A stretch of DNA of 64,000 nucleotides from Kitasatospora sp. NBC_00240 (GTDB taxonomy: Bacteria > Actinomycetota > Actinomycetes > Streptomycetales > Streptomycetaceae): NCBI RefSeq assembly GCF_026342405.1, contig NZ_JAPEMU010000001.1:248001-312000 (forward strand), read 5' to 3'. Made by a program: the position numbers and the translations under genes. The notes beneath the pieces were generated by a model. That model made no database searches. It was given only the letters and a program-made list of their open reading frames with translations, and was not told the origin of the DNA. Position 1 is the stretch's first letter; every line of letters begins with the position of its first letter. Shown here in pieces: positions 1 to 64,000 of this stretch.

Positions 1-57
1 GCAGGAGAGCGGCAGTTCAACACCCGCTCCGACGGGAGCCGTTCGGATCGTCCCCGG

Positions 58-1239
58 TCAGCGGGCGACCAGCCGGGCGGGGAAGTGGTCCAGTCCGAAG
101 TTGATCAGCGACCGGTTGTACTGCGGCGGCCCGATCGGCTCGATCACCTCGACCCGCTCCAGCGCGGCGGAGAAGAGCGCGCCGAGTTCGGCCTTGGCCA
201 GCGGGGCGCCGATGCAGTAGTGGGCGCCGAGGCCGAGCGCCAGGTGCCGGTTGGGCTTGCGGTCGAGCAGGATCTCGTGCGGCCGCTCGAAGGCCGCCGG
301 GTCGTGGTTGGCCGCCCAGGTCCAGACGACCACCCGGTCGCCCCGGCGGACCTGGTGGCCGCCGAGCTCGATGTCCCGGGTGGCGGTGCGCAGCGTGTGC
401 AGGCCGACCGAGGTCCACCGCAGCAGTTCGTCGACGGCGAGCTCCATGGTGGCTTCGCCGCTCTGCAACTGGCGCCACAGGTGCGGGTGCTGGGCCAGGG
501 TGAGCAGGCCGATCGCGGCCGTGTGGCGAACGGTCTGGACGCCGCCTACGACGATGTTGTCCAGGTTGAGCACCACGTCCTCGACCGGCATCAGCCGGCC
601 GCCGGGCTTGTAGGTGGCCATGACGCTGATCAGGTCCTCGCCGGGGTCGGCCCGGCGCCGCATGACCTGGTGCAGCAGATACGGGATGAGCTGCTGGTGG
701 CCGGCCCGGCGCTCGTCGGCGGTGCGGCCGAGGAAGGCGGCGTCGCAGACCCGCACCACCATGTCGCGGTCCCCCGCGGGCACGTCGAGCAGGTCGCACA
801 TCACGGCCAGCGGGAGCGCCGACACGGCGTCCACCAGGTCGGTCTCGCCCTGGGCGACCGCCTTGTCCATGATCTCGCCGGCCAGTTCGGTGATGCTCCG
901 GGCGGCGTTGCGCACTCCGCCGGGTGAGAAGAACGGGTTGGCCGGGGTACGGAGTTGGCGATGCTTGGGCGGGTCGCAGAGGGCCATCATCCGGCCGGCG
1001 CCGGCGGGCGTGCGGCCCTCGCCGGTGCCGAGCAGCGAGCCGCCCTCGGAGCTGTAGGCGCCGGCGTTCTTCAGTACCTCGGCGGCCAGGTCGTAGGAGA
1101 GCACGGACCAGACCGGCCCGTCCTCGGCGGTCTCGGTGCGCTGGACGGGGTCGTCGGCGCGCAGTTCGTCGATGACGGCGGGCAGTTCCGGGCGGGCCCA
1201 GAGTCCGGGGTCACTCAGATCGAGCGTGGTGCTGACCAT
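58..1239 (-). CDS. Cytochrome P450 of the NRPS cluster
   Basis: A 393-residue soluble bacterial P450, normal class I length. It shows the I-helix Gly-Gly-x-x-Thr (GGVQT, about residue 232), the K-helix ExxR (ELLR, about 272) and the haem-ligand loop GLGAHYCIG (about 340), whose Cys binds the haem. The residue before the loop is Leu rather than the usual Phe (ALGLG). The ATG is preceded by GAAGGAG, and the gene overlaps the thioesterase 3' end by 25 nt, so it is probably the last visible gene of the NRPS operon. By analogy with NRPS-cluster P450s it could hydroxylate a carrier-bound amino acid or the released peptide; the substrate cannot be read from sequence. The family call is very secure, the role is inferred. 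Confidence 0.93.
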   Translation of the reverse strand: MVSTTLDLSDPGLWARPELPAVIDELRADDPVQRTETAEDGPVWSVLSYDLAAEVLKNAGAYSSEGGSLLGTGEGRTPAGAGRMMALCDPPKHRQLRTPANPFFSPGGVRNAARSITELAGEIMDKAVAQGETDLVDAVSALPLAVMCDLLDVPAGDRDMVVRVCDAAFLGRTADERRAGHQQLIPYLLHQVMRRRADPGEDLISVMATYKPGGRLMPVEDVVLNLDNIVVGGVQTVRHTAAIGLLTLAQHPHLWRQLQSGEATMELAVDELLRWTSVGLHTLRTATRDIELGGHQVRRGDRVVVWTWAANHDPAAFERPHEILLDRKPNRHLALGLGAHYCIGAPLAKAELGALFSAALERVEVIEPIGPPQYNRSLINFGLDHFPARLVAR

Positions 1240-2105
1240 TGCTGCTCCTTCTGGCGCCGGAGGACCGGCTGGTCGAGGCGGTTCGGGCGGTCGAGACGGT
1301 TCGGGCGGTCCAGGTCGTACGGGTGGTCCGGGTCGCTCGGGCCTGCCGGCCGGCTCGGACGCACCGGCTCGCGGGTGATCAGGTGGGTGAGCAGCTCGGC
1401 CGGTCCGCGCTGCTCGACGGTCGCCAGCAGGTGCCCGCCGGGGACGACCGTCAGGCCGAACGTCCCGCTGGTGTGCTGGGCCCAGTCGTCCAGCAGGCCG
1501 GCGCCGAGCATCGGGTCGGCGGCGCCGACCACGGCGTGCAGGTCGGACTCGATCGGCGGCGCCGGCCGGTACCGGTAGGTGTGCCTGACGTCCAGGTCGG
1601 TCTGGATGGAATGCAGCGCGATCTCCCGCAACTCAGGGTCGGCCGCGACGAGTTCGCCCATCCCGGCGAGCCGGAGCAGGTCCTCGGCGTCGCGGTGCTG
1701 CGGGCGGCCGCCGATCCAGGCGCTGGGCGGCTGGGCGGACGCGGTCACCAGGATCCGGGGCCGCCGGCCGGGTGGCAGGGCGCGGGCCGTCTCGAAGGCG
1801 AGCAGCGCGCCGAGGCTCTGGCCGTAGAAGCCGAACGGGCCGTCCAGGTGGGGGCCGAGCTCCGCCACCACCGTGCGGACCAGCTGGTCGAAGGTGGCGG
1901 GCATCGGGTGCCGGCCGCGGCCGCCCCGGGCGGGCATCCGCAGCGCCCAGACCTCGGCGAGCGGGGCCAGCGCGTGCGCCAGCGGGATGTAGGCGGTGGC
2001 GTCGCCGCCGGCGTGCGGGAAGCAGAACAGCCGGAAGGGGCGGTGCGGCTGGGGTGCGGGGACGAGCAGCCAGTCGCCCTCGACGCGGGGGCGGCCGGGG
2101 GTCAT
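1215..2105 (-). CDS. Discrete (type II-like) thioesterase of the NRPS cluster
   Basis: A 296-residue alpha/beta-hydrolase thioesterase. It carries FCFPHAGG near the N-terminus, the nucleophile elbow GQSLG (about residue 92), an Asp in GAADPM and the catalytic His in GGHLL. The ATG overlaps the stop of the A-PCP gene as ATGA, so the two are translationally coupled. None of the three NRPS proteins carries a fused TE domain, so this protein may release the peptide, or may only edit mis-primed carrier proteins as classic type II thioesterases do. The C-terminus carries about 45 extra residues rich in Asp-Arg-Pro-Asn, encoded by an 18-bp tandem repeat; family members normally end near residue 250. 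Confidence 0.92.
1271..1342. repeat. Four 18-bp tandem units in the thioesterase 3' end
   Basis: Consecutive units start at 1271, 1289, 1307 and 1325. The first two differ at one position (ggtcgaggcggttcgggc and ggtcgagacggttcgggc); the last two are more degenerate. Read on the minus strand they encode the Asp-Arg-Pro-Asn-Arg-Leu tail of the thioesterase and stop just before the P450 start. They look like replication-slippage expansion, not a binding-site array. Confidence 0.8.
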
Positions 2106-3943
2106 CGGGTGCCGTCGCGGCGGGCGACCAGCGCGGGGCGGGGCGCCGTCCCGGCCAGGGTGGCGCGGCGGACGGCCTCGGTGAAGGCGGCCAGGTCCTC
2201 GGCGTCCAGCAGGTGGCGCAGCTGCAGTTCGACGCCGAGCTTGCGGCGCAGCATGTGGACGACCCGCAGCGCGGCGAGCGAGTGGCCACCGAGGTCGAGG
2301 AAGCTGTCGTCGGGGCGGACGGTGTCCAGGCCGAGGACGGTGCGCCAGACTCCGGCGACCTGCTCGCCGACACCGTCGGCGCCGGGGGCGGGGGCCGCGG
2401 AGGCCGCGGCGGGGGCGTCGGGTTCGGCCGGCGCGGCGGGTACGGGGAGCGCCGCGTGGTCGGTCTTGCCGTTGGGGGTGAGCGGGAAGGCCGGCAGCAC
2501 GGTCACGGTGGCGGGCACCAGGTGTGCCGGCAGCCGGCCGCGCAGGTCCTCCAGCAGCTCGCCCGGGGTGACCGGGGACGCCGCGGTGACGTAGCCGGCC
2601 AGGCGCCGGTCGCCGGGGGCGGCCTCGTACACCTTGACAGCGGCTTCGGCGACGGCCGGGTGGCGGGCCAGCGCGTGTTCGATCTCGCCGAGCTCGATCC
2701 GGTAGCCGCGCAGCTTGACCTGTCGGTCGACCCGCCCGGCGTACTCCAGCAGGCCGCCGGGGCCCCGCCGGGCCTGGTCGCCGGTGCGGTACATCCGCTC
2801 CCCGGGGGTGAAGGGGCTGGCGACGAAGCGTCCGGCGGTCTGGCCGGGGCGGCGGACGTAGCCGTGGGCGATGCCCGGACCGGTGAGGTAGAGCTCGCCG
2901 GTGGCGCCCGGGGCGACGGGCCGGAGGTGCTCGTCCAGCAGGTGGGCCCCGACGCCGGGCAGCGGGGCGCCGATGTGCGGGCCGGGACCGCTGATGCGGG
3001 TGGTGGTGGAGTCGACGGTGCACTCGGTGGGGCCGTACAGGTTGAGGGCGTCCAGGCCGGCCGCGTCGATCTCCTTCCAGGTCCGCTCGGGCACCGGCTC
3101 GCCGCCCATGAACAGCCGCGGGGTGCGGGCGCCGGCCAGCGGCTCGCGGAGCAGCTCCCAGTGCGAGGGGGTGAGGTCCAGGTCGGTGACGCCGTGCCGG
3201 GCGATGACGGCCGCGAGGCGCTCCGGGTCCAGGCGCTCGGCGTCGTCCAGGACGACCAGGGTGTCGCCGCGGCAGACCCGGGCCCACTGCTGGACGGAGG
3301 CGTCGAAGGAGACGCTGGCGTTCCAGCCGACCACGGCCGGCTCGGCGCGGTAGGCGCCGCTCCGCTCCAGGCCTGCCAGTAGGGCGGCGACGTTGCCGCG
3401 GCAGACCTCGACGCCCTTGGGGGTGCCGGTGGAGCCGGAGGTGTAGATCACGTACGCCGGATCGTGGGGGGTGCCGGGCGCCGGGTCGGTAGGCGTCCCG
3501 GCGGCGTCCGGGCGGATGGTGCGCAGGCCGGGCGGCAGGGCCAGGGCGGCGGCGTCCGTGCTGATCAGCAGGGCGAGGGCGGCGTCCTCGGCCATCAGGG
3601 CGAGCCGCGGGGCCGGGTAGGCGGGGTCGAGCGGGACGTACGCGGCGCCGGCCCGCCAGACCGCGAGCAGGGCCACCACCAGCTCGGCCGTCCGGGGCAG
3701 GTGGACGCCGACCCGGTCGCCGCGGCGGATGCCGTGGGCGCGCAGGGCACCGGCAAGGACGGCGGTGCGGTGGTCGAGTTCGGCGAAGCTGAGGCTGGTG
3801 CCGGCGGCCTGTACGGCGGTGCGTGCGGGGGCGGCGGCGGCCGCCCGGAGGAAGCGGGCCACCGGGTCCTGCGCCGGGTCGAGCCGCTGCGGGTCGGCGG
3901 CGGAGGGGGCGAGGACCGGGGCGGTGTCCAGGGTGTCGGTCAT
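2102..3943 (-). CDS. NRPS adenylation-carrier didomain protein (A-PCP)
   Basis: A 613-residue stand-alone A-PCP. The A domain spans about residues 30-510, with core motif [11 protein letters not shown] (about 168), YGPTE and the A10 lysine in NGKTD. The carrier site is LGGHSL (about 549). Hand alignment to the GrsA-Phe pocket gives D-A-Q-D-F-G-L-V-D-K, close to pockets reported for Gln/Glu, so a glutamine-type substrate is the best guess. The ATG follows GAGAGG. The preceding NRPS ends in an unpaired condensation domain, so this protein very probably supplies the last module in trans. It is coupled to the thioesterase by an ATGA overlap. Confidence 0.94.
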
Positions 3944-4032
3944 GCGGGGTACCTCTCGTCTGGTCGGGATACTGGGTGGGTGCCGCGCCCCGGGGCGCGG
4001 TGCTGGTCCGAGGCCGTACGGTGGCCGGGCGC

Positions 4033-7000
4033 TCAGGCCCGGTCGGGCCCGGCGGCCACGGCGGCGGCCAGGTCGGCCAGGGCCGCCGTGTAGGCGTCGA
4101 CGAACTCGGTGGCCGTCCGGTCGGACACCACCGAGCGCTGGTGGTCGACGGCCAGCAGGACGCGGTCGGACACCGGGTCCTGGATGAGCGAGGCGCCGAA
4201 GGCGAAGCTGTTGGGTTCGTGCCGCATGGTCGGCTCGCAGCCGATCCGGGCGTCCACGATCCGGGCGGAGCTGAGCGTGCCGAGGGCGTGGAAGCGCAGG
4301 TAGCCGAACTGGCTGTCGAGCCGGGTGTCGGCCATCAGCCGGGCCAGCCGGGCGAACGGCACCCGCCGGTGCGGCATCATCTCCAGCTCCTCCCGGTGCA
4401 CGGCGCGCACCAGGGCCAGCGGGTCGCCCTCGACCGGCTCGCCGACCAGCGGGACGGTGTTGAGGAAGAGCCCCAGCACCTCGGTGCCGCCGCGCCGCTC
4501 CAGCCGGCCGTTCATCGCCAGGCCGGTGGTGACCCGCGAGCGGCCGGTGATCGCCTGCAGCGCCCGCAGGTGGGCGGCGAGCGCGACCGACTTGACCGGG
4601 ACACCGGCCGCGTCGGCGACCAGCCGCAGCTGGGCGGGCGCCGCCGGGAGCACCCGTTCCAGGGTCCGGGGCACCTCGTGCACCTCGCTGCTGCCGGGCC
4701 ACAGTTCACCGCTGACGCCGGCGAGCTTGCCTCGCCAGTAGGCGAGCGAGTCCGGGTCGGCGGCGGCCTCCCGTTCGACCGTGACGAAGTCGCGGAAGGC
4801 GGAGCGGGGGGCGGGGGTGGGCGGGCTGGCCGGGTCGGCGGCCAGTTCGGCGTGCCGCTCCAGGAGTTCGGTGAGCAGCGAGGTGAAACTCCAGCCGTCC
4901 AGGATGGCGTGGTGTTCGGACAAGGTGAGCTGGAAGACCTGGTCGGCCAGGTGCTGCACGGTGATCCGCAGCAGCGGCGGTTCCATCAGGTCGAAGGGGG
5001 TGGAGCGGTGCTGTTCGAAGACGGCGCGGACGGCCTCGTCCTGGGCGCCGGTGCCGCGCAGGTCGGCGAACTCGACGGGTGCGGGCAGTTCGCCGTGCAC
5101 GAGCTGGAGCGGTTCGCGGTAGCCGGAGAGGTCGAGTCCCGTCCGCAACACCGGGTGCCGGGTGAGGACTTCGGCCACCGCCCGGCGGAACGCGGTCTCG
5201 TCCAGGGCGGCCGAGATCCGGTAGCTGTTGACGTTGTGGTAGCTGTCGGTGCCGCCGGCGATCTCCATGTGGAAGACCATGCTGAGCTGCATGGAGACCA
5301 TCGGGTAGGCGTCGGCGAGGCCGGCGGGCAGGTCGGCGCGGTCCTCGGGGTCGAGCAGGGCGAAGGGCTGGTCGGCCGCGGCCGCGGCGGTCACCGGCTG
5401 GGCCAGCGGCAGCAGTTCGGCGACCGTGGGGGCGCCGAAGACGTCCCGCAGGGAGACCGTCCAGCCGGCCTCGTGCAGGTGGCCGGCCAGTTGGACGGCC
5501 CGGATGGAGTCGCCGCCGAGGTGGAAGAAGTCGTCGTGGACGCCGATCCCGTCGACGCCGAGCACCTGCGACCAGGCGGCGGCGAAGGCCCGTTCGGCGG
5601 GGGTGCGCGGCGGTACGTGGCGGCCGCCGGCCGCGGCGGGGGCGCCGGGTTCGGGCAGGGCGGCCCGGTCGACCTTGCCGTTGACGGTCAGCGGCAGGGC
5701 GTCCAGGACGGTGACGCTCGCCGGGATCATGTAGTCCGGCAGGGTGCGGGCCAGGAACTCGCGGACCCGTTCGGGCGCCCGGCCGGTCAGGTAGGCGGCG
5801 AGACGCTGGTCGTGGACGGTGACCACGCAGGCGTCGACGTCCGGGTGGGCGCCCAACGCGTGCTCGATCTCGCCGAGTTCGATCCGGAAGCCGCGCAGTT
5901 TCACCTGGAAGTCGGCGCGGCCGACGTACTCCAGGCCGCCGCCGGGCAGTCGCTTGGCGACGTCCCCGGTGCGGTACATCCGGGCGCCGGGGTCGTTGGC
6001 GTACGGGTCGGCGACGAACCGGCCGGCGGTGAGGCCGGGCCGCTGCCAGTACCCGTGGGCGAGGCTGCCGCCGCCGATGTACAGCTCACCGGGCACGCCC
6101 TCGGGGCAGGGCCGTAGCCAGTCGTCGAGCACCAGCGCGTCGAGGTGCGGCATCGCCTCGCCGATCAGGCTGCGTTCGAAGCCGCCGGTGGAGCCGGGAC
6201 CGGCGATGTCGAAGGTGGTGACGTGGACGGTGGTCTCGGTGATCCCGTACAGGTTGCAGATCCGGGCGGGCGGCAGCGGGTCGAGGTCGAGCCAGCGCTG
6301 GACGACGGCGGGGTCGAGGGCCTCGCCGCCGAGCATGATCTGCTTCAGCGCGGGCAGCGGCCGGGGGCGGCGGCGCAGGGCCGGTTCCAGCTGGCGCAGT
6401 GCGGACGGGGTGAGGCAGAGGTGGGACACGCCCTCCTCGTCGAGCAGTTGGGCGAACTCCTCGGGCGAGCGGCTGGTCAGGTAGGGCACCACGACCAGCC
6501 GGGCGCCGTGGTGCAGGGCGCCCCAGATCTCCCAGACGGTCCAGTCGAAGGCGTAGCTGTGGAAGAGCGTCCAGACGTCCTGCGGGCCGAAGCCGAAGTG
6601 CTCGACGCCGGCCGCCATCAGGCGGCTGACGTGCTCGTGGGCGATGGCGACGCCCTTGGGGCGGCCGGTGGAGCCGGAGGTGAAGATCACGTAGGCGGTG
6701 TCGCCCGGGCGGGCACCGGCTCGCGGGCGGGTGGCGGGCAGCGCGGCGGTGTCCGCGGCCCGGGCGGCGAGGTCGTGGCGCAGCCAGGGCCCGTCCGGCA
6801 CCCGGTCGGGCAGGTCGGTGAGGACGAGGGTGACGCCGGTGTCGCCGAACACGGTGGCCGCGCGGCCGGCCGGAGCGGCCGGGTCGACGGGGACGTACGC
6901 GGCGCCGGCCTTGAGGACGGCGAGGACGCAGACCACGATGTCGGCGGTCCGGTCGAGCAGCAGGCCGACCCGGTCGCCGTGGCGGACGCCGGCGGCGGTC

Positions 7001-8487
7001 AGTGCGTGGGCGAGGCGGTTGGCCCGCATCTCCAGCTCGGTGTAGGTGAGGGAGCGGGCGCCGTCGGTCAGCGCGACCCGTCCGCCGTGCCGGTCGGCGG
7101 CGTCCTCGAACAGCTGGTGCAGGCAGCGGCCGGCCGGGATCCGGGCGGGCCGGCCGGCGCTCGCGGGGGTGCCGAGCTCGCGCAGCGGGCGGTCCGGTCG
7201 GTCGAGGGCGGCGGCCAGCAGGTTCTGCCAGTCGGCGGCCATCCGGCGGACCGTCGCCGGGTCGAACAGGTCGGTGCGGTACTCGGCCTCGCCGCGCAGT
7301 TCGCCGCTGTCGAAGACCGACCAGGTCAGGTCGAACTTGCTGGTGCCGTTGGAGCGGACGGCCCGTTCGGCGAGGGCCTCGCCGAACCGCAGCGGGGCGG
7401 TGTCCTCGGCGTGCGCGCCGAACACCACCTGGACCAGCGGGGCGTGCTGGGCCGAGCGGTCCGGTGCCAGCCGGTCGACCAGTTGGTCGAAGGGGACGTC
7501 CAGGTAGGCGTAGCCCTCGAAGGCGACGTCCTGGACGTGCTCCAGCAGCTCGCGGAAGGTCATCGTCCGGGCGAGCCGGACCCGCAGCGGCAGCAGGTTG
7601 ACGAAGTAGCCGACCAGGTTCTCCAGTTCGGGCCGGTTGCGGGTGGTGACGGGGGTGCCGATCACCATGTCCTCGGCGCCGGTCCAGCGGTGCAGCAGCA
7701 ACGCGAAGGCGGCCAGCATGACCATGAACGGGGTGACGCCCTCGGCCTCCGCCAGCTGCTTGACCCGGGCGGCGGTGCCCGGCTCCGGCGCGAACGGCTC
7801 GGTGGCGCCGCGGTGGCTCCGGTCGGCGGGGCGGGGGCGGTCGCCGGGGAGCTCCAGCAGGCCCGGCGCCCCGTCGAGCTGGAGCTTCCAGTGGGCCAGG
7901 TGCTCCTCGAAGGACTGCGCCTGCTCCTCGGCCGCGTAGTCGGCGTACTGGGCGGTGAGCAGCGGGAGTTCGGGGTCGCGGCCGGTCACGGCGGCGGTGT
8001 AGAGCTCGGCGAGCTCCCGCTCGAAGACGTCGGCCGACCAGCCGTCCCAGACGATGTGGTGGACGACGACGGCCATGGTGGTCCGCCGCTCCCCGGTGCG
8101 GATCACCGACACCCGCAGCAGCGGCCCCTGTTCGAGGTCGAAGGGCGCGGCGGCCTCGGCGGCGATCAGCTCCTCGGTGCGCCGGGCGGTCTCCCGCTCG
8201 TCGAGGGCCCGCAGGTCGGTCACCGTGAACGGGACGGCCGGGTCGCGATGGACGTGCTGGCGCGGGCCGTCCTCGTGCAGGGCGAAGGTGGTCCGCAGGG
8301 CCTCGTGCCGGGCCACCAGGGCGCTCAGGGCAATCTCCAGATGCGCCAGGTCGAGGGCGCCGGTGAGCTCGAACACCCAGGGGATGTTGTAGGTGGCCGC
8401 TCCGGGGTTCCAGCGGTCGAGGAACCACAGGCCCCTCTGCAGCCCCGACACGGGGGCGATCCGGGCCGGCTCTTCGGTGGAGGTCAC
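4033..8487 (-). CDS. NRPS, C-A-PCP-C
   Basis: A 1484-residue synthetase. Condensation domain 1 has HHIVWDG (about residue 144), the A domain [11 protein letters not shown] (about 602) and NGKVD, the carrier LGGDSI (about 992), and a terminal condensation domain HHAILDG (about 1192). The hand-aligned A pocket is D-W-W-C-M-G-L-V-H-K, which I cannot match to a known substrate. The GTG start follows AAGGAAGGA at good spacing; a longer in-frame start at 8526 lacks a ribosome site. The terminal C domain has no A-PCP after it in cis, so it must accept an aminoacyl carrier from the downstream A-PCP protein 89 nt away. The middle of a three-protein assembly line. Confidence 0.95.
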
Positions 8488-8540
8488 TGTCCTGCTTCCT
8501 TCCTTGGGCGGACCCGGCGGGGGCACGGGCGGGTGATGGG

Positions 8541-8594
8541 GCTGGGGCCGATGGTGCGGCCGGGGCCGGCAGTGCGGCCGGGGCCGGCGGTGCG
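8541..8594. repeat. Three 18-bp tandem units between two NRPS genes
   Basis: Units start at 8541, 8559 and 8577; the second and third are gccggggccggcagtgcg and gccggggccggcggtgcg, differing at one base. They fill about half of the 121-nt spacer between the two large NRPS genes. No coding or hairpin role is evident. Confidence 0.75.
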
Positions 8595-8608
8595 GCGGGC
8601 GCGGCCGG

Positions 8609-11600
8609 TCATCGGGCCGTGAGGCGTTCGGCGATGGCGCTGACGGTCTTCGCCCGGAACACCACGTGCGGCGGCACCTTTGTCCCGGTCTCCCGGGACA
8701 GCCGCATCGCGACCCGGACGGCGGCCAGCGAATTGCCCCCGATCCGGAAGAAGTTGTCGTCCCGGCCGACCTGCGGCAGGTCCAGGACGGCCCGGACGGC
8801 GTCGGCCACCAGCTGCTCCATCCCGTCCAGCGCGGCGGCCGCCGAACCCGGCGCCGGCCGGGGTGCCGGGGCGGGCAGCGCCCGGCGGTCGGTCTTGCCG
8901 TTGGGGTTGAGCGGCAGGCCGTCGAGGATGTCGACGGTGGCCGGGATCATGTACTCGGGGAGCCGGCCGGCCAGCTCGGCGAGCAGGGCGTCGACGTCGG
9001 GCGGGGTGGGTCCGGCGGTGATGTAGGCGGCCAGCCGGCGGTCCCCGGGGGCCGGTTCGTGGACGGTGACCGCGGCCTCCCGGACGAGCGGGTGGCGGGT
9101 CAGGGCGTCCTCGATCTCGCCCGGTTCGACCCGGAACCCACGGATCTTGATCTGGTCGTCGATCCGTCCGGTGATCTCCAGCGTGCCGTCCTCGGCCCGG
9201 TGCCCGAGGTCCCCGGTGCGGTAGAGCCGCTCCCCCGGCCGGCCGTACGGGTGGGCGACGAAACTGCCGGCGGTCAGCGCCGAGCGGCCCAGGTAGCCGT
9301 ACGCCAACCCGCCGCCGGCGGCGTAGAGTTCGCCGCTCTCACCGGGGCCGACCGGCTGCAGGGCGGCGTCCAGGACGTGGATCTCCTTGCCGTTCAGCGG
9401 GTGACCGATGGGTATCGAGGTGCCGCCGAGGTCCTGCGGGCCGACCCGGTGGCAGGTGGTCAGGCCGAGGCTCTCCACCGGCCCGTAGCCGTTGGCGACC
9501 ACCAGTCGCGGGTAGTTCTCCAGGGCCTTGGCGACATGGGTCACCGAGGCCCGCTCCCCTGCGGTGAAGGCCACCTTCAGGTCGTCGAAGGTCTGCGGGA
9601 ACTCCTCCAGCAGGAAGTTGAACAGGCTGGCGGAGAGCTGGAGTTGGGTGACCCGGTGGCGCCGGGTGAGGGTGGCGATGGTCTCCGGGTCGGGCCGCCG
9701 GCCGGGCTGCAGCACGCAGGTGCCGCCGAACAGCAGGGCACCGTACAGCTCCAGTGCGAAGGCGTCCCAGGAGACCGGCGAGCACTGCAGCCAGACCTCG
9801 TCGGGGCCGAAGCGGGCGTAGTCCTGGCCGAGGTAGGTGGTGGTGAGCGCCCGGTGCGGGGCGGCGACGCCCTTGGGGCGGCCGGTGGAGCCGGAGGTGA
9901 ACATCACGCAGGCCAGGTCGTCGCCGGTGACCGGCAGCGCGAGGTCCTGGCCGGGGCAGCGGGCCACCTGCTCGGCCACCGCGTCCAGGTCGAGGTGGGC
10001 GGTGCCCTCGAACGGCGCGGGGGCACGGCGGTGGGTGAGGACGAGCGCGGCGCCGCTGTCCGCGACGGCGCCGGCCAGCCGGTCGGCGGGGAAGTCCGGG
10101 TCCAGCAGGGTGTAGCCGGCGCCGGTCTTCAGTACCGCGAGCAGCGCCACCACCAGGTCGTGGCCGCGTTCGGTCAGGATCGCGACGACGTCGCCCCGGC
10201 CGACGCCGCGGCCGGCCAGGAAGTGCCCGAGCCGGTTGGCCCGGGTGTTCAGCTCCGCGTAGCTGAGCGCCAGCCCGGTGTCGCCCTCGACCACGGCGGT
10301 GGCCTGCGGGGTGCGCTCCGCCCGCGCCTCGAAGAGGGTGTGCGCGGCGGGGTCGACGGCGGCGGCCAGGGTGTCCGCCCAGCTGTCGCAGAGGTCGGCG
10401 ACGGTCGCGGGGTCGAACAGGTCGCTGTCGTACTCGAAGCGGCCGGTGAAGCCGGTGCCGAGGTCGTCCACGGAGATCGACAGGTCGAACCGGGACACCT
10501 CGTTGGAGTGCAGTTCGCGGGTGACCTCGCTGTCGCCGACGGTGAGCGGGCGGGTGTCCAGCGGGTGCAGTTCGAGCACCACCTGGCAGAGCGGGTTGCG
10601 GTCCTCGGGCCGGTCCTCCAGGACGAGTCCGGTGATCTCGTCGAAGGGGGTGTCCTGGTGCCGGTAGGCGCCGATCGCCACCTCCCGGACGTGCTGGACG
10701 AGTTCACGGAAGCCCGGGTCCTCCGCGAGCCGCAGGCGCAGCGGCAGCAAATTGATGAAGTAGCCGATCAGGCCGCCCAGTTCGGTGCGTCCGCGCAGGC
10801 TCACCGGGGTGCCGAGAACCATGTCCCGCTGGCCCGAGCGGCGGTGCAGGGTCAGCGCCAGGCCGGCCAGCAGCACCATGAACGGGGTGGCGTCCTCGCT
10901 GCGGGCGAACTCGCGCACCGCGCGGGCGACCGGGGTCGGCAGCGCGAAGCGGTGGAAGGCGCCGCGGAAGGCCTGGATCTCGGGGCGGGGGTGATCGGTG
11001 GGCAGCACCGGGGTCTGCGGGGCGTCGGCGAGCGCCGCGCGCCAGTGGGCGAGCCGCTCCTCGGCGCTCTCGTCCTCGTACTGCCAGGCGCTGTAGTCGG
11101 TGTACTGGACGGGGAGTTCGGGCAGGGCGTGGTCGCGCCCCGCGCGCAGCGCCGCGTACAGCTCCTGGAGCTCCTGCTCCAGGACGGGCAGCGAGCCCTC
11201 GTCCCAGACGATGTGGTGGAACATCAGCAGCAGGGTGGTCGCCCCGTCGGCGGTGCGGACGGCGTGGGCGCGCACCAACGGGCCGGTCTCCAGGTCGAAG
11301 GGCTCCCGGGCCAGTTCGGCGACCAGCGCGTCGGGGTGCTCCGCCGGGCAGTCGAGGACGGTGAAGGGCAGCTCGATCCGCTCGTGGACGAGTTGCTCGG
11401 GACCGTTCTCGCCGAGGACGAAGGTGGTCCGCAGGCTCTGGTGCCGGGCGACCACCGTCTCCAGGGCGGCGCGCAGCAGTTCGGTCTCGACCGGACCGTG
11501 GAAACGGAAGACCCAGGGCACGTTGTAGGTGGCCGCGCCGGGGTTCCACTGCTCCAGGAACCAGAGCCCGCGCTGGAACTTGGACAGCGGCGCCCGGGTC

Positions 11601-13309
11601 AGGCCGCGGGCGGTCAGCGGCGCCTGCGCGGGGCCGGCCGAGGCGGTGACGGCGGCGGCGAACTCGGCCAGGGTCGGCGCGTCGAAGATGGTGTACGGCG
11701 ACACCATGCCGAAGACCTCGTAGACCCGGCCGACCACCCGGACGGCGGTCAGCGAGTCCCCGCCGAGGTGGAAGAAGTTGTCGTCGGCGCTGACCTCGGC
11801 GACGCCGAGCACGTCCGACCAGACCGCGGCGATCAGCTGCTCGGCGGCGGTGCGCGGCGGGCGGTGGCCGGGGCGGCGGGTCCCGGTGGTCTCGGGCGCC
11901 GGCAGCGCGGCGCGGTCGACCTTGCCGCCGGCGGTCAGCGGGAAGGCGGCCAGCACGGTGAGGGTCGCCGGGATCATGTGCTCGGGCAGCCGGCCGGCCA
12001 GGAAGGCCCGGGCCCGGGCGTAGTCGGGCGCGGGCGCGGTGGCCGAGGCGGTGACGTAGGCGGCGAGCCGGCCCTCGTGGGCGACCACGGCGCAGCCTGC
12101 GACGCCCGGGCAGGCGGCCAGGGCGACCTCGATCTCGCCGGGCTCGACCCGGAAGCCGCGGATCTTCAGCTGCTGGTCGGCCCGGCCCAGGTACTCCGGC
12201 GGGGCTCCCTCGGCGGGCCGCCGGACGAGGTCCCCGGTGCGGTACATCCGGGCGCCGGGGGTACCGGCCCAGGGGTCGGCGACGAAGCGTTCGGCGCTCG
12301 GCCCGGGCCGGCCGCAGTAGCCCCAGGCGAGCAACGGCCCGCCGATGTACAGCTCGCCGGCGGTGCCGGGCGGGCAGGGGCGCAGCCGTTCGTCGAGGAT
12401 GTGCAGGGTGCGACCGCCGAGTGCCTCGCCGATCGGCACGACGGCGGCGGTGTCGTCGCCGTCGGCGGCGTGGACGGTCGCGGTGATCACCGTCTCGGTG
12501 GGGCCGTAGGCGTTCAGCAGCGGCACGCCGGTGAGCCGCCGCCAGGTGGCCGCGGTGCCCGGGTGCAGCCGGTCGCTGCCGGAGATCATCAACCGCAGGG
12601 TGCCCGGCGCGGCGCGGCCGGGCAGGGCGGCGACCACCTCCTGGAAGTAGCCGGCGGACAGGTTGGCGACGGTCACGCCCTCGGCGTCCAACAGGTCGAG
12701 CAGGGCGGCGGGGGTGAGGAGTCGGCGCTCCGGCAGGACCAGGCAGGCCCCCGCGGCGAGCGTGCCGAGGATCTGTTCGATCGCCACGTCCACGGTGGGC
12801 CGGGCGAACTGCAGCACCACGTCGTCCCCGGTCAAGCCGAACCGGGCGACGGCGGCGGTGAGGTGCGCGGTCAGGGCGTCCAGCGGGACCAGGACGCCTT
12901 TGGGGGTGCCGGTGGTACCGGAGGTGTGGATCACGTACCCGGCCGGCCCGGCGGTGGTGGCCGCGGCGCCCGGGCGAGCGGTGAGCCGGCCGCCCGTCAG
13001 GACGGCGGCCGCGCCGGCCCCGTCCAGGATCGCCCGGTTGCGCTCCTCGGGTGCCTGCGGGTCGAGCGGGAGGTGGACCCGGCCGGCCCGCAGTACGGCC
13101 AGCATCCCGACCAGGTGGTCGAGCCGGTCGTCGGCGGTGACGGCGACGACCTGGCCCGCGGCGGTCTCCCGGGCGATCTCCCCGGCGAGGGCGCCGCTCA
13201 GCTCGTCCAGCTCGCGGTAGGTGACCGTCCGGCCGGCCCGGCGGACCGCCGGGCGGGACGGGTGGCGGCGGGCCGCCTGAAGGAAGGGGAAATCGCTTGA
13301 GGACATCAT
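8609..13309 (-). CDS. NRPS initiation protein, A-PCP-C-A-PCP
   Basis: A 1566-residue two-module synthetase. Order: starter A (HTSGTTGTPKG), carrier LGGDSL (about 515), condensation domain (about 570-1010), second A ([11 protein letters not shown] about 1138), carrier IGGNSL (about 1523). It begins with an A domain and no C domain, so it loads the first residue. Hand-aligned pockets: starter D-V-E-N-M-S-A-I-T-K, with Val instead of Phe before the pocket Asp; second D-A-L-Q-F-A-G-G-L-K. Neither matches a specificity I can name. The C-domain active-site motif reads HHIVWDEG, Glu replacing the usual Gly of HHxxxDG. The start is one of two consecutive ATGs (13309 or 13306). Confidence 0.95.
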   Translation of the reverse strand: MMSSSDFPFLQAARRHPSRPAVRRAGRTVTYRELDELSGALAGEIARETAAGQVVAVTADDRLDHLVGMLAVLRAGRVHLPLDPQAPEERNRAILDGAGAAAVLTGGRLTARPGAAATTAGPAGYVIHTSGTTGTPKGVLVPLDALTAHLTAAVARFGLTGDDVVLQFARPTVDVAIEQILGTLAAGACLVLPERRLLTPAALLDLLDAEGVTVANLSAGYFQEVVAALPGRAAPGTLRLMISGSDRLHPGTAATWRRLTGVPLLNAYGPTETVITATVHAADGDDTAAVVPIGEALGGRTLHILDERLRPCPPGTAGELYIGGPLLAWGYCGRPGPSAERFVADPWAGTPGARMYRTGDLVRRPAEGAPPEYLGRADQQLKIRGFRVEPGEIEVALAACPGVAGCAVVAHEGRLAAYVTASATAPAPDYARARAFLAGRLPEHMIPATLTVLAAFPLTAGGKVDRAALPAPETTGTRRPGHRPPRTAAEQLIAAVWSDVLGVAEVSADDNFFHLGGDSLTAVRVVGRVYEVFGMVSPYTIFDAPTLAEFAAAVTASAGPAQAPLTARGLTRAPLSKFQRGLWFLEQWNPGAATYNVPWVFRFHGPVETELLRAALETVVARHQSLRTTFVLGENGPEQLVHERIELPFTVLDCPAEHPDALVAELAREPFDLETGPLVRAHAVRTADGATTLLLMFHHIVWDEGSLPVLEQELQELYAALRAGRDHALPELPVQYTDYSAWQYEDESAEERLAHWRAALADAPQTPVLPTDHPRPEIQAFRGAFHRFALPTPVARAVREFARSEDATPFMVLLAGLALTLHRRSGQRDMVLGTPVSLRGRTELGGLIGYFINLLPLRLRLAEDPGFRELVQHVREVAIGAYRHQDTPFDEITGLVLEDRPEDRNPLCQVVLELHPLDTRPLTVGDSEVTRELHSNEVSRFDLSISVDDLGTGFTGRFEYDSDLFDPATVADLCDSWADTLAAAVDPAAHTLFEARAERTPQATAVVEGDTGLALSYAELNTRANRLGHFLAGRGVGRGDVVAILTERGHDLVVALLAVLKTGAGYTLLDPDFPADRLAGAVADSGAALVLTHRRAPAPFEGTAHLDLDAVAEQVARCPGQDLALPVTGDDLACVMFTSGSTGRPKGVAAPHRALTTTYLGQDYARFGPDEVWLQCSPVSWDAFALELYGALLFGGTCVLQPGRRPDPETIATLTRRHRVTQLQLSASLFNFLLEEFPQTFDDLKVAFTAGERASVTHVAKALENYPRLVVANGYGPVESLGLTTCHRVGPQDLGGTSIPIGHPLNGKEIHVLDAALQPVGPGESGELYAAGGGLAYGYLGRSALTAGSFVAHPYGRPGERLYRTGDLGHRAEDGTLEITGRIDDQIKIRGFRVEPGEIEDALTRHPLVREAAVTVHEPAPGDRRLAAYITAGPTPPDVDALLAELAGRLPEYMIPATVDILDGLPLNPNGKTDRRALPAPAPRPAPGSAAAALDGMEQLVADAVRAVLDLPQVGRDDNFFRIGGNSLAAVRVAMRLSRETGTKVPPHVVFRAKTVSAIAERLTAR

Positions 13310-13507
13310 TCAACCCCGATGATTAATGACACCGATGCCAGGCGCCCGTGGACCGGGCGCACCTGCCCGCCGGCCGGCGAGCAGGAGGAAGAATCACGGC
13401 AGGAATGGGCGCTGCCGTTCCGGGTCTTTCACGTACCGCGTCGCGGTGTTCCGGCCGCCGCGCTGCGGCTGTTCCGGTGTTTCAGGCACCGCGTTCCGGT
13501 GCGGAGG

Positions 13508-14776
13508 TCAGATCTCCCCGTCGGGGGACCACACGTCCTCCGGCCCGAGCGCGTCCGGCGCGTACTTGCCGAGCGAGCTGATCAGAAGCCGCATCTCGGT
13601 GCCGAGGCATTCCACCAGGCGGATCAGACCGTCCGCCGGGTCCTCGGCGACCGCGAGCAGGGCCGCGCGGCCGAGGCCGACCGCCGTGGCGCCGAGGGCC
13701 AGGCTCTTCACCGCCCGGCTGCCCTCCCACATCCGGCCGGAGACCAGCAGCCGGCCGGGCGGCGGACCGGCCGGGCGGGTGCCGAGCCGGCGCAGGCACT
13801 CGGCGAGCGGTAGCCCGACGTGCCGGGGGAAGGCCGCGGGCGCCCAGCCGGTGCCGCCCTCGGCGCCGTCCACGGTCACCGCGTCCGCGCCGGCCTCGAC
13901 GGCCGTCCGTACGGCCTCGGCGACGTCCCGGCCCGGGTGGAGCTTGACCCAGATCCGCACCCGGGGGAAGTTGTTGCGCATCAGCCGGACCTGCTGGCGC
14001 AGGATCTCCTCGGTGAAGGTGCCGGGGCTGCTGGAGCGCAGCACCCGCTGCCCCTCGAACAGCGGGTCGAGGCCGTAGCGGTCGGCGACCCGGGCGGCCG
14101 CCGCGGCGTCCAGCACGGTCATCCCACCGAGGCCGGGCTTCGCGCCCTGCCCGACCTTCAGTTCGAAGGCGAGCCGGCCGGAGTCGAGCAGCGGCCGGGC
14201 GGCGGGGTCGCTGTGCACGAGGTTCCACACCTCGGCGTCGGCGTCCTCGGTGCTCTGCTGCACCGCGACCCCGCCGACGCCGTCGGCGAGTTGCTCGGTG
14301 TAGGCGGTGAGTCGGCCGAGCAGGGAGCGGCCCGCCGCCTCGCCGAGACGGCCGTAGCCGTTCACCGGGACGACGTTCTCCCCGATCACCATCGGGATGC
14401 CGAGCGCCCCGGCCTGCCGGCTGAGCGCCAGCCCGAGGTCGCCGCCGGCGGCGCGGGTCGAGCCGAGCGCGGAGACGTAGACGGGCGCGGTGGACCGGAG
14501 CCCGCCGATCACGGTCGTCAGGTCGACGTCCTGGTAGGTGGGTTCGCGGCCGAGGTCGATGAGCTTGGCCAGCCGCTGCTCCATGAACACCGGCGGGGCC
14601 AGGCGCAGCGCGTCCAGCCGGTCGGCCGGGCCGCCGAGGCCGTCCGGCCCGTCCGGGCCGGCGCCGAACAGCACCTGGCCGTAGTCGCCGGCCGGCGGGA
14701 ACGCGGCGGCGGCGCCGGTCCTGGCCCGCAGCCGGACGGCCTCCTCGGGGAAACCGGGGGCGGCGAGGTCGCTCAC
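13508..14776 (-). CDS. GltB-like FMN-binding protein (glutamate synthase central/FMN domain homologue)
   Basis: A 422-residue protein matching the FMN TIM-barrel domain of glutamate synthase large subunits: FELKVGQGAKPGLGG (GltB: KxAQGAKPGEGG), VTVDGAEGGTGWAP (GltB: GHDGGTGASP) and VSGRMWEGSRAVKSLALGA. The amidotransferase and beta-helix domains of GltB are absent, and the cysteine triad that binds the 3Fe-4S cluster is missing after the FMN loop. It is therefore a stripped FMN oxidoreductase, not a full glutamate synthase. The GTG start overlaps the upstream aaRS-like gene as GTGA, so the two are coupled. It may reduce an imino acid or modify the mutase-derived building block; the substrate is unknown. 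Confidence 0.85.
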   Translation of the reverse strand: MSDLAAPGFPEEAVRLRARTGAAAAFPPAGDYGQVLFGAGPDGPDGLGGPADRLDALRLAPPVFMEQRLAKLIDLGREPTYQDVDLTTVIGGLRSTAPVYVSALGSTRAAGGDLGLALSRQAGALGIPMVIGENVVPVNGYGRLGEAAGRSLLGRLTAYTEQLADGVGGVAVQQSTEDADAEVWNLVHSDPAARPLLDSGRLAFELKVGQGAKPGLGGMTVLDAAAAARVADRYGLDPLFEGQRVLRSSSPGTFTEEILRQQVRLMRNNFPRVRIWVKLHPGRDVAEAVRTAVEAGADAVTVDGAEGGTGWAPAAFPRHVGLPLAECLRRLGTRPAGPPPGRLLVSGRMWEGSRAVKSLALGATAVGLGRAALLAVAEDPADGLIRLVECLGTEMRLLISSLGKYAPDALGPEDVWSPDGEI

Positions 14777-15774
14777 GGCGAGACCACCCCGGCGAGCTTG
14801 GGGTAGGCGCTGGCCTGCCAGACGGCGTCCAGGCCGGCGACGTACCGGGTCAGGCGCTCCACACCGATGCCGAAGCCTGCGCTGGCGGGGATGCCCTCGC
14901 GGACCAGGTCGAGGTACCAGCGGTACTTCTGCGGGTTCTCGCCGGTCTCCCGCATCCGGGTGATGATGTCGGCGTACTCGTTGGTCCGCTCGCTGCCGCT
15001 GCACAGTTCGCCGTAGCCTTCGGGCGCGATCAGGTCGAAGTTGCGCAGCAGGCCGGGCTCGCCGGGGCACTCGCGGTCGTAGAAGCCGCGCGAACCCTTG
15101 GGGTAGTCGGTGACGAAGAACGGGCGGCCGGCCTTGGCGGACAGCAGTGCCTCGCCCTCCCAGTCGAGTTCGGCGTCGGGGTTCTGGTCGTGCCCGGCCG
15201 CCCGGAGGTCCAGCACGGCGTCGCTGTGCCGGACCCGCTCGAAGGCGCCCTGCAGCAGGTCGTGGAAGGCGTCGGTGTCCCGGCCGAGCTCCTCGAACTC
15301 GGCGGGCAGCGCCGCGACGGTGCTGCGCACCATGTGCACGACCAACTGCTCGACGAGTGCGGTGATCTGCTCCCGGGAGGCGCCGGCGACCTCGACGTCC
15401 AGCTGGTGGAACTCGACCAGGTGGCGATTGGTGGCGGCCGTCTCCAGGGGCTCCAGCCGGACGTTCGGGGCGACGCAGAAGATCTTGTCGAAGGCCAGCA
15501 GAGAGGCCTGCTTGTAGAGGATGGCGCTGGTCATCAGCTTGTAGCGGTGGCCGTAGAAGTCGATGTCGACCTGCTTGGAGCCCCGGGCGCCCGGGTCGGT
15601 GACCGGCCCGATGACCGGCGGCAGCAGTTCGGTGAACCCCTCCCCGCGCAGGAACTCCCGCGCGGCGCCGAGCAGGTGGTGCTGGATGCGCAGCGCGCTG
15701 CGCGTGGTCGGCGACGCCAGGTGCCTGCCGGGGTCGGCCGGCGGCGTGGGCCCTTGGGCGGTCTGCACGGTCAT
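14773..15774 (-). CDS. Class II aminoacyl-tRNA-synthetase-like enzyme (AsnRS / archaeal asparagine-synthetase type)
   Basis: A 333-residue catalytic core of the Asp/Asn-tRNA synthetase family. Motif 2 region: NVRLEPLETAATNRHLVEF then HQLDVE; motif 3: GFGIGVERL near the C-terminus. The N-terminal OB-fold anticodon-binding domain is absent, as in archaeal asparagine-synthetase-related proteins that make Asn from Asp, ATP and ammonia. The cluster context (glutamate mutase upstream, GltB-like protein coupled downstream by GTGA) suggests amidation of 3-methylaspartate, or adenylation for another transfer; this is inference. The start chosen is the ATG before TVQTAQG; an in-frame ATG 15 nt upstream (15789) is possible but has AAGG abutting it. 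Confidence 0.86.
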   Translation of the reverse strand: MTVQTAQGPTPPADPGRHLASPTTRSALRIQHHLLGAAREFLRGEGFTELLPPVIGPVTDPGARGSKQVDIDFYGHRYKLMTSAILYKQASLLAFDKIFCVAPNVRLEPLETAATNRHLVEFHQLDVEVAGASREQITALVEQLVVHMVRSTVAALPAEFEELGRDTDAFHDLLQGAFERVRHSDAVLDLRAAGHDQNPDAELDWEGEALLSAKAGRPFFVTDYPKGSRGFYDRECPGEPGLLRNFDLIAPEGYGELCSGSERTNEYADIITRMRETGENPQKYRWYLDLVREGIPASAGFGIGVERLTRYVAGLDAVWQASAYPKLAGVVSP

Positions 15775-15881
15775 GGTGCCGTTTCCCATCCTTGTAGCGG
15801 CGCGGTGCCGGTGGAATGCGGTGGGTGGAGCGCGGTGGGTGGAGTGCATGGAGTACCCGGGGAGGCGGGCGGCCGGCGGGT

Positions 15882-17162
15882 TCAGCGGGCGACGGAGATC
15901 CCGCCGGCGACCGGGGTGCGGAACGCCCGCCGGTCGTAGGTGCGCTGCACGTACGACAGCGCGCCGAGCAGTTCGGTGGAGCTGAGCGCCGGGGCGCCCG
16001 GGGCGCCGCCGGCCCGGCCGATCGGCATCGACCCGGGGTCCGACCAGTGCAGCCGCCCGTCCGGGTCGAGCCGGCTGCGGGCGCGGCCGGCGTTGTCGGG
16101 GTGCAGGCAGTACGGGACGTCCAGGTAGCCCTTGGCGAAGGCCAGCTCCAGCGCGCGGCCGATGTCCGGGTGCAGGTCGAGGACGGCGTCGATCAGGGTG
16201 CGGGCCTCGGCGCGGATCCCGGTGTCGGGGGCGGCCCCCGGCGGGCTGCGGCGCTCGCCGGCGGCGACGGCGGCCGCGCTCTCCAGGGCCCGGACGTTCT
16301 CGCCGACGGTGGGGATGCGGTACGCCTCGGCGGTGGTCTTCACGATCAGCCGGGCAGCGCCGGTACGGACGGCGAGCCGGGCCGCCTCGTCCAGCAGCAG
16401 TTGCGCGCCGCCGGGCGACAGCGGGTACACGCCCATGTAGGTGTAGATCACCACGTGCCGGTCCACGTCCGGGAGCAGTTCGGCGGCGATCGCCTGCAGG
16501 GCCGTCACCGCCTCCTCGTCCTGGCGGGTGCTGGCCTGCTGGGCGTAGCTGAGCGAGATGCTGCGCAGCCCGTGCCGGCGGAAGAAGAGGCCCTCCAGCA
16601 CGCTGAGCGCGATCAGCAGGCCAGGCGGGCAGAGCTGGCCCATCATGCAGCCGCCGAAGGTCTCCAGGTGCGGCTCGGCGCCGTCGGCCCGGGAGGCGGC
16701 CAGCAGCTCGCAGCAGCGTCTCCAGCTGTCGACGGCCTCGGACAGCGGGGTGCGGCTGTAGGGCAGGCAGTACGAGACGGGGCCGCCCTCGGTGGCGTGC
16801 AGGCCGGCGGCGAGCAGCGCCGCGAAGATCTTCTCGGGGCGGGCCGAGCCGTGCCGGACCTGGACCGGGAAGCTGTCGTCGGCGACGCCGTGCAGCACGG
16901 ACCGGGTGACGCCGGGCGGGTGGCTGATGATCGGGTAGCCGTTGAGCGGGACACCCTCGGCGACGGCCCGGCGGGCGGTGGCCAGCTCGCCGGTGCGGGT
17001 GTAGCTGTCCAGGGTGACGGTGCCGACGGTGGTGGCGGCCGCGTTCCTGGTGGCGAGCAGGCCGGCCCGCATCCGGTCGGGCTCGCTCATTCCCATCCGT
17101 GGCTGCACCACCAGCGCGCCGGCCGCCCGGGCGCGGGCCACGAACGGCCCGAACGCCGTCAC
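15882..17162 (-). CDS. Glutamate (methylaspartate) mutase catalytic subunit E
   Basis: A 426-residue subunit E of the adenosylcobalamin-dependent glutamate mutase, which interconverts L-glutamate and (2S,3S)-3-methylaspartate. The conserved substrate-binding stretch HATEGGPVSYCLPY keeps the Glu and two Tyr equivalent to E171, Y177 and Y181 of the clostridial enzyme, and QVRHG keeps an Arg of the arginine claw. It is shorter than the catabolic enzyme (about 480). No methylaspartase gene is nearby, which argues for biosynthetic rather than fermentative use, as in friulimicin and vicenistatin clusters. The GTG start overlaps the S-subunit stop as GTGA. Confidence 0.9.
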   Translation of the reverse strand: MTAFGPFVARARAAGALVVQPRMGMSEPDRMRAGLLATRNAAATTVGTVTLDSYTRTGELATARRAVAEGVPLNGYPIISHPPGVTRSVLHGVADDSFPVQVRHGSARPEKIFAALLAAGLHATEGGPVSYCLPYSRTPLSEAVDSWRRCCELLAASRADGAEPHLETFGGCMMGQLCPPGLLIALSVLEGLFFRRHGLRSISLSYAQQASTRQDEEAVTALQAIAAELLPDVDRHVVIYTYMGVYPLSPGGAQLLLDEAARLAVRTGAARLIVKTTAEAYRIPTVGENVRALESAAAVAAGERRSPPGAAPDTGIRAEARTLIDAVLDLHPDIGRALELAFAKGYLDVPYCLHPDNAGRARSRLDPDGRLHWSDPGSMPIGRAGGAPGAPALSSTELLGALSYVQRTYDRRAFRTPVAGGISVAR

Positions 17163-17602
17163 AACAGCACTCCGGCCGGCAGCGAGCGGACGTAGGAGCG
17201 GAACGCGTCCACCGAGGCGGCCTCCTCGAAGACCGCGTCGAAGCCGGCCTCCTGCAGGGCCCGGGCGCGGGCGCCGTCCTCCGCCCCGGCGATGCCCAGC
17301 TTCCCGCCGATGACGATCGGCGTGCCGCGCAGCTCCGGGCAGGCGCGCAGGCCTGCGACGACCCGCAGGCCGTCGTTGTAGCCGTGCCCGTTGACGCTGC
17401 TGAGGACGATCAGGTCGGGTCGGCGCCGCCGGCATTCGGCGGCCAGGACGTCGTCCGGGACGCACGGGCCGAGATTCACCACCCGGTGCCCGAGTTCTTC
17501 CAGCAACAGCTGGAGAAACACCAGATTCCAGGTGTGCGAATCGGAGACCATGGTGGTCACCACGACATTCAGCCCGGCTTTTCCGGCCTTTCCACGCTCC
17601 AC
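17159..17602 (-). CDS. Glutamate mutase B12-binding subunit S
   Basis: A 147-residue Rossmann-like cobalamin-binding subunit. It has the motif region SDSHTWNLVF, a VLSSVNGHG loop (the SxL region) and VIGGKLG (the GG region), in the order and spacing of glutamate mutase S. The lower-ligand motif DxHxxG is altered: Asp and His are kept, but Gly is Asn. The GTG start follows GAGGGG at ideal spacing. First gene of the building-block segment, immediately downstream of the regulator region, and coupled to subunit E. Function with E: radical carbon-skeleton rearrangement of glutamate. Confidence 0.9.
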   Translation of the reverse strand: MERGKAGKAGLNVVVTTMVSDSHTWNLVFLQLLLEELGHRVVNLGPCVPDDVLAAECRRRRPDLIVLSSVNGHGYNDGLRVVAGLRACPELRGTPIVIGGKLGIAGAEDGARARALQEAGFDAVFEEAASVDAFRSYVRSLPAGVLL

Positions 17603-17719
17603 GGACTGCCCCTCGTCACCTAGTGGGCCAACGTGGAACGACGATCGGCGTCGATTCCCGGGCGAATTTCTCCGCCTGCCCTGACGAAAAGCTTATGGAG
17701 CGTGTTCCGCGCCGACCGG

Positions 17720-17748
17720 CAGATCACCCGGCAGCAGATCGGCAGATC
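17720..17748. promoter_or_regulatory. Three CAGATC motifs upstream of the mutase operon
   Basis: CAGATC occurs at 17720-17725, 17735-17740 and 17743-17748, about 120-145 bp upstream of the mutase S start. The adjacent stretch 17677-17705 is AT-richer than its surroundings and could hold a minus-strand promoter. A regulator site is a guess; spacing (15 and 8 bp) is irregular. Confidence 0.25.
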
Positions 17749-17772
17749 ATGTGCGCAACGGGCCGCCGGCCG

Positions 17773-17795
17773 GCCGGCGGCCGGGGACCGCCGGC
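17773..17795 (-). terminator. Short hairpin downstream of the cluster regulator
   Basis: Arms gccggcgg (17773-17780) and ccgccggc (17788-17795) with a 7-nt loop lie just after the regulator stop. An 8-bp perfect GC stem without a U tract is a weak but plausible actinomycete terminator. Confidence 0.35.
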
Positions 17796-17841
17796 GGCCC
17801 CGCTCCCCCGCCGCTGCCACCACCGGCGGCCCGACCCGGCC

Positions 17842-19167
17842 TCACCCGGCGAGGGCCTCCAACAGGGGGTACGGTCCCGAGCGCTCCTCGCTGCGCGCGG
17901 CCCCCGCCGACAGCCAGCTCTCCCGCTCCTCCCGGCACAGCACCCGGAAGAGGTTGAGCACTGCGAACCGCACCCCGCCCTGGCCGCCGCCCACCGTCCG
18001 CACCAGCCCGCGGGAGAGCAGTTCGTGCACCACGGCCAGGCATTCCTGGACGGGCCGGCCGCTCAGCGCCACCGCCTCCTCCACCGTCCACCCCTGGTCC
18101 CCGTCCGCCAGCAGGCCCAGCAGGGCGCGCTGACGGGGGCTCAGCAGGTGCAGCGCGCCGGTCAGCGAGTCACGCACGTCCCCGCGTTCGTGGCAGAGCG
18201 GGGACGGCGCGGTGAGGGTGAAGGGGTTGCCGCGCAGCCGGGCCATCAGCTGGCCGGGCGACTGCACCAGGGTCCAGCCAGCCGCGAGTTCCAGCGCGCC
18301 GGGCAGGCCGTCCAGGTACCGGCAGAGCGCGCCGACCGCCGCGGCCTCCTCCCGTCCGAGCCGGAACCCGGGCCGCACCCGGCGGACGTGCGACAGCAGC
18401 AGCCGCACCGCTGCGACCTCGGCCAGCCGCTGCGGGTCGTCGTCCAGTTCGGGGGCCGGGGTCTCCAGCGGCCCGAGCGGGATCACCTGTTCGCCGTCCA
18501 GCCCCTGCGGCACCCGGGAGGTGATCAGCACCCGCAGTCCCGCGCAGCGGTGGAACAGGTCGTCCAGCGTGGAGGAGTTGACGCCGCCGTCGGCGCCGTC
18601 GAGCACCAGCAGGGTGGGCCGCTCGCCGATCTGGTCGGCGAGCCCCTCCGCCGGGCCGGGGCGGCCCACCAGGTCGGCGAAGGCCGCCCCGGGGCCGCCG
18701 GGCTCGCGGTCGCCGCAGGCCACCCAGCGCACCGCCCAGCGCACCGAGTCGTGCAGGCGCCGGGCCACCTCCAGGGCGAGCCGGGTCTTGCCCACCCCGC
18801 CGAGGCCGACCACCGACACCAGCCGGTCGCCGTGCACGGTGAGGACGTCGGCCAGCACCTCGGCCTCGGTGCTCCGGCCGACGATCGCGTTGCGGGCGGC
18901 CGGTGGCGCGGCGGGCTCCTCCACCGGCGCCTGCTGCCGGGCGGCCGCCTCGAAGGCGGCCCTGCTCCGCCCCTCCAGCCGCAGCGCGTCGGCAAGCAGC
19001 CGCACGGTCTCGTGCCGGGGGCGGTGGACGCGTCCCGTCTCCATGTCGCGGATCGCCCGCACGCTCAGCGTCGCGTGGTCGGCCAGGCCCTGCTGGGTCA
19101 GCCCGACACGCTCCCGCCGTACCTTGAGCAACTCGCCAAAACTCGACACCGGCTGACCGCCGTCCAT
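17842..19167 (-). CDS. XRE-family HTH / NB-ARC-type ATPase regulator
   Basis: A 441-residue transcription regulator. The N-terminal XRE helix-turn-helix (about residues 8-65) includes RRERVGLTQQGLADHATLS. The NTPase module follows, with Walker A GLGGVGKT (about 122) and Walker B LLVLDGADG. A winged-helix-like segment lies after about residue 330. The start is the ATG after AAAGGGGGGC; longer in-frame starts lack a site. It precedes the biosynthetic genes on the same strand and is the only regulator in the cluster, so it is probably pathway-specific. The NTPase suggests signal-dependent activation as in other STAND regulators. The ligand is unknown. The usual long tetratricopeptide C-terminus of SARP/LAL-like STAND proteins is absent. 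Confidence 0.85.
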   Translation of the reverse strand: MDGGQPVSSFGELLKVRRERVGLTQQGLADHATLSVRAIRDMETGRVHRPRHETVRLLADALRLEGRSRAAFEAAARQQAPVEEPAAPPAARNAIVGRSTEAEVLADVLTVHGDRLVSVVGLGGVGKTRLALEVARRLHDSVRWAVRWVACGDREPGGPGAAFADLVGRPGPAEGLADQIGERPTLLVLDGADGGVNSSTLDDLFHRCAGLRVLITSRVPQGLDGEQVIPLGPLETPAPELDDDPQRLAEVAAVRLLLSHVRRVRPGFRLGREEAAAVGALCRYLDGLPGALELAAGWTLVQSPGQLMARLRGNPFTLTAPSPLCHERGDVRDSLTGALHLLSPRQRALLGLLADGDQGWTVEEAVALSGRPVQECLAVVHELLSRGLVRTVGGGQGGVRFAVLNLFRVLCREERESWLSAGAARSEERSGPYPLLEALAG

Positions 19168-19539
19168 GCCAGCCCCCCTTTCCTCGCGTTCGGACAACAC
19201 CCTCGGAAGCTCCGGTTCGGCCCGAGACTGACGACCTCGGTCGTGCGCCCAAGGCGCCGGGGACTGGGCCCGCGCGGTTCGGCCGGCCCGGATCCCGGTT
19301 TCGGCTGTAGCCACTGGACCGGTTCCCCTTACGACCGCGATGCTCCACGCCCGGGTTCTACGCGGGATCAACGGCCGATCACCGTGCCCGGCGCCGCCGT
19401 CCCGCACCCGCCCGGCCGGGCCGTCCGCCGCCGGGAACGACCGCGGTGCGGCGCCCCGGGACGCTCGGTCCGGGGCGCCGCACCGCGGCGGTTCAGCTCG
19501 GCGCCGGGCTCCCGACGCCCTGCCGGGAGGAGCGGGAGG
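19168..19539. other. Intergenic region upstream of the regulator
   Basis: The 372-bp gap holds the regulator promoter region (minus strand) and the strong hairpin at 19441-19488 that ends the metalloprotease transcript. No other open frame or repeat stands out. Confidence 0.6.
19441..19488 (-). terminator. 19-bp perfect hairpin after the metalloprotease gene
   Basis: Arm ccgcggtgcggcgccccgg at 19441-19459 pairs perfectly with 19470-19488 across a 10-nt loop. It sits 52 nt past the metalloprotease stop and separates that gene from the NRPS-cluster regulator. Confidence 0.85.
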
Positions 19540-22500
19540 CTAGAACGGCAGGACCCGCACCGCCTTGCAGCCGAAGAAGCGGTAGGTCTGCGCGGTGGCC
19601 CGGTCGGTGTAGGAGCCCTTGACGCAGACCTCGGTGTCACCGGCCTGGACGCCGGAGGGTTCGGTGTCGAAGTGCAGGACCAGGTCGAGGTCGCCGTCCT
19701 TCACCGCCTCCACCGGGTTCGCCGTCCGCTCGACCACGTCGATCAGATGGCCCTGCGGGTGCGGTTCGGTGCTGCCGCCCGGCCCGGCGTAGACCACCTG
19801 GCGCGGCCCGAACCGGACGGTGGGCACCTGGACGGTGGCCGCGTCGAAGGCCAGCGGCAGGCCGTACTCGCCGGCGGCGGTGGTCAGGACGGCGACGGTG
19901 GTGACGCCGCGCGGGACGACGACCGGCGTCGGGAGGCCGCCCTCCGGCTCGATGTCGATCCGGACCGGCACGATGCAGTCGAGGGTGAACTCGACCGGCC
20001 GGTGGTTGTTCGCCTCGACCGGATCGGTGTCACCGGGCCTGGCCGGCCCGACGGAGGCGGTGAACCGGTAGGTGTGCGAACCCGGCCGGTCGCAGCCGAC
20101 CGTGAAAGTGCTGTCCGCCGTCCGCGGCGCGCCGACCGCCAGGGCGGGGAGGCTCTGCGTGGACGAGGCCGGCGTGACCGTCGCGCCCGGGTCCGGGGCG
20201 GCGACGGTGGTGAGGGTCGCGTCCATCGGCGAGGACGGCCCGCTGTTGGCCACCGTGCCGTGCAGGGTGACGGCCAGGGTCCGGCCGATCACCAGCTGGG
20301 TGGGCGGCGCCTGGGCGGTGAATTCGGTGACGGCCAGGTCGGCGACCGCGACCACGGTGGTCTCGGTGACGGCGGTGTCGTTCGCGGCCACCGGGTCCGG
20401 GCCCATCAGGTTGTCGGCCACGGCCCGGTTCGTCAGGGTGACCGGCCCGCCCGCGTCGTGGACCAGGTCCGCGGGAACGTGCGCGGTGATGGTGATGGTG
20501 CGGGAGGCGCCGGGCAGCAGGTGGCCGACGCCGCAGTTGACGGTGGCGCCGTCCGCCCGGCAGCCGGCGTCGCTGGTGACGAAGACGGCCTCGGCGGGGA
20601 GCGTGTCGGTCAGGACCGTCGCCAAGGAGGGGCTGAAGCCGTGGTTGGTCACGACGGCCGTGTAGGTGATGTCGGTCCCGGCGGCCACCGGGTCGGGGTT
20701 GTCGGAGACGGTGACCCCGATGTCCGTGGTGTTGGTCTCCTCGCTCAGCGCGGTCTGGGCGGCCAGAGTGGGCAGCGGGTCCTGCTCAGGGTTGAGCGGG
20801 CCGTCCGCGTGCTCCCCGAACTGCCGGAACGGCAGCGACACGGCCGACCACTCGTCGGCGCCGTGCAGGGTCTCGTCGGTGGAGCCGTTCTTGCAGTCCT
20901 CGGGAAAGCCGCCGGTCCCGCTGTCGTTGATGTTGACGGGCGGGATCGGCGCGCCGGGATCCGTGCTGCCGTCGGCGTTCCAGTCCGCGGAGACGTTGAG
21001 TTCGCCGTGGGTCTTCCAGCCGAGCGTGTTGACGTACACGAAGGTGTTCTGGTTGTCCGAAGGGTCCAGGACGGTCGGCTCGGCGAGCCGGTTCTCGACC
21101 AGGTCGGGCAACGGGGCGACGCCGCGGGTCGCGCCGTCCATCGCGATCCTGGGCGGTGAGTAGTCGAGGATGTACCCGCCCCCGACGCGCTCGATCCCGC
21201 GCACGTGGTCGTAGTTCATGACGCTCACGAAGTTCGGTGAGCAGTTGGGATGCCTCTCGACCCCGCCGTGCTGCAGGTTCAGGTTGTGGCCGAGCTCGTG
21301 CATGAGGCCACCGGCGGCCGGCGAGAACACGACGAAGTCGTTCCCGCCGATCTCACCCAGTCCGCCGAGCTTTTGCACTCCGTCGGCGTCCTCGTCGCAG
21401 AGGGCACCCTGCTGCGGCTCGCCCGCCTTCGAGTAGGCGACCGACTGGGCGTAGCGAAAGATCCACCGCCTGCTCCGGTCGAAGTTCACCTTCTTCGAGG
21501 CGTAGAAGTTCTCGCCGAGCTCGCAGGTGTCCGGCGAGCCGGAGAGGATCTGACCGCCGCCGAGGTTCTCCCCGGCCTGGCAGTCCGGGTCGGCGGCGTT
21601 CTTCAGCCCGTCATTGTCGTTGTCCTGGTCGTCGGCGCAGTTGGGACGGGGGTCCTCGTAGCTCCCCTCCAGGGGTTCCTTGCCGCTGCACTGGCCGTCC
21701 AGGCCGTCGGCCCGTCCGTCCTGGTCGTCGTTGTCCCGTCCGTCCGCACAGTCGCTCACCGGCGGCCGGCCTTCGCTGCCGTTCCTGTCGTACTGCCCGC
21801 CGGTGTCGACGTGCAGGTTGATACCGGGTCTGCCGTCGGGGTTGGGTGGCGCGTTCACCCCGCCCGGCCTCGCGCCGGCCTTCGAGCCGGCGGTGATGGG
21901 TGCCGCCGCGAACGCGGCCTTGAGGCCCTGGATGGTCGCGCGGGTCGGCGCGTGGCCCGCCTGGGAGTCGATTTCGAGGAAGATGTCCTTGTGGTTGGGG
22001 TCGGCGCCCATCTTCGGCAGGTCGACGTCGACGATGCCGTCGTCATCGTCGTTGTAGCCGTTGCGCTCCCAGCCGTCGAGCAGGCCGTCGCCGTCGGCGT
22101 CACCGTTCTCGGAGATGCTGCTGACCTCCCAGCACACCTTGACCCGGGGCCCGTCGTTCTCGCTGCCGTCCTCGCCGTCGCCGGTCGAGCAGGACCTCGG
22201 CCAGCTGACGTCGTGGTCGGTGGTGGCGCGAGCGTCCTGCCACTTCCCGTCGACGTAGGAGACGAGGAGGTCCAGGTTGTTGTTGTCGTCGTGTTCGCTG
22301 GCGTCACCCAGGTCGTCGCCGCCCGGGGCGGCGTCCTCGTCCCAGACCTGGATGGTGACCGGCACCTTCTGGACGTCGGCCGGTAGCTGGGCCGAGACCG
22401 TTCAGAACGGGTCGATGTCCCCGCTGTCGTCCCATGTCGGGGTGCGGTGTTCCTCGCCGTTGATGAACGCCTTCACGAAGAAGTCGGCATGGCCTTCGAA

Positions 22501-22671
22501 AAGTCCCTCCAGTCCCACCGCGTCGCAGTCGTCGACGCACTCGACGTGGGTGATGGTGATGGAGAACGGGCGGGTGCCGGCGGCGTGCGCCATCGCCGGC
22601 GCGAGCGCCAGCGTGAGCAGGACGACCATCAAGGCCGCCAGGCTCCGCAGCCGCTTCGCGGTTCGGTGCAT
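19540..22671 (-). pseudogene. Secreted zinc metalloprotease with DUF11-type repeats, interrupted by an in-frame TGA
   Basis: Reading from ATG 22671 (after GAGAGGG) gives a Sec signal peptide (LAALMVVLLTLALAPAMAHA) and then a TGA at codon 90 (22404-22402). The same frame continues open without a frameshift to 19540, giving 1043 codons if the TGA is read through. After the stop come a C2/PLAT-like segment, Asp-rich calcium-type motifs (DGDGLLDGWERNG; repeated DNDxDG clusters with flanking Cys), the metzincin-like motif HELGHNLNLQHGG (about residue 455) and DUF11/CARDB-like beta domains. DPF-TGA-TVSAQ suggests TGG (Trp) to TGA. Either the gene is recently dead, or the stop is a sequencing error or is read through. 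A downstream GTG at 22365 would give an unexported 941-residue product. Confidence 0.82.
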
Positions 22672-23092
22672 AGGAGTCCCTCTCGTCGCGGATCGCGTCC
22701 GGGGATTGTGGGAGGCGGCTATCCGCAGATCGTTCGAGAGCGAACAGACTCCTGAGGGGAATCCGCCGAAGGCCGCACCGCACAGTGTGCCCACCCTTTT
22801 TCCACCGCCACGGCCGCACCGCTCGGACGTTCACCAAAATTGCGTACGACGACTTCTCCGCATTGCCTTTTCCGGGAATCTCGTGTTCATGACGGAATGT
22901 CGGACGATATGTGTACGTATCTGATTCTCTGCGCAACCCGGTACCGGAGCTCCAGGGACCAACCGATCCTTCCAAAATGAGGTTCTGAGTCGTCGTAGGC
23001 AGATGACGCTGCAGGTAAGTTGGAGCAGGCCGTGGTGGAGGTCGGCATGTGTCTCGTAGCCCGCCGACCGTGATCCTCCGGCCCCGCTGCAG
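22672..23092. other. Intergenic, relatively AT-rich, upstream of the metalloprotease
   Basis: 421 bp without a convincing gene. Part of it (about 22835-22990) is clearly less GC-rich than the surroundings. It presumably contains the minus-strand promoter of the metalloprotease gene, but no specific element is clear. Confidence 0.5.
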
Positions 23093-23380
23093 TCACTTCG
23101 CCAGATCGGCGGACAGGAAGGGAGCAAGGAGCGCGAACAACGCGTCGGGGCGGTCGAGGGGGATGATGTGGCCGCAGTCCTGGAGACTGTGTCCGACCAG
23201 GTCGTCGGCGATGGGTCGGAGTTGGCGTTCGAGCCCGGTGCCGACGGGGTGGGAGCCGACGGCCATGGTGGGCATGGTCAGCCGAGCCGTCGCGACGGCG
23301 TCCTGGATCTGCTGCGCGCTGGTGGGCAGGGCCCGGTAGTAGGAGAACGCGCAGCGGAGCACATGGCCGAGATCGACCAC
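23093..23380 (-). pseudogene. C-terminal remnant of an alpha/beta hydrolase
   Basis: The minus strand encodes about 95 residues ending in the typical C-terminal part of an epoxide-hydrolase-like alpha/beta hydrolase: AFSYYRALP, LTMPTMAVGS, then DCGHIIPLDRPDALFALL with the catalytic-type His in GH. No nucleophile elbow or N-terminal core exists upstream in any frame, and no convincing start codon fits. A truncated relic. Low-confidence fragments lie further upstream to about 23600. Confidence 0.7.
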
Positions 23381-23613
23381 GCCAACGAAGCCGCCGACCA
23401 GGACCTCGATGAGGGATAGGCGAGCCGGTTCCACGCTCAGTACCGGTGGTTCGGGCTCTCGATGTAGCCGGCGTCGCCGCCCTGACGCCACGTAGCAGCT
23501 GGAGGGGGTGCCGCCGGCGCAGTAGCCCGCGACGGACGACGGAGAGATGGTGTTCGAGGACGGCATCTCCCGGTTCTGCGCTTCGCCCGTCGGCCTCACG
23601 GACCCTGCGGGCT

Positions 23614-24324
23614 TCACCGTCCGCCCGCCCCCGTGACGTCCCGCCGCCGGTCCCGTCCGGCCGGGGCCTGGGCCGGACCCGCCGATTCGGCCGCGCCCCG
23701 GTAGGCGAAGCGGGGCAGCAGCAGTTGGGCGACCGGGCCGACCGCGAGGGCGTAGAGCACGGTGCCGACGCCGACCCGGCCGCCGAGCAGCCAGCCCGCG
23801 GCCAGGACGGTCAGTTCGATCACGGTCCGGACGAAGCGCAGCGAGCGCCCGGTGACCGCGGCGGCGCCGGTCATCAGCCCGTCGCGCGGCCCGGGACCGA
23901 GGCGTGCCCCGACATAGACGGCGATGGCGAGGGCGTTGACCGCGATGCCGGCCGCCAGCAGGACGCTCCGGGCGGCGAGGCCCTGGTAGGGCGGGACGAG
24001 CAGCAGGCCCAGATCGGAGGAGAGGGCCAGGACGGCGATGTTGGCGAAGGTGCCGAAGGTCGGCCGCTGCCGGAGCGGGATCCACCCCAGCAGGGCGAGG
24101 ACCCCGACCACGGCGCTGATCGTGCCGAAGCTGAGCGGGGTGTGCCTGGTCAGCCCGTCGTACAGAACGCTCCACGGGTTGACGCCGAGCGAGGCGCGGA
24201 CCAGCAGCGCCAGGCTGAACCCGTACAGCGCGAGGCCGGAGAGGAGTTGGGGCAGGCGGCGGAGCGGGCGCTCGCCGAGCGGGAGGTAGCCGAGTGGGGG
24301 CAGGGTGGTGCGGGTGCTGGCCAA
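23614..24324 (-). CDS. yczE: YczE-family integral membrane protein
   Basis: A 236-residue protein with about five to six hydrophobic segments and the YczE/DUF161-like signatures LLVRASLGVNPWSVLYDGL and LGPGPRDGLMTG. Substrate and exact role are unknown. The TTG start is chosen because it follows GGAGAG. It is divergent from a MocR regulator; MocR (YczR) paired with yczE is a recurrent arrangement in Actinobacteria and Bacillus relatives, implying that the regulator controls this gene. The C-terminal 25 residues are Arg/Ala-rich and probably cytosolic. Confidence 0.85.
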   Translation of the reverse strand: MASTRTTLPPLGYLPLGERPLRRLPQLLSGLALYGFSLALLVRASLGVNPWSVLYDGLTRHTPLSFGTISAVVGVLALLGWIPLRQRPTFGTFANIAVLALSSDLGLLLVPPYQGLAARSVLLAAGIAVNALAIAVYVGARLGPGPRDGLMTGAAAVTGRSLRFVRTVIELTVLAAGWLLGGRVGVGTVLYALAVGPVAQLLLPRFAYRGAAESAGPAQAPAGRDRRRDVTGAGGR

Positions 24325-24363
24325 CTGACTCTCCGGTGCGGGGATCGGGCTGCGGGCGGGCGC

Positions 24364-24431
24364 GGTGACGGCCCGGGCGGGGTGACCGCCCGGGCGGGGT
24401 GACCGCCCGGGCGGGGTGACGGCCCGGGCGC
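24364..24431. repeat. Four 17-bp tandem units in the yczE/mocR intergenic region
   Basis: Units of ggtgaccgcccgggcgg start at 24364, 24381, 24398 and 24415. The middle two are identical and the outer two differ at one or two positions. They lie 40-107 bp upstream of the yczE start, inside its leader/promoter region. MocR factors often bind direct repeats, so this array could be an operator, or a slippage-prone GC tract. Confidence 0.85.
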
Positions 24432-24481
24432 GTCGACCGCCCGGTACGGCTCGAACCTAGAGCGGCGCACCGCACCACGTC

Positions 24482-24509
24482 CTGGTCCACCTGGGGCAAA
24501 CTGGACCAG
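24482..24509 (+). promoter_or_regulatory. Palindrome overlapping the MocR start codon
   Basis: CTGGTCCA (24482-24489) and its exact inverse TGGACCAG (24502-24509) are separated by 12 bp. The second arm ends on the first base of the GTG start. A perfect 8-bp inverted repeat here, with no ribosome site before the GTG, fits an autoregulatory operator on a leaderless or nearly leaderless transcript. Confidence 0.6.
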
Positions 24510-25882
24510 TGCGAATCGGAGTGGAGCAACTGGTCAGGGCGCTCGGCGAGTGGCAGGCCGGCGCCGTCCCGCTGGTGGATGCGCTGGACGGCGCCCTGCG
24601 GGAGGCCGTGCTGGACGGGCGGCTGGCGGTCGGCAGTGCCCTGCCGGCCGAGCGCCGGATCGCCGACGCGCTCGGCGTCAGCCGGGGCACGGTGGTGGCA
24701 GCACTGGACCGGCTGCGGGACGGCGGCTGGGTGCGGACCAGACACGGCAGCGCCAGTACCGTGCAGTTGCCGCCCAGCTCCGCCGAGCGGTTCGCGCCCC
24801 CGTCGGCGGACGGCAGCGGCGAGTCGATCGACCTGCGCAGGGCCGTCCCCGCCGCCCCGCGGGCCGAGTACCTCGCCGCCACGGCACGCGCGGCCCGGCG
24901 GGCCGGCCCCGCGCTGGCGCAGGGCGGCCACTGCGGCGCCGGGCTGCCCGAACTCCGGGAGGCGATCGCCGCGCGCTACACCCGCGAGGGTCTCCCCACC
25001 CGGGCCGAGCAGATCCTGGTGACCTCCGGCGCCCGCGCCGCGCTCGCCCTGCTCGCCGCTCAGCTGCGCCCCCGGGTGGCCGCCGTCGAGAACCCGACGT
25101 ATCCGCGCGCCGCCGCCGTCCTGCGCGCCGCCGGGGCCCGCCTGTCCGGCCTGCGGGTCACCACCGAGGGCTGGGACGAGGACCAGCTGCGGGCCGCGTT
25201 CGCCACCGCGCGAGGCGGACTGGCCTATCTGGTCCCGGACTTCCAGAACCCGACGGGCGCGCTGATGGACACCCCCACCAGGCAGCTGGTCGCCGAGGCG
25301 GCGGCCGAGCACCGGGTGACGGTGGTGGCCGACGAGACCCTGCGCGACCTGCACCTGTCCGGGCCTGCGCCGCTGCCTGCGCGGATCCCGCGGGCGGTGC
25401 TGGTCGGCTCGGCCAGCAAGGCCGTCTGGGCCGGGCTGCGGGTGGGCTGGATCAGGGCCCCCGGCACGGCGCTGATCGGCGAGCTCCTGCACCACCCGCT
25501 CTGCGAGCCGCTCTCGGCGCCGCCGATGGAACAGCTCGTCGCCGTCGAACTCCTCGACGCCCTCGAACCGTTGCTCGAGCGGCGCCGGGCCGAACTGCTC
25601 ATCCAGCGCGACCACCTGGCCGGACGGCTGGCGGACGACGCCCGCTGGCGGTTCACGGTGCCGCAGGGCGGCCTGGTGCTGTGGCTCAGGCTGAACGGCC
25701 TGCGGGCCGACACCGTGACGGCCCGGGCGAGCGCCGCCGGGCTCCACCTCGCGCCCGGCAGCAGTTTCGCCGTGGACGGCACGCTCGCCCGCTACCTGCG
25801 GGTGCCCTGGACGCCGCCGACGGCGACCCTGGACCGGATCGCCGACCTCCTCGACGAGGCCTGCGCGCCGCCCGTCCACTGA
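24509..25882 (+). CDS. MocR-family PLP-dependent transcription regulator (YczR type)
   Basis: A 457-residue protein. The N-terminal GntR winged helix is about residues 15-85, with LPAERRIADALGVSRGTV. A fold-type I aminotransferase domain follows: ENPTYP, PDFQNPTG, and the PLP-lysine region VGSASKAVWAGLRVGWI (Lys about 310). The GTG start sits on a palindrome and has no Shine-Dalgarno sequence. It is divergent from a yczE-like gene and probably controls it and itself in response to a PLP-bound ligand. It converges on hypE with a hairpin in between. Confidence 0.92.
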   Translation: MRIGVEQLVRALGEWQAGAVPLVDALDGALREAVLDGRLAVGSALPAERRIADALGVSRGTVVAALDRLRDGGWVRTRHGSASTVQLPPSSAERFAPPSADGSGESIDLRRAVPAAPRAEYLAATARAARRAGPALAQGGHCGAGLPELREAIAARYTREGLPTRAEQILVTSGARAALALLAAQLRPRVAAVENPTYPRAAAVLRAAGARLSGLRVTTEGWDEDQLRAAFATARGGLAYLVPDFQNPTGALMDTPTRQLVAEAAAEHRVTVVADETLRDLHLSGPAPLPARIPRAVLVGSASKAVWAGLRVGWIRAPGTALIGELLHHPLCEPLSAPPMEQLVAVELLDALEPLLERRRAELLIQRDHLAGRLADDARWRFTVPQGGLVLWLRLNGLRADTVTARASAAGLHLAPGSSFAVDGTLARYLRVPWTPPTATLDRIADLLDEACAPPVH

Positions 25883-25916
25883 CGGCCCGGCACCGGGAGC
25901 ACCGGTACCGGGCCGT
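25882..25916. terminator. Hairpin between mocR and hypE
   Basis: Arm acggcccggcaccgg (25882-25896) pairs with ccggtaccgggccgt (25902-25916) with one mismatch and a 5-nt loop. It lies between convergent genes and probably works in both directions. Confidence 0.8.
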
Positions 25917-25955
25917 GCGGGGGGCCAACACCGAACCGGCCTGCCGGCCCGGCCG

Positions 25956-27041
25956 TCAGCAGATCCTGGGCAGCTGCTCACCGATCGGCAGATCCACCAC
26001 CCGGGTACCACCGAGCCCGGTGCGCGCGACCACCATCCCGGGGTGGTCGGCGACGCACTCGCCGATCACGGCCGCCCGGGCGCCGAGCGGGTGGGTCCGC
26101 ATCGCCGCCAGCACGGCGTCGGCGTGCCGGCGCGGGACGAAGGCCACCAACTTGCCCTCGTTCGCGACGTACATCGGGTCCAGGCCGAGGATGGCGCAGG
26201 CATTGGCCACCTCGTCCGGCACCGGGACGCTGCGCTCCTGGACCAGGACGCCGACACCGGCCGCGACGGCGATCTCGTTGAGCGCCGCACCGAGCCCGCC
26301 CCGGGTGGGGTCACGCAGCACGTGCAGGTCGGGGGTGACCGCGAGCATCGCCTCCACCAGCCCGCCGAGGGCGGCGCAGTCGCTCTCGATCCGGACCCCG
26401 AACTCCAGGCCCTCGCGCACGCTCATCACCGCGACGCCGTGCACCCCGATGTCGCCGCTGACGATCACCACGTCGCCCGGCTCGGCCCGCTGCGCGCGGA
26501 TGTCGACGCCGGCCGGGATCAGGCCGATCCCGGCGGTGTTGAGGTAGATCCCGTCCCCGTGGCCGGCCTCGACCACCTTGGTGTCGCCGGTCACCACCTC
26601 GACGCCGGCCCGGCGGGCGGCCGCGCCGAGTGCCTGGGCGACCCGGGCGACCACCGCCATCTCCACGCCCTCCTCCAGGATGAAGGCGCAGGACAGGTAG
26701 GCCGGCCGGGCCCCGCTCATGGCGAGGTCGTTGACGGTGCCGTTGACCGCGAGGTCGCCGATGCTGCCGCCGGGGAAGAACAGCGGCCGCACCACGAACG
26801 AGTCGGTGGAGAAGGCGAGCCGGGCGCCGCCGAGGGTGAGCGCCGCCGAGTCGCCGAGCGAGGCCAGCAGCGGTCCGCCGAAGGCGGGGGCGAAGACGTG
26901 CTCGACGAGTTCGGCGGACATCGCCCCGCCGCCGCCGTGGCCCATCACCACCCGGGGGTGGTCCCGCAAGGGCAGCGGGCAGCTCCAGTTGGCGAAGTCG
27001 GGTGCCGCGGGGGCGGTGACGGTGGTCGTGGTGTCAGGCAA
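25956..27041 (-). CDS. hypE: Hydrogenase maturation protein HypE
   Basis: A 361-residue HypE, which dehydrates the thiocarboxamide on its C-terminal Cys to thiocyanate, the source of the Fe-bound cyanides of [NiFe]-hydrogenase. It shows [16 protein letters not shown] at the N-terminus, DPTRGGLG, and the required C-terminal PRIC ending in Cys. The TTG start at 27041 overlaps the hypD end and has GGAGG 9 nt upstream; the next in-frame ATG would cut the glycine-rich loop. Last gene of the hypABFCDE run. Confidence 0.95.
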
Positions 27042-28188
27042 CGGGGCTCGCCTCCAGCGGAACGACCGGCAGCGACCTGGCCGGCAGGGGTGCGGCGGGC
27101 AGGCCGAGCCGCCGGTAGAGGTAATAGGCCGCACAGGCGCCCTCGCTGGAGACCATGGTGGCGCCGAGCGGGTTGCGCGGGGTGCAGGTGGTGCCGAAGG
27201 CCTCGCACTGGTTCGGCTTCAGCAGGCCCTGGAGGACTTCACCGCTGCGGCACTCGGCCGGCTCGACGGTGGTGATGCCGGAGACCTGGAACCGGTGCTC
27301 GGCGTCCTGGTCGCGGTAGCGCGGCGACAGCCGCCAACCGCTCTGCGGGATCACCCCGATGCCGCGCCAGGCACGGTCGGTGACCTCGAAGACGTCCGCC
27401 AGCATGGCCTTGGCGGCGGGGTTGCCCTCCGGCCGCACCGCCCGCTGGTAGGCGTTCTCGACGGTGTGCTCGCCGCGCTCCAACTGTCGTACGGTGCGGC
27501 GGATCCCCTCCAGGATGTCGAGCGGTTCGAAGCCGGTCACCACGATCGGCACCCGGTGCCGTTCGGCCAGCTCCGGGTACTCCTCCACGCCCATCACGCT
27601 GCAGACGTGGCCGGCCGCCAGGAAGCCCTGGACCCGGCAGTCCGGCGAGGTCATGATCGCTTCGATGGCGGGCGGCACCCGCACGTGCGAGACCAGCAGG
27701 CTGAAGTTGCGGATCCCGAGCTTGCGCGCCTGGTAGACGGTCATGGCGTTGGGTGGCGCGGTGGTCTCGAAGCCGATGCCGAAGAAGACCACCTCCCGAT
27801 CCGGGTTCTGCTGGGCGATCCGCAGCGCGTCCAGCGGCGAGTACACCACTCGGACATCCCCGCCCTCGCCGCGCACCCGGAAGAGGTCCCGGTCGGTGCC
27901 GGGCACCCGCAGCATGTCACCGAAGGAGCAGAAGATCACGCCGGGCCTGGAGGCGATCTCCAGCGCCTTGTCGATCACCTCAAGCGGCGTCACGCACACC
28001 GGACACCCCGGGCCGTGAATCAACTCAACTCCCTCCGGGAGGAGTTGGTCGATGCCGTGCCGGATGATGGTGTGCGTCTGACCGCCGCAGACCTCCATCA
28101 GCGCCCACGGCCTGGTCACCGTCGCGCGGATGTCGTCCAGCAGCCGACGGGCCAGCTCCGGATCCCGGAACTCCTCCAGGTACTTCAC
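27034..28188 (-). CDS. hypD: Hydrogenase maturation protein HypD
   Basis: A 384-residue HypD, the Fe-S scaffold on which Fe(CN)2CO is assembled with HypC. Conserved motifs present: [30 protein letters not shown]-type cysteine in KPNQCEAFG, and the C-terminal Cys set. The GTG start overlaps the hypC stop as GTGA, with GGAGG upstream, and the 3' end overlaps the hypE start. Confidence 0.96.
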
Positions 28189-28481
28189 TCCTGCACCTCC
28201 TTCGCGGCGGCGCCCGCGCCCGCGGCCGCCTCCCACGGGTCGCCGAACTCCTCCTGCAGCAGGCCGAGTTCGTTGAACAGCTCCAGCGTCTTGCGGGCCG
28301 ACTCCTCGTCCAGCCGCTGCAGGGCGAACCCCACGTGGACGATGGCGTACTCACCCACCGCCAGGTCCGGCAGGTACTCCAGGCACACGTCCTTGACCAC
28401 GCCGCCGAAGTCGACGACGGCCATCCGGGTACCGTCCCGCTCCTCGATCTCCACAACCCTTCCGGGTACTGCCAGGCACAT
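28185..28481 (-). CDS. hypC: Hydrogenase maturation chaperone HypC
   Basis: A 98-residue HypC/HupF chaperone that delivers the Fe(CN)2CO unit. The N-terminus MCLAVPGRV supplies the essential Cys2, which fixes the start at the ATG after AAGGAGAG. The acidic, Ala-rich tail is slightly long. Coupled to hypD by GTGA. Confidence 0.96.
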
Positions 28482-28530
28482 CCGGCTCTCCTTCACTGCT
28501 CCGCGACCGGTCGAACTGCTCACCCGCTGT

Positions 28531-30900
28531 TCAGGACTGGGCCTGCTCCGCCTCCCCCGCCGCGAGACGCGCGGCCACCATCAGCTGCCCGAGCGCCAGC
28601 CCGCCGTCGTTCGGCGGGACCAGCCGGTGGCGCAGCACGGTGAAGCCGTCCGCCCTCAACTCCCGGGCGCAGTCCGAGGAGAGCAGCACATTGGCGAACA
28701 CCCCGCCGGTCAGCGCCACCGTCTCCAGTCCGTGCTGTGCACGGGCCAGCCCGCAGACCCGGCGGACCAGGCCGGCCACCGCCCGGTGGAAGCGCGCGGC
28801 CAGCAGACCGGGAGCCGCGCCGGCGCGCAGGTCGGCGGCCATCGCGGCAAGCACCGGCCCGGGGTCCGCGACCAGCCGTTCACCGCCCGGGCCCGTCCCG
28901 TCCTCGGCCGGGCGCAGGGCGAACGCGTAGCCCGGCCCGTCGTCGCCCTGATGGGCCACGGCCGCCGCCTCCAGTTCGATCGCGGCCTGCGCCTCGTAGC
29001 CGGCCAGCTGGCAGACGCCGGCCAGCGAGGCGGCCGCGTCGAAGAGCCGGCCCATGCTGGAGGTCGGGACGCAGTTCAGGTTCCGCTCCAACTGGCGGGC
29101 GAGCACCCGGCGTTCCTCCGGCGGGCAGGCCGCCACGCAGGGCAGGTCCGGCGTCCAGGGGATCCCGGCGGCGGACAGCTGGGCCAGCGCCATCCGGTAC
29201 GGGCGGGTCACCGTGGCGTCGCCGCCGGGCAGCGGGGCGTACCGCAGGTGCGCGAACCGGCGGAACCCGTCGTAGTCGGCGAGCAGGATCTCCCCGCCCC
29301 AGACCGCCCCGTCGTCCCCGTAGCCGGTGCCGTCGAAGGCCACCCCGATCACCGGCCGGGTACCGTCGAGCCCGTGCTCGGCCATCGCGGCGGCGATGTG
29401 CGCGTGGTGGTGCTGCACCTGGACGAGCGGACGACCGGCCGCGTTGCGCCGGGCCCACCCGGTCGCGCGGTAGCCGGGGTGCCGGTCGGCGGCGAGGAGT
29501 CCGGGCGTGACCCCGGTGATGCCGCCCAACTGGCCGACCGCGCGGCCGAAGGCGCGCTGGGTGGCGAGGTCGTCCATGTCGCCGACGTGCCCGGAGAGCC
29601 AGGCCCGGCGGCCCTCGCCGAGGCAGAACGTGTTCTTCAGGTCGCCGCCGACGGCGAGCGCGGCGCGCACCGGCAGCGGGAGGGTGATCGGCAGCGGCGC
29701 GTACCCGCGCGAGCGGCGGACGGGGAGTTGCTCGCCGTCGCAGATCCGCATCACCGAGTCGTCGCACGGAACGTGGATCGGGCGGTCGTGCGCCAGCCAG
29801 GCGTCGGCGAGCGGGGCGAGCCGGACCAGCGCCTCGGCGTCGTCGGTGACGATCGGCTCGCCCGCCAGGTTGCCGCTGGTCAGCACCAGCAGCCCGGGGC
29901 CGGGCGGGTCGCCGGGCAGGCCGAGCAGCAGGTGGTGCAGCGGCGTGTACGGCAGCATCACCCCCAGGTCCGGGCTGCGCGGCGCGATCTCCTCGGCGAG
30001 CTGCGGCCCGCCCGACCGGCGGCGCAGCAGGACGATCGGCCGGGCCGTCCCGGTGAGCAGCTCCCGCTCCGCCCGGCCGACGTGGACGTACGGTTCGATC
30101 TCGGCGAGCGAGCGGGCCATCAGCGCGAACGGCTTGTCGCCCCTGGCCTTGCGCCGGCGCAGCAGGGCGACGGGCTGCGGGTCGGCGGCGTCGCAGGCGA
30201 GGTGGTAGCCGCCGATGCCTTTGACCGCCAGGATAGCGCCGGCGGCGAGCAGTTGGCGGGCGCGAGCGATGGCGGCCGACCCGGTCGGCCCGGGCTCGCC
30301 GGGGACGGTGAGGGTGAGGACGGGCCCGCAGGCGTGGCAGGCGACGGGCTGCGCGTGGAAGCGGCGGTCGGCCGGGTCGCCGTACTCGCGGGCGCAGTCC
30401 GGGCACATCGGGAAGCCGGCCATGGTGGTGTTGGCCCGGTCGTACGGGAGCGCGGTGACGATGGTGAAGCGCGGGCCGCAGTTGGTGCAGGTGATGAAGG
30501 GATGGCGGTGGCGGCGGTCGGCCGGGTCGGCGAGTTCGGTGAGGCAGTCCGCGCAGGTCGCTACGTCCGGCGGGATCAGGGTCCGGCGGGGCCCGCCGGG
30601 GCCGGAGGCGAGGATGGCGAAGCCGCGGCCGCCGGTGACGGGCAGCTCCTCGTGGCTGACGGACTCGACCGCGGCCAGCACGGGCGCGTCGCTGGCCAGC
30701 CGGCGGCAGAAGTCGGCGACCAGGTCGGGGCGCCCCTCGACCTCGGCCGTGACGCCCTCGCCGGTGTTGCTGACCTCGCCGTGCAGGCCGAGCTCGGTGG
30801 CGAGCTTGTGGACGAAGGGCCGGAAGCCCACTCCCTGGACCACCCCGCGGACGGCGACCCGGCGCCGCTCGCGGACGGTCAGGTCCTGGTCGAGCGTCAA
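28531..30900 (-). CDS. hypF: Carbamoyltransferase HypF
   Basis: A 789-residue HypF that makes carbamoyl-adenylate and transfers it to the HypE Cys. Domains in order: acylphosphatase (VRGVVQGVGFRPFVHKL, residues 15-95); zinc fingers (CADCL, CTNCGPRF, CPDCAREY, CHACG); YrdC-like (KGIGGYHLACDA); and the Kae1-like carbamoyltransferase with QVQHHHAHIAA and TGGVFAN. The TTG start overlaps the hypB stop as TTGA. 49 nt separate it from hypC. Confidence 0.96.
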   Translation of the reverse strand: MTLDQDLTVRERRRVAVRGVVQGVGFRPFVHKLATELGLHGEVSNTGEGVTAEVEGRPDLVADFCRRLASDAPVLAAVESVSHEELPVTGGRGFAILASGPGGPRRTLIPPDVATCADCLTELADPADRRHRHPFITCTNCGPRFTIVTALPYDRANTTMAGFPMCPDCAREYGDPADRRFHAQPVACHACGPVLTLTVPGEPGPTGSAAIARARQLLAAGAILAVKGIGGYHLACDAADPQPVALLRRRKARGDKPFALMARSLAEIEPYVHVGRAERELLTGTARPIVLLRRRSGGPQLAEEIAPRSPDLGVMLPYTPLHHLLLGLPGDPPGPGLLVLTSGNLAGEPIVTDDAEALVRLAPLADAWLAHDRPIHVPCDDSVMRICDGEQLPVRRSRGYAPLPITLPLPVRAALAVGGDLKNTFCLGEGRRAWLSGHVGDMDDLATQRAFGRAVGQLGGITGVTPGLLAADRHPGYRATGWARRNAAGRPLVQVQHHHAHIAAAMAEHGLDGTRPVIGVAFDGTGYGDDGAVWGGEILLADYDGFRRFAHLRYAPLPGGDATVTRPYRMALAQLSAAGIPWTPDLPCVAACPPEERRVLARQLERNLNCVPTSSMGRLFDAAASLAGVCQLAGYEAQAAIELEAAAVAHQGDDGPGYAFALRPAEDGTGPGGERLVADPGPVLAAMAADLRAGAAPGLLAARFHRAVAGLVRRVCGLARAQHGLETVALTGGVFANVLLSSDCARELRADGFTVLRHRLVPPNDGGLALGQLMVAARLAAGEAEQAQS

Positions 30901-31754
30901 GACCGCTCCCCGACCGGCAGGTGCGAGTGGCTGTGCCCGTGCGGGTGGTCGTGATCGTGGTCGTGCCCGCCGTCGTGCAGGTGGTCATCGCCGTGCGTAT
31001 GGCCGTGGCCGTGGTCGTCACCGGTCCCGTGGGTGTGTCCGGTCCCGTGGGTGTGTCCGGTCGACACCTGCCGGGCCATCACCGGCAGGTGCACCGGCCC
31101 GCCCGCGCGGACGGCCAGCGCCCGGTCGAGCAGGTCGCCCCGGCCCTGACCGGTCCGGGCGGAGGTGAGGAGGATCTCCACCCCCGGGTTGACCCGCTGG
31201 ACGTTGGCCCGGAACGCCGCCTCGTCGAACTCCACCGCGGCCGCGATGTCGGTCTTCGTGACCACCACCAGGTTCGCCAGCCCGAAGGCGGTGGGGTACT
31301 TGAGCGGCTTGTCCTCGCCCTCGGTGACGGCGGCCAGCGCGACCCGGAGCGACTCCCCGAGGTCGTAGGAGGCCGGACAGACCAGGTTGCCGACGTTCTC
31401 GACGAAGAGCAGCGCGGTGTCCTCGGGCAGCCAGCCGGCCAGGTGCTGGCCGAGCATCGACGCCTCCAGGTGGCACAGCCCGTCGGTGAGGACCTGCTTC
31501 ACCGGCACGCCGGAGCGGGCCAGCCGGGTGGCGTCGTTCTCGGTGGCGAGGTCGGCGGTGAGGGCCGCGACCGGGACACCGCGCTCCCGGGCGATCGTGA
31601 GTTCGCTCTCCAGCAGGGCGGTCTTGCCGCTCCCCGGACTGGACAGCAGGTTGACGGCGACGGCTCCGCGCGCGGCCAGTTCGGCCCGCAGGTCCTGCGC
31701 GCTGCGGTCGTTCTTGGCGAGCACGGCCTGCTGCAGGTCGACGACTCGGCACAT
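30897..31754 (-). CDS. hypB: Nickel-insertion GTPase HypB with a C-terminal His-rich tail
   Basis: A 285-residue HypB. The GTPase core shows SSPGSGKTALLE (P-loop), ENVGNLVCP (metal/switch Cys region) and VVTKTDI (base recognition). The start MCRVVDLQQ follows GGAAGG. The last about 55 residues hold around 20 His in GHTHGTGHTHG and HDHDHDHPHGHSHSH patterns, a likely nickel store. In well-known His-rich HypBs the His stretch is near the N-terminus. HypA ends 5 nt upstream. Confidence 0.96.
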   Translation of the reverse strand: MCRVVDLQQAVLAKNDRSAQDLRAELAARGAVAVNLLSSPGSGKTALLESELTIARERGVPVAALTADLATENDATRLARSGVPVKQVLTDGLCHLEASMLGQHLAGWLPEDTALLFVENVGNLVCPASYDLGESLRVALAAVTEGEDKPLKYPTAFGLANLVVVTKTDIAAAVEFDEAAFRANVQRVNPGVEILLTSARTGQGRGDLLDRALAVRAGGPVHLPVMARQVSTGHTHGTGHTHGTGDDHGHGHTHGDDHLHDGGHDHDHDHPHGHSHSHLPVGERS

Positions 31755-31759
31755 GGGCT

Positions 31760-32140
31760 TCAGCCTTCCTGGTTGGCTCGGGCGTAGGCCGGTCCTTCGG
31801 CCCAGCGCACGGCGGTGATCCGGAGTTCGCGCCCGGCCAGCAGTTCGGCCTGGGATCCGCCGCAGTGCGGGCAGAGCAGGTCCGGCGGCATCCCGACCGG
31901 CCAGTCGGCGGCGCACGGCCCGCAGCGGGCCAGGCCCGGCACCGTCGCGGTGACCAGCTCGGCGCCCTCCAGGAGCGTTCCGGCGCAGACGAGTTCGAAG
32001 CAGAAGGCGAGGGCCTCCGGAACGACTCCGGCCAGTTCGCCGACCTCCAGGTGGACCGCCTCGACGGCGCCGGCCCCGGCCGCGCCGGCGGCCTCCTCGA
32101 CCTGTTCCACCACGGCCATGGCGATCGACATCTCGTGCAT
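31760..32140 (-). CDS. hypA: Nickel metallochaperone HypA
   Basis: A 126-residue HypA. The N-terminus MHEMSIA provides the Ni-binding His2 and fixes the start after GAAGG. The zinc site is CGPC...CPHC in the C-terminal half. First gene of the hypABFCDE operon; a hairpin at 32221-32258 lies just upstream. Confidence 0.96.
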   Translation of the reverse strand: MHEMSIAMAVVEQVEEAAGAAGAGAVEAVHLEVGELAGVVPEALAFCFELVCAGTLLEGAELVTATVPGLARCGPCAADWPVGMPPDLLCPHCGGSQAELLAGRELRITAVRWAEGPAYARANQEG

Positions 32141-32220
32141 CGGCCTTCTTCCCGCGCGTGGTCGCCGCAGTGGGCGCCTGCCGTCGGGCCGGCGCCTTCG
32201 TCCGGGCCCCATTACAAGGC

Positions 32221-32258
32221 GTGGTGACCGCGCGGCCCCGCAGCCGCGCCGTCACCAC
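32221..32258 (-). terminator. Hairpin between the hydrogenase structural operon and hypA
   Basis: Arm gtggtgaccgcgcggc (32221-32236) pairs with gccgcgccgtcaccac (32243-32258) with one mismatch and a 6-nt loop. It follows the DUF6893 gene and precedes hypA, so it probably ends the structural transcript or attenuates read-through into the hyp genes. Confidence 0.75.
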
Positions 32259-32317
32259 GCCGGTGCCTACGCCATTCGCCGCAGCCCCGCGGCGGGGCCG
32301 GCGGCATGTACCGCGGC

Positions 32318-32419
32318 TCACATGCGGCGGATCCGCAGATAGCGCTTGATGTCGGGCAGGCTCACCACGACGAGCACGGTGACGGCCCCGGCCAGGCCGG
32401 CGATCAGGATTTTCCGCAT
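32318..32419 (-). CDS. 33-aa DUF6893-like membrane miniprotein
   Basis: A 33-residue ORF starting MRKILIAGLAG, with one hydrophobic segment (about residues 4-21) and the basic ending LPDIKRYLRIRRM. A GAGAAGGAC site precedes the ATG. It overlaps the maturation-protease stop by 16 nt. Tiny proteins of this form (DUF6893) are recurrent in actinomycete genomes, including hydrogenase loci, so I regard it as real although very short. The membrane helix and coupling suggest a link to hydrogenase assembly or membrane contact; no function is known to me. Confidence 0.75.
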   Translation of the reverse strand: MRKILIAGLAGAVTVLVVVSLPDIKRYLRIRRM

Positions 32420-33048
32420 GCTGGTGTCCTTCTCTCGTCTCGGTCCCCCGCCATCACGGCCGCCGCACGGTCCGCGGCGGCCGGGTCGTCGTTCCCCGCC
32501 CGGTGTCCGGTCTCCTGGCCGGGCCCCGCCGCGAGGTCCTGGGCCTCGTCCCGCAGCACCTGGAGCACCACCTCCACCGCCTGGTCGACCGCGGCGTCCA
32601 CCGGCCCGCTGAGCCCGATGCCCTCCTCCAGCGACTGCGGTTCGCAGCCGACCACCAGGACCCGCCCGGGCGGGGCGCCGCCCGTCCCCGCGCTGAGGGT
32701 GTCCAGCAGCGCGAGGACGGCGTCGGGCCCCATCCGGTGCCCGTCCAGGACGGGGGACTGCGGCTCCACCGAGCCGGGGGTGGCCGCCTCGATGAGGTAC
32801 ACCGTGCCGGGCACGCCGCCCCGCGCGGTGGCGTCCACCAGGACCAGCGTCCGGTAGCCGTCCAGGAGTTGATAGGCCAGGTGGACGCCGCGGACGCCGA
32901 AGTCGACGGCCTCCACGTGCTCGGGCAGCGGCCGGGCGGCCAGTCGCCGGACGGTCTCCACGCCGAACCCGTCGTCGCCGAGGAAGATGTTGCCGACCCC
33001 GGCGACCAGCACCCGGCCGGCCGGGCCGCCGCCGGCGGGCGCGCTCAC
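32404..33048 (-). CDS. [NiFe]-hydrogenase maturation protease (HyaD/HybD family, M52)
   Basis: A 214-residue protease expected to remove the large-subunit C-terminal extension after nickel insertion. It shows GVGNIFLGDDGFGVE at the N-terminus, DFGVRG with the metal-binding Asp region, and DGHRMGP with the His. The GTG start overlaps the upstream 476-aa gene as GTGA. It carries about 50 extra C-terminal residues that look disordered. Confidence 0.92.
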   Translation of the reverse strand: MSAPAGGGPAGRVLVAGVGNIFLGDDGFGVETVRRLAARPLPEHVEAVDFGVRGVHLAYQLLDGYRTLVLVDATARGGVPGTVYLIEAATPGSVEPQSPVLDGHRMGPDAVLALLDTLSAGTGGAPPGRVLVVGCEPQSLEEGIGLSGPVDAAVDQAVEVVLQVLRDEAQDLAAGPGQETGHRAGNDDPAAADRAAAVMAGDRDERRTPACGKS

Positions 33049-34475
33049 GCCTCCTCCAGCGGGACGACCTCGTCGGGCTGGAAGTACAGGAACCTGCCCT
33101 GCTGGCGCCAGAGGTCCGCGCCCGGGTCGCCCTCGACGGTCACGGCCAGGTGCACCGCGCCGTCGACGTCGTGCAGCACCGCCTCGACCAGGGCGGCGCG
33201 GCCGTCCAGGAAGAGGTCCTGCGCGTCGGTGCGCCGCAGGCCGGGCTTGAGGAGCACCCGGCTGCCGGCGCCGACCGAACTGTCGCCGATCCGCACCCGG
33301 TCGCGGGCCGGGTCGACGCTGCGGTCGCCCGCCGGGTCCCACCAGGGGGTGTCGGGCCGCACCGCGGTGAACGGGTCGTCCGGTCCGGTCACCCCGGCGG
33401 GCGGCCGGGGGTCGGCGGGCTCGGTGATCTCGCGCAGGGCCCGAACGGCTCCGTGCAGGCGCTCCCACACCTCCGGCGGCAGCGAGTCGGCGAGGTCGAT
33501 CACCTCGCCCGCCCGGATGTCGGTGCCCCTGGCCTCGCGCTTCTCCCGGTCGGTGAGCGCGGTGGTGCGCAGGGCGAGGATCTCGTCGATCTCGGTCGCG
33601 TCGTAGAGGGTGCCGGCGCTCTCCGGAGCGACCATCGGGTGGTCCTCCAGGATGATCGGCGAGGAGAGCAGCACGTCCGCGCGGCCCTGCTCGCCGGCGA
33701 GCACGGGCCAGGTGTGCTCGTTGCGGCAGCCGGCGACGGCGCCCTTGGCCCACTCCGGCGGGTCGGTCATCGAGACGAAGGACCCGTCGTCGAGGCCGAG
33801 CAGCAGGTGGGCGGAGATCAGCGAGTGCGGCAGCGCGGCGTCGCGGGCGTCACCGTCCTGCGGGGCCCAGCCGCCGGCGTTCTCCAGCTCGGCGGTGAGC
33901 TTCAACGCCGCGTACGGGCCGGGGACTTCGGTGGTGCGCAGGCGCAGCAGGCCGTCCACCTGTTCGCGGCGGCGCAGCAGCCGCCCGGTCACCTGGCCCT
34001 CCTCGGTGTGCACCAGCTCGCTCTCCTCGCTGGCCGGCCGGCTGAACGGGACGGTGACCCCGGTGCCGGTCAACTCGTCGACGGGGATCGAGAGTTCGAT
34101 CCTCTCCTCGACGCCCTCGTCCCAGGGGACGAGGATCCGGTCGGGCAGTTCCAGGGCGTCGGTGACCTCGAACGCCCAGCCCGGCAGGGCACGTTCGACG
34201 GTACGGCGCTGGGCCCGCAGGAAGCGAACCTCGATCATCAGGGTGGCGCCCCGGCGCGGTTCCATCAGGCATTCGGTGCGCTGCGCGAAGTGTTCGGCGC
34301 TGTCCGCGCCCCAGGCGGGCGGGACCAGGACGCCGAACTGCCAGCGGAGCCGGTTCTTGGCGGCCGACGCCCGGTAGGGGTAGAGCACGTAGCCCTCGAA
34401 GAGCACGGCGTCGGCGATCTGACGGGCGGCGGAGAAGCGTGACTCCACCTTGGGCACGGACGCGCTGGTGGTCAC
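33045..34475 (-). CDS. Hydrogenase-operon protein of unknown function (476 aa)
   Basis: A 476-residue soluble protein with no signal peptide or membrane helix and no catalytic motif I recognise. Recognisable stretches are VLFEGYVLYPYRASAAKNRLRW at the N-terminus (only part of it short enough to be diagnostic: LYPYRASA) and MTDPPEWAKG in the middle. It is locked between DUF6084 and the maturation protease by GTGA overlaps on both sides, so it is surely part of the hydrogenase programme. A role in assembly or electron transfer is inference. Confidence 0.85.
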   Translation of the reverse strand: MTTSASVPKVESRFSAARQIADAVLFEGYVLYPYRASAAKNRLRWQFGVLVPPAWGADSAEHFAQRTECLMEPRRGATLMIEVRFLRAQRRTVERALPGWAFEVTDALELPDRILVPWDEGVEERIELSIPVDELTGTGVTVPFSRPASEESELVHTEEGQVTGRLLRRREQVDGLLRLRTTEVPGPYAALKLTAELENAGGWAPQDGDARDAALPHSLISAHLLLGLDDGSFVSMTDPPEWAKGAVAGCRNEHTWPVLAGEQGRADVLLSSPIILEDHPMVAPESAGTLYDATEIDEILALRTTALTDREKREARGTDIRAGEVIDLADSLPPEVWERLHGAVRALREITEPADPRPPAGVTGPDDPFTAVRPDTPWWDPAGDRSVDPARDRVRIGDSSVGAGSRVLLKPGLRRTDAQDLFLDGRAALVEAVLHDVDGAVHLAVTVEGDPGADLWRQQGRFLYFQPDEVVPLEEA

Positions 34476-35182
34476 CGGACGGTCCCTTCGGTCGACAGGT
34501 GTGCGGGTGCCGCGGCCGCGCCGAGCAGTCGGGCGGGTCGCGGCGCGGACGGCCCGCTGCCGGAGGCCGCCAGCAGGGCGCCCACGGTCGCCTCCCAGGA
34601 GGGCAGGGCGTGCCGGGAGCGGTATCCGAGCAGGGCGTCCATGGTTTCGTGCGGCAGCCGGATCCAGCCGCAGCCGGGGAAGTGCTGCTCGATCATCTCG
34701 TGCCAGACGGCGACGGGCATGGCGCAGCGGGCCTCGCGGTCCCAGGGCACCGGCTCGACCTGGAAACCGCCGGCGCCGGTGAAGGCGGTGCCGGAGAAGA
34801 GCAGCAGCAGCGGGGCCTCGCCGTCGGTCAGCGCGCCGAGGTAGCGGGAGGCGGCGATGTCCATGTCGTAGGTGCAGGGCACCACCAGGTCGGCCTCGGT
34901 CTCCCCGGTGAAGCCGGGGACGGTGAGCGAGACCTGGGCGAACTGCACCGGGTTCAGCGTGCTGCCCCAGCGGGAGCGTTCGCCGAACAGGTCGGTGAGC
35001 CGTTCGCCCTCCTCGGTGCCGTAGCCGCGTCGGGCCGGCTCCAGCCGCAACTGGCAGCGCAGCGCGAGGGCGTGCACCCGGGCCTGGTCGGCGGCGGTGA
35101 TCCGGAGCCGGAAGACCAGGGTCGGGCCGGCCGCGTACGGGTCGGCCCGGACCCCGGTGCAGGTGAAGCTGAGTGGGGTCAA
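34472..35182 (-). CDS. DUF6084-type hydrogenase-associated protein
   Basis: A 236-residue protein beginning TPLSFTCTGVRADPYAAGPT, soluble, with an Arg/Trp-rich middle (RSRWGSTLNPVQF) and CTYDMDIAASRYLGAL. Family assignment is from resemblance to the conserved proteins of actinobacterial high-affinity hydrogenase operons. TTG start inside a TTGA overlap with the DUF5947 gene; GTGA overlap with the next gene. No function can be named. Confidence 0.8.
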   Translation of the reverse strand: MTPLSFTCTGVRADPYAAGPTLVFRLRITAADQARVHALALRCQLRLEPARRGYGTEEGERLTDLFGERSRWGSTLNPVQFAQVSLTVPGFTGETEADLVVPCTYDMDIAASRYLGALTDGEAPLLLLFSGTAFTGAGGFQVEPVPWDREARCAMPVAVWHEMIEQHFPGCGWIRLPHETMDALLGYRSRHALPSWEATVGALLAASGSGPSAPRPARLLGAAAAPAHLSTEGTVR

Positions 35183-35832
35183 GGGAGTTCGCCCTTCGGG
35201 AGGGTGCGGGCCCGGGCCCGGACGCGTTCGAAGAAGGCCGCGAGGTCGGCCCGGGCCTCGGCGCCGCCGTCGAAGCCCTGCCAGTGCAGGCGCATCCGGC
35301 CGACCAGCTCGTAGCAGATGTCGATCGGCACCAGGTAGCACTCGGTGCGGCCGGGCGCGCGGTGCAGCAGCAGGGCCTCGACGTCGTCCGACAGGTGCGC
35401 GGAGAGGTCGCTGCGGCCGAGCACCGACTCCCAGGTCTGCGGGTCGAGTTCGCTCTCGGTGGCGCCGGCCGGGCTGGGGTACAGCGCGACCAGGCGCTCC
35501 AGGGCGGCGTTGCGGAAGAAGAACGCGGTGCTCACCGGGATCTGCAGCTGCTCCCAGGCGCTGTCGTCGAGTCGGTGGTCCGGGTCGACGAGGTAGCGGT
35601 CGGGCACCGCGCGGTAGCGGCCCCCGCCGGCGCCGGCCCGGTCGAAGAGCATCGTGCAGGCCTGGCAGGCGCAGGCGAGGGCCCGCAGCTCGGTCTCGAC
35701 CAGGTGGCGGTGGTCCTCCGGCAGGCCCTGCCCGCACAGTTCGCAGCGCTCCGGTTGCGGGGGCGCGGGCTCCCGCAGCCGGCGGAGCAGCGCGGTGCCC
35801 GGGCGGCCGGGGGCGGTCGGCGGCGCGTTCAC
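35179..35832 (-). CDS. DUF5947-type hydrogenase-associated cysteine protein
   Basis: A 217-residue protein with two Cys pairs near the N-terminus (CELCGQGL and CACQACTMLF), suggesting a metal or Fe-S site. The rest includes QIPVSTAFFF and a C-terminal helix. GTG start in a GTGA overlap with the NifU-like gene. Position in the hydrogenase operon implies an assembly or electron-transfer role. Confidence 0.82.
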   Translation of the reverse strand: MNAPPTAPGRPGTALLRRLREPAPPQPERCELCGQGLPEDHRHLVETELRALACACQACTMLFDRAGAGGGRYRAVPDRYLVDPDHRLDDSAWEQLQIPVSTAFFFRNAALERLVALYPSPAGATESELDPQTWESVLGRSDLSAHLSDDVEALLLHRAPGRTECYLVPIDICYELVGRMRLHWQGFDGGAEARADLAAFFERVRARARTLPKGELP

Positions 35833-36407
35833 CGGGCGCCCGCCGGCCGGGCGCCGATCTGCAGCAGGACCGGTTCGGGTGCGCGCGGCTCGGGGGTCTC
35901 CAGCTCGACCGCGGTCACCTCCGGCGCGAGGCAGGCGAGCGCGCTCTCGATGCTCTGCTGCGGGCTCTGCGCGGTGCTGGCGCACCCGCAGCCGCCGCCG
36001 CTGCTCGCGGTCAGGCGCAGCCGCAAGGTCCCGGTGTCGGGGTCGAAGCCGAGCACCTCGGCGGGGTGGTCGGGCACGGCGGTGAGGGCCTGCCGGATCC
36101 GGGTGGTGACGTCGTACGGGTGCAGGTCGTGCAGCACCAGCAGGCCTGCGACCAGTTCGTCGTCCAGCAGGCGGGCCAGCGCGGGCGAGGGCGCGGCCTC
36201 GCCGTGGCCGTCGGCCGGGCCGTCGCCGAGCAGGGCGACGGCCCGGGCCAGGCCGGCGCCGTAGAAGTCCATCAGGGCCCGGACCAGCTCCTCGGCGGCG
36301 GCGCCGGCGGCGCGGTCGCCGGTGGCGGCCAGGCGGTCGAGGACCTCCTCGACCCGCCGGCCGGTCTGCTCGGCGCTCGGGGCGCCGCCCTGCGTCACGG
36401 TGCTCAT
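35829..36407 (-). CDS. NifU-like protein of the hydrogenase operon
   Basis: A 192-residue protein with a NifU C-terminal-like region including GGGCGCAST, a CxC pair rather than the usual CxxC. The ATG overlaps the large-subunit stop as ATGA. Likely carries or delivers Fe-S clusters to the hydrogenase; inference from family and position. Confidence 0.82.
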   Translation of the reverse strand: MSTVTQGGAPSAEQTGRRVEEVLDRLAATGDRAAGAAAEELVRALMDFYGAGLARAVALLGDGPADGHGEAAPSPALARLLDDELVAGLLVLHDLHPYDVTTRIRQALTAVPDHPAEVLGFDPDTGTLRLRLTASSGGGCGCASTAQSPQQSIESALACLAPEVTAVELETPEPRAPEPVLLQIGARPAGAR

Positions 36408-38188
36408 CCGCCCATCCCGCTGAGCCCGGTGGGGACGTGCATCTTCTGCACGGTGCGCCCGTCGCCCACGTACATGTGGACGCCGCAGGGCAGGCAGGGG
36501 TCGAAGCTGCGGACGGCCCGCATGATGTCGATGCCCTTGAAGTTCTCCGGGGAGTTCTCCTCGAAGATCGGGGTGTTCTGCACCGCGTCCTCGTAGGGGC
36601 CGGGCGTGCCGTAGGTGTCACGGACGCTGGCGTTCCACGGGGTCGGCGGGTACGGGTGGTAGTTGGCGATCTTGCCGTCGCGGATCACCATGTGGTGCGA
36701 GAGCACGCCGCGCACGGCCTCGGTGAAGCCGCAGCCGAGGCCCTCGTCGGGCACCTCGAACTTCTCCCAGGTCTGGGTGCGCCCGGCCCGGACCTCGGCG
36801 AGCGCCTTCTCCGCGAAGTGCAGGGCGGCGCCGGCCGCGTAGGCCTGGAAGTACGTCCGGGCGCGGTTGCGCTCGATCGCGTTGCTCCACTGCGGGATCT
36901 TCCACTCGAAGCTGGTCTCCGGCTTCGTCATGGTGCGCGGCAGGTTGATCTGCACGCTGTGTCCGGTGGCCTTGACGTACCCGAAGTCGACCAGGCCGGA
37001 CAGCGCGGTGGACCAGAGCCGGGCGAGCGGGCCGCCACCGGTGTCCAGCGCCAGGTAGTCCTTGCCGTCGAACCAGCGCGGGGACATCACCCAGCTGTAC
37101 TTGTCCTCGAAGTTGCGCTTCTGCGGGGCCGGGATGGTGTGCTGGTTCCACGGGTGGCGCGGGTCGACCGGGTTGCCGAGCGGGTCGTGGGTGACGAACT
37201 GCTCCTGGCCCTCCCAGTCCTGGTAGTAGGAGCTGCCGAGCAGGATCCGGATGCCGAGGTTGATCTCGGTGAGGTCGTTGGTGACCAGCTTGCCGTCGAC
37301 GACGATGCCAGGGGTGACGAACATCCGCCGGCCCCAGTCGGTCATGTTGCGGTAGGTGAAGTCGCAGTGGTCCGGGTCGTTGAGGCTGCCCCAGCAGCCC
37401 AGCATGATCCGGCGCCGGCCGACCTCCTCGTACCCGGGCAGCGCCTGGTAGAAGAAGTCGAACAGGTCGTCGTGCAGCGGCACGACGCGCTTCATGAACT
37501 CGACGTAGCGCATCAGCCGGCTGAGGTAGTCGGTGAAGAGCTGGACGGTCGCGACCGTGCCGACACCGCCGGGGTAGAGCGTGGAGGGGTGCACGTGGCG
37601 CCCCTCCATCAGGCAGAACATCTCCCGGGTGTAGCGGCTGACCTGCAGCGCCTCGCGGTAGAACTCGCCCTCGATCGGGTTGAGCGAGCGCATGATGTCG
37701 GCGATGGTCTTGTAGCCGTGGTCGCCCGCGTGCGGGGCCTCGGTGCGCTCCGCCAGGTCCAGCACCCCGGGGTTGGTCTCGCGGACCATCTTCTCGCAGT
37801 AGTCCACTCCGACCAGGTTCTCCTGGAAGATGTTGTGGTCGAACATGTACTCGGCGGCCTCGCCGAGGTTGATGATCCATTCGGCCAGGTGCGGCGGCTT
37901 CACGCCGTACGCCATGTTCTGCGCGTACACCGAACAGGTCGCGTGGTTGTCGCCGCAGATGCCGCAGATGCGGCTGGTGATGAAGTGCGCGTCGCGCGGG
38001 TCCTTGCCGCGCATGAAGACGCTGTAGCCGCGGAAGACCGAGGAGGTGCTGTAGCACTCCGCGACCTTCTTCTGCTTGAAGTCGATCTTGGTGTGGATGC
38101 CGAGGCTGCCCACGATCCGGGTGATCGGATCCCAGGACATCTCGGTCAGGCCGCTGCCGTCGCCGGCCGCCTTCGTCGTCGGTGCCAT
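36404..38188 (-). CDS. hhyL: [NiFe]-hydrogenase large subunit, high-affinity (group 1h) type
   Basis: A 594-residue catalytic subunit. Both nickel-ligand motifs are present: RICGICGDNH (L1) and DPCLPCGVH (L2) near the C-terminus. 23 residues follow the terminal His; they are the peptide that the HyaD-like protease should remove to close the active site. ATG start after GAGAGA; an in-frame GTG at 38224 is less likely. Together with the small subunit it oxidises trace or atmospheric H2 in the cytosol. Coupled to nifU by ATGA. Confidence 0.96.
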   Translation of the reverse strand: MAPTTKAAGDGSGLTEMSWDPITRIVGSLGIHTKIDFKQKKVAECYSTSSVFRGYSVFMRGKDPRDAHFITSRICGICGDNHATCSVYAQNMAYGVKPPHLAEWIINLGEAAEYMFDHNIFQENLVGVDYCEKMVRETNPGVLDLAERTEAPHAGDHGYKTIADIMRSLNPIEGEFYREALQVSRYTREMFCLMEGRHVHPSTLYPGGVGTVATVQLFTDYLSRLMRYVEFMKRVVPLHDDLFDFFYQALPGYEEVGRRRIMLGCWGSLNDPDHCDFTYRNMTDWGRRMFVTPGIVVDGKLVTNDLTEINLGIRILLGSSYYQDWEGQEQFVTHDPLGNPVDPRHPWNQHTIPAPQKRNFEDKYSWVMSPRWFDGKDYLALDTGGGPLARLWSTALSGLVDFGYVKATGHSVQINLPRTMTKPETSFEWKIPQWSNAIERNRARTYFQAYAAGAALHFAEKALAEVRAGRTQTWEKFEVPDEGLGCGFTEAVRGVLSHHMVIRDGKIANYHPYPPTPWNASVRDTYGTPGPYEDAVQNTPIFEENSPENFKGIDIMRAVRSFDPCLPCGVHMYVGDGRTVQKMHVPTGLSGMGG

Positions 38189-38263
38189 CGTCTCTCTCGT
38201 ACCTTTCCTGGTCGGGGTGGTCACCGGGCGGAGAAGCCGGCCGGCTGGTTCGGCGTCAGGGAA

Positions 38264-39346
38264 TCACCAGGGCGGCCGGTAGCCGGTCGTCAGCTTCTTC
38301 CCGGTGCGGCGCCACTTGGGTTCCTTGTCCACGGTGTCGGCGGTGATCGACCGCAGCTTGCGGATCACCAGGCCGTACGCGGTGCTGGCGGTGCTGGACA
38401 CCTTGCCGCCGGGCGGCTCGTCCATGAACGGCATGAACTTGTCGGGGAAGCCCGGCATGGTGCAGGCGATGCAGATGCCGCCCACGTTCGGACAGCCGCC
38501 GACGCCGTTGATCCAGCCCCGCTTGGGGACGTTGCACTTCACCACCGGCCCCCAACAGCCCAGCTTCACCAGGCACTGCGGCGAGCCGTACTCGCTGGCG
38601 AACTGCCCCTGCTCGTAGTAGCCGCCACGGTCGCAGCCCTCGTGCACGGTCGCGCCGAACAGCCAGGTCGGGCGCAGCTTGTCGTCCAGCGGGATCATCG
38701 GCGCGGAGCCGGCCAGCTGGTAGAGCAGGTACAGCAGGGTCTCGGAGAAGTTGTCCGGCTGGATCGGGCAGCCGGGCACACAGACGATCGGCAGGCCGGC
38801 CTTGGACTTCCAGTCCCACCCGAGGTAGTCGGGCACGCCCATCGCGCCGGTCGGATTGCCGGCCATCGCGTGGATGCCGCCGTAGGTGGCACAGGTGCCG
38901 ATCGCGACGACCGCGGTGGCCTTGGGCGCCAGCCGGTCGAGCCACTCGCTGGTGGTGATGGGCTGGCCGGTGGCGGGGTCGTCACCGAAGCCGCACCAGT
39001 AGCCCTCCTCCTTGATCTTCTCGTTGGGGATGGAACCCTCGACCACGAGGACGAAGGGCTCCAGCTCGCCGCGCGCCGCCTTGAAGAACCACTCGACGAA
39101 GTTGTCGGCGCCCTGGACGGGCCCGCACTCGAAGTCGATCAGCGGCCAGTGGACGGCGATCGGGGGGATTCCGGGCAGCGCACCGGTGACGATCTCCTCG
39201 ATGCTGGGCTGCATCGCGGCGGTCAGTGACACGGAGTCACCGTCGCAGCTCAGGCCGGCGTTGATCCAGAGGATGTGCACCAGCGGCAGTTCCTGGCCGC
39301 CCTGCGGGGCGGATCCTTCTACGGTGGTGGTTTCTGTCGCACCCAT
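38264..39346 (-). CDS. hhyS: [NiFe]-hydrogenase small subunit, high-affinity (group 1h) type
   Basis: A 360-residue electron-transfer subunit with no Tat signal, typical of the actinobacterial H2-scavenging class. The proximal-cluster site reads NAGLSCDGDS, where Asp replaces one Cys ligand, the known 3Cys/1Asp arrangement of oxygen-insensitive group 1h enzymes. Other cluster cysteines are in CGFGDD, VPGCPIQP, HEGCDRGGYYEQGQF, LGCWGP and CPNVGGICIACTMPGFPD. AGGAGG precedes the ATG. First gene of the structural operon. Confidence 0.96.
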   Translation of the reverse strand: MGATETTTVEGSAPQGGQELPLVHILWINAGLSCDGDSVSLTAAMQPSIEEIVTGALPGIPPIAVHWPLIDFECGPVQGADNFVEWFFKAARGELEPFVLVVEGSIPNEKIKEEGYWCGFGDDPATGQPITTSEWLDRLAPKATAVVAIGTCATYGGIHAMAGNPTGAMGVPDYLGWDWKSKAGLPIVCVPGCPIQPDNFSETLLYLLYQLAGSAPMIPLDDKLRPTWLFGATVHEGCDRGGYYEQGQFASEYGSPQCLVKLGCWGPVVKCNVPKRGWINGVGGCPNVGGICIACTMPGFPDKFMPFMDEPPGGKVSSTASTAYGLVIRKLRSITADTVDKEPKWRRTGKKLTTGYRPPW

Positions 39347-39372
39347 GAGGATGCCTCCTCGAACACTGGGAC

Positions 39373-39392
39373 GAGTCCGACAAAACGGACTC
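39373..39392 (-). promoter_or_regulatory. Palindrome in the hydrogenase structural promoter region
   Basis: GAGTCCG (39373-39379) and CGGACTC (39386-39392) form a perfect inverted repeat with a 6-bp AT-rich spacer, centred about 37 bp upstream of the small-subunit start. It fits a repressor or activator operator for hydrogenase expression; the factor is unknown. Confidence 0.5.
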
Positions 39393-39485
39393 GATTCTTC
39401 ATAGCAGCACCAACCGCGGGAGGCTCAGGTGGACAGGGCCGAAGCGGTGGCGGCGAAGATCGCAAGCGGGGCGCGTCCGGGGCGG

Positions 39486-41228
39486 TCAGACCCGCCGGTC
39501 CGGCTCCGGCAGGTCCGGCAGCCGTGGGTCCAGTACCAGCGGGTCCAGGTGCGCGGGCGTACCCGGCCGGGGGCGCTTGCGCACGAACGCGGACCTCAGC
39601 GCGTGGTACGGCTCCTCCGGCCCGAAGAAGTTGCGGTGCATCAGGGCCAGCTCCCGCTCCCGGTACTCGGCCAGCGGGCGGCTCGCCTCGTCCCGCTCCC
39701 GGGCCGCCTTCTTGGCGGCGATCAGGCTGCCGGACACCGGTCCGGCCGCGAGCCGCCCGGCCAGCCGGGCCGCCTCCCGCCCGAACTCCTCGGGCGAGGC
39801 CTCGATCACCCGGTCCACCAGGCCCAACCGCTGCGCGCCGGCCGCGGTCAGCGGCAGGGCCGACCGGGTGAGCCGCTCGGCCGTCGCCGCGCCCACCCGC
39901 CGAGGCAGGGTGTACGTCCAGTACTCCGAGCCGTACAGGCCCATCAGGCGGTAGTGCGGGTTCAGCACCGCGCCGTCCCGGCACCACACCTCGTCGGCCG
40001 CCAGGGCCAGCGCCACCCCGCCCGCCGAGGCGTTGCCGCCCAGCGCCGCCAGCACCAGCCGGTCGGTGGTGGTCAGCACCGCCTCGACCAGGTCGTCCAT
40101 CGCGGTGATGTTCGCCCAGGACTCCTCCGCCGCGTCCACCGCGGCCTCGATCACGTTCAGGTGGATGCCGTTGGAGAAGAAGTCCCGGCCGCCGCCCAGC
40201 ACCAGCACCGAGGTCGGGCGCGAGAGGGCGAAGCGGTACGCCATGAGCAGCCGGCGGCACTGACCGGTGCTCATCGCGCCGCCGGGGAAGGAGAACCGGA
40301 GCAGGCCGACCGGGCCCTGCTCGCGGTAGCCGATCTCCGCCCAGGTACGGCGGTGCTCGGGCAGCTCCAGCGGCGCGGGCACCTCCGGCAGCTCGGGCAG
40401 CCGATCGCCCAGCGCCAGGACGGCCGGCAGCTTGAAGGTCTCCGGGCCGCCGGGGCGCCGACGCGGACGGAGCTCCGGGATCCACACCGCGCCGTCCGCC
40501 GTCGCCCGGCAGAGAGCCCCGGTCCGGGTCGCCAGCGGCTCACCCGGGCGTCCGCGCAGCTCGTCCTCGGGGTGACCGCCGTGCAGGTACCACTCGCCGC
40601 CGAGGAGGTCGTCCAGGACGCCGGGCTGCGAGTCGGCCGCCCGCAGCTTGCGCAGGACCACCTCGGTAGGGTCGGCCGCCCAGTCGATCGTGCGCAGACC
40701 CTGGTCGAAGTACGGGCGGACGTGGTCCGGGGCGTCCAAGGCCGGCCCGTGCTGCGGGCGGGGCCGGTACGTCCCGGAGGCGAACCGCCGGACGGCCAGC
40801 AGGACGGCCCGGACGGCCGCGTCGGAGGCCTCGTTGCGGTAGAGATCGCTCTTGCCCACCGGCGGCACCGGGAAGTCGGCGGTGGCCCAGATGTCGCCGC
40901 CGTCCATCCGTCCGTCCGCCTGCAGCACCGTCACGCCCCAGTGCTCGGCGCCCTCGTGGATCGCCCAGTCCAGCGACGAAGGGCCGCGGTCGCCGGGCGG
41001 CCCGGGGTGGACCACCAGGCAGGGGTGGCGGCTCCAGACGTCCTCGGGGATCACGGCCTTCAGCATCGGGGCGAGCACCAGGTCGGGCGCGTCCCGCCGG
41101 AGGGCCTCGCGCAGCGACTCGTCGCCGCAGGCCAGGTGCACCGTCAGGTGGTGGCCGCGATCGCGTAGTTCGGCGAACACACGCTGGGTGAGGCTGTTGA
41201 AAGCGCTCGCCAGGAGCAGGACCCGCAT
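39486..41228 (-). CDS. hypX: HypX/HoxX, formyl-CoA-dependent CO-ligand synthesis protein
   Basis: A 580-residue fusion. The N-terminal formyltransferase-like domain carries HPGPPGDRGPSSLDWAI (about residue 74). The C-terminal crotonase-like half has GGGRDFFSNGIHLNVIE and LGGNASAGGVALALAAD. HypX makes the active-site CO from a formyl donor under aerobic conditions. ATG after GGAGG; an in-frame TTG one codon upstream is ignored. It lies 139 nt upstream of hhyS on the same strand. Confidence 0.95.
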   Translation of the reverse strand: MRVLLLASAFNSLTQRVFAELRDRGHHLTVHLACGDESLREALRRDAPDLVLAPMLKAVIPEDVWSRHPCLVVHPGPPGDRGPSSLDWAIHEGAEHWGVTVLQADGRMDGGDIWATADFPVPPVGKSDLYRNEASDAAVRAVLLAVRRFASGTYRPRPQHGPALDAPDHVRPYFDQGLRTIDWAADPTEVVLRKLRAADSQPGVLDDLLGGEWYLHGGHPEDELRGRPGEPLATRTGALCRATADGAVWIPELRPRRRPGGPETFKLPAVLALGDRLPELPEVPAPLELPEHRRTWAEIGYREQGPVGLLRFSFPGGAMSTGQCRRLLMAYRFALSRPTSVLVLGGGRDFFSNGIHLNVIEAAVDAAEESWANITAMDDLVEAVLTTTDRLVLAALGGNASAGGVALALAADEVWCRDGAVLNPHYRLMGLYGSEYWTYTLPRRVGAATAERLTRSALPLTAAGAQRLGLVDRVIEASPEEFGREAARLAGRLAAGPVSGSLIAAKKAARERDEASRPLAEYRERELALMHRNFFGPEEPYHALRSAFVRKRPRPGTPAHLDPLVLDPRLPDLPEPDRRV

Positions 41229-41397
41229 CAAGACCTCCGGAGCTGTCCGGGCCGGGGCCCGAGCAGCCGGCCCCGCCGGCAGCGATCGTCCCCCCGGCGG
41301 CGGGCGGCGGCCCGCCGACGCGGCGCAGCGGGGCCCGCGAGGTCACCCGGTCGGTCCCAGGGCTCCCGGGCCCGGTCGGGGCCTGGGGGCGCGGCCG

Positions 41398-42687
41398 TCA
41401 GATCCGGGTGAAGCGGGCGATGTCCTCCTCGAACTCGGTGATCGCCTGCTCGGTGAGGGTGGGCCGGGTGCCGGTGATCGCGGCCAGGAAGTCCTCGGTG
41501 CCGGCCGGGCGGCCCTGCCGGTGCCGGACCTCCCGTTCGAAGGCCGCCTGGGCCCCCTTGCGGGCGGCGAACTCGATGTCGGCGGGGGTGAACATCCCGC
41601 TGGCCGCCACCAGCCGGCCCACGTCCACGCCGTCGGCGGCGCCTCCCAGGTAGCGGGACCAGATGGCCGCCCTGGCCACCGGGTCGGGCGGGCCGATCGG
41701 GATGACGTGGTCGAAGCGGCCGGGGCGCAGGAACGCCGGGTCCAGCAAGCGGACCGAGTTGGTGGCGCAGACCAGCAGCCGGTCGTCGTGCTCACGGAAA
41801 CGGGGGATCAGCTTGAGCAGCTCGTTGGTCACCCCGTGCCCGGGGTCGACGGCGAGGCCCGAGCGGATCCCGGCGATCTCCTCCACCTCGTCGATGAAGA
41901 GCACGACGTTCGCCAGCTCCGCCAGGTCGGCGAACACGTCCCGCAGCGAGGCCGCCAGGCCGGTCTCCGCGTCCGCGGCCAGCCGGGACGGGAAGAGCTC
42001 CACGAAGGGCCAGCCGAGCCGGGAGGCCACCGCCTTGGCGAAGCTGGTCTTGCCGGTGCCGGGCGGGCCGAACAGGATGACCGCCTTGGGCGGCTCCACG
42101 CCGAAGCGGTCGGCGAGCTCCCGCTCGGCCAGCGGCAGCACGATCCGCCGCTCCACCACCTGCTTCTCCCGCTCCATCCCGGCCAGGGCCTCCCACAGGC
42201 CCGTCGGCAGCCGGCGGCCGCCCAGTTCGGCGAGCAGGCCGGCCTCGGCCGCGTCGGCGTGCGAGAACTTCTCGAAGTACACCAGTCCGGCGCGGCCCTG
42301 GTACCCGCTGTTGCGCAGCGCCTCGGTGCCGGTGCCGCCCTCCGGGAGCAGGGCGCAGATCCGGCGCACGCCCTGCTCGCGCAGCCGGCGCTCCAGCTCG
42401 GCCAGCAGGGCGCTGCCGATCCCGCGCCGGCGCCACCGCGCGGAGAGCGCCATCAGCAGCAGCCAGGCCCGCTCGCCGTGGGCCTGCGCGACGGCCATCC
42501 CCACCAGCTCCTCCCCCACCACGGCGACCACCGCGGGCTGCCCGGAGTGGGCCGCGGCCATCACCTCCGAGACGGGGAACACCGGGAGCTGCTCGTCGGC
42601 CGGGCGGCTCCGGTCCCAGACCAGGACGGCCTGGTCCAGATCGTCATCGTGGAAATCCCGCAGTCGCCAGGCCGGCACCGCCACCAC
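41398..42687 (-). CDS. GNAT acetyltransferase-AAA+ ATPase fusion
   Basis: A 429-residue fusion. The N-terminal GNAT domain is about residues 1-140, with the acetyl-CoA loop ARWRRRGIGSALL. A CDC48/FtsH-like AAA+ module follows: Walker A LFGPPGTGKTSFAKA, Walker B VVLFIDEVEE, sensor-1 LLVCATNS and arginine-finger region RPGRFDHVIP. GTG start in a run of GTGs; one or three codons later is possible. It lies upstream of hypX on the same strand (169-nt gap), so it may belong to hydrogenase biogenesis as an acetylation-linked remodelling ATPase; that is inference. Confidence 0.88.
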   Translation of the reverse strand: MVAVPAWRLRDFHDDDLDQAVLVWDRSRPADEQLPVFPVSEVMAAAHSGQPAVVAVVGEELVGMAVAQAHGERAWLLLMALSARWRRRGIGSALLAELERRLREQGVRRICALLPEGGTGTEALRNSGYQGRAGLVYFEKFSHADAAEAGLLAELGGRRLPTGLWEALAGMEREKQVVERRIVLPLAERELADRFGVEPPKAVILFGPPGTGKTSFAKAVASRLGWPFVELFPSRLAADAETGLAASLRDVFADLAELANVVLFIDEVEEIAGIRSGLAVDPGHGVTNELLKLIPRFREHDDRLLVCATNSVRLLDPAFLRPGRFDHVIPIGPPDPVARAAIWSRYLGGAADGVDVGRLVAASGMFTPADIEFAARKGAQAAFEREVRHRQGRPAGTEDFLAAITGTRPTLTEQAITEFEEDIARFTRI

Positions 42688-42974
42688 CTCGCCCTCGGCC
42701 GGGGCGTCCGGCGGCGGCCGCCGCCGCCGCGCACCTGGCCTTCGGTACCACCGTAGGCCGCGTGGTCCGGGGCGTCCCGGCGGGCCGCGACCGGGCCGCC
42801 GCCCGGCCGGACCGCGCGCCGGACCGCCAGGGTGACCGGGCCGATCGCCCACGGATCGCTGGGCCGGGCAGGCGATCCGCCCTGCGGGGCTGGCCCGCCT
42901 CGGCCGGGTCAGCGCCTAGCGTGGGCCCGGGGCGTCTTGCCGGCCGCCCCGACCCGACCGATGTGGAGCCTGCC

Positions 42975-43529
42975 GTGACCGAGATCCCGCCCGCCGAGCT
43001 GACCGGGACCTACACCATCGACCCCGCCCACACCGAGATCGGTTTCGTCGCACGCCACGCGATGGTGACCAAGGTCCGGGGCGCGTTCAAGGAGTTCGAG
43101 GGCACCGCCTACCTCGACGGCGAGGACCCGACCAGGTCGACCGCCACCGTCACCATCAAGACCGCCAGCATCGACACCCGCAACGAGCAGCGCGACGGGC
43201 ACCTGCGCACCAACGACTTCCTGGACGCCCCCACCTTCCCCGAGATCACCTTCGTCTCGACCAGGGTCGAGACGCTGGACGCCACGCATTTCCGACTCGC
43301 CGGCGACCTGACCATCAAGGAGACCACCCGCGCGATCGGCATCGAGTTCGCGTACCAGGGCAGTGCCCGTGACCCGTACGGGAATCTGCGGGTGGGCTTC
43401 GAGGGCTCGGTGCCGATCAGCCGCAAGGACTACGGGGTCAGCTGGAACGCCGCGCTGGAGGGCGGGGGCGTGCTGGTCGGGGACAAGGTGCTGCTGGAGT
43501 TCGAGATCTCCGCGATCAAGCAGGCCTGA
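42975..43529 (+). CDS. YceI-family lipid-binding-like protein
   Basis: A 184-residue YceI beta-barrel protein: GTYTIDPAHTEIGFVARH at the N-terminus, RDGHLRTNDFLDAPTFPEI in the middle and a C-terminal barrel. No signal peptide, as in many actinomycete cytosolic YceI proteins. The GTG follows GTGGAGCC. Family members bind isoprenoid-like lipids; the ligand here is unknown. Convergent with the amidase gene. Confidence 0.92.
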   Translation: MTEIPPAELTGTYTIDPAHTEIGFVARHAMVTKVRGAFKEFEGTAYLDGEDPTRSTATVTIKTASIDTRNEQRDGHLRTNDFLDAPTFPEITFVSTRVETLDATHFRLAGDLTIKETTRAIGIEFAYQGSARDPYGNLRVGFEGSVPISRKDYGVSWNAALEGGGVLVGDKVLLEFEISAIKQA

Positions 43530-43562
43530 CCTCACGGCGCGGGTTCGGGCCCTACCTCACGG

Positions 43563-43607
43563 CGCAGGCCGCTGCCCCGGGGCGAATCCCCGGGGCGGCG
43601 GCCTGCG
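43563..43607. terminator. 20-bp hairpin between convergent YceI and amidase genes
   Basis: Arm cgcaggccgctgccccgggg (43563-43582) pairs with 43588-43607 across a 5-nt loop, with one wobble position. Located between convergent stops, it should terminate both transcripts. Confidence 0.88.
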
Positions 43608-43612
43608 CGGGC

Positions 43613-44767
43613 TCAGTGCAGCAGGTTGTCCAGCGCGGCGACGTCGGCGCGCAGCGCGGGCAGCGAGGCGTACATGGTGGCGCCGGGGCAGTCGGTGGCC
43701 AGCCAGTCGCGGTGACCGCTGATCATGTCGACGGGCTTGGTCACACCGTTGACCGGGTTGACGAAGGTGACGTGCGCCTGCGGGTCGAGGCCGTGCCACA
43801 GGGACAGACCGGCGAGCAGCGCGGTCAGCGACGCGCGGGCCGCCTCGGTGGGCTGCTGGTCGACCAGGGTGCCGAGCAGGGCGATGCCCAGGTTGCCGGA
43901 GTTGAAACCGGCGGTGTGGAAGGCGGTCACCACCTTGCCGGTGCTGTCGTGGGCCGGGATGCCGTCCGTGCCCGAGTAGCGGCCCTCGTAGATCCGGCCG
44001 GCCTCGTCGATCAGGAAGTGGTAGCCGATGTCGCCCCAGTCCAGGGTGATCGCGTGGTACTCGTAGATCGCCCGGACGGTGGCCGCCGGGTCGGGGTCGG
44101 CGTTCACGCCGTCGGTGTGGTGCACGGTCAGCGTCTGCAGCGGGTAGTACGCGGTGGGCGTGTTCTCCACGCCGTTCTTGAACCGCTTGGTCTCGTCGGC
44201 CCCCCAGGCGGCGCGCGACAGGTACTCGATCCGGCCGAACATCACCGGGGTGGTCGCGGGGAGCGTCACCTGACGGCTCGGGCCGCCGACGGTGTCGATC
44301 GCGGCCGATCGCACGTCGGTGGCGCCGTCGGGCAGGCGCAGGTCGAAGCCGAGCGCACCGCCGGCCGCGATCAGCGCCGTAGCGGCGGTGGCCGGGTCGG
44401 CCTCGTGGCCGTCCGGGCCGCCCGCGCAGCCGGCCGGCAGCGGCTGCCAGTCGGCCTGGGCGGCGCCCTCGGCCTGGTGGAGCCGGATCGAGGCACCGCG
44501 CTTGGGCCCGGTCCAGCTGACGCCGACGTACTCGATCGGGAAGGCGGTACGGACGGCCGTGGCGGCCTCCCCGGCCGCGGAGCTGGCGCGGGTCTGCGGG
44601 ATGTCGGCGACCCGGTGGCCGGCCGAGGGGCGGCCGCCCTGCGGCGCCTGGCCCGCGGGGGCCTCGGCCGCGGCGGCACTCAGCGGGGCCACCGCGACGG
44701 CGGCGGTCGCGGCGCCGATCGTACCGATCACGGCGCGGCGGCTGACGGCAGGAGTGTGGTGCGGCAT
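43613..44767 (-). CDS. Tat-exported N-acetylmuramoyl-L-alanine amidase (PGRP family)
   Basis: A 384-residue cell-wall amidase. The N-terminus SRRAVIG is a twin-arginine signal followed by a hydrophobic stretch to about residue 35. The C-terminal amidase_2/PGRP domain (about 185-380) shows TVHHTDG, GYHFLIDEAGRIYEGR and SGHRDW, with the zinc His pair and the DCPG end. The ATG start fits the signal peptide. Cuts the stem peptide from muramic acid in peptidoglycan. Confidence 0.92.
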   Translation of the reverse strand: MPHHTPAVSRRAVIGTIGAATAAVAVAPLSAAAAEAPAGQAPQGGRPSAGHRVADIPQTRASSAAGEAATAVRTAFPIEYVGVSWTGPKRGASIRLHQAEGAAQADWQPLPAGCAGGPDGHEADPATAATALIAAGGALGFDLRLPDGATDVRSAAIDTVGGPSRQVTLPATTPVMFGRIEYLSRAAWGADETKRFKNGVENTPTAYYPLQTLTVHHTDGVNADPDPAATVRAIYEYHAITLDWGDIGYHFLIDEAGRIYEGRYSGTDGIPAHDSTGKVVTAFHTAGFNSGNLGIALLGTLVDQQPTEAARASLTALLAGLSLWHGLDPQAHVTFVNPVNGVTKPVDMISGHRDWLATDCPGATMYASLPALRADVAALDNLLH

Positions 44768-45150
44768 CGAGATCCCATCTCAACGTGGAACGCGAACAGG
44801 GGGGGCGCCGATCGGCTCCCGGCCGGAGCTGCACGGACAGTCGTCGGCGCGACGGCCGTCGCCGGTACGCGCGGTCGGCCGCCCGGACCGACGGCGGCCG
44901 TCCTCCGCGCGCGAACCAGCCGGGCGAAGCGGTGTCCAACGGCAGTGATCATGCCGGAGGCCGCCAACGCTGCACCAACGAACGACCAACGAAGCGGCCT
45001 CGGTCACCGGAACGGGCTCACGGGGTCGGTCCTCGGCAAGCAGGGGACGGTAGGCCGCCGCCCCGGTGTCGCCCCCGGCCGCCGTTGTATACGACCGGTG
45101 GGCGGAACCTTGCGCGAAACCGGCGAGTGGGGCCGCTGCCGACCCGCCCG
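44768..45150. other. Intergenic region upstream of the amidase
   Basis: 383 bp between the GntR gene stop and the amidase start, same strand. It holds the amidase promoter region and the GTTGTATACGAC element at 45084-45095. No other ORF is convincing. Confidence 0.6.
45084..45095. promoter_or_regulatory. GntR-like GTATAC palindrome
   Basis: GTTGTATACGAC is a near-palindrome with a GTATAC core resembling FCD/GntR operators. It lies about 55 bp past the GntR gene and 317 bp before the amidase. Similar in type, not identical, to the palindrome at 45844-45859. Confidence 0.35.
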
Positions 45151-45834
45151 TCAGGAGCCGTCGCCCGCCGACCCGGGGGACCGCCGCCGGTAGGCGCTCC
45201 GGGCCGCGGCGATGTGCCGGGCCACCACCTCGCGGGCGGCCTCGGCATCGCCCCGCTCGACCGCCGCCACGATCTCCTCGTGCTCGCGCCAGGAATCCTG
45301 GGCCCGGCGGGGCAGGTCGGCCGAGTACACCCAGGAGATCTTCTGGCTCAGCTGGGTGACCAGCTGGCTCAGCGTCCGGCTGCCCGAGGCGGCGGCGATC
45401 ACCTCGTGGAAGCGGCTGTTCAGCCGCGCCACCTCGTCCAACCGGCCGTCCTCGATCGCCACCCGGCCCAGCGAGACCAGCTCCTTCAGCCGCCCCAGCT
45501 GCTCCGGTGTGCGGCGCAGCGCGGCCCGCCCGGCGCCGAGCGGCTCCAGCAGCGCGCGGACCTCCAGCAGGTCCTCGGCCTCGGCGTCGTCCAGCTCGAC
45601 CACGACGATGCCGGCATACGGGCGGGACTGGACGAAGCCCTCGGCCTCCAGGGTGCGCAGCGCCTCCCTGACCGGCACCCGCGAGACCCCGTAGCGGGCC
45701 GCCATCGACTCCTCGGTCAGCCGGGATCCCGGGCGGTGGACGCCGCGGATCACGTCGTCCCGGATCGCCCGGCACAGCGCCTGGGGCGAGAGCTTGCCCT
45801 GCGGACCGGCCTGCTCGGCACCCGCGCGTTCCAT
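45151..45834 (-). CDS. GntR-family regulator with FCD domain
   Basis: A 227-residue FadR-subfamily regulator. The N-terminal winged helix has SRLTEESMAARYGVSRVPVREAL (key recognition-helix region GVSRVPVREA). The C-terminal all-helical FCD ligand domain has the metal/ligand His pattern LNSRFHEVI and HIAAARS. ATG after GAGG. It is divergent from the SBF-like transporter with a palindrome between them, so it probably represses the transporter and itself until it binds a small carboxylate. Confidence 0.92.
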   Translation of the reverse strand: MERAGAEQAGPQGKLSPQALCRAIRDDVIRGVHRPGSRLTEESMAARYGVSRVPVREALRTLEAEGFVQSRPYAGIVVVELDDAEAEDLLEVRALLEPLGAGRAALRRTPEQLGRLKELVSLGRVAIEDGRLDEVARLNSRFHEVIAAASGSRTLSQLVTQLSQKISWVYSADLPRRAQDSWREHEEIVAAVERGDAEAAREVVARHIAAARSAYRRRSPGSAGDGS

Positions 45835-45843
45835 CGCCCACCT

Positions 45844-45859
45844 CGATTGAATACAATCG
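45844..45859. promoter_or_regulatory. Palindromic operator between gntR and the SBF-like gene
   Basis: CGATTG (45844-45849) and CAATCG (45854-45859) flank AATA, a perfect 6-bp inverted repeat 10 bp upstream of the regulator start and in one of the few AT-rich spots nearby. Consistent with an FCD-type GntR operator. Confidence 0.65.
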
Positions 45860-45972
45860 TCGTCAGGACGACGAAGACACCGACGCCGCGAACGTACTAC
45901 AGCCCGGCCCCAGGCCGGGACCGCCCCCTGCGGCGGCGGCACCGGACAGCACGGACAGAAAGGCGGCGCCGG

Positions 45973-47037
45973 GTGAAGCACCTCACCGCACCCCTGAGCA
46001 GGACCGCCGCCCGATTCGGCATCGACCCCTACATCCTGGCCCTGCTGGCCACCGTGGGTCTCGCCCTGCTGCTGCCCGCCCGCGGCGCGGTGGCCGGCGG
46101 CCTCGGGCACGTGATGACGGCGGCCATCGCCGTCCTGTTCTTCCTCTACGGCGCCCGGCTCTCGACCCGCGCGGCCCTCGACGGCGCCCGGCACTGGCGG
46201 CTGCACCTGACCATCCTGCTGGCCACCTTCGCGCTGTTCCCGCTGCTCGGCCTGGCGGCCGAGGCACTGGCCGGGCCGGTGCTCTCTCCCGAACTGGCCA
46301 AGGGGCTGCTGTTCCTCTGCCTGCTGCCCTCCACCGTGCAGTCCTCGATCGCCTTCACCTCGCTCGCGGGCGGCAGCGTCGCCGGGGCCGTGTGCGCCGC
46401 CTCGTTCTCCAGCCTGTTCGGCATCCTGCTGACCCCGTTGCTCGCCTCGCTGCTGCTCGGTGGCGGCGGCGCCGCACGGGTCGACGCCGGATCGGTACTC
46501 ACCCTGGTGCTGCAACTGCTGGTGCCGTTCCTGCTCGGTCAGCTCTCCCGGCGCTGGACGGCCGGCTGGATCGCCACCCACAAGCCGGCCCTGACCCTGG
46601 TCGACCGCGGGTCGATCCTGCTGGTCGTCTACACCGCCTTCAGCGAGGGCGTGGTCGCGGGCGTCTGGCACACGGTCTCCGCACTGCAGCTGCTGATCCT
46701 GGCCGGGTTCTGCGTCCTGATCCTCGCGGCGGCGCTCACCCTCACCCAGCAGGCCGGGCGGCGACTGGGGTTCGTCCGCGCGGACCGGGTCGCGATCGTC
46801 TTCTGCGGCTCCAAGAAGAGCCTGGCCGCCGGACTGCCGATGGCGGCGGTCCTGTTCGCCGCGAAGGATGTCGCCCTCATGGTGCTGCCGCTGATGCTCT
46901 TCCACCAGATCCAGCTGATGACCTGCACCGTCCTGGCCCGCCGCTGGGCCGCCGAAGCCCCGGCCGCGTCCGACCCGACCGAACGGGCCACTCCCCCGGC
47001 GCCCTCCGCGCCCCGGTTGCCGCACCGGGTCGGGTAG
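45973..47037 (+). CDS. SBF-like (bile acid:sodium symporter family) transporter
   Basis: A 354-residue membrane protein with about nine to ten hydrophobic segments, of the SBF_like/YfeH branch. Signatures: LPSTVQSSIAFTSLAGG, FCGSKKSLAAGLPMA and LPLMLFHQIQLM. GTG start. The substrate is unknown; YfeH/SBF_like homologues are proposed organic-anion carriers. Divergent from a GntR regulator that probably controls it. Confidence 0.9.
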   Translation: MKHLTAPLSRTAARFGIDPYILALLATVGLALLLPARGAVAGGLGHVMTAAIAVLFFLYGARLSTRAALDGARHWRLHLTILLATFALFPLLGLAAEALAGPVLSPELAKGLLFLCLLPSTVQSSIAFTSLAGGSVAGAVCAASFSSLFGILLTPLLASLLLGGGGAARVDAGSVLTLVLQLLVPFLLGQLSRRWTAGWIATHKPALTLVDRGSILLVVYTAFSEGVVAGVWHTVSALQLLILAGFCVLILAAALTLTQQAGRRLGFVRADRVAIVFCGSKKSLAAGLPMAAVLFAAKDVALMVLPLMLFHQIQLMTCTVLARRWAAEAPAASDPTERATPPAPSAPRLPHRVG

Positions 47038-47188
47038 CGGCGGGAGCTGCCCTCGGCGGTCGGCGGGCGGGCCACCGCCGGGCTCGACCCCGCCGGGCTC
47101 CCGGGCTCGGAGCCCTCGCCGCCGGGCCCGCCGAGGGCCGTTCCAGGGGGCGGGAGGCCCGGCCTCCGGTGACCGCGCCGGGGCGGCC

Positions 47189-47758
47189 TCAGCGAGCCGG
47201 GCCCCCGGCCCGGGCGGCCAGCGCGGCGGTGAGGCGGAGCTTGGACTCCGGCCACTCGGCGGCGGTGATGCTGAAGAGCACCGAGTCCCGGACGAAGCCG
47301 TCCCGCATCACCATGTGGCTGCGCAGCACGCCCTCCTGGGTCGCGCCGAGCCGGGCGATGGCCGCCCGCGAGGCGCTGTTGCGGAAATCCGTGAGGAACT
47401 CGACGCGGTTCAGGCCGAGTTCCTCGAAGACGTGGGTCAGCATCAGCAGCTTGGCCTCGGTGTTCACCGCTGTCCGCTGCCAGGACCGGCCGAGGAAGGT
47501 GAAGCCGATCTCCAACCGGCGGAACGGCAGGTTGACGGCCATCAGGCGGGTCGATCCGGCCACCTTCCCCGTCACGGAGTCGACAGTGGCGAAGGCCAGT
47601 TGCTCCCCGGCGCGGTGCGCGGCGAGCGCCTGGTCGATGAACGCGCCGACGTCGTCCGGGTGCGGGACGAAGGTGACCGCGAGGTTCCACAGCTCCCCGT
47701 CGCGGACGGCCTCGCACAGGCCGTCGTGATGCCCGTGGCCGAGCGGTTCGAGCCGCAC
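47189..47758 (-). CDS. GNAT-family N-acetyltransferase
   Basis: A 189-residue RimJ/RimL-type acetyltransferase: VNLPFRRLEIGFTFLGRSWQ and the C-terminal NSASRAAIARLGATQEG. The GTG at RLEPLGHG is the only start codon in the open frame, but homologues usually begin about a dozen residues earlier; the upstream frame still reads VVLTGRHVRLEPL. A nearby ATG at 47915 is in another frame, in a stretch of repeated gcgggcgggg, so the true N-terminus may have been lost by slippage. Substrate unknown. Confidence 0.8.
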   Translation of the reverse strand: MRLEPLGHGHHDGLCEAVRDGELWNLAVTFVPHPDDVGAFIDQALAAHRAGEQLAFATVDSVTGKVAGSTRLMAVNLPFRRLEIGFTFLGRSWQRTAVNTEAKLLMLTHVFEELGLNRVEFLTDFRNSASRAAIARLGATQEGVLRSHMVMRDGFVRDSVLFSITAAEWPESKLRLTAALAARAGGPAR

Positions 47759-48025
47759 GTGCCGACCGGTGAGGACGACCGGGCGCAGCCTGCCCTCGGG
47801 GTCGACCGCCGAGGGGCCGACCGCCGAGCCGGCGGCGGGCGGGGTGGCGATGGCGGCCGAGGCGTCAGCGGGCGGGGCGTCTGCGGGCGGGGGGCTCCCC
47901 GTCGATGGTGACCATGAGGATCACCCTAGTGACGGTGCCAAGCGGATTTCCGGCGCTGTGAGGGTCGGTGCGCCGCAGACTCAGATGCTTGCGGTCGGAC
48001 CTCGGCGCCCGGAGGCCGGACGGTG

Positions 48026-48196
48026 TCAGCGGTCGGCCGAGCGCTGCCGACCCAGAGCCGTCCGCTCGCGCCGGACCGGCCCGGCCTGCTCGACCCGGCG
48101 GGCGTGCCGGCCCCCGTACTCCCAGCGGCGCACGTCCGCGATGAGCGCCGCCAGCGCCTCGGCGTCCTCGGTCTCTCGGGGCTTGCGGCCGAACAT
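48026..48196 (-). CDS. 56-aa small hypothetical protein
   Basis: A 56-codon ORF beginning MFGRKPRETEDAEALAALI and ending RQRSADR. Third positions are almost all G or C, as in real genes here, and the sequence is Arg/Glu-rich and helical. The ribosome site (GGACGG) is weak. No homologue can be named from memory. It stands alone between the GNAT gene and the beta-helix gene. Confidence 0.5.
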   Translation of the reverse strand: MFGRKPRETEDAEALAALIADVRRWEYGGRHARRVEQAGPVRRERTALGRQRSADR

Positions 48197-48337
48197 GGGG
48201 AACCGTCCGTCTCTGGGCGAGGCTCTTCGCCCGGTCGTGCGAGTGGACTTATGAGTGTTCCCCCGTCACGCCGGTCCGCCACGTCCCACGGGCGCGTGTC
48301 ATGTCACGAGGAGGTAACGGTACGCATGCGGTGAGTC

Positions 48338-48363
48338 GGCGGCCGGGCGCGGGCCCGGCCGCC
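48338..48363 (-). terminator. Hairpin after the beta-helix gene
   Basis: Arms ggcggccggg (48338-48347) and cccggccgcc (48354-48363) with a 6-nt loop, 18 nt past the beta-helix gene stop. Confidence 0.7.
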
Positions 48364-48380
48364 AACCGACGGACCGCCGC

Positions 48381-49946
48381 TCAGCCGACCGGGATGCCCG
48401 GGTTCACCAGGCCGTCGCCGCCCGTGACGGTGTTGTCGGCGGCGACCGTCACCGGGCACCCGACGGGGTCGTAGTTGGTCACGCCGAACGCGTACCGGCC
48501 GCTGGTGCCGTTGCCGGGGCCCAGGTCGGAGGTGTTGTGCCGGAAGACCGTCCCGCAGCCCCAGCCGGGCTGCTGGGTGTGCGTCTGGTAGCCGTCCTTC
48601 AGGGTGCCGACGCCCTTGTTGTTCTCGATGACGTAGGTGTTGCCCTTCACGTCGACCCAGGAGTCGTCGAAGTTCTTGTCGGTGAGGCCGTCGCCGTAGA
48701 AGGTGTTGCCCGAGACCAGCCCGCCGGTGGTCCCCTCCTTCAGGTCGATGTTCTCGCCGCCGACCCGCGGGCCGATGACGTTGCCGAGGATCTGCACGTA
48801 GTCGCTGCGGTCGGACAGGGTGTTCGCGGTGCCGACGTAGACGCCCTCGCCCTTGCCGTCCCCGAGCGTGCCGGTGTCGCGGACGGTGGAGTTCTTCAGC
48901 ACGCCGTAGCGGCTGGAGTTGCGGAAGTGCACGCCCTCCATGGTCAGGTTGCGCACCGTGACCGAGTCGATCACCACATGGTCGGCGGCGTCGACCACGA
49001 TGCCCTTCTGGGCCCCCGTCACCGTGATGCCCCGGACGGTCCAGTACCCGGCGCCGTCCAGGTGCAGGCCGTAGCCGCCGCCGGTCGTGGTGGTGAGCAC
49101 GGCGTTCGCGGAGCCGGTCAGGGTGATGCGCTGATCGGCGGTACCGGGCCGGGTGGTCGAGAAGTTGCCGAGGTAGGTGCCGTCGGCCAGTTCGAAGGTC
49201 TGGCCGGGCACCGCCGCCGCCAAGGCCGCCTTCAGCTCCTTGGCCGTGGTGACCCGCACAACTCCGTTGCCGGACGTCGCGGTTGCCGAGGCGGTCGGGG
49301 TGGGACCACCGGTCTGCGTGGCGGTGGGCGTAGGTGAGGCGGTCGGGGTGGGCGTGGGCGAGGCGGTCGGGGTGGCGGTGGGCGTGGACGAGGGGGACGT
49401 GGTGGCCGGGGGGGTGCCCGCGCCCCCGGTGAGGGAGATGTCGTCCACCGTGATCGCGCCGGCGCCGTACCAACCGCTCACCGTGACCGTGACCTGCGTG
49501 GTCTGCGGGCCCGCCGTGAACGTGGTGCTGAGCGGCGTCCACGCCGTTCCGGCGGTCCAGTTGGAGGCACTCACCCCGGTGCCCGTGACGCCCAGCTGGA
49601 CGTAGGAACCCTTCACCCAGGCGCCGAGCAGGTAGCCGACTCCCGGCTGGACGGCGACGGTCTGGGTGCAGGGCGCGAGGTCCTGGGCGCCGGGCGTCGA
49701 GGCCAGGGCGTAGCCGCCCGAGTGCGGGGCGGTGCTCGTCGGCTGCGAAGTCCCGGCGCAGGTCCAGCCGTCGAGACTGCCCGACTCGAAGCCTCCGTTG
49801 ACGATCAGCTCCGGCGAGGCCGCGCCGGCGAAGGTGGCGGGCAGGGCGAAGGCCGCACCCGCGAGGCCGAGCGCGGTGGCGACGGCGGCCGCGGCGGTAC
49901 GGCGCCGGCCGGCGCGTCTCGGGGCGCACTTCGGGGCGTGCGTCAT
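48381..49946 (-). CDS. Secreted right-handed beta-helix protein with CBM-like domain
   Basis: A 521-residue secreted protein. A signal peptide covers about residues 1-42, with basic start and hydrophobic core ending TFAGAAS. A carbohydrate-binding-like jelly-roll domain (LIVNGGFESGSLDGW to VDDISLTGG) comes next, then a Thr/Pro/Ser linker of TPTASP repeats (about 190-240), and a parallel beta-helix (about 245-521) with many short turns (NSSRYGVLKNSTV, GNTFYGDGL). Pectate-lyase-like fold; no lyase residues were verified, so the substrate is open. ATG after GGAGCCC. Followed by a hairpin. Confidence 0.88.
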   Translation of the reverse strand: MTHAPKCAPRRAGRRRTAAAAVATALGLAGAAFALPATFAGAASPELIVNGGFESGSLDGWTCAGTSQPTSTAPHSGGYALASTPGAQDLAPCTQTVAVQPGVGYLLGAWVKGSYVQLGVTGTGVSASNWTAGTAWTPLSTTFTAGPQTTQVTVTVSGWYGAGAITVDDISLTGGAGTPPATTSPSSTPTATPTASPTPTPTASPTPTATQTGGPTPTASATATSGNGVVRVTTAKELKAALAAAVPGQTFELADGTYLGNFSTTRPGTADQRITLTGSANAVLTTTTGGGYGLHLDGAGYWTVRGITVTGAQKGIVVDAADHVVIDSVTVRNLTMEGVHFRNSSRYGVLKNSTVRDTGTLGDGKGEGVYVGTANTLSDRSDYVQILGNVIGPRVGGENIDLKEGTTGGLVSGNTFYGDGLTDKNFDDSWVDVKGNTYVIENNKGVGTLKDGYQTHTQQPGWGCGTVFRHNTSDLGPGNGTSGRYAFGVTNYDPVGCPVTVAADNTVTGGDGLVNPGIPVG

Positions 49947-50076
49947 GGCGGGCTCCACAGGCGGACATGTTCGCGACGGGACGCAGAACTGATGACCACA
50001 CAATGTGGACTAGACCAACTCCGACGTCAAGGGAGCGCCCTCGCAGCGGTGTTCCCCCGAGGCCCGAAATTGCACG

Positions 50077-50115
50077 GCGGCTCCGGACCGGCAGGACACA
50101 CCGGTCCGGAGCCGC
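50077..50115 (-). terminator. 15-bp hairpin after the GH16-like gene
   Basis: Arm gcggctccggaccgg (50077-50091) pairs perfectly with 50101-50115 across a 9-nt loop, 14 nt past the GH16-like stop. Confidence 0.85.
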
Positions 50116-50128
50116 AACCGCCCTGCGG

Positions 50129-50965
50129 TCAGCGCTCGACGGTCAGCGAATGGCACACCCAGGAGAGCCGGGTACCCACCGGACCGGACGGGCGCGGATG
50201 GTAAGTACCGTCACTCACCGACATGTTGACGATGAGATAGGCATGCCATCCGACCCCCACCCCGCGCCCGTCGGCGTACACCCGCCGCCCGTTGACGTAC
50301 CAGTCCACGGACCTCGCCCCCAGGGTCACCCGGAGGTCGATCGTCCCGCCGGGCGCGACCGCGCCGGACTGGTCGCGCCAGTACAGGTAGCTGCCGCTGC
50401 TCATGTGGTTGGAGAGTTCGAGCAGGTTGGGATTGTCCGGGTGGTACTCGAAGACGTCGACCTCGTTACGGCCGTCCCGCCAGGTCCAGATCGCGGGCCA
50501 GGCCCCGGCACCGGTGGGCAGGGTCACCCGGGCCCGCAGGACGTCCCCGGCCCGGACCTGGAAGCCGTCCGGGCTGCCCTCGGTGGTGAGCAGGTTGCAG
50601 TTCCACAGACCGTCACCCGACCGGGCGACCGCGGAGAACACCCCGCCCGGGCAGTACTGGCGGACCAGGTAGTCGAGTTTGTGGTCGCCCCGGTTGGTCG
50701 GCCCCATGTTCGGATAGGCGCTGCTGCGCCCGGCGACCCACTGCCGGGTCGAGGTGAAGTCGGCGGTGAAGACCGTCCCGACGAGGGCCGATACGGGGGC
50801 GGCACCGGCGACCCCGGCTTCCGGCGGTACGCCGGGGGACGACGCCGCGGGCGGTTGCGCGGGCTGCGGGGCCGGCGCGGGCTGAGGCGCCTGGGCCGGG
50901 ACGCCGGCCGCCGTGGAGCCTTCGCCCCACCCGAACCACGAACGGATGTCGGACCATATTCCCAT
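50129..50965 (-). CDS. GH16-like jelly-roll protein without a signal peptide
   Basis: A 278-residue protein. An N-terminal amphipathic segment (MGIWSDIRSWFGWGEG) and a long Ala/Pro/Gln linker (about 18-60) precede a concanavalin-type beta-sandwich. The catalytic signature ExDxxE of GH16 is present as NEVDVFEYH (about residue 176), with AIWTWRDG before it. No Sec or Tat signal is visible although GH16 enzymes are normally exported. ATG after GGAAGGAG. It may be retained, exported unconventionally, or a carbohydrate-active relic; function uncertain. Confidence 0.78.
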   Translation of the reverse strand: MGIWSDIRSWFGWGEGSTAAGVPAQAPQPAPAPQPAQPPAASSPGVPPEAGVAGAAPVSALVGTVFTADFTSTRQWVAGRSSAYPNMGPTNRGDHKLDYLVRQYCPGGVFSAVARSGDGLWNCNLLTTEGSPDGFQVRAGDVLRARVTLPTGAGAWPAIWTWRDGRNEVDVFEYHPDNPNLLELSNHMSSGSYLYWRDQSGAVAPGGTIDLRVTLGARSVDWYVNGRRVYADGRGVGVGWHAYLIVNMSVSDGTYHPRPSGPVGTRLSWVCHSLTVER

Positions 50966-51694
50966 GTCCGCTCCTTCCGAGAGCAGTTGTGCATGTGCTG
51001 CGGTGCGTGAACCGATGCGCCCGAGCCGGTGTCGGCCCGCGCGGACGGGCGGGAGGTCTGGCGGACGGGCGGGAGGTCTGGCCGCACCCGAGCCGGTGCG
51101 TCCGGCGGCGGACGCGGCGACCGGGCCCGACCGTAGGGGGAGGTGGTGTGCGACGACGCCGTCCGCCCGCGTCGCCCGGGTGTCCCGCAAGCTCCGGCTC
51201 CGGGCTGTGGTCCGGCTCCGGAGCCGGAATCCGTCACTCCGGGTTAGTTGCCCATCGTGTTCGTCCACAACCGAACGTGCCCCTGACAGCCGATAGCAGG
51301 CCAGGGGGCGCACACCAGCGCACACGCCGGAGCCGCCGGAGTCCGCGACCGCCCTCGACCGTCCGGCCCGTTCCCGCCGGTCGCCACCGCACCGCCGCTG
51401 TACCTGCTGCGGCGGCGTCCACCTGTGGCGATCGCGCGCCGGGCCCAAACGCTGCGGAATCGTTGCGACTTGGCTCCGCACGCGGCCGGGGGCAGGCTGG
51501 AAACCGGTCGGGAGCCGGTGCCCGGCGGCTCCGGGAGACAGCGCCCCGGGGCCGTCGGTCGACGCCCGGCCGCACCCGTCGCCACCGCCCGCCCCGCAGC
51601 ACGTGTCGGCCCGACCCGTCCGAACGCCGTCCGCGCCGGCCCGGCCCGGTGCCCGCACGACCCCGAACAGAACGCCCCACCCACGGGAAGGACG
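50966..51694. other. Long intergenic region upstream of the GH16-like gene and SDR
   Basis: 729 bp between divergent genes. It holds promoters for both, a perfect 20-bp direct duplication (51041-51080) and no convincing gene. The stretch around 51240-51300 is less GC-rich and may contain promoter elements. Confidence 0.6.
51041..51080. repeat. Perfect 20-bp tandem duplication
   Basis: gcggacgggcgggaggtctg occurs twice in tandem, at 51041-51060 and 51061-51080, with no mismatch, in the intergenic region upstream of the GH16-like gene. Confidence 0.9.
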
Positions 51695-51709
51695 ATGAGT
51701 CCGGCATGA
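51695..51709 (+). other. Four-codon leader ORF overlapping the SDR start
   Basis: ATG-AGT-CCG-GCA-TGA begins 5 nt after GGAAGG, a far better ribosome site than the SDR ATG has. Its TGA overlaps the SDR ATG as ATGA. This could be a translational-coupling leader, or the true start could lie in another frame; it is not a functional peptide gene in itself. Confidence 0.45.
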
Positions 51710-52554
51710 ACGAGACGGACGGCCTGCGCGGCGCGCGGCCGGCGGAGCCCACGAGGGGCCCGGAGCCTTGGAACTGGCGAATTCTGGTGGTCGGGGCGAC
51801 CGGGGTGATCGGAGGCGCCGTGGCGGCCGCGGTGCGGGCCGCCGGGGCCGAGGTGGCCGTCGCCGGGCGCGACCCGGCCCGGCTGGCGGCGGTCTCCACC
51901 CGGCTCGACGGCTGCCCGGCCTTCTCCTTCGACGCCTACGACCTGGCGGGCTGCGGCCTGCTCGGCGCACGCGCCGCCACCGCCCTCGGCGGACTCGACG
52001 CAGTGGTGACGGCCTTCGGGACGGTCGCCTTCGGCCGGGCCGAGGATTCCTCCGACGCCCTGGACGAGCACCTGTTCACCGTGAACGCGCTGGCCCCGAT
52101 CGCGGTGCTGCGCGGGGCCCTCGGGCAGATCGGCCCCGGCGGCGCGCTGGCGGCCGTCACCGGGGTGGTCGCGTCCAGGCCCGCGCCCGGCATGGCCGGC
52201 TACAGCGCGTCGAAGGCGGCCCTCGGCGCCTGGCTGGACGCCGTCCGCCTGGAGCAGCGCAGAAACCGGGTCACCGTACTCGATGCCCGGTTTCCCCATC
52301 TCGACACCGGCTTCGCCGACCGGGCGGTGGCCGGGCGACCGCCGCGGCTGCCACCCGGTGGTGATCTGGAGGCCTGCGTCGCGGCCCTGGTGGAGGGCCT
52401 GGTCGGCGCCGCCGCCCGGCGGGCCCGCGGGCAGACGGGGCAGCTCCGGACGGACGAGGATCCGGAGCATCGGGCCCGGACGGCTCGGGGACAGGGACAG
52501 GGACAGGGACAGGCAGCTGAGCGGCCCGTGGTCGGACTGCCCCGACACTCCTGA
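51706..52554 (+). CDS. Short-chain dehydrogenase/reductase
   Basis: A 282-residue SDR. The Rossmann entry reads VVGATGVIGGAVAAAVR (about residue 28) and the catalytic Tyr-x-x-x-Lys is YSASK (about 166). The usual NNAG motif is VTAFGTVAFGR. The C-terminus ends in a short Gly-Gln repeat encoded by gggaca units. ATG at the end of a four-codon leader. Substrate unknown; standalone gene. Confidence 0.85.
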   Translation: MNETDGLRGARPAEPTRGPEPWNWRILVVGATGVIGGAVAAAVRAAGAEVAVAGRDPARLAAVSTRLDGCPAFSFDAYDLAGCGLLGARAATALGGLDAVVTAFGTVAFGRAEDSSDALDEHLFTVNALAPIAVLRGALGQIGPGGALAAVTGVVASRPAPGMAGYSASKAALGAWLDAVRLEQRRNRVTVLDARFPHLDTGFADRAVAGRPPRLPPGGDLEACVAALVEGLVGAAARRARGQTGQLRTDEDPEHRARTARGQGQGQGQAAERPVVGLPRHS

Positions 52555-52596
52555 GACCGGACGACCGGCCGCCAGGGCGCCGCATGTCCCGGATCG

Positions 52597-52630
52597 CCGA
52601 CGGGCTCCCCACCGGCGGGGAGCCCGTCGG
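52597..52630. terminator. 14-bp hairpin between convergent SDR and DUF genes
   Basis: Arm ccgacgggctcccc (52597-52610) pairs perfectly with 52617-52630 across accggc. It lies between convergent stops. Confidence 0.82.
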
Positions 52631-52656
52631 CGGGGAGCCCGTGAGCGCACAATCGC

Positions 52657-53514
52657 TCAGGAGGCGAGCAGCCGGTCCAGCAGGGTGTGGTACTCCCGCA
52701 TCGCGAGCCGGAGCTCCTCGGTCGGGATTCCGCTGTCCTCCGTCTGTTCGCCCGCGCCGCGCAACCGGCGCCGGTTCTCACCCACCGATTCGGCGAGCAG
52801 GTCGGCGGCCTTGCCCACCAGCGCGTCCGCCTGCTCGACGGCCGCCCTGGGGTCGTCGACGAATCCGGTCTGGACCGCCCGCCACTGGGCGGAGAGCCGC
52901 TGGACCTGCGCCGTCTCCAGCCAGGGACCGGGTGCACGGAGACCGTCCCGCCCTGCCTCGCCGGGACCGGCCCCGGGCGTCACCGGGCCGGCGGTCCCAG
53001 AGCGGCTGTCGAGGGCATCCGAGCCCGTCGGCTGGCGTGGAATCACCCGCTCGGCGGCAGGCTTGCGGAGGGCGGGAGCCGGCCCGGCACCGGTCCGATC
53101 GGCGACCTGGCGCTCGTCCGCCGGTGTGCCGTCGATCCGCGCCCCGGCCGCCCGGTCCTCGGCCGTCCGGGTCTCGGCCCTTCGTGCATCGACCGTTCCC
53201 GGCTCGACCGCTCGACGTTCGGCGGTTCGCTGTTCGGCGGTTCGCTGTTCGGCCGTACGCTGCACCGGCTTTCGCGGCTGGTCGGCAGGACGCTCCGGGT
53301 ACCTCCGTCCGTTCGCGGCGAGCGCCTCCGGCGCCCTGACGTCCGGTCCGTGCCCGTCCCGGCCGTGCCCGTCCGGGCCGTGGTCGTCCGGGCCGTGGTC
53401 GTCCGGGCCGTGGTCGTCCGACCAGCGGCCTTCCGAGCGGCGGTCCTCGCCGTCGGGTCGGGCGGTCCCGCCGCTCGTGTCCTCGTCGAAGCGTGAGCTG
53501 TTCTTCTCCGGCAT
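52657..53514 (-). CDS. Low-complexity protein with C-terminal FVDDP helical domain
   Basis: A 285-residue protein. The N-terminal two-thirds is disordered, with DDHGPDDHGPDDHGP and RTAEQRTAEQRTAE tracts encoded by 15-bp tandem repeats. The conserved-looking C-terminal helical domain (about 195-285) starts WLETAQVQRLSAQWRAVQ and contains FVDDPRAAVEQADALV and a C-terminal REYHTLLDRLL. The same motif occurs in the next gene. No catalytic motif. Unknown function. Confidence 0.78.
   Translation of the reverse strand: MPEKNSSRFDEDTSGGTARPDGEDRRSEGRWSDDHGPDDHGPDDHGPDGHGRDGHGPDVRAPEALAANGRRYPERPADQPRKPVQRTAEQRTAEQRTAERRAVEPGTVDARRAETRTAEDRAAGARIDGTPADERQVADRTGAGPAPALRKPAAERVIPRQPTGSDALDSRSGTAGPVTPGAGPGEAGRDGLRAPGPWLETAQVQRLSAQWRAVQTGFVDDPRAAVEQADALVGKAADLLAESVGENRRRLRGAGEQTEDSGIPTEELRLAMREYHTLLDRLLAS
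53371..53415. repeat. Three perfect 15-bp tandem units
   Basis: gtccgggccgtggtc is repeated exactly at 53371, 53386 and 53401, with degenerate copies back to 53341. It encodes the DDHGP repeats. A second 15-bp array (tgttcggcggttcgc) near 53215-53260 encodes the RTAEQ repeats. Confidence 0.88.
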
Positions 53515-53545
53515 GGGGCTCTCCTCCTCGGGTCTCGTCGTCAGG

Positions 53546-54142
53546 TCAGCCGGCGGACGGTGTCGGGCCGGCCGGGGCGGCGGCCACCCGGCCGGGCCGC
53601 ACGGGCCCGCTGCGGCGCACCGGATGCTCGGCGCGCAGCACGTCCAGGGTGAGGTCGCGCAGGGCGATCAGGGCGGTCCGGAGCTCTTCCGTCCCGGTCC
53701 GGGTCGCCTGGGCGCGCTCCAGCGTGGACCGCGCCGCCCGGTACTCGGGCACCAGCTCGCCGTGGTGGACGGAGACCGCGCCCAGGCGGCCCTGGTCGGG
53801 GTAGCCGACCTTGTCCAGTACGGCGGTCAGCAGCCGGTCCGCGTCCGCGGCGGCGGTGCCGGGGTCGTCCACGAAGAGTTCCTGGATCCGGGCAAGCTCC
53901 CGTTCGGTCCGCTCCCGCTCGGCGGCGTCCACCGGCTTGAGCTCCAATCCGCGCAACAGCTTGAGCCGGTCGGTGAGTTCCCGTTCGGCCGCGTGGACGT
54001 CGCCCCCGTGGCCGAGCACCGCGCGGCTGTACTCCGGTCCGAAGCGCTCGCGCAGCCGCCGGGTCTTCAGCCGTGGCGCGGCGAGGGCGCCGGCCGCCAC
54101 CACCGCGAGCAGACAGACAATCAGGATGACCAGCACGCTCAT
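53546..54142 (-). CDS. Membrane-anchored FVDDP-domain protein
   Basis: A 198-residue protein. A single N-terminal membrane helix (VLVILIVCLLAVVAAGALAA) is followed by a charged cytosolic coiled-coil-like region with RFGPEYSRAVLGHGGD and the motif ELFVDDPGTAAADADRLL, matching the FVDDP motif of the neighbouring protein. Helical C-terminus. The pair is probably one functional unit; function unknown. ATG after GGAGAGGAGC-like purines. Confidence 0.82.
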   Translation of the reverse strand: MSVLVILIVCLLAVVAAGALAAPRLKTRRLRERFGPEYSRAVLGHGGDVHAAERELTDRLKLLRGLELKPVDAAERERTERELARIQELFVDDPGTAAADADRLLTAVLDKVGYPDQGRLGAVSVHHGELVPEYRAARSTLERAQATRTGTEELRTALIALRDLTLDVLRAEHPVRRSGPVRPGRVAAAPAGPTPSAG

Positions 54143-54437
54143 CCCAGCTCCTCTCCCGATCCCGCCGGACTCGGCTCCGGCTGGAGTGCGCCTAACCCCG
54201 CGGGCCGTTCCCAAACCCGGCCGCCGCACCGCCCCGGCGGGTCGGCGCCCACCCACCGCGCCCGCACCGCATCACCCCGGCCGCACCCCGGCTCCCCCGT
54301 CGAAGGGCCGCGCGCGGAGGACCCGTGCCGAGAAGTGCCCACAGCGGTCGGGCAGAACGGACGTATGTCCCCCACCGGGCGGGGTAGGCGCTGCGCCGAC
54401 ACGTTCGTGACGGTTTGCGATCCAAGAGGTGGTTCCC

Positions 54438-54662
54438 ATGGGTATAGGCGGCTGCGTCCTCATCTTCGCGGCGGGCGCGATCCTGACCTTCGGCGTGGAC
54501 TGGCATCTGTCGGGGGTGAACCTGCACGTGGTCGGCCTGGTGCTGATGGCGGCGGGCCTGCTGGGCCTGTGCTGCTACGTGAGCGTCCTGCGGCGCCGGC
54601 GCTTCGCGGGCGGGCGCGCCACGACGGTCATCGAGGACGGTGGGCGCTACGACGCGCCGTGA
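54438..54662 (+). CDS. DUF6458-type small membrane protein
   Basis: A 74-residue protein with two hydrophobic segments and the DUF6458-like pattern MGIGGCVLIFAAGAILTFGV then DWHLSGVNLHVVGLVLM. ATG after AAGAGG. A common actinobacterial envelope miniprotein of unknown function. Confidence 0.85.
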   Translation: MGIGGCVLIFAAGAILTFGVDWHLSGVNLHVVGLVLMAAGLLGLCCYVSVLRRRRFAGGRATTVIEDGGRYDAP

Positions 54663-54688
54663 CCCCGGCCCGACCCGCGGGCACCCCC

Positions 54689-54748
54689 TTCCCCGGGGCG
54701 CGACATCAACTGACCCGCTTCCCCGGGGCCCGAGATCACCTGACCCGT
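54689..54748. repeat. Imperfect 30-bp tandem duplication
   Basis: Two adjacent 30-bp units (54689-54718 and 54719-54748), both starting cttccccgggg, differ at only a few positions. They fill the spacer before the anti-sigma-like gene and may reflect slippage. Confidence 0.75.
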
Positions 54749-54810
54749 CGGCGCCGCAGGCCGGACCGGTCCGGCCGGGCGACAGCAACGAATACCGGAC
54801 GGAGGCTGCC

Positions 54811-55260
54811 ATGACCGCGCTCGTCGTTCCCGATCACCGTCCCTGCCGGGCGGAGTCCGACCTGTGGCGGCTGCCCCCGGACGGGCGGGCGGCGCAGCTG
54901 CTGCGGTCCCGGGTGGCCGGCCAGCTCTGCGAGTGGTGCCTGTCCGAGCTGGGCCCGGATCTGGCGCTGATCGCGAGCGAGCTGGCCGGGAACGCCGTCC
55001 GGTACGGGCGCCCGCCGTTCTGGGCGAACCTGCACATGCTGACCGACCCGGGCCGCCCGGAGTCCGTCCGGCTGATGGTCGCGGACTTCGGCCCCGGGTT
55101 CGACGTCGCGGACGTCGTCGACTCGTGGCGGCTGGCGGGAACGGCGGACAGCGCACGCGGCCGCGGGCTGCTGCTGGTGGACGCGCTGGCCGACAGCTGG
55201 GGCACCGCGGTGTGGGCGCCGCTGTGCCTCACCTGGGCCGACCTGGCCACCCTCCGCTGA
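54811..55260 (+). CDS. Anti-sigma-factor-like ATPase (HATPase_c_2)
   Basis: A 149-residue serine-kinase-like ATPase of the SpoIIAB/RsbW group: N-box ELAGNAVRYG, G1 DFGPGF, G2 GRGLLLVDALAD. No sigma-factor gene is adjacent, although a sigma/STAS/anti-sigma set lies 3-5 kb away. ATG after GGAGGCTGCC. The target is unknown. Confidence 0.85.
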   Translation: MTALVVPDHRPCRAESDLWRLPPDGRAAQLLRSRVAGQLCEWCLSELGPDLALIASELAGNAVRYGRPPFWANLHMLTDPGRPESVRLMVADFGPGFDVADVVDSWRLAGTADSARGRGLLLVDALADSWGTAVWAPLCLTWADLATLR

Positions 55261-55535
55261 CCCGGGCACCCTGCGCCGACCTGGCCACCCTGCGCCGACC
55301 TGCCACGGCCGGGCGCGGGCGAAGCCCCCGGCCGTGGGAGGGAGCCGCCGCGGGCCGAAGGATTCCGGGCCGGAGCGAGCCGGCACCGGGCCCGGCAGGG
55401 GCCGGTCGTACACTCCCGAAGGGGTGGTAAAAACCTTTTGCGAACGGCGAGTTGATGGAACGCCGATTCCGGGGCAGAAGGTCGTCGAGGGGGCGGCGCA
55501 TCCGGCTCCGTCCTCGGCCCACGGAGGACAACGCG

Positions 55536-56357
55536 ATGGCACTCCCCCGCAACAGACGCCCGCTCCGCGGAGCCCAGGACGAGCCCGCTCCGTCGGCGGC
55601 CGGCAAGCCCACGGCCACCGAGGACCTGGCCCGGCGGAGCCCGGAGACGGCCGACGACCCGGCCCCGAAGGGCGGTTCCGCAACCGTGGAGGAACGCACC
55701 CCGGCGCAGCCGCGGGCCCGGCGCGGACTTCCCTGGTACCTCAGTGTCCCGATCACGCTGGCGGCCATCCTGGCGGTGTTCCTCGCCGCCGCCCGGTTCG
55801 ACCTGCTGCCCGGCCTGCCCAACCCCTTCGCGGAGCGCCAGGTGGACCGCAGCCAGCCGGTCCTCCTCAAGTCCATCCAGGACATGAGCCGTTACACCGG
55901 CGCGACCGGAAACTTCCAGGTGATCATCGACCTGGACAACGACGCCAAGTTCCTGCCCTCGGCCCTGCTCGGCAACCGGACGCTCTACGTGGCCGCCGGC
56001 ACGGTGGGCGCGTACACCGACCTCGGCGCGCTGGGCGCGGACGCCGTGACCGTGTCGGCGGACCGCCGTTCGGTGACGCTCCGGTTGCCGCACGCCCAGC
56101 TCGCCGACACCGCGCTGGATGTGAAGCGGTCGTACGTCTACTCGCAGCAGCGCGGGCTGTTCGACCGGATCGGCGACTTCTTCTCCGGAAATCCCGGCAA
56201 CCTCCAGCAGTTGGAGGTGCTGGCGACCGGCAAGATCCAGACGGCGGCCAAGGACACCGCCCTGGTGGCCACCGCCGAGACCAACACCCGGACCATGTTC
56301 GTGGGCCTGCTGCGCTCGCTCGGCTTCACCACGGTGGACGTCACCGTGGTCGGCTGA
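55536..56357 (+). CDS. DUF4230-type membrane-anchored protein
   Basis: A 273-residue protein. A disordered N-terminus and one membrane helix (YLSVPITLAAILAVFLAAA, about residues 69-87) precede a DUF4230-like extracytoplasmic domain: VLLKSIQDMSRYTGATGNFQVI and AKFLPSALLGNRTLYVAAGTV. ATG after GGAGGAC; an upstream ATG at 55452 would add an Arg-rich segment and is less likely. Unknown function. Followed by an 18-bp hairpin. Confidence 0.82.
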   Translation: MALPRNRRPLRGAQDEPAPSAAGKPTATEDLARRSPETADDPAPKGGSATVEERTPAQPRARRGLPWYLSVPITLAAILAVFLAAARFDLLPGLPNPFAERQVDRSQPVLLKSIQDMSRYTGATGNFQVIIDLDNDAKFLPSALLGNRTLYVAAGTVGAYTDLGALGADAVTVSADRRSVTLRLPHAQLADTALDVKRSYVYSQQRGLFDRIGDFFSGNPGNLQQLEVLATGKIQTAAKDTALVATAETNTRTMFVGLLRSLGFTTVDVTVVG

Positions 56358-56377
56358 GCGACCCGCCGAGTGCCGGT

Positions 56378-56421
56378 CGTGCCCGGCCGCAGCCGTCGAC
56401 ACCCGGCTGCGGCCGGGCACG
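56378..56421 (+). terminator. 18-bp perfect hairpin after DUF4230
   Basis: Arm cgtgcccggccgcagccg (56378-56395) pairs perfectly with 56404-56421 across an 8-nt loop. Confidence 0.88.
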
Positions 56422-56457
56422 GCCGGTGCCGGGCCCGCAGGCCCCGGCCCTCGATGC

Positions 56458-56660
56458 TCAGGCCTCGCCCAGCACCGTCCGGATCACGTGCCGGGCGTTC
56501 TCCGCCATGGCCGGGTTCGTCCGCCGGTGGTGCGGCAGTGCGACGAGCGCCTGCGAGAGCGTCCGCCCCCGACCGCGGACCCAGGTGGCCTCGTCGCACC
56601 GAGCGCCGCGCGGAAGACCGCCCGGGCCCCGTCCGGCAGCAGGTTCCACAGCGGAGAAGG
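56458..56660 (-). pseudogene. Frameshifted remnant of an aminoglycoside-phosphotransferase-like gene
   Basis: LWNLLPDGARAVFRAALGA is readable in one minus-strand frame (about 56651-56595) and ATWVRGRGRTLSQALVALP followed by NPAMAENARHVIRTVL in another, down to 56458. These two pieces, in order, match the C-terminal helices of APH-family phosphotransferases (…WARGRGWALSQAL…). The catalytic N-terminal half is absent. A dead, truncated gene. Confidence 0.65.
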
Positions 56661-56745
56661 TCCTCCCCGCCCGTGCGGACTCGTGCGGTACGGGTCCGCA
56701 TCGGCCGGGGGCCGTCCGGTGCGGACCGCACCGTGGGGACGGTCG

Positions 56746-57057
56746 TCATCCCGTCGATCGAAGCCAGGCCAGGTACCGGTCACGGAAGTCCGGGCCCGGC
56801 GTCAGCCCGCCCCAGTCGGGGTCGTCGAACCACACCTGCGCCGCGCACTCCCCGGTCACCACCAGGCGGGAGAACATCCCGCAGCCGGCCTCCGCGAGGA
56901 CCAGCGTCCCGGTCACCCGGTAGCCGCTGCGACCAGCCTTGCCCGGTCCCGCCCAGGCCCGGACATGCGGGAACGGCGTCGCCAGGAAGCCGGGCCCGCG
57001 CTCCTGCGCCCGGAGGTCGTGGACGGCGTCCTCCTCGTCCAACTCCTCGGATGCCAA
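56746..57057 (-). CDS. Possible truncated SUKH (SMI1/KNR4)-like protein
   Basis: A 103-residue open frame (TTG start) with GCGMFSRLVVTGECAAQVW and FDDPDWGG then FRDRYLAWL, reminiscent of the C-terminal half of SUKH immunity-type proteins. The conserved N-terminal half of the family is missing. Surrounded by decayed genes, so possibly itself a fragment. Confidence 0.45.
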   Translation of the reverse strand: MASEELDEEDAVHDLRAQERGPGFLATPFPHVRAWAGPGKAGRSGYRVTGTLVLAEAGCGMFSRLVVTGECAAQVWFDDPDWGGLTPGPDFRDRYLAWLRSTG

Positions 57058-57059
57058 GG

Positions 57060-57300
57060 ACCCCGTGGTACGGGCCGGCTGAACCTGGTCGTGGCGGTGT
57101 TCGCCGACGGCGACAGAATCGGGCAGACGGCCGTAGTCGGTGCCGCCCGGCGACCGGCAGGGCTGCCGGCATCGGCGTTGCCGCCACGGGCGTCCAGGGC
57201 GAGGACCTCGATACCCGCCTCCCGGACGTCAGCGATCAAGGCGGCGGTCAGTGCCCGGCCGACACCGCACGCCGATGCTCGACGGTGGCCGCACCCTGGC
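57060..57300 (-). pseudogene. Decayed GNAT acetyltransferase fragment
   Basis: GVGRALTAALIADVREAGIEVLALDARGGNADA, split here as GVGRALTAALIAD and EVLALDARGGNADA, matches the acetyl-CoA loop and following strand of GNAT enzymes. It has no start and breaks into nonsense on the distal side; a neighbouring frame holds ATVEHRRA, which would precede the loop. A frameshifted relic adjacent to the intact GNAT at 57331. Confidence 0.55.
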
Positions 57301-57330
57301 CCGAACAGGCCCCCACCAGCAGGATCACCA

Positions 57331-57867
57331 TCAGTCGCTGTGGCTCGGCCGCCATTCGGCGTCGAGGATGCTGAACATCTCGGAGTCCCGCCAGCCGTCC
57401 CGGATCAACGTGGTGTGCCGATGCCGCCCCTCGTACGTCATGCCGAGCTTGCCCAGCACCCGGGACGACGCGAGATTACGGGGGTCACAGGTCGCGTAGA
57501 TCCGGTGGAGTCCCAATTCGCCGAACCCGCACGACAGAAGCTCTTGCCCGATCGCCGTGCCCACGCCCCGCCCCCAGGCCCTCGGGTGCACGATGTAGGC
57601 GATTTCGCCCTGACCATGGCGACGGCTACGAATGTGCAGCTCACCCATGCCGACGAGTTCGTTCTCGAAGCGGGCAACGTAGACGAATCTCTGCTGACGG
57701 GGGTGCGACCAGGCTTCGACGGCGGTCTGCACGAACGCGCGCGTCTGGTCCTCGGTGTTCGGCCCCCAAGGCTGGTAGCGACAAGCCTCCTCGAGGCCGG
57801 CCCAGGAGTGCACTGCCGGCCAGTCGTCGGGCACGAGCTTGCGCAAAGTCACCACGGATCGGCTCAT
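57331..57867 (-). CDS. GNAT-family N-acetyltransferase (RimJ/RimL type)
   Basis: A 178-residue intact acetyltransferase: AYIVHPRAWGRGVGTAIGQELL (CoA loop around GRGVGTAIG), then HRIYATCDPRNLASSRVLGKLG and MTYEGRHR. ATG start. Substrate unknown. Confidence 0.9.
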   Translation of the reverse strand: MSRSVVTLRKLVPDDWPAVHSWAGLEEACRYQPWGPNTEDQTRAFVQTAVEAWSHPRQQRFVYVARFENELVGMGELHIRSRRHGQGEIAYIVHPRAWGRGVGTAIGQELLSCGFGELGLHRIYATCDPRNLASSRVLGKLGMTYEGRHRHTTLIRDGWRDSEMFSILDAEWRPSHSD

Positions 57868-58011
57868 GAGCGGATCTTGCCAGATCTCGTACGGGCGCGG
57901 GCCCGGACTTCACCGGCCCGCCACCGCCGTCGGACCGAGCCCCGCAGACCGGCGTCACCTTGCGTAACGTCGCGATACACGGCTGGCGTGCCAGTACTTG
58001 TCTGACAAGTC

Positions 58012-58479
58012 CTAAGCCGCCAGGCGTCCGGCGGCGAACTCCAACCAGACCGACTTCCCGCCCTGAACGGGCGTCACACCCCAGCGGTCGGCGAGCTTCT
58101 GGACGATGTGCAGTCCGTGGCCGCCCGGGCGGCCGGGCTCGTAGGGCGAGCGCAGCACGGGCACGGCGGGGTCCCCGTCCAGCACCTCGACGCGCAGCCC
58201 GTCGGTGGAGGCGGTCAGGACGAGTTCGTGCGGGCCGCCGGCGTGCAGGCAGGCGTTGGCCAGCAGTTCGGAGACCACCAGCAGGACGTCGTCCGCGGCG
58301 CTCTGGCCGTGCGGGTCCTGGCCGGCCGACCAGTTCCAGTCGGCGAGCGCCTGACGGGTGAAGTCCCGGCCGCGGGCGACCTGGCCCTTCAGTCCGGACA
58401 GCGCGAGGCGCCGACGCTGCCCGGTGAGGGGCAGGCCCGGGCGCGCCGGCCCCGTGCCCCCGGGAGTCTGGAAACTCAT
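58012..58479 (-). CDS. Anti-sigma regulatory ATPase (HATPase_c_2)
   Basis: A 155-residue RsbW-like ATPase. N-box ELLANACLHAGG, a G1-type loop in DGDPAVP, and G2 in GGHGLHIVQKLAD. ATG after GGGGTGA; an in-frame GTG nine nt upstream is possible. It follows the STAS antagonist and sigma-factor genes on the same strand, as in partner-switching modules. Confidence 0.88.
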   Translation of the reverse strand: MSFQTPGGTGPARPGLPLTGQRRRLALSGLKGQVARGRDFTRQALADWNWSAGQDPHGQSAADDVLLVVSELLANACLHAGGPHELVLTASTDGLRVEVLDGDPAVPVLRSPYEPGRPGGHGLHIVQKLADRWGVTPVQGGKSVWLEFAAGRLAA

Positions 58480-58643
58480 CTGGTTCACCCCGCCATGATG
58501 CTCTGCACTGGTCGACTTCGGCTCGTCCCGGGTCGTTGCCCTGTCCCGGTCCTGCCCCTGTGGTGGTTCGTCTGCCCTCTTCCGGACGGCCGACACACCG
58601 CCGGGGGGCCCGCTCGGCCGAAGATGGCCGGCCGGACGGGGCG

Positions 58644-59033
58644 TCAGCCGGAGGCGACGGCCTCGCCCACCGAGTCGTGGATCGAGAACACGGTGCCCGC
58701 CCCGGTGATCTCGAAGACCCGGGCGACCTGGGGCGCGAGGGCCACCAGTCGCATCGGCAGGTCCGCCGACTCCGCGGCGAGGCGGGTCTGAAGCAGCAGG
58801 TTGAGCCCCGAGGAGTCGCAGAACTGCAGGTCGGCCAGGTCCACGACCAGCATCGGCGGGCCGGCGGCCGTGGCTGCCTCCAGCGCCTCGCGGGCCGGGC
58901 CGAGACTGTCGAGGTCGAGTTCGCCCGCCAGCGAGCAGACCACGGCGCCGTCGACCTGCCGGGTGCCCACGCTCAAGCGGCCCACCGCGCCCGTCGGCCG
59001 CGTCGAGCCCGTACCGGCCTCACCGATTCCCAT
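58644..59033 (-). CDS. STAS-domain anti-anti-sigma factor
   Basis: A 129-residue SpoIIAA/RsbV-like protein with the phospho-acceptor segment LQFCDSSGLNLLL (one Ser is phosphorylated by the cognate anti-sigma kinase). ATG selected at MGIGEAG. Part of the sigma / STAS / kinase set. Confidence 0.9.
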   Translation of the reverse strand: MGIGEAGTGSTRPTGAVGRLSVGTRQVDGAVVCSLAGELDLDSLGPAREALEAATAAGPPMLVVDLADLQFCDSSGLNLLLQTRLAAESADLPMRLVALAPQVARVFEITGAGTVFSIHDSVGEAVASG

Positions 59034-59272
59034 CGCCTTGCACCTTCCCCGGCAGTCTTCCGTACCCTCGCAGGACATCCTGCTCCGTCACGGCTCCGGT
59101 GTGCCGGAGCCCCCCACCCGCGTGGCGTGGGCCGCCTGCGGGACGGTCCGCCCGCGCCCGTCGGCCGGTGCCGGCCGGTCGGGCCCGCGTGCGCCGCAGC
59201 CGACCGGAACCCTACCCCGCCCGCCGCCCCCGGGCCCAGTCCGGCCTGTGGTCCGGGGGATGCCGCGGTCCG

Positions 59273-60187
59273 TCAGTCCTCTTCCGCCAGCAGGCCGCTG
59301 CGCAGCGTGGCGAGGGTGCGCGAGAGCAGCCGGGAGACGTGCATCTGGGAGACGCCGAGCCGGCTGCCGATCTCGGACTGGGTGAGCTCCTCGACGAACC
59401 GCATCGACAGGATGCTGCGCTCGCGTTCGGGCAGGGCCGCGATCAGGGGCTTGACCGCGTGGAGGTTCTCCAGGCGCTCGAATCCCGGGTCCTCGAAGCC
59501 GAGGCGGGCGGTGAGGGCGTTCTCGGCCTCGTCGTCGGTGCCCGCGTCGAGCGAGCCGGCGGTGTGGCTGTTGCTGGCGACCATCCCCTCGATGATCTCC
59601 TCCTCGGTCAGTTCGAGGTGGGCGGCCAGTTCGGCGACGGTGGGTGCCCGGTCGAGGCCCTGCTCCAGTTCGTCGCCGGCCTTGGCGATGGTCAGTCGTA
59701 GCTCCTGGAGCCGGCGGGGGACGTGCACCGACCAGGTGGTGTCCCGGAAGAAGCGCTTGATCTCGCCGATGATGGTCGGCAGGGCGAAGGTGGTGAACTC
59801 CAGCCCGCGTTCCGGTTCGAACCGGTCGATGGCCTTGATCAGGCCGACCGTCCCGACCTGCAGGATGTCGTCCATCGGCTCCCGGCTGTTGCGGAAGCGG
59901 CCGGCCGCGTAGCGGACCAGCGACTGGTTGAGTTCGATCAGGGTGGCGCGGGTGTAGGAGTATTCGCGGGTGCCCTCCTCCAGCGCGGCGAGGCGGACGA
60001 AGAGGGCCTTCGACAGCTGCCGGGCGTCGGCGGGTGCGACCTCGCGGGGGTTCTCGATCATCTCGGTGCCCCGGTCCTCGGCCGCCGGAGCGGTCGCGTC
60101 GACGGCGGTCGCGCCGTGCTCGGGGGCGGGGTGTGTGCGCTCCGTGCCAGGGTCAGCGGTCAGTGCAGCCTTCAGCGACGTCGTCAT
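59273..60187 (-). CDS. SigB/F/G-type stress sigma factor
   Basis: A 304-residue group 3 sigma factor. Region 2: QVGTVGLIKAIDRFEPERG then FTTFALPTIIGEIKRFFRDT (the -10 recognition region typical of SigB/F). Region 4: QSEIGSRLGVSQMHVSRLLS. ATG after GGAAGGACTGCC. An acidic, disordered N-terminus of about 55 residues. Probably controlled by the STAS and HATPase proteins encoded next to it. Confidence 0.94.
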   Translation of the reverse strand: MTTSLKAALTADPGTERTHPAPEHGATAVDATAPAAEDRGTEMIENPREVAPADARQLSKALFVRLAALEEGTREYSYTRATLIELNQSLVRYAAGRFRNSREPMDDILQVGTVGLIKAIDRFEPERGLEFTTFALPTIIGEIKRFFRDTTWSVHVPRRLQELRLTIAKAGDELEQGLDRAPTVAELAAHLELTEEEIIEGMVASNSHTAGSLDAGTDDEAENALTARLGFEDPGFERLENLHAVKPLIAALPERERSILSMRFVEELTQSEIGSRLGVSQMHVSRLLSRTLATLRSGLLAEED

Positions 60188-60308
60188 GGCAGTCCTTCCA
60201 CCGGTTGGCCTCGTGTCCCACCCGGGTACCCGGGTTCCCCCGGTGCACGCCGGTAGGCAGCCGAAGTTCACGACTTCCTCACGGTTCCGTCACAGAGTGT
60301 CGGGAATG

Positions 60309-61265
60309 TCACAGAATGCCAGGGAACATTCTGACGTGCAGGCGCAGTGTGAGGCCGGCGCCGCCGACTCGGGTCTCGACCAGGTCGCAGGGCTGGTGGA
60401 TCATCCAGAGCCCGCGGCCGCCGTCCGCCTCGGCCGCGCCCGGCCGGGCCCGGCCGGCCAGCGAGTCGACCGGCCGGCCGCCGTCGGTGATCTCCGCCAC
60501 GGCGTGCCCGTCGGCCGTCCACAGCCTCAGCCGGCCGAGGCCCCCGCCGTGCGCGAGCGAGTTGGCGGTGGCCTCGCCGACCGCCAGCACCAGATCGGCC
60601 GTCCGGGCCAGGCCCGCGGCCGCCGCCCAGCCGTGCACGTGGTCGCGGACCTGCGCCAGCCGGCCCGGGCCGTACACCAGCTCCCGGGCCCCGGGCGGCT
60701 CCGGAAGCGGGGTGTCGCAGGCCGCGACCATCAGCGCGGGGTCGGTGCAGGCCGGGCCGGGCCGGCTCGTCCCGCCCTGGAGCAGGGTCGGATGGGTGCG
60801 CCGGGCATCGACGAGCACCGCCGGCGGCAGCCCGGTCGTGTCGTAGGGGCACAGGACGGTCGCAGGCATCCCCCGGAAGGCCAGGTTGATCAGCGCCTCG
60901 TGCCGGGTGGCCCCGGTGATCTCGGCCGCCGAGCGGCCCGGCCGGATCGGCTCCCCGACGATCCGCACCGGCCGGCCACGGTGCCCGGCGGCGAACTCCC
61001 GGAGCCGGGCGAGGATCCGCCCGGGATTGCGGCCGAGCGCCGTCATGTCGGCGCTCTCCACCTCACCGGACGCGGGCCCCAGCACGCCCCGGAGCAGGTC
61101 CGGCCGCTCACCGGGCACCGCCACCAGGACGGGTTCGGGCGCCGCCAGGGCCGCCCGGACGAAGCCGCCCACGCCCGCGGCGTAGTCGGCGCTGCCGCGG
61201 TGGAAGAGCGCGGGATGTGCGAACGACCCGGTGGATCGCTCCACGCGGGTCACGCTGGGGGTCAT
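60309..61265 (-). CDS. MEDS-domain sensor with C-terminal HATPase
   Basis: A 318-residue regulator. The N-terminal MEDS domain is about residues 10-170 (HPALFHRGSADYAAGVGGFV). The C-terminal HATPase has VGEATANSLAHGGG (N-box) and ITDGGRPVDSL, GGRGLWMI. RsbA/anti-sigma family form: the MEDS part probably senses a ligand or partner while the ATPase acts on a STAS or sigma protein. GGGAGG precedes the ATG. Divergent from the HAMP-array kinase. Confidence 0.86.
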   Translation of the reverse strand: MTPSVTRVERSTGSFAHPALFHRGSADYAAGVGGFVRAALAAPEPVLVAVPGERPDLLRGVLGPASGEVESADMTALGRNPGRILARLREFAAGHRGRPVRIVGEPIRPGRSAAEITGATRHEALINLAFRGMPATVLCPYDTTGLPPAVLVDARRTHPTLLQGGTSRPGPACTDPALMVAACDTPLPEPPGARELVYGPGRLAQVRDHVHGWAAAAGLARTADLVLAVGEATANSLAHGGGLGRLRLWTADGHAVAEITDGGRPVDSLAGRARPGAAEADGGRGLWMIHQPCDLVETRVGGAGLTLRLHVRMFPGIL

Positions 61266-61675
61266 GGCCGCACACCTCCCGACGTCCGTGGCGTGCCCGC
61301 CGCGTGCCGGGCCCGTACGGTCCGGCTGCAGCCGCGTCTACCCGGCGACCCTCCCGTCACACTTCTGGTGCCGGTCCCCTGGTGGCACTCCCGGTGCCGG
61401 CCAGGCGCGGGACGGCGCGCGGCCGCAGCCCGCGCGCCGGGCGGCGCCGCACCCCGCCCCCGTCCGCCGGTCACTCCCGGACGGGCCAGGACCGGGGTTC
61501 CGCGCCGCAGTGCCCCGGCGCTCCCCTGGGGTAACCTCCAAACGGCTCGCCCGGACCGCCCACCGGCCCCGACGAGCCTCCTGAGGTCCAGGATCGGCAG
61601 CCGAGCGCGGTACGCGCAGAAGCTCCGGGCGGAGTCCGCGGCCCCTACGGCGGACGAGGGGAAGTGCGGGACGGC
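61266..61675. other. Divergent intergenic region between MEDS sensor and HAMP kinase
   Basis: 410 bp with no convincing ORF, repeat or hairpin; probably the divergent promoter region. Confidence 0.6.
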
Positions 61676-64000
61676 ATGTCTGACACCAACGCCGGCAAGG
61701 CGACGGCCGCAACGAAGGGCCGTGGCCCGGCCGACCCGGCCGCCCCCGGACCGAAGACGGCGCCGGAGGCGTCCCGACCCGCCTCGGCCGTACCCCGGCC
61801 CCCGGCGGCGCCCGCCGGCGTCGGCGAGCCCGAACTGCGCCAGCTGCTGGCCGGGCTGACCGCCGTCCGCGACGGGGACTTCGGGAGGAGGCTGCCGGAC
61901 GACGAGGGCCTGATCGGCGAGATCGCCACGGTCTTCAACGGCATGGTCGACCAGCTCTCGCTGTTCACCTCCGAGGTGACCCGGGTGGCCCGCGAGGTCG
62001 GCACCGAGGGCCGGCTCGGCGGCCAGGCCGAGGTCCCCGGGGTCTCCGGCACCTGGGAGGACCTCACCGACTCGGTCAACGCGATGGCCGGCAACCTCAC
62101 CACCCAGGTACGGGACATCGCCCAGGTGGCCACCGCGGTCGCCAAGGGCGACCTGACCCAGAAGATCACCGTGGACGCCCGCGGCGAGATCCTCGAACTC
62201 AAGAACACCGTCAACACCATGGTCGACCAGCTGTCCTCGTTCGCCGGGGAGGTGACCCGGGTGGCCCGCGAGGTCGGCACCGAGGGCCGGCTCGGCGGCC
62301 AGGCCAACGTCCAGGACGTCTCCGGCACCTGGCGCGACCTCACCGACTCGGTGAACTCGATGGCCGGCAACCTGACCGCCCAGGTCCGCTCGATCGCCCA
62401 GGTGGCGACGGCGGTGGCCGGCGGCGACCTCTCGCAGAAGATCCGGGTGGACGCCCGCGGCGAGATCCTCGAACTCAAGGAGACCATCAACACGATGGTC
62501 GACCAGCTCTCGGCCTTCGCCGGCGAGGTGACCCGGGTCGCCCGCGAGGTCGGCACCGAGGGCCGGCTCGGCGGCCAGGCCAACGTCCAGGACGTCTCCG
62601 GCACCTGGCGCGACCTCACCGAGTCGGTCAACGTGATGGCGGACAACCTGACCGCCCAGGTCCGCTCGATCGCCCAGGTCACCACGGCGGTCGCGCGCGG
62701 CGACCTCTCACAGAAGATCCGGGTGGACGCCCGCGGCGAGATCCTCGAACTCAAGGAGACCATCAACACGATGGTCGACCAGCTCTCCGCCTTCGCGGAC
62801 GAGGTGACCCGGGTCGCCCGCGAGGTCGGCACGGAGGGCAACCTCGGCGGGCAGGCCACCGTCCGCGGCGTCTCCGGCACCTGGAAGGACCTCACCGACA
62901 ACGTCAACGTGATGGCCTCCAACCTGACCGGCCAGGTCCGCTCGATCGCCCAGGTGGCGACGGCGGTGGCGCGCGGCGACCTCTCGCAGAAGATCACCGT
63001 GGAGGCCAAGGGCGAGGTGGCGGCGCTGGCCGGGGTGATCAACACCATGGTCGACACCCTGTCGGCCTTCGCCGACGAGGTGACCCGGGTGGCCCGCGAG
63101 GTCGGCACCGAGGGGACGCTCGGCGGCCAGGCCCGGGTACCCAACGTGGCCGGCACCTGGAAGGACCTCACCGACAACGTCAACTCGATGGCCAACAACC
63201 TGACCGGCCAGGTCCGCAACATCGCGCAGGTCACCACGGCGGTGGCCCGCGGCGACCTGACCCGCAAGATCGACGTCGACGCGCGCGGCGAGATCCTGGA
63301 GCTCAAGACCACCATCAACACCATGGTCGACCAGCTCTCCTCGTTCGCCGCGGAGGTCACCCGGGTGGCCCGCGAGGTCGGCAGCGAAGGCCGGCTCGGC
63401 GGGCAGGCCGAGGTGGAGGGCGTCTCCGGCACCTGGAAGCGGCTGACCGAGAACGTCAACGAGCTGGCCGGCAACCTGACCCGCCAGGTCCGCGCGATCG
63501 CCGAGGTGACCAGCGCGGTCGCCGAGGGCGACCTGACCCGCTCGATCACGGTGGAGGCCCCCGGCGAGGTCGGCGACCTCAAGGACAACATCAACTTCAT
63601 GGTGGAGTCGCTGCGCGAGACCATCCGCGCCAACCAGGACCAGGACTGGCTCAAGTCCAACCTGGCCCGGATCTCCGCCCTGATGCAGGGCCGGCGCGAC
63701 CTCTCGGTGGTCGCCGACCTGGTGATGGACGAGCTCACCCCGCTGGTCGGCGCCCAGTACGGCGCCTTCTACCTGGCCGACGACACGGCCGACGGCCCCG
63801 AACTGCGGCTGATCAGCTCGTACGGCATGCGCGACCTGCCCGGCAGCCCGGGGCGGCCGGCCTCCTTCCGGTTCGGCCAGTCGCTGGTCGGGCAGGCGGC
63901 CCGCAGCCGGCGCACCATCTCGATGGACGGGGTGCCGGCCGGCTACGTCACCATCGCCTCCGGCCTCGGCGCCACCGCGCCCAACTCCCTGATCCTGCTG
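61676..64000 (+). CDS. HAMP-array/GAF sensor histidine kinase, 5' part
   Basis: Open from ATG 61676 to the window end (775 codons, incomplete). After a disordered start (about residues 1-52) come about seven HAMP-like signal-relay segments in 92-residue units, marked by GDFGRRL, GDLTQKI, GDLSQKI (three times), GDLTRKI and GDLTRSI, and separated by VTRVAREVG-type linkers. A GAF-like domain begins about residue 662 ([18 protein letters not shown]). Full-length relatives continue into HisKA, HATPase and receiver domains. No membrane helix in the visible part, so a cytosolic osmotic/redox-type sensor is likely. Weak ribosome site. Confidence 0.92.
61973..63628. repeat. Six 276-bp tandem units encoding the HAMP array
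   Basis: The anchor gaggtgacccgggtggcccg recurs at 61973, 62249, 62525, 62801, 63077 and 63353 (minor variants), exactly 276 bp (92 codons) apart. Neighbouring units 2-4 are the most alike, indicating recent expansion or gene conversion. Confidence 0.92.

What the first reader, a model, noticed from the sequence alone, without database searches (positions are those of the whole stretch)
13508..17602. Mutase + AsnRS-like + GltB-like cassette: a probable new route to an amidated or modified 3-methylaspartate
Glutamate mutase S and E lie directly next to a stand-alone aaRS-like amidating-type enzyme and a coupled FMN GltB-like protein, all upstream of NRPS genes on the same strand. Known: glutamate mutase gives 3-methylaspartate; aaRS-like cores without anticodon domains can make Asn from Asp. 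Inference: the cassette makes 3-methylasparagine (or a reduced/aminated derivative) for the peptide. I know of no characterised pathway with this exact set.
Basis: partly seen in the sequence, partly recalled or inferred. Interest (0 to 1): 0.85.

Follow-up and report, generated by a model that had tools for sequence, protein, structure and literature searches.

The report
Portable cassette for methylated asparagine units
Four neighbouring genes very probably turn glutamate into beta-methylasparagine, an unusual building block for a peptide; the same gene set is already known from the antibiotic streptolydigin, but the job of one of its enzymes looks different from what has been published.

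Summary
The four genes are real: glutamate mutase S and E, a stand-alone AsnRS-like protein (asparagine-synthetase-A type) and a GltB-like FMN protein, just upstream of NRPS genes.
Added here: (1) The set is portable: of the 80 best related loci, 80 hold AsnA+GltB and 68 all four, beside different NRPS types. (2) In 249 family genomes AsnA and GltB occur in the same 45; the mutase in 42 of these and 48 others. So the flavoprotein goes with the amidase, not the mutase; it also lacks Fe-S cysteines and glutaminase domain, against its published role. (3) In six loci a LeuA-type module stands where the mutase usually is. (4) The one A domain found around S. lydicus's genes (DALQIGGGF) resembles NRPS1 module 2 here (DALQFAGGL), which I predict loads the product.
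Unresolved: what the flavoprotein does. No product or assay exists.

The parts
17159..17602 (-). GlmS-like: cobalamin-binding small subunit of glutamate (methylaspartate) mutase, 147 aa
   Evidence: PF02310; weak PDB match 1b1a, 24.5 bits; D and H of the D-x-H motif kept in 100 and 101 of 101 rows
15882..17162 (-). GlmE-like: catalytic large subunit of glutamate mutase, 426 aa, GTG start overlapping the GlmS stop
   Evidence: PF06368; PDB 6h9e_B 112 bits; R22, R103, H104, E125, Y131, Y135, K275 and E279 the same in 115 of 115 rows
14773..15774 (-). AsnA/SlgZ-like: stand-alone AsnRS catalytic core, predicted 3-methylaspartate beta-amide synthetase, 333 aa
   Evidence: NF005052 over cut-off; PDB relatives include archaeal asparagine synthetase A 3p8t/1nnh (AsnRS 1x54 scores higher); K88, R106, E108, Q124, D126 the same in 126 of 126 rows
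13508..14776 (-). GltB/SlgE3-like: stand-alone FMN-barrel protein, 422 aa, GTG start overlapping the AsnA stop
   Evidence: PF01645/PF01070; AlphaFold model pLDDT 83.7, pTM 0.86, the 50 rows shown are FMN barrels with Z 25.9-27.8; C-x5-C-x4-C in 0 of 127 rows; same 45 of 249 genomes as AsnA
8609..13309 (-). NRPS1, A-T-C-A-T; its second A domain (8876-10333, code DALQFAGGL) is the predicted loader of the cassette product
   Evidence: Pfam; code; 58% identical to the S. lydicus A domain
4033..8526 (-). NRPS2, C-A-T-C (A-domain code DWWCMGLVH)
   Evidence: Pfam, code
2102..4702 (-). ORF with an A-T unit (A domain from 2447, code DAQDFGLVD); a thioesterase domain follows in another frame (ORF 1215-3287)
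   Evidence: Pfam, code
17842..19407 (-). HTH/AAA-type regulator ORF upstream of the cassette; an ORF cluster whose representative L072:5445-6800 has the same Pfam domains recurs in 23 of the 80 related loci (crude gene calls)
   Evidence: Pfam; ORF clusters

Best explanation
The cassette supplies a beta-methylasparagine unit to the adjacent NRPS. GlmS/GlmE (coenzyme B12) rearranges L-glutamate to 3-methylaspartate; the AsnRS-like enzyme adenylates its beta-carboxylate and amidates it (archaeal AsnA chemistry, no tRNA); NRPS1 module 2 (DALQFAGGL) loads the product. The GltB-like flavoprotein is a constant partner of the amidation step and not a glutamate supply for the mutase; most likely it either sets stereochemistry by reversible oxidation to the imine/enamine or releases ammonia for AsnA. 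Shown here: gene content, kept active-site residues, co-occurrence, A-domain link. Inferred: every reaction, the product, the module assignment, and the flavoprotein's task.
For: Mutase, AsnA and GltB families and residues. S. lydicus 103 (identified by its chromosome length of 8,201,357 bp) holds all four at 61-67% identity within 8 kb beside type I PKS motifs, a dTDP-glucose dehydratase and a glycosyltransferase-like gene; streptolydigin's tetramate is fed by 3-methylaspartate and involves AsnRS-like SlgZ (passages); its N-methyl amide is recalled. The one A domain found in that 100 kb has code DALQIGGGF. A domains scoring >=470 bits against it occur in 40 of 249 genomes, 35 of them with AsnA+GltB, 31 within 60 kb on one contig. 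AsnA and GltB: same 45 of 249; AsnA also in 11 of 11 further GltB genomes tested, of the 56.
Against: No product, enzyme assay or structure is available. The A-domain codes fit a Val-like pocket with a polar residue, which suits beta-methylasparagine but does not prove it. 10 of 45 AsnA+GltB genomes lack a streptolydigin-type A domain at 470 bits (a cut-off set after seeing a gap between 440 and 472 bits), and many loci carry another code family (YYWG); 5 genomes have such an A domain without the pair. In six loci there is no mutase in the stretch but a LeuA-type gene, so the substrate there may be another aspartate analogue. In S. lydicus the mutase and AsnA-GltB pairs are on opposite strands. 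The mutase subunits fall below NCBIfam equivalog cut-offs.
Confidence: 0.8

Rival explanations
1. The GltB-like protein is, as published for SlgE3, a glutamate synthase that makes Glu for the mutase; the rest is as above.
For: Stated for SlgE3 in PMC5357945 (passages); the sequence profile matches GltS among others; that overexpressing slgE3 raises titre is recalled only.
Against: No glutaminase domain found by Pfam at E <= 0.001 and C-x5-C-x4-C in 0 of 127 rows. 36 genomes have a GlmE of >=50% identity and no GltB-like match at E <= 1e-20, while GltB-like proteins track AsnA 45 of 45 and persist in genomes where no mutase was found.
Confidence: 0.08
2. The final monomer is not beta-methylasparagine but an oxidised or otherwise modified derivative made by the FMN enzyme, for example a dehydro or cyclised residue.
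For: An FMN-barrel protein of the hydroxyacid oxidase/IDI-2/GltS kind always accompanies AsnA in the sets examined.
Against: Streptolydigin, made with the same set, keeps a saturated 3-methylaspartate amide (recalled structure); the window's A domain groups with streptolydigin's.
Confidence: 0.12
3. The cassette supplies plain 3-methylaspartate (as in friulimicin-type lipopeptides) and AsnA is incidental.
For: Glutamate mutase alone gives 3-methylaspartate in known clusters (recalled).
Against: No Asp-type (DLTK) code among the eight A domains read in the window cluster (four in the window, four in L052); AsnA is present in 80 of 80 loci.
Confidence: 0.05

Closest known systems
Streptolydigin precursor genes slgE1-slgE2-slgE3 and slgZ (Streptomyces lydicus)
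   Same: Same four protein families, 61-67% identical; related A domain with a similar code
   Different: There PKS genes with one A domain, and the mutase and AsnA-GltB pairs on opposite strands; here one four-gene same-strand cassette followed by multimodular NRPS genes. The published role of SlgE3 is not supported by domain content or distribution.
Archaeal asparagine synthetase A (AS-AR, 3P8T/1NNH)
   Same: AsnRS core without anticodon domain; shares the LLP.I..P.TDP and QLD signatures
   Different: Trp (319) in 126 of 126 rows where 1NNH has Ala and the AsnRS chains shown have Arg; predicted substrate 3-methylaspartate
Ferredoxin-/NADPH-dependent glutamate synthase GltB
   Same: FMN-barrel signature K-x2-Q-G-A-K-P-G
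   Different: No Fe-S cysteine motif, no glutaminase domain found; Met/Leu replaces the Gln of GltS after the GG
Omnipeptin and lipopeptin (peptides reported with methylasparagine)
   Same: Omnipeptin contains beta-methyl-asparagine (PMC6710260, passages); lipopeptin A/B from Streptomyces are given a MeAsn residue (PMC10172682, passages)

Membership tests
AdoCbl-dependent glutamate (methylaspartate) mutase | S subunit with cobalamin-binding D-x-H motif | tested here: met
   D in 100 and H in 101 of 101 rows; the G later in the motif of 1b1a is N here
AdoCbl-dependent glutamate (methylaspartate) mutase | E subunit with substrate-binding Arg, Glu, Tyr, Lys residues | tested here: met
   Aligned to 6h9e, the same in 115 of 115 rows; that these are the catalytic residues is recalled
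AdoCbl-dependent glutamate (methylaspartate) mutase | NCBIfam equivalog cut-off | tested here: not met
   144 bits against 390 (E) and 41 against 136 (S); Pfam cut-offs met. So it is filed as mutase-like, a divergent branch
Archaeal-type asparagine synthetase A | AsnRS catalytic core without anticodon-binding domain; curated family score | tested here: met
   Only PF00152 found in the 358-aa ORF; NF005052 459 bits, 368 needed
Archaeal-type asparagine synthetase A | Amidates the beta-carboxylate of aspartate with ammonia and ATP | not testable with these tools
   Needs an assay
Glutamate synthase (GltS) | 3Fe-4S cluster cysteines | tested here: not met
   0 of 127 rows with C-x5-C-x4-C; the motif is recalled
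Glutamate synthase (GltS) | N-terminal glutaminase domain | tested here: not met
   Gene of 422 aa; in its 520-aa ORF Pfam finds only PF01645 and PF01070 at E <= 0.001
Glutamate synthase (GltS) | 2-oxoglutarate-binding Lys/Gln/Arg residues | tested here: inconclusive
   Two Lys kept, Gln replaced by Met/Leu; Arg lies in a gapped stretch; residue roles are recalled
Streptolydigin-type methylaspartamide cassette (slgE1-E3, slgZ) | All four homologues together with a streptolydigin-type A domain | tested here: met
   Window and S. lydicus 103; SlgE3 equated with the GltB-like gene by elimination
Streptolydigin-type methylaspartamide cassette (slgE1-E3, slgZ) | Product residue is an amide of 3-methylaspartate | not testable with these tools
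   Product of the window cluster unknown

The most novel reading that the evidence does not exclude
AsnA and the GltB-like flavoprotein form an undescribed two-enzyme beta-alkylasparagine synthase in which the flavin either inverts a stereocentre through an imine/enamine or channels ammonia; it is fed interchangeably by glutamate mutase or by a LeuA/LeuCD/transaminase-type module. The published function of SlgE3 would then be wrong.
Probability: 0.4. Interest if true: 0.7.

Novelty: new member of a known kind. Interest (0 to 1): 0.5.

Why it matters
It gives a gene signature (AsnA+GltB, with or without mutase) and an A-domain code for finding beta-methylasparagine-type peptides in actinomycetes, and it turns a published enzyme role (SlgE3 as glutamate synthase) into a directly testable question. 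The authors of PMC6710260 (2019) called theirs, to their knowledge, the first bacterial NRPS product with beta-methyl-asparagine (passage; but lipopeptins with MeAsn date from 1980 by PMC10172682, passage), while AsnA+GltB is present in 45 of 249 genomes drawn from the window's family, 42 of them with a mutase too.

Tried and rejected
Literature: searches gave 0 papers; the listings (titles and starts of abstracts, not the papers) showed no paper on this gene set as a route to beta-methylasparagine, apart from PMC5357945 again in 89; the streptolydigin lead was recalled and then searched. These cover only open-licence PMC papers, and lists were cut (20 of 57; 38: 5 of 6,482; 39: 30 of 138; 43: 15 of 55; 44: 20 of 28; 89: 20 of 41).

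Rejected: macrolactam-type use (3-methylaspartate decarboxylated to 3-aminoisobutyrate), because the window cluster is NRPS and none of the four genes is a decarboxylase; plain 3-methylaspartate supply (see rivals); an EF-P-type or tRNA-aminoacylating role for the AsnRS-like protein (no anticodon domain found; two AsnA models lead the list). The idea that the pair acts only on 3-methylaspartate from the mutase failed: one search found no mutase in 5 of 9 genomes searched (10 asked, 1 not held; their completeness is not told), and none in G135 and G176 (G199, also without, is a fragmented assembly).

Weak points: loci L032-L211 overlap (one genome can occur as a named and an unnamed locus), so the 147/6/5 are not independent. 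A-domain codes were read by aligning to hand-mapped positions, not by a specificity tool. Genome searches score only some first-look candidates (6-8 a genome; all in 42 and 95), so absences there are not final. Thresholds differ: E <= 1e-20 for GltB and GlmE, 1e-60 for AsnA. Some GltB matches are broken or in pieces (G039, G074, G124, one copy in G118). Of the 234 relatives only the best 80 were kept. Alignment A1 held wrong-strand translations and was discarded for A2. Fold searches list hydroxyacid oxidases and, IDI-2, not GltS; absence from those lists shows nothing.
Full report
WHAT IS THERE. Four minus-strand genes lie in order: GlmS (17159-17602), GlmE (15882-17162), AsnA-like (14773-15774), GltB-like (13508-14776), followed by NRPS1 (A-T-C-A-T, 8609-13309) and NRPS2 (C-A-T-C, 4033-8526). 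GlmE begins at a GTG that overlaps the stop of GlmS, and GltB at a GTG that overlaps the stop of AsnA. The window lies in a 10.4 Mb genome; the best-matching named locus is from Kitasatospora indigofera JCM 4646 (GltB 96% identical).

THE CASSETTE IS COMMON AND PORTABLE. A scan of one genome for each of 84,980 species with GltB alignment A2 found 234 stretches encoding a relative; the best 80 were kept, from Kitasatospora, Streptomyces, Lentzea, Kribbella, Micromonospora, Nonomuraea and others. Of these 80, all hold AsnA; 68 hold all four genes, 3 AsnA+GlmE+GltB, 9 AsnA+GltB only, some of these cut by contig ends. AsnA ends within 60 bases of the GltB start on the same strand in 69 of 80. The neighbouring NRPS genes differ: of 20 loci, 10 share NRPS1 with the window at 64% identity or more and 10 do not (A-domain codes). 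Some loci have no NRPS match within 10 kb; ATP-grasp ligases were found in two of these, L091 and L147.

ASNA AND GLTB ARE THE CORE, THE MUTASE IS REPLACEABLE. On the same 249 family genomes GltB-like proteins (E <= 1e-20) occur in 45, AsnA-like (E <= 1e-60) in 45, and these are the same 45; GlmE (E <= 1e-20) occurs in 90: in 42 of the 45 and in 48 others. Of the 48, 36 have a GlmE of at least 50% identity and 12 only a distant one. AsnA is also in 11 of 11 further GltB genomes tested, of the 56 with GltB; one is G486, whose 20 kb locus lacks it. G065 likewise has AsnA on another contig. Of 291 genomes across the phylum, AsnA is in 2 and a GltB of >=65% identity in the same 2, the window's own included; two further GltB matches at 36% identity lie in genomes without an AsnA match.

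A SECOND SUPPLY MODULE. Of 180 fetched loci (L032-L211), 158 have AsnA and GltB by tblastn: 147 with GlmE, 6 with a LeuA-type (HMGL-like) gene beside GltB, 5 with neither in the stretch, and 0 with both (one genome can be counted twice). The six (L090, L099, L138, L151, L192, L193) have the LeuA-like gene; LeuCD-like genes were found in five of them and a class IV transaminase in five, some stretches being cut. In L151 the LeuC-, LeuD- and transaminase-like proteins pass NCBIfam cut-offs (3-isopropylmalate dehydratase, branched-chain transaminase); the LeuA-like protein does not. No mutase was found in the whole genomes of L090, L138, L151, L192 and L193; L099's genome has one on another contig. 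No mutase was found either for L112 and L125, where no LeuA-type gene was seen in the stretch. I infer an alternative way to a beta-alkyl aspartate; the module could instead feed another residue.

THE LINK TO STREPTOLYDIGIN. G383 has a chromosome of 8,201,357 bp, the length given for S. lydicus 103 (start of the abstract of PMC5357945). There GlmS and GlmE (plus strand) and GltB and AsnA (minus strand) lie within 8 kb at 61, 65, 67 and 67% identity. In the 100 kb fetched are six KS motifs and one A-domain core motif, and near the cassette a dTDP-glucose dehydratase (over cut-off), a glycosyltransferase-like and a P450-like protein (below cut-off). [quoted passage not shown] I equate GltB with SlgE3 by elimination: no other glutamate-synthase signature was found in the 100 kb. 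The J. Bacteriol. 2011 paper on precursor supply was not held; I saw only its citation.

THE A-DOMAIN CODE. The only A domain detected in the S. lydicus 100 kb has code DALQIGGGF. The window's NRPS1 module 2 is DALQFAGGL, 58% identical. In a tree of 289 A domains from the fetched loci, 42 Q-type, 21 H-type (such as DALHMGGIF), 5 DAFHLGAMV (all from loci of the LeuA type) and 14 others form one clade of 82 (support 0.859); 47 of a second clade of 50 have a YYWG code (0.987). These codes look like Val codes with a polar residue (Q, H, Y) where Val codes have W (recalled), as expected for beta-methylasparagine. A test not restricted to cassette loci: the S. lydicus A domain scores >=470 bits in 40 of 249 genomes; 35 have AsnA+GltB, 31 of them within 60 kb on one contig; 5 do not, and 10 AsnA+GltB genomes lack such a domain. 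The cut-off was chosen after seeing the gap between 440 and 472 bits.

THE ENZYMES. Mutase: the residues counted after alignment to 6h9e are kept in 115 of 115 GlmE rows. AsnA: K88, R106, E108, Q124 and D126 are the same in 126 of 126 rows, an AspRS/AS-AR pattern (recalled); W319 is also the same in 126 of 126, where 1NNH has Ala and the AsnRS chains shown have Arg. GltB: K207, Q210, K213 and K278 the same in 127 of 127, Met/Leu at 219 where GltS has Gln, C-x5-C-x4-C in no row; the model (pLDDT 83.7, pTM 0.86) is an FMN barrel near hydroxyacid oxidases and IDI-2, Z 25.9-27.8 in the rows shown. It thus lacks the parts by which GltS takes ammonia from Gln and electrons from ferredoxin (roles recalled).

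WHAT THE FLAVOPROTEIN MAY DO. It goes with AsnA, is found where no mutase was found, and streptolydigin's residue is recalled as not oxidised. That favours a redox-neutral or auxiliary task: inversion at C-alpha or C-beta through an imine/enamine (about 0.35), ammonia release for AsnA (about 0.25), glutamate supply (about 0.1), other (0.3). These are judgements, not results.

VERDICT. The family-level facts (constant AsnA-GltB pair, replaceable mutase, A-domain code) are the interesting part. I found no description of them in the searches named under Tried and rejected.

Noticed in passing
L086:12385-13698; L091:12226-13617; L147:1246-7244; also L095, L103, L107, L109: Cassette loci without NRPS match: a Lys/Orn-type N-oxygenase (Pfam on L086; BLAST cluster 11 adds L091, L095, L103, L107, L109, L147), ATP-grasp/L-amino-acid ligases (Pfam on L091 and L147), and in L147 a divergent MetRS-like protein with HIGH motif (216 bits, cut-off 553). 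May be dipeptide antimetabolites, or N-N bond-forming enzymes (recalled resemblance).
   Followed up: partly
L113, L119, L148, L161, L163, L181, L182, L203: A group with mutase genes on the opposite strand to AsnA-GltB and GlmE only 48-52% identical to the window's; in L113 two ATP-grasp proteins.
   Followed up: no
L112, L114, L120, L125, L128, L134, L149: Seven loci share, downstream of GltB, ORF clusters 15 and 16 (in L112 a PreATP-grasp protein and an Orn/DAP-decarboxylase-like PLP protein by Pfam); no mutase was found in the genomes of L112 and L125.
   Followed up: no
G000:C1:228001-248000 (L052), left of the window: The cluster continues beyond the window edge with a 4448-aa ORF holding four A domains (codes DAYFSGVTF, DTEDMGIVD, DADEAGLVD, DAYFGGLTA), a 70-aa ORF and others; a P450 lies at window 58-1239.
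   Followed up: partly
window 19540-22365, minus strand: A 941-aa ORF with DUF11 and CARDB matches upstream of the cluster.
   Followed up: no
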